Shown: positions 1 to 37,731, counted from the first letter of the stretch. The stretch: DNA of 37,731 bases from an uncultured Butyrivibrio sp. (GCA_947168335.1 CAMVLM010000021.1:1-37731); one strand, 5' to 3'. Notes: generated by a model not told the origin, from the letters alone. Made by a program: numbers and translations.

Positions 1-1461
1 GGAACAATGAACCCTATTCAGCACGGTGAGGTTTTTGTAACCGATGACGGCACCGAGACCGACCTCGACCTTGGACACTATGAGCGTTTCATCGACGAAA
101 GCCTTGATAAAAACTCAAACGTGACAACAGGTAAGATCTACTGGTCCGTTCTTCACAAGGAACGCCGAGGTGATTACGGCGGACACACCGTTCAGGTTAT
201 CCCTCATATTACAAATGAAATAAAAAGCCGCTTCTACAGAAACTTTGAGAACGACGATACACATATCGCCATCATCGAAGTCGGAGGAACCGTCGGCGAT
301 ATCGAGAGCCAGCCTTTCCTTGAAGCCATCAGACAGTTCCAGCATGATATCGGACACGAAAATGCAATGATCATCCTGGTTTCTCTTATTCCTTATCTCC
401 GCTGCTCACAGGAGATAAAGACAAAGCCCACACAGTCAGCTGTTAAAACCCTTCAGGGTATGGGGCTTCAGCCCGATGTGATCGTGTGCAGAAGTGAAGT
501 TGAACTGGATCAGGATACAAAGGAAAAGATTTCACTTTTCTGCAATGTGCCCAGTAAATGTGTTCTTAACAACCTGGACCTCAAATATTTATATGAGGCT
601 CCCCTTGCAATGGAAAAGGAGCATCTTGCTGAAGTTACCTGCGAGCGCCTGAACCTGAACTGCCCCGAACCGGACCTTGCAGACTGGAAGGCTATGGTTG
701 ATACCCTGTATTCACTTAACAGGACTGTAGATATTGCCCTTGTTGGAAAATACACACAGCTCCATGATGCATATATCAGCGTTGTAGAAGCACTTAAGCA
801 CGGCGGTATCGCTGCAAAAACAGAAGTCCGTATAAAGTGGATTGATTCAGAGACAATAACTCCCGAGAACGTAGCAGAAGCTCTCGGAGATGTGGATGGC
901 ATCCTGGTTCCCGGCGGATTTGGTGACCGCGGTATAGAAGGTATGATCACTTCAATTAAATATGCCCGCGAAAATGACATCCCCTTCCTTGGTCTTTGCC
1001 TTGGCATGCAGCTGGCAATCGTAGAGTTTGCAAGAAATGTTGTAGGTCTTACCGATGCTCATTCAATCGAGTTTGCACCTGATACAAAGAATCCGCTGAT
1101 CGCATTTCTTCCTGATCACAGTGCAGGAGAAGACCTTGGCGGTACCTTAAGACTTGGTTCTTATCCCTGTGTTCTTGAAGAAGGCTCACTTGCCCACAAA
1201 CTCTATGGCACATGCGAAATAGCAGAAAGACATCGTCACCGCTATGAGGTAAACAACGATTACAGAGAAGCGCTCAAAGAAAACGGCCTTAAGCTCTGCG
1301 GACTGTCTCCTGATGGAAGAATCGTCGAGATGATGGAATATCCGGCAAACAAATTCCACATCGCAACTCAGGCTCACCCCGAGCTCAAGTCAAGACCCAA
1401 CAAGCCCCACCCTCTGTTTGCAGGACTTGTGGCTGCTGCCGTTGAAAGAAAAGAAAAATAA
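1..1461 (+). CDS. pyrG: CTP synthase, N-terminus truncated by the window edge
   Basis: The frame is open from base 1 (gga aca atg = G-T-M before the listed M). It contains NPIQHGEVFVTDDGTETDLDLGHYERF, KTKPTQ...GLQPDVIVCRS, and a class I glutaminase domain with GLCLGMQ and AHPE. Confidence 0.97.
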   Translation, partial: GTMNPIQHGEVFVTDDGTETDLDLGHYERFIDESLDKNSNVTTGKIYWSVLHKERRGDYGGHTVQVIPHITNEIKSRFYRNFENDDTHIAIIEVGGTVGDIESQPFLEAIRQFQHDIGHENAMIILVSLIPYLRCSQEIKTKPTQSAVKTLQGMGLQPDVIVCRSEVELDQDTKEKISLFCNVPSKCVLNNLDLKYLYEAPLAMEKEHLAEVTCERLNLNCPEPDLADWKAMVDTLYSLNRTVDIALVGKYTQLHDAYISVVEALKHGGIAAKTEVRIKWIDSETITPENVAEALGDVDGILVPGGFGDRGIEGMITSIKYARENDIPFLGLCLGMQLAIVEFARNVVGLTDAHSIEFAPDTKNPLIAFLPDHSAGEDLGGTLRLGSYPCVLEEGSLAHKLYGTCEIAERHRHRYEVNNDYREALKENGLKLCGLSPDGRIVEMMEYPANKFHIATQAHPELKSRPNKPHPLFAGLVAAAVERKEK

Positions 1462-1462
1462 T

Positions 1463-3079
1463 CTAAAAGTTCATACTTTCAATAAAAATCTCGCCAAAGG
1501 AATCCTCATTTGCAAGGACTACCTCACGGGACATACTTATGATTTTTGATAGGGCTTCCTCCGCGGTTGTCTGCCTTGCAGCTTCCCCGGCGGAAGCCTT
1601 AATGCATCCGGCAAGAGAAGTATTACCTGCACATACACATACTTCCCTGTCATGAAACTCTTCAGGCAGCATCTTCAGTATTCTTATTTTATCCAGATCA
1701 AGATGCTCACTGAAGCCACCAGCAAGATATACCCTATTAACATCCCCTGCGTTTATTCCATGTTCATGAAGAAGCGTATCTATTCCGCTTCGTATGGCCG
1801 CCTTGGCAAGCTGCACTGCCCTTACATCCTGCTGTGTGAAAAATATCCCGTTTTCTTTATCTACAGGGAAGCCCTTTTCGAAATATTTATCATCAAGAAG
1901 TCCGGTTTCATCCATAGCCCCGGATATTGCAAGTTCGGAAACAATTTCAAGAACACCGCTTCCACAGATTCCCACAGGCTTTTCATCCCTGACAGTCTTA
2001 ACACAGGCAGTTAATTCCTCAACATTTTTTTCTAAAGTCACATGTTCAATGGCACCTGCTACTCCTGCCATTCCACAGGATATTCCGCCGCCCTCAAATA
2101 CAGGCCCGGCTGCAGTTGATGCCACAGTGATCCTGCCCGGACCAGCTATGGCCATCTCACCGTTTGTACCCAGATCGATGAGCATAACGGTCTGACCCTC
2201 CTGTACTTTGTCAAAGCCAAGATCATACATGCCTGCCACTATATCTGCCCCCACAAAGGCAGAAATTCCGGGAAGTATATGAAGTCTGGCCTGCAAAAGT
2301 CTGTCAACGCCCATAAATACGTCTGAATAATTAAGCACAGGAAAAGATAACTTCACCGGTTTATAGGGGGCCTTACCCAGGCCCGCACAGGAATATCCCA
2401 TAAGAAGATGAAGCATTGTGGTATTCCCTGCGATCACTACATCTTCCACAACATCATTTTCAGATACTGAGCCAAGAAGATTTTCAAATATCTCCTCTAT
2501 ATCTTTTGTAACTATTCTTTGAAGCTCCTCACCATGCCCTTCATCCGCAGCCTTAATTCTGCTGATAACATCTGCACCGTAAGACCTCTGGTGGTTTATC
2601 ACGGTACTTTTATTCAGGATTATCTTTTCTGAACTGTGAAGATCCCATTCGGAAAACTCCTCATCAGAGCAAAATAAAGCCCCTGCGATTGTTGTAGTTC
2701 CAAGGTCCACAGCTATTTTTAATCTTCTGCCGGGAGTCCTGTTACTCCGCAAAGAAACAGCCGGATTTCTATCCCCCGCCTGATATCTTCCGCTTCCGAA
2801 TATCTCAACCTCGCAGTCAGTTTTTATAACTGCTCTGCAGGCAAGTCTGTAGCCATCCAAAAGCTCTTCATCACTGAAAAACCTTCTGTCGGCATCAGTG
2901 GGATCCGGCGCTCCGCTAACAAATCTCACCCTGCACTTTCCGCACCTGCCCATGCCACCACAGGACGCATCGATATAAACATCTCCTCTGCCAAGCGCAG
3001 CAGAAAGAAGCGTTCCGGCAATAACCGTTCCGGTATATAATTCTCTGCCTGTTTCAGCATCCTTAGCGAAAAGCTGCAT
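1463..3079 (-). CDS. ASKHA-family protein with N-terminal 2Fe-2S ferredoxin domain (DUF4445 / corrinoid-activation RACo-like)
   Basis: Ferredoxin motif CGGMGRCGKC...C, ASKHA motif VDLGTTTIAGAL, AGNTTMLHLLMG, DLGTNGEM. The start is set at the internal ATG at 3079 because GGAGGTGGG lies just upstream of it; the ORF-track start at 3121 has no such RBS. Confidence 0.85.
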   Translation of the reverse strand: MQLFAKDAETGRELYTGTVIAGTLLSAALGRGDVYIDASCGGMGRCGKCRVRFVSGAPDPTDADRRFFSDEELLDGYRLACRAVIKTDCEVEIFGSGRYQAGDRNPAVSLRSNRTPGRRLKIAVDLGTTTIAGALFCSDEEFSEWDLHSSEKIILNKSTVINHQRSYGADVISRIKAADEGHGEELQRIVTKDIEEIFENLLGSVSENDVVEDVVIAGNTTMLHLLMGYSCAGLGKAPYKPVKLSFPVLNYSDVFMGVDRLLQARLHILPGISAFVGADIVAGMYDLGFDKVQEGQTVMLIDLGTNGEMAIAGPGRITVASTAAGPVFEGGGISCGMAGVAGAIEHVTLEKNVEELTACVKTVRDEKPVGICGSGVLEIVSELAISGAMDETGLLDDKYFEKGFPVDKENGIFFTQQDVRAVQLAKAAIRSGIDTLLHEHGINAGDVNRVYLAGGFSEHLDLDKIRILKMLPEEFHDREVCVCAGNTSLAGCIKASAGEAARQTTAEEALSKIISMSREVVLANEDSFGEIFIESMNF

Positions 3080-3200
3080 CTGAAATCCCACCTCCGTAAA
3101 CAAATATCTGTCTATTGTCATATTATAATTGTTTCACAGCATTAATTGAATTAAAACTCCGTAATTTACTCATAATTGTGAAATAATATTTCTTTTATTA

Positions 3201-3209
3201 TGGTATAAT
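3201..3209 (+). promoter_or_regulatory. Candidate extended -10 promoter element (TGG-TATAAT) upstream of the SPFH gene
   Basis: tggtataat in the AT-rich divergent intergenic region; predicted leader of about 85 nt before ATG 3302; AAGGAGG at 3285-3291. No good -35 seen. Confidence 0.45.
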
Positions 3210-3301
3210 TCTTAAGGAACAAATTTGAGGAGTTCAGGCAGTTTTCAATTCTGCTTTTCTTCAAAAATAATGAAAGAAAGTTTTAAGGAGGATCATTAAT
3301 T

Positions 3302-4507
3302 ATGGGTATTATCCAAGCCGGAATTGGCGCAGCTTCAAGTGTTCTTTCAGATTCCTGGAGAGACTATTTCTACTGTGACGCCATTCCCACAGACACTCTT
3401 GCTGTTAAGGGCCAGCGCCGTACAGGCAAGACCAGTTCCAACAAAGGCAATGACAACATCATTTCAAACGGTTCAATCATCGCTGTTGCTGACGGCCAGT
3501 GCATGATCATCGTTGATCAGGGTAAAGTTACTGAAGTTTGTGCAGAACCCGGTGAGTTTGTATATGACACCAGCACAGAGCCTTCTCTTTTCTACGGAAG
3601 CCTTTCTGACAACATCAAGGAGACATTCAAGAAATTCGGTAAAAGAGTTGGTTTTGGCGGCGATACCGCTAATGATCAGCGTGTATACTACATCAACACC
3701 AAGGACATAATCGGAAACAAGTACGGCACAGCTAATCCTGTACCTTTCCGCGTTGTTGACAAGAACATCGGTCTTGACGTTGATATCTCCATCCGTTGCC
3801 ACGGTGAGTACAGCTACAAGATAATCGACCCTATTCTTTTCTATACAAATCTCACAGGTAATTTTACCGGCGAGTACAAGAGAGAGCAGATTGATTCACA
3901 GCTTAAGAGTGAGCTTCTTACAGCACTTCAGCCTGCATTTGCAAAGATTTCAGAGGCAGGAGTACGCTACAGCGCACTTCCCGGCCACACAACCGAGATC
4001 GCAGATGCTCTCAACGAAGTTCTTTCTTCCAAGTGGGGACAGACATACGGTATCAAGATTTCTACCTTTGGTATCAATTCCGTAAATGCTTCTGAAGAAG
4101 ATGAGAAGATGATCAAAGAGCTTCAGAAGAATGCAGTTTACACAAATCCCAACATGGCTGCTGCCACACTTGTTGGTGCTCAGGCACAGGCTATGCAGGA
4201 TGCTGCAAAGAACACTGCTACCGGCCCTATGATGGCATTCGCCGGAATGAACATGGCTCAGCAGGCTGGCGGCGCAAACGCTGCAAACCTCTTTGCAATG
4301 GGACAGCAGGCACAGGCTCAGCCTCAGGCAGCTCCTCAGATGCAGCCTCAGAACGCAGCAGGCTGGACATGCTCCTGTGGCACAACCAATAACGGTAACT
4401 TCTGCTCCAACTGTGGTCAGCCCAAGCCCAGCGCTGAATGGACATGCTCCTGCGGACAGGTTAACACAGGTAATTTCTGCTCTAACTGCGGATCACCCAG
4501 ACACTGA
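3302..4507 (+). CDS. SPFH/Band-7 domain protein ('virion core protein'/YdjI-like) with two C-terminal zinc ribbons
   Basis: SPFH-type body (DISIRCHGEYSYKIIDPILFYTNLTGNF...), Ala/Gln-rich linker, then WTCSCGTTNNGNFCSNCGQP and WTCSCGQVNTGNFCSNCGSP. Strong RBS aaggagg. Confidence 0.88.
   Translation: MGIIQAGIGAASSVLSDSWRDYFYCDAIPTDTLAVKGQRRTGKTSSNKGNDNIISNGSIIAVADGQCMIIVDQGKVTEVCAEPGEFVYDTSTEPSLFYGSLSDNIKETFKKFGKRVGFGGDTANDQRVYYINTKDIIGNKYGTANPVPFRVVDKNIGLDVDISIRCHGEYSYKIIDPILFYTNLTGNFTGEYKREQIDSQLKSELLTALQPAFAKISEAGVRYSALPGHTTEIADALNEVLSSKWGQTYGIKISTFGINSVNASEEDEKMIKELQKNAVYTNPNMAAATLVGAQAQAMQDAAKNTATGPMMAFAGMNMAQQAGGANAANLFAMGQQAQAQPQAAPQMQPQNAAGWTCSCGTTNNGNFCSNCGQPKPSAEWTCSCGQVNTGNFCSNCGSPRH
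4364..4504 (+). repeat. In-frame tandem zinc-ribbon repeat (75-nt / 25-aa period, 2 copies)
   Basis: tggacatgctcctg..ggta acttctgctccaactg repeats starting at 4364 and 4439. Confidence 0.85.
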
Positions 4508-4532
4508 TAAATAATTTTAAAAATTCAACCCC

Positions 4533-4561
4533 CATCAGGAGGTCTTTAAGGCTTCCTGATG
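4533..4561 (+). other. Intercistronic hairpin between the SPFH and zinc-ribbon genes
   Basis: catcagga...tcctgatg perfect 8-bp arms, extendable with wobble pairs. No following T-run, so not a canonical terminator. Confidence 0.5.
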
Positions 4562-4577
4562 AGAGAAGAGGAAATAT

Positions 4578-5639
4578 ATGGGATTAACCGAGTATGAATG
4601 CCCTGCCTGCGGTGGGGCGATGGAATTCAGCACGCAATCTCAGATGCTCTCCTGCCCTTTTTGCGACACCAAAATAAAGGTTTCGGATTATAAGGCTCCC
4701 AGAAAAGAAGAACAGGATAAAGATGCCAAAGCTGACAGCAATGAATGGAACGCTGAAGAACTCAACGGAATGGTGGTATATTCCTGCCAGTCCTGCGGTG
4801 GTGAGATCATTGCTTCAGAGAACGAAGGATCTCTCACCTGTCCTTTTTGCAGTAACAACGTTGTTGTTAAGGAGAAATTCTCCGGGGATCTGCGTCCCGA
4901 CTATGTCATTCCATTTAAACATGACAAAAAAGCTGCCATGAACGCATACTCCAACTATGTAAAAGGAAAACTCCTTTTACCCGGAGTATTTTATGAGCAG
5001 AATCATATAGACAAAATCCGCGGAATATACATTCCCTACTGGCTTTACGATGCAACAATAGATGCTAATTACAATTTTGATGCAACGAAAATCAGAACCT
5101 GGAGCGACGGCAATTACAACTACACTGAGACAAAGCATTACGATGTAATAAGAGAAGGAACCGAATCATTCAGCAACGTTCCTCACGACGCTTCAAAGGA
5201 AATGCCCGATGATCTTATGGAATCCATCGAGCCCTACGACTTTAAAGAGGCTGTTCCTTTCAACAGCGGATATCTCGCAGGCTTCCTTGCCAACAGATAT
5301 GATGTGGCATTCAAGGATACAGAAAAGCATGTGGTAGATAGAATGAAAAACTCCGTTGAAAGCGAGATTCAGTCTACTGTAAGCAAATACACAACTTCCA
5401 GAATAAGGACTTCAAATCAGAATGTTAAGGAACTGACCCACAAATATGCACTCTATCCTGTGTGGCTTTTAAATACCACCTTCAAAGGCAAAAGCTATCT
5501 CTTTGCCATGAACGGACAAAGCGGGAAATTTGTCGGAAACCTTCCTGCCAGCGTACCCAAATCGCTTGTTCTGTTTTTCACATCAGGAACGGCATTCACG
5601 CTCCTGTCTATTCTGGTATGGTTTCTATTTTTGAGGTGA
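4578..5639 (+). CDS. TFIIB-type/double zinc-ribbon membrane protein (YdjG-like)
   Basis: CPACGG...CPFC and CQSCGG...CPFC ribbons at the N-terminus, globular domain, one C-terminal TM helix (SLVLFFTSGTAFTLLSILVWFLFL). Confidence 0.8.
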   Translation: MGLTEYECPACGGAMEFSTQSQMLSCPFCDTKIKVSDYKAPRKEEQDKDAKADSNEWNAEELNGMVVYSCQSCGGEIIASENEGSLTCPFCSNNVVVKEKFSGDLRPDYVIPFKHDKKAAMNAYSNYVKGKLLLPGVFYEQNHIDKIRGIYIPYWLYDATIDANYNFDATKIRTWSDGNYNYTETKHYDVIREGTESFSNVPHDASKEMPDDLMESIEPYDFKEAVPFNSGYLAGFLANRYDVAFKDTEKHVVDRMKNSVESEIQSTVSKYTTSRIRTSNQNVKELTHKYALYPVWLLNTTFKGKSYLFAMNGQSGKFVGNLPASVPKSLVLFFTSGTAFTLLSILVWFLFLR

Positions 5640-5641
5640 TA

Positions 5642-6475
5642 ATGATGCCTGTTAAAAACAATAAAAATTACGATAAGAAAAGTTTAATAGGCTTTATTAT
5701 CCCGCTTTTTGTCATCTGTCTGCTGGCATTTTCAAAGTTGTCAGTTCTGGCGGACGGCGAAGGAATGGTAGAGCCTGTTTATGCAAATGACGGAAGCTTA
5801 TATCCCGTGGTGGATACCGCAGACCTTCTGACTGATGAACAGGAAGAAGATCTTGCTTCCCGCATCTATGAAATCAGAGAAAAATACAGTTCAGATATTG
5901 TTATTCTGACTATAGATTCTCTTGGCCGCAGAAGCCCCATGGAATACGCCGATGATTTTTACGATTATAACAACTACGGTATCGGCGATGATCACGACGG
6001 AATCATCCTTCTTTTATCCATGGAAAACAGAGATTACTGGTTTGGAACAACAGGATCCGCAATAAGTATATACTCTGACGATGATCAGAGTGACATAATC
6101 GACGCATGCAGAAGCTATCTTTCATCCAATGATTACTATAATGCTTTTCGTGTATTCATAAGCGAGTGCGAACAGGAGCTTGATGACGATTATCAGTCAC
6201 ATATTTTTACACCGGGAAAATTCGTTGTCTGCCTGATAATCGGTCTGGTACTTGCTTTCATCGTACTGCTGATTTTCCTGGCACAGTTACAGACTGTTGA
6301 GCCGGCAAGCGGCGCTTCCAACTACTCTGTTGGCAAAATCAACCTGAGAAGAAAAGAGGACAGATTCCTGAGAAGCACCATAAGCAAAACCAAGATTGAA
6401 AAAGAAAGTTCAGGTTCTTCCACTCACACCGGTTCTTCCGGTACTTCCCATGGTGGAAGCGGTGGTCACTTCTGA
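5642..6475 (+). CDS. TPM-domain (YgcG/YdjH-type) membrane protein
   Basis: Signal/TM segment, TPM domain (YPVVDTADLLTDEQEEDLASRIYEIREKYSSDIVILTI...), C-terminal TM and Gly/Ser-rich tail ending GGSGGHF. Start ATG at 5642 or 5645 preceded by gaggtg; the ORF-track start at 5462 lies inside the previous gene. Confidence 0.85.
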   Translation: MMPVKNNKNYDKKSLIGFIIPLFVICLLAFSKLSVLADGEGMVEPVYANDGSLYPVVDTADLLTDEQEEDLASRIYEIREKYSSDIVILTIDSLGRRSPMEYADDFYDYNNYGIGDDHDGIILLLSMENRDYWFGTTGSAISIYSDDDQSDIIDACRSYLSSNDYYNAFRVFISECEQELDDDYQSHIFTPGKFVVCLIIGLVLAFIVLLIFLAQLQTVEPASGASNYSVGKINLRRKEDRFLRSTISKTKIEKESSGSSTHTGSSGTSHGGSGGHF

Positions 6476-6573
6476 TCTTTCGCAAGTTTATAGTTTATAA
6501 TTTTAATAAAGAAATAACCATTTTTTTATAAAGGTACAAATAAAAATTGCTATACTAGTTTAAGGAGAATGCC

Positions 6574-8346
6574 ATGAGATTACGCGATTATCTAAAGTTT
6601 AATGTATGGCTGCTTCCTATAGCGATTTTACTTGTACCTTTTTTACTTATTGTTTTTGGAAGCACATACTTTTCAGAACCAAGTAAGTATTATATGACCC
6701 AGTTAGATCATAACTGGTCTGTTAGTAATGGCGCCAATTCTTATTCTAATGTAGATCTTGCAGACTTTAATCTGGGCTCAACATCAGTGGGAGACACCGT
6801 AACAATCTCCACAACCCTCCCTGACATATCCGTTCCATCAGCCTGTGTCATGTTCAGAAGTCTTCTCTCAACAGTGACTGTTAAAATTGACGGTCATGAA
6901 GTCTATAACTATGGCCAAAAATATCAGGATATGGGCAAGCTCACTCCAAAGCACTACAACTATGTATCCATAAAGGACCGGGATCTTGGCAAAACCATTG
7001 AAATAACCTTCCATATCACGGAAGATAATGCGTTTTCCGGCATATCCACCATTTATTACGGCAATATTCATGATGTAAACCGAAACCACCTGCAAAACAA
7101 GAGACTTGATCTGTTCATAGGAATTTTCCTGTGTTTGTTTGCATTTATACTTCTTACCCTTTCATCATACCTTTACATGTATCATGGTAAGGATGTATCT
7201 CTTTTATTCAGTTCAGTAATTGCCTTTGTACTGGGGGCATATAACCTGTCCTTTAACGATATCTTCAATTTCCTGTCCGACAATGACTACAACTTCACGA
7301 TGCTGGAATACATCTCTCTGTATTCTGTTCCCTTTGCGATCATTGCATTTCTTATCACGTCGCATCCGGAGCTTAATTCCACAATTGCGAAAATTGTCCT
7401 TGCAATAGATACGCTATTCCCGCTTACTACTTTGATACTTCATCATCTGAATATTATTCATATAAATAATTTTGTTATAACGCTCCACATCATTTCCATT
7501 GCGGAAGCCATTGTTTTTCTTCCCCAAATGATACTGAACATACACCGGCACTATAAGGAATCCAAGGATACCCTGGAGTACGTAGGAACAACCTCTGACA
7601 GCGTTCTCCTTCTTGGATTGCTGGTTTTCATAGCCTGCTGCGTTGTAGACATAATAAAATACAACTTCCTTAAGCTGTTCGGAGGCGGTGGTGAAGCATA
7701 TTCAAATATCGGTTTTATGACAATCGGCGCACTTTTCCTTGTTCTGTGCCTATTTGTATTCTACTTCTATCACAGTATCGAGCACACGAACGCAGCCTAT
7801 GTTAAAGAGCATCTTGAAGGTCTGGCATATACCGATGCCCTTACCGGACTTATGAACCGCGCAAAATGTATGCAGTATATGGCATCTCTCCACGGAAAAT
7901 TTGCGGTAATAAGTCTTGATATGGATAACCTTAAACCCGTAAACGACACCCTTGGTCATATTGAGGGTGATTATATGCTGCGTGCATTTGCAGATATCAT
8001 GAAACAGGCATTTGTCGGCGCAAACCTCATAGGAAGAACCGGCGGTGATGAATTCCTTGTTATTATTGAACAGCCTGATTCAGGTATATGTGAAAAGATG
8101 ATAGATGATCTTGAAAAACGCATGGATATGTTCAATAAATCTCAAAACAGCATCAGTCTGTCGGCATCCTGCGGTTTTGCCTACAGTAAAGAAGTATTGT
8201 CCGGTTCTGTTCAGGATGTATTTATTCTTGCAGATAAAAGGATGTACATAATAAAAGAAAAACATCACGCAGAACAGTTGAATAAAATAGTATCAGATAT
8301 TCTCACCGGCACATCTGCTGCAAACGGAGGTGCCAGTCATGAATAA
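6574..8346 (+). CDS. Membrane diguanylate cyclase with extracytoplasmic jelly-roll-like sensor, multi-TM region and GGDEF domain (7TMR-DISM-like)
   Basis: N-terminal TM, about 130-aa outer domain, about 7 TM helices, DALTGLMNR...GRTGGDEF. RBS taaggag. Confidence 0.88.
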   Translation: MRLRDYLKFNVWLLPIAILLVPFLLIVFGSTYFSEPSKYYMTQLDHNWSVSNGANSYSNVDLADFNLGSTSVGDTVTISTTLPDISVPSACVMFRSLLSTVTVKIDGHEVYNYGQKYQDMGKLTPKHYNYVSIKDRDLGKTIEITFHITEDNAFSGISTIYYGNIHDVNRNHLQNKRLDLFIGIFLCLFAFILLTLSSYLYMYHGKDVSLLFSSVIAFVLGAYNLSFNDIFNFLSDNDYNFTMLEYISLYSVPFAIIAFLITSHPELNSTIAKIVLAIDTLFPLTTLILHHLNIIHINNFVITLHIISIAEAIVFLPQMILNIHRHYKESKDTLEYVGTTSDSVLLLGLLVFIACCVVDIIKYNFLKLFGGGGEAYSNIGFMTIGALFLVLCLFVFYFYHSIEHTNAAYVKEHLEGLAYTDALTGLMNRAKCMQYMASLHGKFAVISLDMDNLKPVNDTLGHIEGDYMLRAFADIMKQAFVGANLIGRTGGDEFLVIIEQPDSGICEKMIDDLEKRMDMFNKSQNSISLSASCGFAYSKEVLSGSVQDVFILADKRMYIIKEKHHAEQLNKIVSDILTGTSAANGGASHE

Positions 8347-10030
8347 AAAAGCATTAAATTTCCTGTCAATTGCATTCCTAACTCTTGTGATGCTTGTGGT
8401 TGTATGTCATTACACATTCAGGCCCAGCGGACTGTCAAGAATAAGACTCCTTGATTCGGGATGGACTGTGGTAACAAAAGATACCGTCTATACTGATGTT
8501 TCCTTATCTCAAATCATAGATAAGAATAAAGTAAAAAATCCCAAGGGAAATATTGTCTCCATGAAAAAGACACTTATGCATGGAAAAGATATACTTTTCC
8601 CCACATTGATGTTCCTTTCAAAGTACAGTGCATTTGAGATTTATCAGGATGGGGAACTCATTTATTCAGATTCTCTGGATAAATTCAGAAGTGGCGATTT
8701 CATAGGAACAAAATACAATTTCATTACACTTAACGGCTTTATGGATTCCAGTGAGCTGGAACTGAAAATGTATATAAACGAGGATAATACCTACTCCTAC
8801 GAGGTTCCGGTCTTCGGTAATTACAATGATGTTATACGGTACTTCATTTTTACCAACCTGTTTCCGCTAAGTTCAGGAGCTTTCCTGATCATTTTCGGAG
8901 TAGCATTCTTTATTATTTCATTGATGTTTTATAAGACACTTCCGGATATTCTGTCACAGCTGTTTTCATCACTTCTGCTGATTGATCTGGGTATCTGGAT
9001 ACTTTGCTACTTCAATCTGTGCGAATTATTTATGAATACCCGGGGGCATACCACTGAAATTGAGTATTTCTCCTTATATATGATGGTGCCATTGGTTTAT
9101 TTACTTATTGGCTGCATTCAGAAACACTATCTGGACTGGATCTTTATGATTACATCAACAACATGTGCTGTAATCTGCTTATTCCTGTTCCTTATGCATA
9201 CAACCGGAATAGCACATGTAAATCTTACCCTTGGTTATTATCAGTCCATCGCATTCATCACTCTGCTGTTCCTGGCTGTTACTATAGGCCGTGATATTGT
9301 TCAGAATAAGCTCCTGCCCTCTGAAAAGATTCAGCTGATCGGACTTGAAATCCTGGCAATATCATTTTTGATAAATGTTGCCTTTTATTATCTTGAATTA
9401 TTTGGAATTGTTCCGCTTAACACTATGACAAAAAGATCAATTCCCATGGGAGCTCTTGCATTTGTTTTTTCAACAATGCTGAACTACTTCACGTATATAT
9501 CGGAATCTTACGCAAGGCGAAAGGAATATGCATCACTTGCGCATCTGGCATATGCAGACGGTCTTACGGATCTTCCCAACAGATCAAGATATGAAAAATA
9601 CATGAGTGATCTTGATAAAAGGAAAGCAGACTATTGCATTATAAGCCTTGATCTTAATGGTCTTAAGGAAATAAATGATAATTCAGGACATGCAAATGGC
9701 GACAAGTACCTTCAGGAATTTGCAACCGTACTCCAGCAATGTTTTGCAGACAAGGCTTTTATTGCCAGAATCGGCGGCGATGAATTTGTCGCAATCCTGA
9801 CCAGAGAATACTGGGAGGAGGTCGATACACTTATTACAAGGCTGCAGGACGCCCTGGAAGTAAAGAATGTCCTTTATCCCGAATACAGGAGAAGCGTAGC
9901 CACAGGATATGCCATGAGCACCGAACTTGAAGATGCTGACTCACACGCTATTTATCTTCTTGCAGACAAGCGAATGTACCAGAAAAAGAAAAAGATGCAT
10001 GAAAAAATGGGCATGAAGCCCAGAGTCTAA
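8339..10030 (+). CDS. Second membrane GGDEF diguanylate cyclase, paralogue of the preceding gene
   Basis: Same architecture; DGLTDLPNRSRYEKY...ARIGGDEF. Start at ATG 8339 after cggaggtg; overlaps the previous CDS by 8 nt. Confidence 0.88.
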   Translation: MNKKALNFLSIAFLTLVMLVVVCHYTFRPSGLSRIRLLDSGWTVVTKDTVYTDVSLSQIIDKNKVKNPKGNIVSMKKTLMHGKDILFPTLMFLSKYSAFEIYQDGELIYSDSLDKFRSGDFIGTKYNFITLNGFMDSSELELKMYINEDNTYSYEVPVFGNYNDVIRYFIFTNLFPLSSGAFLIIFGVAFFIISLMFYKTLPDILSQLFSSLLLIDLGIWILCYFNLCELFMNTRGHTTEIEYFSLYMMVPLVYLLIGCIQKHYLDWIFMITSTTCAVICLFLFLMHTTGIAHVNLTLGYYQSIAFITLLFLAVTIGRDIVQNKLLPSEKIQLIGLEILAISFLINVAFYYLELFGIVPLNTMTKRSIPMGALAFVFSTMLNYFTYISESYARRKEYASLAHLAYADGLTDLPNRSRYEKYMSDLDKRKADYCIISLDLNGLKEINDNSGHANGDKYLQEFATVLQQCFADKAFIARIGGDEFVAILTREYWEEVDTLITRLQDALEVKNVLYPEYRRSVATGYAMSTELEDADSHAIYLLADKRMYQKKKKMHEKMGMKPRV

Positions 10031-10039
10031 ACAGAAAAA

Positions 10040-10086
10040 CAGCCATTAGCTTTCTCCACAAAGATTTCGCTAATGGCTGATTTTTA
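10040..10086. terminator. Bidirectional rho-independent terminator between convergent operons
   Basis: cagccattagc (10040-10050) / gctaatggctg (10069-10079), 11-bp perfect arms, T-run atttttattt on the plus side and aaaaac on the other side. Confidence 0.75.
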
Positions 10087-11352
10087 TTTCTTTAACAGTT
10101 CTTCCAATTTTGTCTGTGCATCAGAAAGTCCCTGATCCATGGACTTTTCCTTGTTTATCACTGCTCCCATCTCTGTTCCGAGAATCTTATAGAAATCCGG
10201 CCACTCTTCCATGACAGGTCTGTACACTCCGCTTTCCAAAGCATCCAGAACTGCTTCAAAAGGAGGATTCTTCTTAACAACTTCAGGGTCCGACAGTGAA
10301 GAATACCTGCAGGGAACCCCTCCGAATTCTATTGTTCCCTTCTGAACCTCAGGATCCATCAGATACTTAAGGAGTTTAACTGATAAATCCTTATTACCTG
10401 AATTCTCAGGGATTCCTATAGTCCATATTCCATAAACGTTTGCATTATAGGCCGCTGCATCATCAGTAGCTTTTCCGGTAAGTGCTATATAGTCAGAGGA
10501 TGATCTTGCTGTTGGGGTATACCATCCCGGCCATCCTATAGCCATTGCTGCTGCACCGTTTGCAACTGCAATTATCAGATTGTCACGATGCTCAGCTTTT
10601 CCCGTGGAGATAAGATCCAGGTAGAATTTAAACGCCTCCCTGAACTGCGGAGTATCAACAGTGGGGTTATTATTCTCATCAACAACCCAGCCGCCAAAAG
10701 AGGCCAGTATAGGCAGGAAATCGACAACATAATTATTCTCGGAATCGCCTCTGTACATAAATCCCAGGTTGCCGCTCTTTTTAACAATATCACAGACTTT
10801 TTTTATTTCTTCGAGAGAATGAAGGTCATCCCCCGAAAAACCAGCATTCTCAACAACTTTTTTATTATACAGAAGAACAGTCACATTTCCGTAGTACGGA
10901 GCAAGATACACGTTCTCATCTTTGTAACATATGATGGTCGTGGCTTTAATAATGTCATCATCAAGTTCATAGCCTGTATCGGACAGGTTCATGAGCATGC
11001 CCTTGGCTGTAAATTCAGCCATCCACGAACCGTCAACCATGCACAGGTCATACTCACCCTCCGCTTTCTGCGCATTCTCCACCAGACCGTTATGAAGTTC
11101 TTCCTCTCCAAGCTCGACAATATCGCAGATTACTTTATTTTCTTCTTCAAAAGGCACAAGGCATGATTCTATGGCATCCACATATATTCCCGACCTCAGA
11201 GCCAGTTTCAGATGAGGTGCAGTATCGGGATCCACAGTGAGTTTCTGCCGGCTATTCGATTTTCCACAGGCAATCAGTGAAACAGTCATTGCCAGAATCA
11301 ATATGACCGCACTGATCTTTTTTAATCTCGCCCTCATTGCCTTTCCTTTCAT
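10084..11352 (-). CDS. Extracellular solute-binding lipoprotein, family 1 (sugar-type)
   Basis: Lipobox signal peptide (AMTVSLIAC-GKS); body typical of family-1 binding proteins (LYNKKVVENAGF, AMAIGWPGWYTP, LKYLMDPEVQKG). Confidence 0.87.
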   Translation of the reverse strand: MKGKAMRARLKKISAVILILAMTVSLIACGKSNSRQKLTVDPDTAPHLKLALRSGIYVDAIESCLVPFEEENKVICDIVELGEEELHNGLVENAQKAEGEYDLCMVDGSWMAEFTAKGMLMNLSDTGYELDDDIIKATTIICYKDENVYLAPYYGNVTVLLYNKKVVENAGFSGDDLHSLEEIKKVCDIVKKSGNLGFMYRGDSENNYVVDFLPILASFGGWVVDENNNPTVDTPQFREAFKFYLDLISTGKAEHRDNLIIAVANGAAAMAIGWPGWYTPTARSSSDYIALTGKATDDAAAYNANVYGIWTIGIPENSGNKDLSVKLLKYLMDPEVQKGTIEFGGVPCRYSSLSDPEVVKKNPPFEAVLDALESGVYRPVMEEWPDFYKILGTEMGAVINKEKSMDQGLSDAQTKLEELLKK

Positions 11353-11356
11353 ATTA

Positions 11357-12088
11357 TTATCTGATCATTCTGTAGTGGACCGCCTCTTCCATGTCCTTTC
11401 TCACATCATCCAGACAGGCATCCACTCTGTTTTTGGGGATACTGCAAAAAATATTAACAAGTCTTTCATCAAGTTGTGTACCGGAAACTCTTTTTATCTC
11501 CGATACGGCCTCTGCATAGGGAAGCGTCGCCCTGTAGGCCCTGTCCATCGTAATCGCTGAATATGTATCAGCTATGGCAATAATCCTGGATCCCAAGGGT
11601 ATCTGATTGCCTGTAAGCTGATGATATCCGCCACCATCTATCCTCTCATGATGATACAGAATATACTCATTTATTCTTTCAAATCCCGGAATATCCTTCA
11701 GGATACGGACGCTCATTTCAGGATGTCTTTTAACAATGTCCCATTCATTATCGCCAAGCTTACCGGATTTTTCCAAAATATCATTTGGAATCTGCAGCTT
11801 ACCTATATCTATCAGAAGAGAGGCATAATAAAGGTCACTCCTTCTGATAAAAAAGCGGTCTGACAGTGGTAAAAAGTTATACAGCGCCATACTGAGGTTA
11901 TGTACGTGAAGGGAATGTCCGTCAAGGCTTGGATTATCCACTTCAATTATACCCACAAGAATCTCAAGAAGACGTCCTGTCCTGCATTTAATTTTATATG
12001 TTTTATAACACTGGTATATTCCAACAACTGCAAATATCACAAGCAAAAGGATAAGCAGATTGAAAATACCACTATCCACTAAAATCAT
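11357..12088 (-). CDS. HD-GYP-like domain protein with N-terminal TM; degenerate signature (LLIDIGK, HHERIDGGGYH)
   Basis: N-terminal TM helix, GHSLHVHNLS, LLIDIGKLQIP, YHHERIDGGGYHQLTGNQIPLGSRIIAIADTYSAITMDRAYR. Confidence 0.85.
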   Translation of the reverse strand: MILVDSGIFNLLILLLVIFAVVGIYQCYKTYKIKCRTGRLLEILVGIIEVDNPSLDGHSLHVHNLSMALYNFLPLSDRFFIRRSDLYYASLLIDIGKLQIPNDILEKSGKLGDNEWDIVKRHPEMSVRILKDIPGFERINEYILYHHERIDGGGYHQLTGNQIPLGSRIIAIADTYSAITMDRAYRATLPYAEAVSEIKRVSGTQLDERLVNIFCSIPKNRVDACLDDVRKDMEEAVHYRMIR

Positions 12089-13251
12089 GAATTCGCCTCC
12101 CTGGCATCCTTGAATCTAATCTGATTTTTGCCTGCTCTCTTTGCTTCATAGAGCGCTTCGTCAGCCCTCTTATATGCAACATCAATATCCTTGTCATCCG
12201 CGGTAATTTCAGTCACACCAAAAGATGCATGGATACCGTTAAGCCCACCCATCTTTACATTGTTTAATGCATCCAGCATCTTCTGCAGAACTTCAATGAC
12301 TTCATCTCTTCCGGATTTTCCGCGAAGAAATACTATGAACTCGTCACCGCCAAGTCTTCCGGGAAAGCTTCCCTTCTCAGAAAGAACTCTTTCCTGAAAA
12401 GCCCACTTCTCGGTCATATCTATATTAAGTGTATCAATTATCGTAAGTCCTGCGGTCTGTATTGCCTTATCACCCATCTGATGTCCCAGCTTGTCATTTA
12501 TCTGCTTAAATTCATCCAGATCAAGGAGACAGATGGCCATATACTCATCATGAGGCTTATCCACTATATTTCCAGCCAGTGAGAAGAATCTGCCCCTGTT
12601 AAGAAGCGATGTGAGTGCATCAAAGCTGGATTTTATCTCAAGCTCTCTCTGAATCTGAATATTTTTCTGGAATGTCACAAACTGCTGCATTCTGTTTCGC
12701 TGCATTGCGAAGTGGAGAATGATAGCAAGGCTGAAGAATATTATTACATTGTAAAGATCCTGAACCGCAATGTTTAAGGGTTTAACAGTATAAGACGACA
12801 AAATAAACACTGCAACACAGGTAGTGATCATGACCATCATGTACATCATCGTAGTAATGAGGGAAAAAGAGACAACTACGATCATAACAAGAAAAGCTGT
12901 GGCAGCCATATAGGGCTGATCAACCGACACTTTCGTACAATAACTCATCCAGACCAATACATTCCAGATAATATAAAGTCTTAAAAGAATCAGATTACTA
13001 TTATGTTCTAATACCTTTGAAAAAACAAATGAAAAAGCCGCTAATACAGCATAGAAAAAATAGACCTGAACCGGACTCTGATTCACGCTGAAAAGACCTA
13101 AAAAAGAAAAGATAATGCAGGATAGATTAACAACCAGAAACCATATATTCAAAATAAATATATGCCTCTTGTTGTTATCATCTATAAAGTCCCTGCATTC
13201 ATCATAGGTTACTTTATCATAACCATAATAATTCAGACTTTGGGCAACCAT
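12085..13251 (-). CDS. Membrane GGDEF diguanylate cyclase
   Basis: Multiple N-terminal TM helices; FDALTSLLNRGRFF...LLDLDEFKQINDKLGH...GRLGGDEF. ATGA overlap with the HD-GYP gene. Confidence 0.9.
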   Translation of the reverse strand: MVAQSLNYYGYDKVTYDECRDFIDDNNKRHIFILNIWFLVVNLSCIIFSFLGLFSVNQSPVQVYFFYAVLAAFSFVFSKVLEHNSNLILLRLYIIWNVLVWMSYCTKVSVDQPYMAATAFLVMIVVVSFSLITTMMYMMVMITTCVAVFILSSYTVKPLNIAVQDLYNVIIFFSLAIILHFAMQRNRMQQFVTFQKNIQIQRELEIKSSFDALTSLLNRGRFFSLAGNIVDKPHDEYMAICLLDLDEFKQINDKLGHQMGDKAIQTAGLTIIDTLNIDMTEKWAFQERVLSEKGSFPGRLGGDEFIVFLRGKSGRDEVIEVLQKMLDALNNVKMGGLNGIHASFGVTEITADDKDIDVAYKRADEALYEAKRAGKNQIRFKDAREANS

Positions 13252-13385
13252 AACAACCCCTCAAATAAAAATACGATGCCATAAGTTTCAGCATTTCTCA
13301 TATTTTTAGTGTATCAGACAAATCTAATAATTTTATAAAGATAATCTGATATTAAAATGAGTTTTGCCCAATTATTCTGTCCTGA

Positions 13386-16300
13386 TTACTTTCCGAGTCT
13401 GTCCCTGAACTTCCTGGGGATACCCGTTATCATGCGACCTGTTTTGTAAGAAACAGAATTCTCCATATCTTCATAGGCGCTCTGTAATCTGTTATAACGT
13501 CTCTTCCACATCTGCATCTCTTTTTCAAGAAGCTCATAGCTGTGGCCCAGCTCCCCCAGATCAAACTCTCTGTCTTCGATCTCATCATAAGCACCTTTGA
13601 GAGTATCCATTCTGTAAGTCTTACTGCTCTTTTTCATCACATCTTCGATGGCATCAGGTAACTGCTCATCATAGAAGAACCAGTATGGTCTGTTTGATAT
13701 TCCGAGCTTATTAAACCACTCGTTTTTAGCAAGTCCAAAGTTCATATTGTAACTGTCAGCTTCAAGATTTGAAAGGTCTTCAAGAAGCTTTCTTGCTGCA
13801 TAGTTTGTGAAGTCTCTCTCGTATGAATCATATTCTCCTGATTTTTTCAGCATCTCCATCATGGAGAAAAGCTTTCTGAAATCACTCTCTATCACTGCAT
13901 CAGGATTTTTTCTCACAATGTGCTCATACACTCTGTTTTTACTGTACATAATCCTGTCTGCGTCTATAAGTGCACGCAAAAATACGCAGTTATATGCAGC
14001 ATTGCCATATGCCTCAAAGGTCTTCTTTATTTCATCCCTGAGAAGTTCTGATCTGAATATCTTATTTCTGTAATCGGGAGAAATGAGTTTAAACAGATCA
14101 CGTCTGACTTCATTGGCTTTAAACACCTTTTTAACAGGCATAAGAGCGCAATCCTCGTCATGATATCTCTCCTGATTAACGTCCCTTTTCTGGCATGATA
14201 AATCTGACCAGTAGGTAACTATATCAGCCCTGTCTGCAGTTGCAACCTCATACAGCGGTCTGAACATTATGGATTCATATAGGTTGTCTGCATCAAGGAA
14301 AACAACGTATTCTCCCTTTGCGGCATCAAAACCTTTTATGAATAGTTCTTCCCTGCCTGCATCAATTCCCTGAACAAGAGTAACATTGTCATAGTCAGCT
14401 GCAAATTTCTTTAAAATCTCAACACTTCCGTCATCGGAATTGCCGTCTGAAAGAATCACTTCCATGGTCATCTCATCCCTGGACAGGATCTGATTCAAAA
14501 GGTTCTCTATTTCTGCTTTATTGTTGTGAGTAGCTATTACAGCAGAAACTCGGATTTTCTCATGATAATGCTCAGGAGATTCAATTATCTCGCGCAGCTG
14601 CTTAAATTTACCTTCACCGATAACATCTGCCGTAACCTCATTGTTATTTACAAGAGGCTCAAATACCTCCTTCATATGATAGAGGTAATCCACCTTCTGG
14701 GTTCTGTCGATTCTTCTGTATGTCATCTCAAAATTCTCATGCTTTTTCCTGTAAAAGACATTTTTGAATTTTGCAAATCTATCAGTATCTTTTCTTAACC
14801 ATTCCTCAATGAAGTTGTACTCATTGGTCATGGCATAGAATTTTCCCTTGCTGTAAACAGACGAGTTAGGATTATCTCTTCTGTTCATATAATATGAGTT
14901 TGCTGTAAACCATACTCTCTTTGCACAGACAAAATTCTGGAACCAGAAGCCGTTATCCTGATAGGATGCTCCGGGGGTAAGATTATGTCTTATGCCATTT
15001 TTATTAAGGAATTCTCTGTTATAAATTCCGCTCCAGGTCTGAATCGGGAATGTAAATGTCTTAAAATCATCACTGGTGCATACTACTTTTCCGTAATAGC
15101 TTCTTTCACGAACTATCTTGCCATTTGCTGTTGCAAGCTTTCCATTCGGATCAACACTGAATCTCTCATAATCAGCCCTGACTATGTCAACCTCGTTTGA
15201 TACCGCAAGCTCGTACAGATCTGAATACATATTCAGCTTTACAAAATCATCAGGCTCAAGAATTCCTACATACTCACCCTTAGCCTTATCAAGACCCATA
15301 TTCATGGTGTGTCCGTAGCCGGAATTATCTTTATCAATGATGACAATTCTCTTATCCAGGCTCTGATACTGTTTCATTATATCCATTGAGGAATCTTTAG
15401 AACCATCGTTGACACAGATGATCTCGATATCACCAAGTGTCTGATTGCACAGACTCTCAAGGGCAAGATTTAAATAATCCTCCTGGTTGTAAATAGGCAC
15501 AACCACTGATACCTTTGGCTTTGAAACCTTCTTGTCACAGAATCTGACCTCAGATTTCTTTACAGCAAAAAGATCCTGCCATGTAGAAAAGCTCTTATAT
15601 TTCTGAAAATCCTTCTCCTTGCCGCCATCCTTTATATAATTCTGCTTCTCATACAGATATTCAAGCTTTCTGCTATAGTCAGAAAGACAAGCGTAAGGAT
15701 GCTCATCATAAAGATCATTTGCCATTCCAAACAGAGTTTCATCAAATCCCTGCTCGCCTGCGATATCCTCAAAAAGCTTAAGAACTTCTGAAAACTCATG
15801 CTGAAGGACATTATCTACAGCATCTCTGCCAACCTGCTTATCTTCCAAGGTTCTGATAATAGCCTTTACAGAGTTTACTTTACTAAGATACAGCTGCTTC
15901 TTGTTATCAGGACTCTGCTCTTTTCTCTCCACCACACGGTCAAGGCAGACCATCATCCTGGTGTCTGCGGCAGCAAAGCCATAAAAGAATGACTCATCCA
16001 CATCAGTGTAATCTTCTGAAAAACTTATACCGTTTTTATCAAGGGTTTCTTTTTTATATACAGCAGAAACAGGATTTTTAGAAATCCCGTAGATTGCAGG
16101 ATTTCCATCCAGTGTAAGAAGTCTGTGAACATAACCTGCACCGGAAGTCTCGAAGAGAAATTTGTTCACAATATACAGCTTGTTGCCGGAATTTTTGTAA
16201 AACACGGTAAATCCCATGTAATCCAGCTGATATTTCCTTGCTTTGGCGATAACCGGTGAATATCCATACTCGTAAATGATATCTCCGGCCTTAATAAAAT

Positions 16301-16550
16301 GAACGTATTCACCAGTAGCAGCTTTAAGTCCGGCATTATATGCCTTACCTCTGCTTCCGGAATTCTCACTTAATACAGTAATCCTTCCGTCCTTTTGTGC
16401 AGCATCCTTAAGGGACTTATATTCAGCATCATCCCTTAAAACGCAGATTATTTCCACGTCGCAGTTTTCCTGACGGCAAATGGATTTTACCGTGCTTAAT
16501 GCACCTTCCTCATCCTTATATACATCAACAATTACAGATATATCCTTCAT
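13386..16550 (-). CDS. Multidomain glycosyltransferase with three GT2-like modules and C-terminal coiled coil
   Basis: GT2-like starts at DISVIVDVYKDEEGAL, PKVSVVVPIYNQEDYL (LEPDD) and IRVSAVIATHNNKAEI (FLDADN); C-terminal SVSYKTGRMITGIPRKFRD. Confidence 0.88.
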   Translation of the reverse strand: MKDISVIVDVYKDEEGALSTVKSICRQENCDVEIICVLRDDAEYKSLKDAAQKDGRITVLSENSGSRGKAYNAGLKAATGEYVHFIKAGDIIYEYGYSPVIAKARKYQLDYMGFTVFYKNSGNKLYIVNKFLFETSGAGYVHRLLTLDGNPAIYGISKNPVSAVYKKETLDKNGISFSEDYTDVDESFFYGFAAADTRMMVCLDRVVERKEQSPDNKKQLYLSKVNSVKAIIRTLEDKQVGRDAVDNVLQHEFSEVLKLFEDIAGEQGFDETLFGMANDLYDEHPYACLSDYSRKLEYLYEKQNYIKDGGKEKDFQKYKSFSTWQDLFAVKKSEVRFCDKKVSKPKVSVVVPIYNQEDYLNLALESLCNQTLGDIEIICVNDGSKDSSMDIMKQYQSLDKRIVIIDKDNSGYGHTMNMGLDKAKGEYVGILEPDDFVKLNMYSDLYELAVSNEVDIVRADYERFSVDPNGKLATANGKIVRERSYYGKVVCTSDDFKTFTFPIQTWSGIYNREFLNKNGIRHNLTPGASYQDNGFWFQNFVCAKRVWFTANSYYMNRRDNPNSSVYSKGKFYAMTNEYNFIEEWLRKDTDRFAKFKNVFYRKKHENFEMTYRRIDRTQKVDYLYHMKEVFEPLVNNNEVTADVIGEGKFKQLREIIESPEHYHEKIRVSAVIATHNNKAEIENLLNQILSRDEMTMEVILSDGNSDDGSVEILKKFAADYDNVTLVQGIDAGREELFIKGFDAAKGEYVVFLDADNLYESIMFRPLYEVATADRADIVTYWSDLSCQKRDVNQERYHDEDCALMPVKKVFKANEVRRDLFKLISPDYRNKIFRSELLRDEIKKTFEAYGNAAYNCVFLRALIDADRIMYSKNRVYEHIVRKNPDAVIESDFRKLFSMMEMLKKSGEYDSYERDFTNYAARKLLEDLSNLEADSYNMNFGLAKNEWFNKLGISNRPYWFFYDEQLPDAIEDVMKKSSKTYRMDTLKGAYDEIEDREFDLGELGHSYELLEKEMQMWKRRYNRLQSAYEDMENSVSYKTGRMITGIPRKFRDRLGK

Positions 16551-16560
16551 TTTTCTGTCC

Positions 16561-17703
16561 TTAAAGCTTTTCGTATACTTTCATTATCTCATCAGCATTT
16601 TTACTTGCCGTGAAGTTTTCCATGGCATATTTCTGCCCGTCTTTTGCTATTCCAATGTACTTATCGTAATCCTCTATAACGCTTCTCATCTTAAGATGCA
16701 GATCATTGGAATTTTCGCTCTTATAAAGTACTCCGGCATCACCGTTATCAAGTACCTCGGGAGTCGCACCGGAATCAGCTCCGATCACGATACAGCCTGC
16801 CATCATGGCTTCAACAGTAACTCTTCCAAAAGGTTCGGATATTGAGCTCATGATATACGCATCACTCTTTTTATAAAACAGCGCAACATCTGATCTGTCC
16901 CCGTAAAAGGTAACATTTTCTGAAAGACCTTTTTTATTGACCATATCCTCAAGGACAGTTCTCTTCTCGCCACTTCCGATAAAGGAGATATGGAAATTGT
17001 TTATGCCCTCTTCTTTCAGCATACCTGCAGCTTCAACAATGTATTCCTGACCTTTATTGGTATTCATGCTGCCTACGTTCAAGAACTCCAGTACATCCTT
17101 CTTATTACCAAAGTCCCTTTCACAATAAAAATCCTTCTCATCTATTCCATTGTAAATAACCAAAGACCTGTCAGTCTTTAATCTTGGAGAGTAATAATCC
17201 CTTATAAACTCAGAGATATCAATAACCCTGTCCGCCTTATCAATAAGTCCGTAGCACTTGTCGGAAAAAAGGCTTCTGTTCTGGAAAATCTCCAGAGCCT
17301 CTCTAATATGCCACACACAGGGTATCTTACATCTGGCGGCAGCCTGCTGCCCCACATAGGACCATATCGTGTTTATATGGACAATATCAACCTTCTCCTT
17401 CCTGATCAGAGAAGCTATCTGAGTAATTGCAAAAATCTGGTTGTACAGTCTCTTGGTCATCATAGATAACTGAACCTTGGAACTGCCCTGATCCTTCTCC
17501 CAAATAGTCCAGGAAAAGGATCTGATATAGAACCATCTAATATTTTCATTATCAAGAAGCTCCTGACCGTTACCCTTCCTTGGAAGCACAACGATGGGAT
17601 CATACTTACCGCTTTTTCTTAAAAGGCAGCACAGTTTGACCATGCTTCTGAAGGCCCCGCTGTATGCAGCGTTATCTGAAGCCACAAAAAGAATCTTTTT
17701 CAC
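16561..17703 (-). CDS. Glycosyltransferase family 4 (GTG start)
   Basis: KKILFVASDNAAYSGAFRSM; NVGSMNTNKGQEYIVEAAGML; SISEPFGRVTVEAMMAGCIVIGADSGATPEVL. RBS cggaggaaca-GTG. Confidence 0.9.
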   Translation of the reverse strand: MKKILFVASDNAAYSGAFRSMVKLCCLLRKSGKYDPIVVLPRKGNGQELLDNENIRWFYIRSFSWTIWEKDQGSSKVQLSMMTKRLYNQIFAITQIASLIRKEKVDIVHINTIWSYVGQQAAARCKIPCVWHIREALEIFQNRSLFSDKCYGLIDKADRVIDISEFIRDYYSPRLKTDRSLVIYNGIDEKDFYCERDFGNKKDVLEFLNVGSMNTNKGQEYIVEAAGMLKEEGINNFHISFIGSGEKRTVLEDMVNKKGLSENVTFYGDRSDVALFYKKSDAYIMSSISEPFGRVTVEAMMAGCIVIGADSGATPEVLDNGDAGVLYKSENSNDLHLKMRSVIEDYDKYIGIAKDGQKYAMENFTASKNADEIMKVYEKL

Positions 17704-17727
17704 TGTTCCTCCGAACCTGAATAAATC

Positions 17728-19770
17728 TTATTCTGCTTTTAATTCAAAGAATGAGTTAACTCTGTTATCAATATCGATCAGATGATTATAGCAAAGTATA
17801 TTGTAAAGCTTCACCTTGTCGTAATAGGGTGAGCTTGTATCATCAATAGTATAGTAATTGCCATCAGCACCCACATATCCGTATGTGTTGATGATCGGAA
17901 CATCCTCCATGAGATCAATAAGGAACTTACTGTATCCGCTCATCTTCATTCCAAACATATTCAAAATATATGCCTGCAGGTAATTAACACTGAACTCTGT
18001 CTTTGGAGCAAAGGCTGTTTCATCAAAATCAAAGTTTGCCCATACAAGATACTTTGAATAGTAAATCTGATATCTGTCTTTTCCATCCAATGCTTCCACA
18101 TCTGTACCAAGAAGCTTTTTATAAATCCCGCCGTTAATTCCCGGCTGATGATCTCCAAAGAACACAATAACAGTTGGATCATCCGTATTCTCAAAATAAT
18201 TGACCAGTTTCCCCAGAGCAGCATCACTGGCATGTATCAGATTGAGGTATTGTTTTACCTCATCATCACTAAAATTATCATCCAGTACATTTACCGCCTC
18301 TTCAAGATTAACCCTGTCCTCAGTATAAGGGCTGTGATTCTGCATGGTCACATTGAAAATATAGAAAGGCTCATCACTCTGTTCTTTGGCCTTCTCATAT
18401 TCGCTGATAATTCTGTCGAAATCAGCTTCATCAGAAATATGCTCACCGATTCTGAATGCATCCTCCGGGTAATCCTCCTCGGATATGAAGTCAGAAAATC
18501 CCATCATTGCATACACAGCCTGTCTGTTGTATCCGTTAGGCAGATAAGGATGCATCGCAAGGATTCCCGAGTAATTATCCAAAGTCAGATTCCTGGTAAG
18601 TGTAGGGAAAAACTTACGTATATAAAGCTGATAAGGCGAAGTACTTGCAGGTAAAAATCCCATTGAATCGCCACTTAAAAACTCATATTCAGTATTTGCC
18701 GTATCTCCCTTATATGCTGAAACATACAATTTTCCCTTGATTGTATTGTCAGTCAGGCTTTCATAAAAAGGCATAACCTCTGTATCAGTCTTAAAATCTC
18801 CCACATCCTGTATATCAGCGTAGGCCTCATCCATGATTACGATCATATTCGGTCTGTTTTTATCGGTATCTGTGACTGAATCTGATGAGTATTGCTGCTC
18901 TACTTCTTTCACAACTGAAGCATCATATCCGTCAGGTTTTTCAGGACTGAAAACCTTAAGGTTACATACCATGGACAAAAGTCCACCGAACTTGGTGTAG
19001 GATATCATGGGCCTGTTCATCTTAAGATAAATTCCATGGTCCTTGAGGTAATTTGTTCCAATAAGGAAATTATAAACACCTACAGTCATGGCAATATATA
19101 CTGCAGCCAGAACAAGACGGATTCTAAGGCGCTTTTTGACCTTATCTGTGTCAGTGATTTTGGTTGATCTGGCAAAAATCACAACTGAAATACTGAGTAA
19201 GAAAAATGACAAAGTCATGAACTGACGCCAGCTGATGTTATAGGAATAGCCGGATGCTACGTTTGCTGCAGCATCAAACTTGAAAAAATCTCCAAGAAGA
19301 AACGGAACCTGACGGAACTTATACACATAGTAATTGACCATTCCAAAGGTTGTGCAGAAGAGCGCAGGAATAAAAAATGCCCATCTAGCAGAATATGTAA
19401 TGACGAATACTCCCCACACGATAATTCCGTAAAGAATGTAGTTACAGGACAGTACTATACCTGTATCAACGCCTTCAGCCAGATAAAACTTTGACATAAA
19501 GGCAGTCTCTGTTACAAAAAAGCACATTGCAGGATATAACAGCATAAAGGGAATCAAAAGATATTTGCTGCCAAAATCCCAGACTTTTTTACTTACGAAA
19601 GGAACTACTGCTGCCAAAAACAAAAACAGAAGTGACAACAGTTTAAAACGTATATGACTCGACTCATCAATAAGGCCGTGTAAAATCACTGCTGCAATCG
19701 CAATGACTGCCACATAAACCAACTTTAAAATAATTTTTTTATCTAATTTGTTCTTTATAAATTCACTCAT
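17728..19770 (-). CDS. LtaS-like sulfatase-superfamily phosphoglycerol transferase (GacH-like candidate)
   Basis: About 6-7 N-terminal TM helices, NMIVIMDEAYAD, KGDTANTEYEFLSGDSM (LtaS-type catalytic Thr context), VIVFFGDHQPG. Start at ATG 19770, overlapping the previous stop by 8 nt. Confidence 0.85.
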   Translation of the reverse strand: MSEFIKNKLDKKIILKLVYVAVIAIAAVILHGLIDESSHIRFKLLSLLFLFLAAVVPFVSKKVWDFGSKYLLIPFMLLYPAMCFFVTETAFMSKFYLAEGVDTGIVLSCNYILYGIIVWGVFVITYSARWAFFIPALFCTTFGMVNYYVYKFRQVPFLLGDFFKFDAAANVASGYSYNISWRQFMTLSFFLLSISVVIFARSTKITDTDKVKKRLRIRLVLAAVYIAMTVGVYNFLIGTNYLKDHGIYLKMNRPMISYTKFGGLLSMVCNLKVFSPEKPDGYDASVVKEVEQQYSSDSVTDTDKNRPNMIVIMDEAYADIQDVGDFKTDTEVMPFYESLTDNTIKGKLYVSAYKGDTANTEYEFLSGDSMGFLPASTSPYQLYIRKFFPTLTRNLTLDNYSGILAMHPYLPNGYNRQAVYAMMGFSDFISEEDYPEDAFRIGEHISDEADFDRIISEYEKAKEQSDEPFYIFNVTMQNHSPYTEDRVNLEEAVNVLDDNFSDDEVKQYLNLIHASDAALGKLVNYFENTDDPTVIVFFGDHQPGINGGIYKKLLGTDVEALDGKDRYQIYYSKYLVWANFDFDETAFAPKTEFSVNYLQAYILNMFGMKMSGYSKFLIDLMEDVPIINTYGYVGADGNYYTIDDTSSPYYDKVKLYNILCYNHLIDIDNRVNSFFELKAE

Positions 19771-20863
19771 AATAATGTAATTCCTGTTTGCTGACATCTG
19801 TATATATACCGTCCACACCACAATCTACAAGATACTTTTTCATCTCATCCATGTCGTTAACGGTATGCACAAACATAGGTATATTGTTTTCCTTAATGCT
19901 TTCAAGAAAGACGCTGTCATCTGCTCTGGCCGTTGAAAATGTATATCCCACAAGATCCATTTCCTTTGTGAACTGTTTCAGCTTGCCAAAGTCCATATCT
20001 TCATCTTTTATTCTGTACAGTGTAAATATTATATTCTTAAATCCAAGACTGGTAATCTTCTCATACTGATTATAGCTGTAGATCTGAACTATGAATCTGT
20101 CCAGGATATCACTGCACTCCTTCTGAATCAGCTTACACTCTTCATAGTTGTTATCCTTACAGTCCGTAACAACATAGAAATCATCATGCTCTCTCATGAA
20201 TTCTGCAAGCTCTGTAAGAGTCAGGGTGCTAAGTTCACCGTAAATTCCTGCATTATTAAATTCCTCAAGTGTAGGAGTTTCATACAGACCGGAGCCTTCA
20301 CACCACTCAATCGGATCACCCTTCTTATCATGGGCGCAGACAAGGTAACCATCCGAAGTCACTCTGAAATCAAACTCGGAAACCCTGTTTCCTTCCTGAT
20401 AACAATTCTCCAGGGCGTCCTGACTGTTTGTTTTGCGGTGCGACTCTCCGCTTTTTCCTGTCACATCTCCACCAGCGTGAATGATGTATTTCTCCTGACA
20501 CAAAAGCTCTCTGACACCTGCTATGTCCCGCTCGTCGGTATACTTTGAATATATTCCCGAAGCAACCGCCACTCCGCTTATCACTGATATAACTACGAGA
20601 AATGCGCTTGCAATTTTCTGCTTTTTGACTATAATCCCTGCCGCAATGATAAATGCAAGGACCAGCACAGCTATCGCCATAGCCTTAAAGGGAAAACCTG
20701 TGGCACTTAAAGCATCTCTGTTCCCCAAAGCAAAATTATAAATCCCCAGATCGGCAGAACTGTCTATAGCTTTGAAGTACCATCTTATATAGACTTCCGC
20801 CAATATGATCAGAGTGAACAGGCCCTGGATTAAGATGCCTGTTTTCTTACCTGTTTTTTTCAT
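19763..20863 (-). CDS. Glycerophosphodiester phosphodiesterase (GDPD) family membrane protein
   Basis: TM segments at the N-terminus; YIIHAGGDVTGKS...NSQDALENCYQEGNRVSEFDFRVTSDGYLVCAHD; FVHTVNDMDEMKKYLVDCGVDGIYTD. Confidence 0.88.
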   Translation of the reverse strand: MKKTGKKTGILIQGLFTLIILAEVYIRWYFKAIDSSADLGIYNFALGNRDALSATGFPFKAMAIAVLVLAFIIAAGIIVKKQKIASAFLVVISVISGVAVASGIYSKYTDERDIAGVRELLCQEKYIIHAGGDVTGKSGESHRKTNSQDALENCYQEGNRVSEFDFRVTSDGYLVCAHDKKGDPIEWCEGSGLYETPTLEEFNNAGIYGELSTLTLTELAEFMREHDDFYVVTDCKDNNYEECKLIQKECSDILDRFIVQIYSYNQYEKITSLGFKNIIFTLYRIKDEDMDFGKLKQFTKEMDLVGYTFSTARADDSVFLESIKENNIPMFVHTVNDMDEMKKYLVDCGVDGIYTDVSKQELHYYE

Positions 20864-20909
20864 TATCTTTTACTTTCCAAATAATTAACACTAACCAATA
20901 CGAATAGTT

Positions 20910-20937
20910 ATTATACAATATTATCCTTCATTTGTAA
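20910..20937 (-). promoter_or_regulatory. Candidate sigma-A-type promoter for the GDPD-LtaS-GT4-GT2 transcription unit
   Basis: Minus-strand TTACAA-16 nt-TATAAT in the 148-nt intergenic gap. Confidence 0.55.
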
Positions 20938-20958
20938 GCAACAACTAATTTTATTCCT

Positions 20959-20998
20959 AAAAAAAGAGCAGTAGAATCCGCATTCTACTGCCTCTTTT
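20959..20998 (-). terminator. Strong rho-independent terminator after the GT8 gene
   Basis: Minus strand: aagaggcagtagaatgcggattctactgctcttttttt. Perfect gcagtagaat/attctactgc arms, ccgc loop, T7. Confidence 0.88.
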
Positions 20999-21011
20999 CG
21001 CATTAATTCAA

Positions 21012-23024
21012 TTAAGATTTAGAATTTCTCTCAAGAAGTTCGATTATTCTGTCGAGCTTGTCGTTCATAAGCTTCTGCTCTTCCTTAAGCTGATAAATTG
21101 AAAGGTTCAGCTTGTTTATCTGGCCATTGATATCCATGAAGCCTCTCTTTACTTTGGAAGCGCTTGCCCAGCGAAGTCTCTCTGTTTTTTCTGCAAATCT
21201 TACAAAGCCCTTGGTCTCACTGCCTGCTTTAATGCTGTCTGCATAGATAAGTTCTGATATGCTCTTGCCGTTTCTTCTGAAATCGGAATAATATGCCAGC
21301 ACGTTTCTGATGCAGTCATCATTACCTGTATCATGAGCATTATCAAGATAAAGACCTGTAAGCTGAGTATTTCCTACAAAGCTGAGGTTATGTCTTCCCT
21401 CCGCCATAACTACCGGAACTCCGTTCATTACTTCCATGAACTTAAGCCATATATCATCGGCACTGAAGGAAAGTCCCCTGATCTTCTCAACATCAAAAGT
21501 CTCTTCGGGAAGAAGGTGCGGAGGATAAAGAACTCCGCCTACACCTGTTGCAATAAGGCTCATTGCCGGCTTTTCCACAGCCACTGTATATGACTGAATC
21601 CAGCTTCCGTACTTCTTGATGTTTCCATCCTCATCAAATGTGATGTTATGAACCCTCAGAGCAGAAATAGCCTTGGGGAATTTCTGATGACACTTGTAAA
21701 GATTCTCAACAAGGTTTTCATCATAGTAAATATCATCATCTACAGTAATAACAATATCATCGGGATATTGTGTCATTGTGTAGTAATACTTGGTATGAGC
21801 TCTGAGGTTTTCCTTAGCCCATCCGATTGTAAGACCGAACTTCTTAAGTTCAAGAAGCTCCTGGGGAAGCTCTGCCTCCTTCTGAGGGAACTCCTCCTCT
21901 GTAAGCCACAGAATAACTCTGTCGGGCTTCATTGTCTGACTTAAGATAGCAAGAAGTGTAGTTGACACATCATGTATTCTTCCGGGGAAAGTTGTCAGAG
22001 ATACCGTAATCTTGGTCTTTCTGTCCTCACTTTCATTAAGTCCGTATGATAATTCCTCAAGCTTTTTCTTGTGGATGATCTTCTCTGCATCAAGAGTAGC
22101 CTGGCTCTTAGCTATTTTTTCCTTTGCCATGAGCTTCTTTGCTGAATTCATATCGCTGTGCTCGCCGCCTTCTTTTACAGAAAACTTCTGATCTGCATAG
22201 GGTGACAACTGATAATATTTCTCAAATCTCTCTGTAAGACCTGCAACGTAAGCAACCCAGGGTTTCTTGGGAGAAGTAAGATGAAGGATTGTTGCTCTCT
22301 CGTAGTTCTCCTCTTCATCAGCGCTGATCTCCAGCTCGTAATATTTCCTGAGTGTCTCTATATCAAGTCTGGTTGTAAGAGTGTACATATAGTTGTCATA
22401 AAGAGGCAGGAAATGCACTCCTGTTCTGAACTGTACATTCAAAGCATCCTGATCCATAAAGAAGTTGATACCGTTGAGTCTGTAATCTAGAAGCTTGTGC
22501 TCCAGATCATCCTCTCTCATCTTCTTAAGATTCAGGAGCATAACACCTGAATTAAAATATGCCTTGAGGGGTGTTTTAAGTTTCTGGTCCTGACTGGGAT
22601 TGTAGCAAAGCATGGGAATAGCATCCTTAACTGCTGCCACATAGTTATCACCAAGATCTGTGTTGTAAATCTCGCCAAGATCCTTCTGTACCAGAATATC
22701 ACCGTCAAGATAAAGAACCTTATCAAGGTCTGAAAGTATATTGGCAAGTCTGAACTTAAGAAGAGCTGCCTTTGAAACGTGCTCTGTCTTCTGCTCAACC
22801 TTCTTATACTCTGCTGCTGAAGCGTCGATAATGTGAACCTTGAAATCATCGGTTCCGATGGCTTCTATCTTTTTATGGGAGTCATCTGAAAGTCTGTCCA
22901 CAAGGAAATATGCATTGCAAACTGTATCAGCATTCTTGTTGACTTTAGCCGAAGTTGCTGCCACACATGTGGGCATACAATAATTCTCGTCTGTGATAAA
23001 TACCAGATTAATTGTGTTACTCAT
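21012..23024 (-). CDS. Bifunctional glycosyltransferase: N-terminal GT8 domain plus C-terminal GT-A domain and terminal coiled coil
   Basis: INLVFITDENYCMPTCVAATS...KVLYLDGDILVQKDLGEIY (GT8); ITVSLTTFPGRIHDV...DIVITVDDDIYYDENLV (second GT-A). Start at ATG 23024 after taggagacc. Confidence 0.88.
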   Translation of the reverse strand: MSNTINLVFITDENYCMPTCVAATSAKVNKNADTVCNAYFLVDRLSDDSHKKIEAIGTDDFKVHIIDASAAEYKKVEQKTEHVSKAALLKFRLANILSDLDKVLYLDGDILVQKDLGEIYNTDLGDNYVAAVKDAIPMLCYNPSQDQKLKTPLKAYFNSGVMLLNLKKMREDDLEHKLLDYRLNGINFFMDQDALNVQFRTGVHFLPLYDNYMYTLTTRLDIETLRKYYELEISADEEENYERATILHLTSPKKPWVAYVAGLTERFEKYYQLSPYADQKFSVKEGGEHSDMNSAKKLMAKEKIAKSQATLDAEKIIHKKKLEELSYGLNESEDRKTKITVSLTTFPGRIHDVSTTLLAILSQTMKPDRVILWLTEEEFPQKEAELPQELLELKKFGLTIGWAKENLRAHTKYYYTMTQYPDDIVITVDDDIYYDENLVENLYKCHQKFPKAISALRVHNITFDEDGNIKKYGSWIQSYTVAVEKPAMSLIATGVGGVLYPPHLLPEETFDVEKIRGLSFSADDIWLKFMEVMNGVPVVMAEGRHNLSFVGNTQLTGLYLDNAHDTGNDDCIRNVLAYYSDFRRNGKSISELIYADSIKAGSETKGFVRFAEKTERLRWASASKVKRGFMDINGQINKLNLSIYQLKEEQKLMNDKLDRIIELLERNSKS

Positions 23025-23052
23025 AAAATAAGGTCTCCTATAATGAATGTTT

Positions 23053-24009
23053 TCAGGAATTGAATGTAAATTCATCCTTAGTCAAAAGCTCAGGGCGGTT
23101 TTTCTTAAGTACATTGAATGCAGCAAGTACTGCTGATTCTGACTCACCCTTTTCAAGAATAGCCTGCAGCTTTTCTGCTTCTGTGCGCGACTTTTCTTCC
23201 TGTTTCTCCCTCATTCTCTTTTCATAAGCTTTGGAAAGCTCATTTATATCATCCTCTGATTCTGGAAGCTTCTTGGTAAGAAGAAACTCCTCATATGCGT
23301 TGACATACTTCTCAACATCATCGGAAAATGCTATCTGTTTGCCGTGATCCAGCCAGAGGATCTTATTACACAGCTCTCTTATCTGAGACTCATTGTGTGA
23401 TACCAGAATACCTGTGATTCCGGCATCAAGGATCTCCCTCATCTTGTCTCCGCTCTTCTTTCTGAAGGCACCGTCACCTACGCTCAAAACCTCATCAAGA
23501 ATTATGATGTCCGGATCTACAAGACAGGCAATTGCAAAAGCAAGTCTGCTCTTCATACCACTTGAAAGCTGTTTGAACATGTAATCCTGGAAATCCTCAA
23601 GTTCAGCGAAAGCAATGATTTCTTTATATTTTGCATCAAGGAATTCCTTGGTGTAGCCAAGAAGTGCTCCTCTGAGATACGTATTTTCACGGACCGTCAT
23701 GTCATTATCAAAACCACTGGCAAGCTCCAGAAGAGCTGCAATACTTCCATGAGTTGTTATCTGTCCGTCTCCGGGCTTCATAATACCGGTTATAGCCTTA
23801 AGAAGAGTACTTTTTCCGGCTCCGTTGGATCCGATTATTCCAAGCATGTCTCCCTTTTCAATGGAGAAAGAAATATTCTTATTGGCCCAGAATTCTTTTA
23901 CATGATAGTTGCCGGTTATCTTTTTTACTACAAATTCCTTCAAACCTATGGATTTAAGATCACCGGTAATATATCTTACACTGACATTTTTACATTCAAT
24001 AGTTGGCAT
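23053..24009 (-). CDS. Polysaccharide ABC transporter ATP-binding protein (Wzt/TagH-like) with charged coiled-coil C-terminal extension
   Basis: Walker A GSNGAGKST, signature QLSSGMKSRLAFAIA, Walker B DIIILDEVLSVGD; C-terminus YEKRMREKQEEKSRTEAEKLQ. Confidence 0.92.
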   Translation of the reverse strand: MPTIECKNVSVRYITGDLKSIGLKEFVVKKITGNYHVKEFWANKNISFSIEKGDMLGIIGSNGAGKSTLLKAITGIMKPGDGQITTHGSIAALLELASGFDNDMTVRENTYLRGALLGYTKEFLDAKYKEIIAFAELEDFQDYMFKQLSSGMKSRLAFAIACLVDPDIIILDEVLSVGDGAFRKKSGDKMREILDAGITGILVSHNESQIRELCNKILWLDHGKQIAFSDDVEKYVNAYEEFLLTKKLPESEDDINELSKAYEKRMREKQEEKSRTEAEKLQAILEKGESESAVLAAFNVLKKNRPELLTKDEFTFNS

Positions 24010-24017
24010 GTATTACC

Positions 24018-24809
24018 TCACATATAATATACAAATTCCTTGTTGTACTTCTTGTAGATCGCGCTTCCGATTGCAAGATAGAAAAGCGCATAGAATGCCA
24101 TCAGTAAATGATACTGCGGTGAAGGAATTACACCGTCAATGACAATTGATCTGAAGTACTTGATCATTACATATACAGGATTAAGCATAAACAGCTGCTG
24201 TGTTCTTACGCTGAAGGAATCAACACGATAGAATATTGCAGACAGATATGTAAGCAATGTCAGGAAGACATCATACAAATACTGTATATCCCTGAAGAAT
24301 ACAAACAGCGCTGATAAAATCATTCCTATTCCAACATTCATGACCACAAGACAGATGATAGGGTACAGAAGAAGTACCATGTGAGGTCCGAAGGTTATCT
24401 TGTCCAACATACAGAACAGGTAATAGACCACCAGTGTCAGCATGAAATTAACCAGTGCGGACACATTCTTGGATAAAAGGAAAAGATATTTGGGAACATT
24501 GATCTTCTGAATGATCTTACTGTTATTCAAAAGACTGCTCATTCCGTTCCTGGTAGCCTCTCTGTAAAATGCCATTACAAGGTTACCGCTAAACAGGTAT
24601 GTTGTATAATGCGGCTGGGTTCTTCCGAAAAACTCCGTAAATACTATCTTCATGATAAGAAGGGTAAGAAGCGGTGAAAGTATGCTCCACAGCATTCCCA
24701 GCGCAGTTCTCTTATACTTTTGCTTAAAATCTCTTTTTACAAGTTCACTGAATAAAAAACTGTATTTTTTTATAGTGAATATCCACTTTTCTAAAACTTT
24801 ACTTATCAT
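24018..24809 (-). CDS. Polysaccharide ABC transporter permease (Wzm-like, ABC-2 type)
   Basis: VKRDFKQKYKRTALGMLWSILSPLLTLLIMKIVFTEFF; six TM; adjacent to the ATPase. Confidence 0.92.
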   Translation of the reverse strand: MISKVLEKWIFTIKKYSFLFSELVKRDFKQKYKRTALGMLWSILSPLLTLLIMKIVFTEFFGRTQPHYTTYLFSGNLVMAFYREATRNGMSSLLNNSKIIQKINVPKYLFLLSKNVSALVNFMLTLVVYYLFCMLDKITFGPHMVLLLYPIICLVVMNVGIGMILSALFVFFRDIQYLYDVFLTLLTYLSAIFYRVDSFSVRTQQLFMLNPVYVMIKYFRSIVIDGVIPSPQYHLLMAFYALFYLAIGSAIYKKYNKEFVYYM

Positions 24810-24862
24810 TTCTCCATAACCATTCGTAATTAGTATTTGCCATAGACACTTCCGTGTTTAAA

Positions 24863-25786
24863 TCAGCCTTCGTATTTTTCAATCCCGGGTCTGTACACAA
24901 GTCCTCTGAAATATCCACGAAGAACTATAAAGCTTCTCTTTAATCTGTGATCTCTGGCAAGGAAAATGCATCTGAAAAAGTTCAGTGCACATTTGGCCGT
25001 GAAATAAATAAATCCTCCAAAGCCCTCTCTCATATATGTGCTTCCATCATTTCTGAAAGCATAGTTATATCTTGAAAGTCTGTCTATACCATCGGTAGCT
25101 ATAAAGCTTCCGTTGTTGTTATTCATCTTGTGAATAACGTGGCTCTTACCTGCGATAAAGGAAGGCATACCGTTTCTGATACTTATCCTTCTGGTGTACT
25201 CTATGTCATCTCCCCAGATGAAGTACTCCTTAATCGGATATCCGACTTTCTTAACTGTCTGTGCAGGCACAAACAGCGAAACAAAAGTTGCCTGCTGAAG
25301 AAGGAACATTCCCTCCTCGAGCACATCTATTCTGTCAAAAAAGTGTCTCATGGACTTCTGTGAATTCATCTTGCACTGTGTGCCGTCAGTCCACTCTACA
25401 ACACTGGAAATATATCCGTAACTATCAGGTCCCCCGGCTTTCTTATCCGCTCTCAAAAGGTAATAGAGAGCATCTGCCTTGGGTATTGTATCATCATCCA
25501 TGAGCCACAGCCATTTATAACCAAGCTCCATGGCTTTTTTCATTCCATAATAAAAGCCGCCGGCTCCACCCATATTTTCACCGGTATTATAGTACTGAAT
25601 CCGTGAATCTGTATCATCCTTCTGCATTATCTGCTCCACTACCTTGTCGGTACCATCTGTCGAGCAATTATCAATAATGAGGATATCACAGGTTTCCTTC
25701 TCCTGTGATAATAAGGCACCAATACATTCCTTCAGCAGTTCCTTCCGGTTATACGTGACTACGACAGCAGCTACTTTATCATTCAT
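24863..25786 (-). CDS. GT2 family glycosyltransferase (GlfT2-like)
   Basis: VAAVVVTYNRKELLKECI...IDNCSTDGTD...WLWLMDDDTIP; ATG at 25786 after gaaggttg (the ORF-track first M is a TTG). Confidence 0.9.
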   Translation of the reverse strand: MNDKVAAVVVTYNRKELLKECIGALLSQEKETCDILIIDNCSTDGTDKVVEQIMQKDDTDSRIQYYNTGENMGGAGGFYYGMKKAMELGYKWLWLMDDDTIPKADALYYLLRADKKAGGPDSYGYISSVVEWTDGTQCKMNSQKSMRHFFDRIDVLEEGMFLLQQATFVSLFVPAQTVKKVGYPIKEYFIWGDDIEYTRRISIRNGMPSFIAGKSHVIHKMNNNNGSFIATDGIDRLSRYNYAFRNDGSTYMREGFGGFIYFTAKCALNFFRCIFLARDHRLKRSFIVLRGYFRGLVYRPGIEKYEG

Positions 25787-25800
25787 CAACCTTCAAAACC

Positions 25801-26610
25801 TCAAAAACTATGTTCATATTTCTTGTGGAAAAATTTGGCCGCCAAAAAAGCCGCGCCCTTTTTAATCCAGTTAATTCTCTCTATATGTATACAGGGCAAT
25901 TCAGCTATCTGGTATCTGGGTATATTGCCACTGGTAACCTGATAATCAAGCCAGACATTAAAAATGATCTCTGCAACACGTCCGATATATCTGCCCTGAT
26001 AAGAATCAAGCTCTGAAATCTTACTTCTTTTTTCCAGCTCGCCAAGTATATCAAAAAGCCATGTACAGTACTTATCAAGCATGTCCTTGCGCATGATCAG
26101 CATATTGAACATGTACCCTGAGGTCTGTTCCATTACTCTGTCAAAAGATTCCCTGTACTCCGGGCACTTCTCCTTAATGATTTCAAGAGTGTCATCCAGC
26201 TGCTCCTGATAATGAGTGTGAGCATAATGTGAGCCAAGAGATTCAATATAATACTTTCTCTTCTTGGGAAGAACCACACAGCTCTTCTCAAGAATTCTCT
26301 TGATCTCCTCTCCTCCGACTATTCTGTCAAAGGGGTCCTCTTCCGCTCTGGCATCAGGCGAAGCAAAATATCTCCTATAATGTACAAGTCCTATATAATC
26401 AGCATTGAGATTCTTCCATGCCCAATAAAGCCCTGTAAGTTCACAGTAGCTGGCATTCTTCTCTGAAATATTATCTCCAGTATTATCCGGTGTGTACCCC
26501 GGAATTACACTCTTCTTAAGTGCAGCACCAACCTGGACCGGCATATAAACCGGATCTTCCGGCATCCTGTATTTTTTTGTTGTAGCTATAATAATTTTAA
26601 CTTCAGACAT
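25801..26610 (-). CDS. DUF4422 family capsular polysaccharide/glycosyltransferase protein
   Basis: KIIIATTKKYRMPEDPVYMPVQVG...YCELTGLYWAWKNLNADYIGLVHYRRYF. Confidence 0.9.
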   Translation of the reverse strand: MSEVKIIIATTKKYRMPEDPVYMPVQVGAALKKSVIPGYTPDNTGDNISEKNASYCELTGLYWAWKNLNADYIGLVHYRRYFASPDARAEEDPFDRIVGGEEIKRILEKSCVVLPKKRKYYIESLGSHYAHTHYQEQLDDTLEIIKEKCPEYRESFDRVMEQTSGYMFNMLIMRKDMLDKYCTWLFDILGELEKRSKISELDSYQGRYIGRVAEIIFNVWLDYQVTSGNIPRYQIAELPCIHIERINWIKKGAAFLAAKFFHKKYEHSF

Positions 26611-26706
26611 CCGTTAGGCATGCTCCCGCATAAGATTTTATTAAAGGGCAAACTTCCCATTACAATCAAACTATTTTATCAATATTTCACTTATAACACA
26701 AGTCGG

Positions 26707-26720
26707 TGGGCTAAAGCCCA
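26707..26720. other. Small perfect hairpin just after the GT11 stop codon
   Basis: tgggct-aa-agccca palindrome in the 114-nt gap between GT11 and DUF4422; no T-run. Confidence 0.4.
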
Positions 26721-26724
26721 GTAT

Positions 26725-27639
26725 TTATCGCACTTTTCCGTCTTTGTCGATAAGGATCCAGCCATTCCAATAGTAATGCATACTTGATGGTTCACAGGGT
26801 TGATTGTTTCTCATTGTAAAAGTTCTGACAAGTTCCTTGTCCTTACGTCTGTTAAGCCTTGCCCCCCAGAAGGAAAATGTGGAATTAGCACATATATTGC
26901 CTCTGCAATGACTCATGAGCTGAATATCCAGAAGTGACTGCCTTCCGGTGTTATGCTCAACTATTGTATAACGTCCGGGATCACTGTACTTTTCCCTGGC
27001 ATATCCGGGATCATTTGTAAAAATATAAAAATGCACATCCGGATCCTCTGCCCTGAAATAATTCATGGCACTGTCATAGTATTCGTCTGTGGCAATGTTT
27101 CCGAAAAGAGCAGAATTTTCAGGATCAAGGTAGTCCCCTCTTCTGATGTGAACACTCACGCTGTTTCTCTGTTCCATCTCATTCATAAGCTCCACGTTCT
27201 TTATATGAAGCTCCCTATCGGGATGTTCAGGGAAAACAAAGGCATTCTGCAGTTCCGGAAGAATATCATCATAATACTTCTGACACGCAAAATACCCCTC
27301 TATGTATTTGTTCTTAAGTTCAAATACTTCCGGATGATACATCTCGGATTCAGTAAATCTGGGCCCAAGGGAAGGAAAAGCTCTGTATATAGCCTTAGCC
27401 AGTATATTCTGTTTCAAATAAAGATCCCTCTCCTCATCAGTGCACTCGGGAATAGGAAGATTCATAAAGTACCTGAGCTCAAGTTCTCTTTTTGCCAAAA
27501 CACCCTTCTGACTTGTCTCATTGAACCAGGATGTATCCAGTTTTATAAGTTTATCCGCACCGGCATGCAAAAGCTTTCTGTAAAGAGCATATTGCTGCAT
27601 CTGGTTGCCCAGACCACCGGCTATTCTGATTATCAACAT
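26725..27639 (-). CDS. GT11 family alpha-1,2-fucosyltransferase-like glycosyltransferase
   Basis: IIRIAGGLGNQMQQYALYRKL, VSVHIRRGDYLDP, NSTFSFWGARLN. Confidence 0.92.
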   Translation of the reverse strand: MLIIRIAGGLGNQMQQYALYRKLLHAGADKLIKLDTSWFNETSQKGVLAKRELELRYFMNLPIPECTDEERDLYLKQNILAKAIYRAFPSLGPRFTESEMYHPEVFELKNKYIEGYFACQKYYDDILPELQNAFVFPEHPDRELHIKNVELMNEMEQRNSVSVHIRRGDYLDPENSALFGNIATDEYYDSAMNYFRAEDPDVHFYIFTNDPGYAREKYSDPGRYTIVEHNTGRQSLLDIQLMSHCRGNICANSTFSFWGARLNRRKDKELVRTFTMRNNQPCEPSSMHYYWNGWILIDKDGKVR

Positions 27640-28872
27640 TTATAACATCTCCAAAAAGCTCACGTTGCCGCCTGCCCTGTTTATATACTCAGGCATCACT
27701 TCTTCAAGCTTGTTTCTGATTTCATCTGCCCTTTCGGCTATATAATCATAGCCCTTCTTAAGATCATCAGCCTCTCTTAAAGACTGAACCGGAATCACAT
27801 AATCTTCATCTCTTCCGAAAAGGTCTCTGGCAATTCCTCTTGATTTGACCGAATATCCGATGACCAGTGTTGGCACACATTGCGAATATGCCGCTATTGT
27901 GGAATGTGTTCTTGCTCCCACAAAAAGGTGGCATTTTCCTATTATGTACTTAAGTCTGCAGCATGACATATCATCAATGAGTACAATCCTGTCTGCATGA
28001 TCCGACCACTCACCTGTCGTGAACTCACTATAGAGCTGCTTAAGCGGAATAAGATCGTTATTGTTCTTCCAGACAACATGCGGAACAAGGGCGACTCCGT
28101 AATCACTGTCTCTGAGAATATGACTTATAAGTCTCCTGCAGTTCTCCATTGTGATGCCCGAACCGGATTCCTTACCCTGAACCATGGGAGACACATTAAA
28201 TCCCACAACTTTGCGACGGGAAAACAGTTCAGGAAGCTCCGTTTCAATAACAGGAAGTGCAAATGCAGGATCCGGGCATAGCTTTATCTTTGATTTATCC
28301 ACACCGCCTGCAATAAGTCCTTCATAGGTTATGGTCTCTCTTGCGATTATCATGTCATAAGCATTGAGATCATCCCTTAAATCGCTGACAGTATCAGGCT
28401 CTACGGAACAACCCATAAGAACAGTCTTCATGCCCTTCTTACGAAAAACATTGTGTGAAAGGACCAGATCCTTAACCATTTCCGGATAGCAGTAATTATC
28501 ACCGCCTATTGAAACAGCTATCTCTCCTGATATTTCTCCTGCTGCCCTGACAGCATCTCTGTACCTGTATCTGTAAAAGGACTCGCCGTCTTTTGTCAGC
28601 TTTCTGTAGATATAATACAGAATGTGGGTAAGCTTGTGCTCAGCGATATGTCTCTCCTCGCAAAGCTCCATGGCTCCGCTTTCCAAAAGCTCGCCCAGTC
28701 TGTACTTTTTATCCTCCGGCACACTGTTTGTTATAAACAGAGGCTTTTTGTCTCCAATACTGACTCTGTCCTGCAGCAGCTTCATGGTGCTAACAGCAAT
28801 TGCTTCGCATCCGTGATTGCCACTTCCGGCATGCATATAAAAAAGTATTTTTCTCTTTAATACTCTGTCCAT
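27640..28872 (-). CDS. Polysaccharide pyruvyl transferase family protein
   Basis: RKILFYMHAGSGNHGCEAIAVSTMKLL, VSIGGDNY, GARTHSTIAAYSQCVPTLVIGYSVKSRGIARDLF; start reset to ATG 28872 behind acagggaaga. Confidence 0.88.
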   Translation of the reverse strand: MDRVLKRKILFYMHAGSGNHGCEAIAVSTMKLLQDRVSIGDKKPLFITNSVPEDKKYRLGELLESGAMELCEERHIAEHKLTHILYYIYRKLTKDGESFYRYRYRDAVRAAGEISGEIAVSIGGDNYCYPEMVKDLVLSHNVFRKKGMKTVLMGCSVEPDTVSDLRDDLNAYDMIIARETITYEGLIAGGVDKSKIKLCPDPAFALPVIETELPELFSRRKVVGFNVSPMVQGKESGSGITMENCRRLISHILRDSDYGVALVPHVVWKNNNDLIPLKQLYSEFTTGEWSDHADRIVLIDDMSCCRLKYIIGKCHLFVGARTHSTIAAYSQCVPTLVIGYSVKSRGIARDLFGRDEDYVIPVQSLREADDLKKGYDYIAERADEIRNKLEEVMPEYINRAGGNVSFLEML

Positions 28873-30206
28873 TCTTCCCTGTCCACTCCCAGAAGAGTTT
28901 TGAAACCGTAGTAATTTGCCATCATCATATTTGTCCAATATTCGAAGTGATCTGTTATATCACATTCATAAGCTGCAGAATACCTGGTCTTGAAATCAGG
29001 TCGCAGCATAGGAACCACAACATCCTCTTCTCCGGTCTTTGCATATTCCTCAAGATATGCATATCTCTCCTGCTCTTCCCTGTAGATTCTTGCAAGATTT
29101 GCACCGCTGTCCAGATATGTAAAAAACATGAACAGGAAAAGTGCGTATATGGCTGCATTTCGCATGGCATCGACAATCCTGTCCTCATTTTTCAAAAGAC
29201 TGAATGCTGAGACCACCGCCAGCATAAGGAAGATTCCTGCTCCAAAAAGTGCTCTGCTCTGAGGTGTCGTTGTGGCAACCAGTACATAACATGTAATAAA
29301 CCAGAGTGCTGTATATACGATCACATCTGTCATATCCGATATCTTTTTTCCCAGTGACAAAAGAAGACACACAAGCACAATCAATATGACAAGCATTACA
29401 AAGAATTCCGCCTTTATTATTTTTGTAATACTTAAAAATCTGGCAGCCATACCAATAAGACCGCTGTGAAGCTCTTCTCTCTGGGATGCCCTCAACGCAT
29501 TGCCGGGAGCAAGTACCATAAAAGCAAGACCAATAATGTTTCCGCCTATTCCGGATATCATATAAGGTCTTATCTTATTGCCCCGCCTCATATACACCAT
29601 TGCAAGGAAAACAGCGAACAAAAGACATGCCCCGCTTGTATTCTCATTACACCAGCCGGCTAATATACCGAGCACAAACATTCCGGGTATCTTGAGAACA
29701 TTGTCTGATTCTTTTCTGAATGCTGTTATAAACTCCCAGATTATTGTTGTAGTGAAAAGATAATTGCATGCGCCTGTCTCCCACAGGATAGTCTCAGCAA
29801 AGGATACGCCGAAAACCCACAAAAGAAGCACAATAAAAGCATAAAGCTTTATATCATCCTCTTCTTTTTTTACATTCGCATACATCAGATAAGTAAGTCT
29901 CGTGAAAACAAGAGCAGAAATAATATTGAACAGGAATCTGCCGCCGGATAAAATCCTCAAATCCGCATACATCATCAGTCGCATCATTGTATGGGCAACA
30001 GATCTTCCTGTCCAGCTTATATACTGGTGGTATTCCTGTCTGAAAAGATCAAGAACGGAAGTAGCAGAATTTACTTCACTCAAATATGTCATATCATCCA
30101 TGAGCATTGGTGTAAGCATCTCAAAGATAAATATGGTTATAAAACACAAAAATATTGAAGCTCTGAAAAATAACCTTTTTGATTTATTAGTCATCTCTTT
30201 TTCCAT
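28857..30206 (-). CDS. DUF6056-like polytopic membrane protein (candidate GT-C glycosyltransferase)
   Basis: About 10 TM; MLTPMLMDDMTYLSE in the first loop, WTGRSVAHTMMRLM, ETGACNYLFTTTIIWEF, WCNENTS. Alternative start at 30194 (ATGA overlap). Confidence 0.75.
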   Translation of the reverse strand: MEKEMTNKSKRLFFRASIFLCFITIFIFEMLTPMLMDDMTYLSEVNSATSVLDLFRQEYHQYISWTGRSVAHTMMRLMMYADLRILSGGRFLFNIISALVFTRLTYLMYANVKKEEDDIKLYAFIVLLLWVFGVSFAETILWETGACNYLFTTTIIWEFITAFRKESDNVLKIPGMFVLGILAGWCNENTSGACLLFAVFLAMVYMRRGNKIRPYMISGIGGNIIGLAFMVLAPGNALRASQREELHSGLIGMAARFLSITKIIKAEFFVMLVILIVLVCLLLSLGKKISDMTDVIVYTALWFITCYVLVATTTPQSRALFGAGIFLMLAVVSAFSLLKNEDRIVDAMRNAAIYALFLFMFFTYLDSGANLARIYREEQERYAYLEEYAKTGEEDVVVPMLRPDFKTRYSAAYECDITDHFEYWTNMMMANYYGFKTLLGVDREEWTEY

Positions 30207-31195
30207 TGTCCGTACAGCCTGAGATATAAACCATTACTTATCGCAAATACGATTGTTTTTATCTTATATCCCGTTTCAAGTTTACTGAATGTTCCCGGTA
30301 CCTTTTTTGCATTTTCTATGGTTGTTGCAGCAAGCGAGCACACTCTGTCCTTCATTGCCCCGGCTAATATGGCATCTTCTTTCTTCATACTCTCATAACT
30401 ACCGGCAAACTTGGAAACAGTAAGCATTGCCGCCATTATCTGATGGGTCGACAGTCTGACACGTCTCTCATCACTGAGGGCAAAGCCTCTCTTTTCAAGC
30501 ACTTCGCCTATTCTCACCCAGCAGTAGATCTCATCAAGGAAGCTTTCCTTAAAGCTCCTGAGCATTGCTCCTTCTTCATTTTCCGAATAACTGTAGCCAT
30601 CACCGTCTATGCAGATTACCTTTCGGCTGTCAGCCACCCCAAGAAGCACATCAAGAAGGAACATCATATCCTCCCCGATAGTCAGATCCTCCGGGAAACG
30701 CACTCTCAGGTTATCACCGTCATACAAAAGATTCCTGCTGTATAGTTTGCCCCACACATGAGTGTCGGCCTCAAGAATCCCACCTTCAATGTAATCTCTT
30801 CCGGTAATAACTCTTCCTGAGGGCATTCTGCCTTTCATGACAACAAGTTCCGCCCCGCTCTCCACGGCTGCCTCCAGAAGCTGCCGGAAATAGTTTTTGG
30901 CCACCCGGTCATCTGCATCCACAAAGGTAATAAAGTCGCCTTTCGTATTCTCAAGGCCTATATTCCTGGCCCTTGATACGCCTCCGTTTGAAACATGTAT
31001 CACCTTCAGACTATCATAAGCAGTAGCAAGCTCATCGCAGATAGCTCCTGTCCTGTCACGGGAGCCGTCATCCACAACTATAACCTCAATCTCCCCGGGA
31101 TTAGCGTATACGGACTCGATACAGTCTTTAATTGTCTTTTCTGCCTGATAGGCAGGTATTATCACACTTAACCGCAAATGTCCCCCAATCTGCAC
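30191..31195 (-). CDS. GT2 family glycosyltransferase (non-ATG start)
   Basis: LSVIIPAYQAEKTIKDCIESVYANPGEIEVIVVDDGSRDRTGAI...FVDADDRV. The listed start is GTG at 31195; a TTG at 31177 giving (M)RLSVIIPAY is an alternative. Confidence 0.88.
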   Translation of the reverse strand: MQIGGHLRLSVIIPAYQAEKTIKDCIESVYANPGEIEVIVVDDGSRDRTGAICDELATAYDSLKVIHVSNGGVSRARNIGLENTKGDFITFVDADDRVAKNYFRQLLEAAVESGAELVVMKGRMPSGRVITGRDYIEGGILEADTHVWGKLYSRNLLYDGDNLRVRFPEDLTIGEDMMFLLDVLLGVADSRKVICIDGDGYSYSENEEGAMLRSFKESFLDEIYCWVRIGEVLEKRGFALSDERRVRLSTHQIMAAMLTVSKFAGSYESMKKEDAILAGAMKDRVCSLAATTIENAKKVPGTFSKLETGYKIKTIVFAISNGLYLRLYGQWKKR

Positions 31196-31216
31196 AAGGA
31201 AATCCTATAGTCAGTC

Positions 31217-32236
31217 TCAATTGGTTATACTGTCATAGGTTCTGAGAATCATTTTTATTATAAAAATAAAAAATGGCACGGGATGTTTCATCCCTGCATA
31301 TAAGAGCCTGTTTGATTTCTCACTCAGCGAAACAGGTGTGTTACTGATTAACTTCCTGATCTCGCAGTCACTGAAAATATCACAGGAATTCTTTATCCCC
31401 TTAATTCCCGTCTGCCTCAGCTCATTCTTCATCACAAGAAAAAGGAGCATGACGTATTCCCTGTCCATCTGCTCTTTGGCATTTGGTACCTTCTTGTCCT
31501 CCATTATAGCTAAAAAGGTGCGATAATTCAGCTTAACATTATCCAAAAGTCTTTTGTTGTACATATGTGATATTGAGCTGGTCACTGTACGATAATGATA
31601 GAAATATCCACCTTCCAGGACCACAAGTCTCTCTGCATCAAGCAAACAGGGAAGCGTTATATTAACATCCTCTCCCATGCGTACATTATTATCCAGATAA
31701 TGCATATTATCCAGAACCAGCTGCTTTGATATCAGCTTCATGCACCTTGATAATGTTACAGGTCTTGTTTCCTCTCCAAGAAGTTTCAGTTTTACTTTAT
31801 CAAGCTCCTGATTTTCATATATTCCGGGAGGAAGAGTCTGAGTAGCCTTCTTCCTCTCATTCTTTTTTTCAATTATATAATTACTGCTGATAATCTCCTT
31901 TGTTTTACCATCTGAAAGGGTATGTTCAAGGAGCTTCTCGATCATATCTTCATCAACCCAGTCATCACCGTCAATAAAGCACAGATATTCACTTTCTGCC
32001 TTTCTTGCGCCTTCGCTCCAGGCTGACATAAGCCCGCCGTTCTTTTTATGAATAACTCTGATTCGGTCGTCTTTTTGGGCATACTCATCACACATCTGAC
32101 CACTTCCGTCAGTTGCGCCATCATCAACCAGGATGATCTCTATATCCCTATAGGTCTGATTCATCGCGCTTTTAACGCTGCCATCTATATATTCCTTAAT
32201 ATTGTAAACAGGAATAATTACACTGACCTTACTCAA
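31217..32236 (-). CDS. GT2 family glycosyltransferase (TTG start)
   Basis: SKVSVIIPVYNIKEYIDGSVKSAMNQTYRDIEIILVDDGATDGSG...FIDGDDWV; gaggtgcaag-TTG overlapping the upstream stop as TTGA. Confidence 0.9.
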   Translation of the reverse strand: MSKVSVIIPVYNIKEYIDGSVKSAMNQTYRDIEIILVDDGATDGSGQMCDEYAQKDDRIRVIHKKNGGLMSAWSEGARKAESEYLCFIDGDDWVDEDMIEKLLEHTLSDGKTKEIISSNYIIEKKNERKKATQTLPPGIYENQELDKVKLKLLGEETRPVTLSRCMKLISKQLVLDNMHYLDNNVRMGEDVNITLPCLLDAERLVVLEGGYFYHYRTVTSSISHMYNKRLLDNVKLNYRTFLAIMEDKKVPNAKEQMDREYVMLLFLVMKNELRQTGIKGIKNSCDIFSDCEIRKLISNTPVSLSEKSNRLLYAGMKHPVPFFIFIIKMILRTYDSITN

Positions 32237-33642
32237 CTTGCACCTCTTCCGAAAATTACAACACCTACGGTCTTAATCAGAATTCTTATATCAAGTCCCA
32301 GTGACCAGTTATCAATGTACTGAAGATCCAGCTTTACAACGTCATCAAAGTCTTCTATGTCACTTCTTCCGCTGACCTGCCACATACCGGTAAGTCCGGG
32401 AGTCATGCTGATTCTTCTTCTGTAGTAATGGTTGTACTTCTCAAACTCATCTTCCGTCGGAGGTCTTGTTCCCACAAGACTCATCTCGCCCTTAAGAATG
32501 TTAAGGAACTGAGGAAGCTCATCTATACTTGTCTTTCTGATGAAAGCACCAACCTTTGTAATTCTGGGATCCTTCTTCATTTTGAACATCAGACCGTTCA
32601 TCTCGTTCTGATCTTCAAGCTTTTTCTTGATCTCCTCGGCATCGGTTCTCATACTTCTGAACTTGTAAATATTAAAACGTCTGCCGTTTTTACCTATTCT
32701 GACCTGAGAGAAAAATACGGGTCCCGGGGAATCAAGCTTGATGGCAAGAGCCACAAACGGGGTCACAATACCTGTAAGGGTAAGACCCACCAAAGCTCCG
32801 ATTATATCCATAAGTCTCTTTAATATCAGGGCTCTGTATCTGCCTGTTCCGTTAATATATGATATTACCGAATAGGTACCGAATGTGCCCACCTGAGTGC
32901 TTCCTGAAATGCTGGGAAGCTCAATGCAGTAATGCACGGTAACACCCATATCACCAAGGGCTTCTATTGTCTTATTAAGATCACTCTGACTGATATCAGG
33001 GGTGTGGATAAATACTTCATCAAGAGGAAGTGCAGTAACCTTGTCGATTATGTTTTCCCTTGTGGCAATAACCTCAACTCCTCTTATCACCTCGCCGGTA
33101 AGATCCTCATCGATACATACAGCACCTACAATATGGTAATTGATCTCAATTCTGTGCTGAAGGTGTCTTATGGTAGGCATCAGGTTTTCCTTCTCAGCTA
33201 CCACAAGAAGCTTAACTGCAGTATCTCCTGACTTCCAGTAGGTTTTTAATATACTCTTGAATACCTGATGAATGATAAGCATTAAAAGAGCATCAATTAC
33301 AGTAAAGTAAAACATTACCAGTCGTGAAAACTGCTCTGCCAGCTGCAGTACATAAGCAACTGAGATAGTTCCCAGAACCATTGTCAGAACATATTTGAAT
33401 ATTGCAGTGCCTTCCTTCCAGAAGGATCTTTTAATAAAATCTCTGCTGTAATCAAGGGCGTAATGATAAACTGTTGCCACGAGCATGAGTAAAACACAGA
33501 TATAAAAGTGTGTTGTCTTATCTCTCATGTCTCTGAAATTAAAATATCTGATATATGTGGCAAAAACAAAGGACAACATAATCGTAGCCATGTCCATGCC
33601 CCATATAATGTATCCGATTAGATACTTATTTCTTCCTTGCAC
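32233..33642 (-). CDS. Undecaprenyl-phosphate sugar phosphotransferase (polyprenyl glycosylphosphotransferase, priming enzyme; GTG start)
   Basis: N-terminal TM bundle, KRLMDIIGALVGLTLTG, KLDSPGPVFFSQVRIGKNGRRFNIYKFRSM, IDELPQFLNILKGEMSLVGTRPP; RBS ggaggagaaaa-GTG. Confidence 0.95.
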   Translation of the reverse strand: MQGRNKYLIGYIIWGMDMATIMLSFVFATYIRYFNFRDMRDKTTHFYICVLLMLVATVYHYALDYSRDFIKRSFWKEGTAIFKYVLTMVLGTISVAYVLQLAEQFSRLVMFYFTVIDALLMLIIHQVFKSILKTYWKSGDTAVKLLVVAEKENLMPTIRHLQHRIEINYHIVGAVCIDEDLTGEVIRGVEVIATRENIIDKVTALPLDEVFIHTPDISQSDLNKTIEALGDMGVTVHYCIELPSISGSTQVGTFGTYSVISYINGTGRYRALILKRLMDIIGALVGLTLTGIVTPFVALAIKLDSPGPVFFSQVRIGKNGRRFNIYKFRSMRTDAEEIKKKLEDQNEMNGLMFKMKKDPRITKVGAFIRKTSIDELPQFLNILKGEMSLVGTRPPTEDEFEKYNHYYRRRISMTPGLTGMWQVSGRSDIEDFDDVVKLDLQYIDNWSLGLDIRILIKTVGVVIFGRGAS

Positions 33643-34843
33643 TTTTCTCCTCCACGTAAGGTACTCCGCATTCGGCGAGTAAATACACTCCCATTATCGG
33701 CAGAAGGTAATTTCTGCCAATGTATGCTGATACGAAGTTAGCCTCGGCAATTGTATATACAGTAATGGCTGAAAGCATTATCAGCCCATCAAGATCACGC
33801 TTCTTATAGAATCTGTAAATAAGATACAGAAGCAATGCAATGATCACACAAGCAGGTATTATACCATACCAATAGAAAATTCTGACCCATCCCATGTCAA
33901 AAAAATATTCTCCGCTGTTCTCATCACCAAACAATGTCCAGCTCTGCAGAGAACCTTTATGAAGCCTGGAATCGGCATATAAAACCCAGATTCTGTTGGT
34001 TACCATCCGGTCTATCTTCCATAACAGAGCATTTCCATCTCCCAATCTATCTCCCACATATGGGCTGACAGCTGCTGCCAGTATGGAAATCAGATTACTG
34101 AAAACAAGAAGCACCGCCCCGATAATATAAGGCACTTTCGAATCCTTTTTCTTTTCCCCTATGCTGCCAAGCACAAAGAGCACCACCGCTATTATCCCCA
34201 TTATGGTGCCTGTTCTTGATTTGGTGTAGTATCCAAGCAGAATATTCAGAAAAAAGATGAAAGCCATAAGTATCAGCTTTTTCTTTTTCTCAAGTTCCCT
34301 GAATACATACATAACAAGAACTGCCAGGGCAAAGAATGAACCATGGGCTGTATTTGGATGTCCAAAACCAAATACATACCTAAGTTCCTTACCTGTCCCT
34401 CTTCCGAATTCACTGCGGACAGATACATCTCCGTGTATTCCTGTAACCGACAGCATAAATATCATTAAAAATCCTACACCCGTTACAATGCAGATATATT
34501 TAAGAAGTTTGTTCAGATCCGCATCCTTACATGCGATAACAAACATGGACATTCTCAGAAGATCGTTGTTTCCCGTTGCCTTGTAACAGCATACACCGAT
34601 GGCACCTGTTATCAGTATGACAATCCATTGCCGCGGGTTATATCCCGTCAGAAGAACAACAATAACCGTAAGCAAAAACGTCACCCTGAAAGCATAACTT
34701 GCTGTAGGAAGCGGCAAATCCGTCTTTTCATACAACATTATGGCAAGCTCAAGACTTACAACAATGTATAACAGGATATCTCTGATCTTCGCATATTTCG
34801 CTATGAAATTATTATATCCATCCAAAAATCCAGTAAACATCAT
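33626..34843 (-). CDS. O-antigen polymerase/ligase-like polytopic membrane protein
   Basis: About 10-11 TM, large loop near the C-terminus (SWTLFGDENSGEYFFDMGWVRIFYWYG), next to the priming transferase; ATGA overlap with the upstream gene. Confidence 0.75.
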   Translation of the reverse strand: MMFTGFLDGYNNFIAKYAKIRDILLYIVVSLELAIMLYEKTDLPLPTASYAFRVTFLLTVIVVLLTGYNPRQWIVILITGAIGVCCYKATGNNDLLRMSMFVIACKDADLNKLLKYICIVTGVGFLMIFMLSVTGIHGDVSVRSEFGRGTGKELRYVFGFGHPNTAHGSFFALAVLVMYVFRELEKKKKLILMAFIFFLNILLGYYTKSRTGTIMGIIAVVLFVLGSIGEKKKDSKVPYIIGAVLLVFSNLISILAAAVSPYVGDRLGDGNALLWKIDRMVTNRIWVLYADSRLHKGSLQSWTLFGDENSGEYFFDMGWVRIFYWYGIIPACVIIALLLYLIYRFYKKRDLDGLIMLSAITVYTIAEANFVSAYIGRNYLLPIMGVYLLAECGVPYVEEKSARKK

Positions 34844-35802
34844 TTATTACCCGAAGCAGATGATATCATTCTCATTATTTTGTGATATGCCTTTCTGCAG
34901 AACCTTCCTACAGTTATATCAAATTTATGAGAAAATTTCATCATCGGAGTTATTCTGGGCATATAAAGATGCTTATAATCCTCCAGATGCTCCCTTAAAT
35001 AAACGGGATAAGTTCCGTCTACCTCAACTCTCTCAAACCTGGCATCGCGGCCAAATATATCCCTTCCCAGGATCAGATGATCCATGGTCTCTGCCAGAAC
35101 TTCTCTGTCATTATATTCCTGATGAGCTGCAGCCTTCACCTTGACTCCGATTCTCTTTACCGGGTTATCCTCGTGATAGCCGCCCATATACCCAAAGTGC
35201 CATCCACCGTCTGCCACTCTCACACTTCTGTCATCTGTAACAGGCACTAGATCGCGAAGTCTCACTATTCCTTCTGCCGGAATATTCTTTTTGCTGCAGA
35301 TTTTAGTTCCAAGCCAGAGTCTCTCATTCAAAGGTATCTCCGGGAAATCACCTGTAATCGACATAAGTTTTCCGGATTTTTCCTCCATATTGAGAAAAGC
35401 ATAAAAATTTCTCTGGGCCAGATGATAAACCTTTTCCTTATCAAATTCATTTATTATCTTCTTAAGTACAGAAGGATTCGGAATTTCATCACAGTCACCA
35501 AAGATGATCACATCATCCTCAGATGCGTTTTCCAGAGCCTTGATAAGGTGGTTCTTTTGAAAATAATCTCTCTCATGAGTTATCTCAAAGTCCCTGTCCT
35601 CATCCACTACAATATATTCAATCTTATGAAGAAATGGCTCAAACATCTTCTTGTTTTTCTCAAAACAGAGTTCCTTCTTCTGCCCTGAAAAAGTGGTTGT
35701 GGCCTCTTCTATTACGAATTTATCCACATAGGGGTCCAGAATGTTAAGTCTTAACCCCAGAATATCAAGTTCGTTAAAAAACGGTATCAGATCATAAACC
35801 AT
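34840..35802 (-). CDS. GT17-like glycosyltransferase
   Basis: MVYDLIPFFNELDILGLRLNIL...FVIEEATTTFSGQKKEL...DVIIFGDCDEIPNPSVL. Confidence 0.85.
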   Translation of the reverse strand: MVYDLIPFFNELDILGLRLNILDPYVDKFVIEEATTTFSGQKKELCFEKNKKMFEPFLHKIEYIVVDEDRDFEITHERDYFQKNHLIKALENASEDDVIIFGDCDEIPNPSVLKKIINEFDKEKVYHLAQRNFYAFLNMEEKSGKLMSITGDFPEIPLNERLWLGTKICSKKNIPAEGIVRLRDLVPVTDDRSVRVADGGWHFGYMGGYHEDNPVKRIGVKVKAAAHQEYNDREVLAETMDHLILGRDIFGRDARFERVEVDGTYPVYLREHLEDYKHLYMPRITPMMKFSHKFDITVGRFCRKAYHKIMRMISSASGNK

Positions 35803-36559
35803 GTTTATCTCTCCATGCCCTGCTCCTTCTCCAGAAAAGCAAAGGCCTTATGGCTTTCTTAATTCTCTTTTTGGGGCTTATGAATCTAGGATAAGACGCA
35901 TTCTCCCCCCTCCATTTATGAAACGCAAAGGGCTCGATTCCTCTGTTTTCTTTAAGAGCATGTTCCCTTGCAAAATAAATTGCCTCTTCTATAGGGGCAA
36001 TCCTGATTCCTTCCTGCTCCATCTCCTTTTTGAGATGACAACAGATAAAAATATCTTCATTGTAGAAACCATCATCCACAGGAACCCACGGGCTGTTGTG
36101 CTTTGCGGGATACTCCATAAGTCTTTTTGATCTTATGGATACCGAGTTGCCAACTCGGCAGATATTGCCGTCCGCATCCCTGTAAGCGTAGTCATTCTCG
36201 GGAAGCGGCCAGGGTGATCCGATGTAATCATATGAAAGGAACGAATCCTTCCACTTTTCAGGATGAATTACAAATCCATCTGCATGAACAATAAGCGCAA
36301 AATCAGTTTTGATATGCTCATGCAGTTCGTAGGTCATTTTGTAATTGAACTTATTTATATCATCAAGCTTTGAAGTATAACTGAATCTGATACTCTTTGG
36401 AAGAAAGAATGGTTTTTTATCGGAAATAAAAACCACATCCCCAAACTCAATATCTCTCATACTGTATTTCAAAGCTTCTACTGTCTCATAAACGTTAACA
36501 CTTGTCATTGCGCAAAGTGTCACGTTCGAAAGGACAAGCTTTTTATTTTCTGATCTCAT
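35792..36559 (-). CDS. DUF5672 family protein (putative glycosyltransferase)
   Basis: VTLCAMTSVNVYETVEALKYSM...FALIVHADGFVIHPEKW...YDYIGSPWPLP...NEDIFICCHL. The ORF-track start at 36610 is a TTG inside the upstream gene; the in-frame ATG is at 36559. Confidence 0.85.
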   Translation of the reverse strand: MRSENKKLVLSNVTLCAMTSVNVYETVEALKYSMRDIEFGDVVFISDKKPFFLPKSIRFSYTSKLDDINKFNYKMTYELHEHIKTDFALIVHADGFVIHPEKWKDSFLSYDYIGSPWPLPENDYAYRDADGNICRVGNSVSIRSKRLMEYPAKHNSPWVPVDDGFYNEDIFICCHLKKEMEQEGIRIAPIEEAIYFAREHALKENRGIEPFAFHKWRGENASYPRFISPKKRIKKAIRPLLFWRRSRAWRDKHGL

Positions 36560-36569
36560 TTCATATCTC

Positions 36570-37613
36570 TCATACGTGGAAAAATTTAACAAGTCCTGTT
36601 CTTCTCTCAAGACTTCTTATAATTTTTCTAAGCATATATCTGCAATAAAGGTATTTGGCCTTTATTTTCTGGCAGGCTGAAAGCACCTTGCCGGGACGCT
36701 TGTTTCTATTGGCGTAAACCCTTGATGTCTTTTTGTACTCCTCAAGTTCTTCTCTGCATTCCTCGGGAGAAAAGATCCTTCCCTTTCTGTCCATGTAGTT
36801 AAGGAAGCTGTATATATTCTGTTCGGAAGCCCAATAACCATCCGAAACATTATGCCTTGCCCAGTATTTGGGAGCAATAGCATACTTGAGTGTAGTACTG
36901 GTCATTGCCGGAAATACAGCAAAGGATGAGTTTGCAAGAAGAAGATATCTTGCATTTTTAATTGTTACATAATCCTTATCAAGAGTTCCTCTGACTGCCT
37001 TGATTTCAGGTAAAATCTTGTGCGCAGCATCAACATCATCAGTTACGATCAGAAACTCCATATCGGATCTGATCTTGCGCATATTCTTTATACCATTGAC
37101 CCAGTACTTGCGGTCAAGCCAAAGCTCCGGTGAATTGGAGTAATCTCCGCATCTCATGTGAATGATACAAAGGTTATCCCTTGTGTATTCATCAGACTCA
37201 TACTCAGGTTTAACCTTGAGCCAGTCCTTCACTTCATCAAGATATTTTTCAAAATACTCCTCTGCCTGAAGATTGCCATACAAAAGAGTGTTGTCCTCTA
37301 TATCATGTATTTCCTTTTTGGTTCCGCTGATATATGCTCCATGTGTCATATCATGCTTGGAATTACCAAGGTAAAGTCTTGTGTCATCATCCTCAAAAAT
37401 CTTGAATTTATCTTTATCCTCAAGGGGAATCTCTTTTCCAAGATCCATATCCATAAAATACATTCCGCTGTCAGAATGCATATTGTTTGCAAGGACTGTG
37501 GGATTGATTATTCCAAATTCATATCCCTTCTCCTTGGCAATGGCTCTTGTAACCACATACCAGAAAAGCTGGTTACCAAGACCAAATCCGTATTCAAACT
37601 CTGTTCCTATCAT
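36570..37613 (-). CDS. Divergent GT11-like glycosyltransferase
   Basis: FEYGFGLGNQLFWYVVTRAIAKEKGY, IIHMRCGDYSNSPELW, NSSFAVFPAMTSTTLKYAIAPKYWA. Confidence 0.7.
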   Translation of the reverse strand: MIGTEFEYGFGLGNQLFWYVVTRAIAKEKGYEFGIINPTVLANNMHSDSGMYFMDMDLGKEIPLEDKDKFKIFEDDDTRLYLGNSKHDMTHGAYISGTKKEIHDIEDNTLLYGNLQAEEYFEKYLDEVKDWLKVKPEYESDEYTRDNLCIIHMRCGDYSNSPELWLDRKYWVNGIKNMRKIRSDMEFLIVTDDVDAAHKILPEIKAVRGTLDKDYVTIKNARYLLLANSSFAVFPAMTSTTLKYAIAPKYWARHNVSDGYWASEQNIYSFLNYMDRKGRIFSPEECREELEEYKKTSRVYANRNKRPGKVLSACQKIKAKYLYCRYMLRKIIRSLERRTGLVKFFHV

Positions 37614-37731
37614 TTAGTGATAAACTCTCCTTCCCTCTAAAGAAGTGGTCTCTATCTTCTCATCTTTAACTTCATAAATAATATCACACTTCTCAATGGT
37701 ATTAAGCCTGTGGGCAATGATTACCATTGTC
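37614..37731 (-). CDS. 3' end of an ABC exporter (MsbA/PglK-type) ATP-binding protein, truncated by the window edge
   Basis: The minus-strand frame reads TMVIAHRLNTIEKCDIIYEVKDEKIETTSLEGRRVYH*, i.e. the H-loop and C-terminal segment of an ABC ATPase. Its TAA abuts the downstream ATG (TAAATG). Not listed in the ORF track. Confidence 0.82.
   Translation of the reverse strand, partial: TMVIIAHRLNTIEKCDIIYEVKDEKIETTSLEGRRVYH

Follow-up and report, generated by a model that had tools for sequence, protein, structure and literature searches.

The stretch of DNA analysed here (the window, 37,731 nt, from an uncultured Butyrivibrio sp.) is contig C21 of a 3.34-Mb assembly that is 85.7% complete. A glycan gene cluster occupies its minus strand between 37613 and 13386 and contains an initiating transferase, many glycosyltransferases, and pyruvyl transferase-like, DUF6056 and DUF4422 genes, followed by wzm, wzt and a GT8 gene (Table 1). 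In the unit that lies downstream of these, a GDPD gene is followed by an LtaS-like gene, a GT4 gene (after a gap of 24 nt) and a triple-GT2 gene (after 10 nt). A preliminary description of the locus had placed the GDPD and LtaS-like pair at the start of a unit, ahead of a GT4 and a three-module GT2, with an 8-nt overlap between the two genes of the pair. The open reading frames and the Pfam matches agree with this order, and the overlap is seen in the sequence. Its length is exactly 8 nt if translation of the transferase (680 aa) begins at the ATG at 19770; the longest LtaS-like open reading frame starts with a GTG at 19821 and spans 697 aa.

Table 1. Features of the locus, with positions counted from the first letter of the window
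Feature	Position	Strand	Basis
Initiating sugar-phosphate transferase (Bac_transf)	32233..33642	-	PF02397 E=9e-69; 76% identity to L244
DUF4422, GT11, pyruvyl transferase-like (PyrT) and DUF6056 genes; syntenic with fusion-bearing clusters, 46-76% identity	25801..30206	-	
Wzm-type ABC permease; 71-75% identity to orthologue in fusion-bearing clusters	24018..24809	-	Homology
Wzt/TagH-type ABC ATPase; 65-68% identity to orthologue in fusion-bearing clusters	23053..24009	-	Homology
GT8-domain glycosyltransferase, 687 aa	21012..23075	-	PF01501 E=3e-35
Terminator-like hairpin, 11 pairs and T-run, after GT8 gene	20967..20992	-	Sequence
Promoter-like site CTTACA-17-TATAAT, sigma-70-like, 10/12, upstream of GDPD gene	20910..20938	-	Consensus match only
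GDPD-superfamily phosphodiesterase, 366 aa, ATG start	19763..20863	-	PF03009 E=8e-14; alignments; hydropathy
8-nt overlap ATGAGTGA: transferase gene start and GDPD gene stop	19763..19770	-	Sequence
GacH-like phosphoglycerol transferase, 680 aa	17728..19770	-	PF00884 E=1.5e-25; GacH 5wcx E=4e-23; profile E=5e-45; alignment
GT4 glycosyltransferase, third gene of the unit	16561..17703	-	PF00534 E=1e-34
Three-domain GT2 glycosyltransferase, fourth gene of the unit	13386..16550	-	PF00535, 3 stretches, E=8.5e-65

The hairpin and the sigma-70-like site separate the GT8 and GDPD genes and, for this reason, the unit is better placed directly downstream of wzm-wzt-GT8; across the whole region, sigma-70-like sites occur in near-chance numbers. 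The GDPD-led unit is probably a separate transcript. The earlier statement that the pair sits inside a polysaccharide transcription unit is therefore kept for its position beside polysaccharide and export genes, but not for its membership of their unit. The GT8 gene overlaps wzt by 23 nt, and the unassigned C-terminal half of its product may be a second glycosyltransferase. Directly downstream of the cluster and on the same strand, genes for GGDEF, HD-GYP-type and sugar-binding proteins are found, with two further GGDEF proteins on the opposite strand (10084-13251 and 6574-10030 for these genes together). With these neighbours, control of the cluster by c-di-GMP is possible.

The transferase and the GDPD

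By its sequence, the transferase is a GacH-like phosphoglycerol transferase and not a canonical LtaS. A single-sequence search of all solved structures retrieved GacH (5wcx), with no match to LtaS at 1e-3. When a profile of 18 relatives was used against the solved structures, GacH was the best match with 157 bits, followed by the Listeria LTA synthase and primase (approximately 84 bits) and the LTA synthases 2w5q/2w5r (approximately 70) and 2w8d (48); LtaS structures thus surface with the profile only, and score under GacH. The MdoB models gave no match to the window transferase. In the comparison with LtaS, GacH and MdoB proposed in the preliminary description, the protein therefore falls nearest GacH, and the analogy with GacH-type enzymes drawn there is supported in part, by these scores and by the adjacent wzm/wzt-type export genes. 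The sulfatase-fold motifs named in the same description (DEAYAD, TANTEYEFLSG and GDHQ) are all present and fall on conserved columns, and residues E315, T357, H407, R416, D540 and H541, which lie on GacH motifs, are invariant in the alignment. Approximately seven hydrophobic or transmembrane segments precede the catalytic domain. Relatives of the transferase are found in 115 of the 150 genomes of the family, some of them being distant LtaS-like matches, while in the genus the protein is accessory (strong matches in 15 of 79 genomes). The predicted structures, with pLDDT values of 42.8 for the GDPD alone and 32.9 for the transferase with one homologue, were too poor for a fold search.

The GDPD scores 52.7 bits against PF03009, for which the curated cut-off is 23.6. 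Hydropathy reveals three N-terminal hydrophobic segments (residues 8-26, 61-79 and approximately 86-104), consistent with the membrane placement previously suggested. The GDPD domain is predicted to be extracytoplasmic in several formats: after transmembrane segments in the window, after a transferase domain in the fusions described below, and behind lipoprotein-type signals in L243 and L253-L258. Residues H129, E163, D165, H178, D234 and K236 are kept in 32-35 of the 35 aligned GDPD domains, and in 33-35 when K236 is set aside. In GlpQ, His43, Arg44 and His85 bind the phosphate, and Glu70, Asp72 and Glu152 bind the metal (PMC7086022). E163 and D165 align with Glu70 and Asp72 of B. subtilis GlpQ, and Q260 with Gln188 (by our residue count), while the third metal ligand is an aspartate (D234) where GlpQ has Glu152. 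Across the 35 domains, the position after the first histidine (Ala130 in the window) holds Ala 29 times, Ser 4 times and Arg twice; its equivalence to Arg44 of GlpQ was set by the motif, as the local PDB alignment begins further on. The active site is, from these alignments, intact-looking but non-canonical. The window GDPD lacks the phosphate-binding arginine of the HRG motif and belongs to a subfamily distinct from the GlpQ type.

This difference bears on the substrate. GacH and SccH add sn-Gro-1-P to side-chain sugars, and in the case of SccH this group comes from phosphatidylglycerol (PMC8807736, PMC11754754). GlpQ is specific for sn-glycero-3-phospho groups and cannot cut Gro1P-LTA (PMC7086022), so that the analogy with GlpQ is not directly transferable to a decoration of the GacH/SccH kind. 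Given that GlpQ is blind to intact Gro1P polymers, a GDPD dedicated to a Gro1P transferase would need a different active site, and the subfamily has one. The alanine in place of the phosphate-binding arginine would fit an altered substrate, and its fit to Gro1P is suggestive.

Recurrence of the transferase-GDPD pair

In three genomes of the same genus (G204, G154 and G169), a single open reading frame of 923-929 aa encodes the transferase followed by the GDPD; in the G204 protein, the Pfam matches span residues 295-595 for PF00884 and 705-913 for PF03009. The clusters with these fusions have DUF6056, PyrT, GT11, DUF4422, Wzm and Wzt in common with the window at 46-76% identity (55-76% when DUF6056 is set aside), and are orthologous to the window cluster. 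The GDPD of G160 and that of G185 each have a gene of their own, which occupies the slot of the fusion beside DUF4422. Simple read-through from the window order was rejected as the source of the fusion, given that the GDPD precedes the transferase in the window whereas the transferase comes first in the fusions. The fusion genomes (L184/L185, L186/L187 and L188/L189) also hold a second, unfused GacH-like copy approximately 13 kb away in the same cluster, which is the closest relative of the window transferase (49% identity).

A profile search of all 79 genus genomes returned 20 strong GDPD-subfamily genes, every one of them within 5 kb of a GacH-like or MdoB-like transferase. Three of these are the fusions, seven lie less than 5 kb from a GacH-like gene, one is clustered with an MdoB-like gene (4.96 kb), and nine stand in divergent orientation to an MdoB-like gene (six established by sequence and three by coordinates). 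Chance adjacency was rejected on comparing these 20 of 20 with 20 canonical GDPD loci in seven genomes, of which 1 has a PF00884 gene of any kind less than 5 kb away; the control is rough because the two counts come from different genomes. The single canonical GDPD near a PF00884 gene is found at G110:C50:34024-38084, at a distance of 2.6 kb. Given that the 20 linked genes collapse to approximately six independent arrangements, genome counts overstate the evidence for linkage. Using independent profiles, both proteins were found in 13 genomes of the genus, the transferase only in 2, the GDPD only in 1 and neither in 63 (Fisher p=5e-12, a value that ignores relatedness); both transferase-only genomes are 83% complete, and the single GDPD-only genome pairs its GDPD with an MdoB-like gene. 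The neighbourhood survey suggested in the preliminary description has thus found a pairing that recurs, includes gene fusions, and is accompanied by Wzm and Wzt orthologues in the fusion clusters. Because the pairing is recurrent and includes fusions, a functional link between the transferase and the GDPD is well founded and can be considered highly probable.

A second module is present in the genus, in which the GDPD, again of this subfamily, carries a lipoprotein-type signal and is divergent from an MdoB-like transferase of approximately 743 aa, with 66-145 nt between the two genes (L253-L258, at approximately 6.5-12 kb in each; G154:C1, G169:C2 and G176:C16).

Outside the genus, candidate same-frame fusions occur in G562 (847 aa) and G844 (681 aa) of family f34 and in G610 (819 aa) of f48, as judged from a shared open frame and in-register coordinates, and in G819 (f53) the transferase and a lipoprotein-type GDPD are 6 nt apart. 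The two genes are also adjacent in L164, L168, L169, L175, L167 and L040. Of the 38 GDPD-subfamily loci found outside the genus, at least 10 have a detected transferase linked to them, a lower bound because only two transferase profiles were used for the 21 family loci. When the transferase is taken as the anchor, 1 of 80 loci of the family has a subfamily GDPD nearby, and a general rule by which all GacH-like transferases come with a GDPD partner was therefore rejected. This means that the transferase usually works without such a GDPD; the pairing is an elaboration limited to certain lineages and is most marked in the genus of the window.

When 44 GDPD domains were placed in a maximum-likelihood tree, the window GDPD grouped with the copies of G176, which is 417 nt from a GacH-like gene, and G253, which is 345 nt from an MdoB-like gene (support 98/92). 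The enclosing clade has 21 rows (support 96/92), all but two of them linked to a transferase. The linked GDPDs of L168, L169, L175, L167 and L040 fall outside this clade, indicating that the link spans more than one GDPD branch.

The neighbouring genes give some indication of the polymer. Two LicD genes are present in clusters with a fusion or a split pair, together with genes for an IspD-type cytidylyltransferase and for proteins resembling CDP-glycerol glycerophosphotransferase (L184:7582-10092; L190:1075-3624 and 10661-15537). Given the presence of these genes, the exported polymer of the fusion clusters is likely to be rich in phosphodiesters and is perhaps teichoic-acid-like; the same three types of gene are absent from the window segment. 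In G165, G183, G194 and G181, the GDPD follows an N-terminal region of approximately 400 aa with sub-threshold Pfam matches only (LANC-like, GH47 and GlcNAc-2-epimerase), and its gene belongs to an operon-like stretch that also encodes a GT2-GGDEF-EAL synthase-like protein and a GacH-like transferase, a context that leans weakly towards a glycan over a lipid substrate. A stretch of this kind, with a GacH-like transferase, a GT2-GGDEF-EAL protein of 1110 aa and a protein of 700 aa that combines an unassigned N-terminal domain with a GDPD, is seen in L197-L200 (for example L199:3370-10696), and may represent a c-di-GMP-linked glycan with the same transferase-GDPD pairing.

A possible writer and eraser of glycerol-phosphate

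The two genes may form one module at the outer face of the membrane, in which the transferase writes glycerol-phosphate and the GDPD erases it. This proposal is the best reading of the pair, with a probability just short of an even chance. The GacH-like transferase would take sn-glycerol-1-phosphate from phosphatidylglycerol via the active-site Thr357 and transfer it to the glycan that the neighbouring Wzm/Wzt exports. The membrane-anchored GDPD would then hydrolyse the glycerol-phosphodiester so made, using His129 and His178 and a metal held by E163, D165 and D234, and the degree of decoration would be lowered or reset. The proposal draws on what is read from the sequences, namely the families, the intact catalytic residues, the predicted extracytoplasmic placement, the recurrent linkage and the natural fusion. 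WhyD provides a precedent for the tailoring of a surface polymer by a membrane enzyme with a GlpQ domain (PMC9208761). We infer that the acceptor would be the glycan of the same cluster, that the group would be sn-Gro-1-P, and that the GDPD would act on that product; for the last, that the GDPD is an eraser of what the transferase makes, the chances are about even. A narrower version is speculative and somewhat unlikely: that the subfamily with Ala for Arg is a dedicated eraser of phosphatidylglycerol-derived sn-glycerol-1-phosphate, which several clostridial lineages have built into the transferase to give a single-polypeptide writer-eraser. Against the proposal as a whole stand the sparse linkage to a detected transferase outside the genus and the rarity of this GDPD beside transferases of the family. 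The specificity proposed for the GDPD also requires the subfamily to differ from canonical GDPDs, because these cannot cut Gro1P polymers (PMC7086022).

Other functions for the pair have to be weighed. The GDPD may correct the decoration and not reverse it, if the transferase also extends glycerol that is already attached and the GDPD trims Gro-P-Gro back to single groups. This would account for a fusion with the synthase, and is in line with the fold that the transferase has in common with the chain-polymerising LtaS and with the exolytic trimming of poly-GroP by GlpQ, which stops at the linker (PMC7086022). Nonetheless, polymerisation by the window transferase has no support, and the GroP groups described for GacH and SccH are single ones, with neither enzyme having a GDPD as its described partner (PMC11754754), which makes this length editing fairly unlikely. 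The locus may instead serve lipoteichoic acid, with the transferase as the LTA synthase of the strain, the GDPD turning over LTA and the neighbouring glycan being irrelevant. The transferase is indeed the sole PF00884 protein found in its genome, which is 85.7% complete, but the profile score for GacH exceeds that for LtaS by over 70 bits, the NCBIfam LtaS models give no match even at E=10, most genomes of the genus are without the transferase, and the gene is embedded among glycosyltransferases and an exporter. A role as LTA synthase is, for these reasons, very improbable.

It is also quite improbable that the GDPD leaves the glycan untouched and acts on membrane lipids, such as lysophosphatidylglycerol, in the vicinity of an enzyme that consumes phosphatidylglycerol. 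The LtaS reaction releases diacylglycerol and not a lysolipid, and the same would be expected of the transferase; moreover, several members of the subfamily are lipoprotein-like or lie C-terminal to the catalytic domain of a transferase. The window GDPD is predicted to be membrane-anchored, as is S. aureus LpgD, a GDPD with a transmembrane anchor that hydrolyses lysophosphatidylglycerol (PMC10404611), but LpgD (8ghh) matches the GDPD profile only weakly (25.9 bits). Lastly, the GDPD fold may have been recruited for synthesis or binding, for instance as a phosphotransferase, the change from Arg to Ala marking the loss of ordinary hydrolase activity. The phosphate-binding arginine of GlpQ is missing in the subfamily (PMC7086022), and AvrBs2 is an example of a GDPD-derived synthetase (PMC12807533). 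Both catalytic histidines, the three metal-ligand positions and the glycerol-binding glutamine are nonetheless retained, so that such a recruitment is highly doubtful.

If the pair does write and erase, its significance would lie in the removal step. In streptococci, the glycerol-phosphate of glycans sets the charge of the cell wall and affects how the cells divide, form biofilms and withstand cationic antimicrobials (PMC11754754, PMC8807736). An enzyme that removes glycerol-phosphate from surface glycans is not described in the literature searched, and the stereospecificity of canonical GlpQ is the wrong one for this task. With the conserved and at times fused pair, the idea of a surface decoration that is first written and later erased can be put to the test: a single purified domain and a pair of enantiomeric substrates would address the question of removal. 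The GDPD could also supply a tool enzyme to strip LTA-type (Gro1P) groups.

Comparison with known systems

The preliminary description knew of no described example of the pair, and in agreement with this the literature search found neither a transferase-GDPD pair nor a fusion. GlpQ and WhyD resemble the window GDPD in belonging to the GDPD superfamily and acting outside the membrane, WhyD being a membrane-anchored enzyme with a GlpQ domain that removes wall teichoic acid (PMC9208761); in the literature searched, neither type is described as paired with a phosphoglycerol transferase. They differ in that the window GDPD has Ala for Arg44 and Asp for Glu152, while GlpQ is stereospecific for Gro3P. 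LpgD is likewise a membrane-anchored extracytoplasmic GDPD, but has a canonical active site and a lipid substrate.

With regard to the transferase, LtaS and the LTA primase have the fold and the catalytic motif in common with it, and are set apart by their lower profile scores, by its accessory distribution in the genus and by its glycan-cluster context. MdoB/OpgB is relevant because the GDPD subfamily has, within the genus, a second class of transferase partner that resembles MdoB (PRK12363 E=2e-49), although with scores below the curated cut-off, whereas the window transferase has no MdoB model match. GacH and SccH are alike in the catalytic Thr, the metal ligands and the substrate-side His, in the combination of several transmembrane segments with an outer catalytic domain, and in the adjacent Wzm/Wzt exporter. 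No GDPD partner for GacH was found in the literature searched. The window system differs from GacH/SccH in that its acceptor is probably not a rhamnan, and in having a transferase that is paired with, or in relatives fused to, a GDPD.
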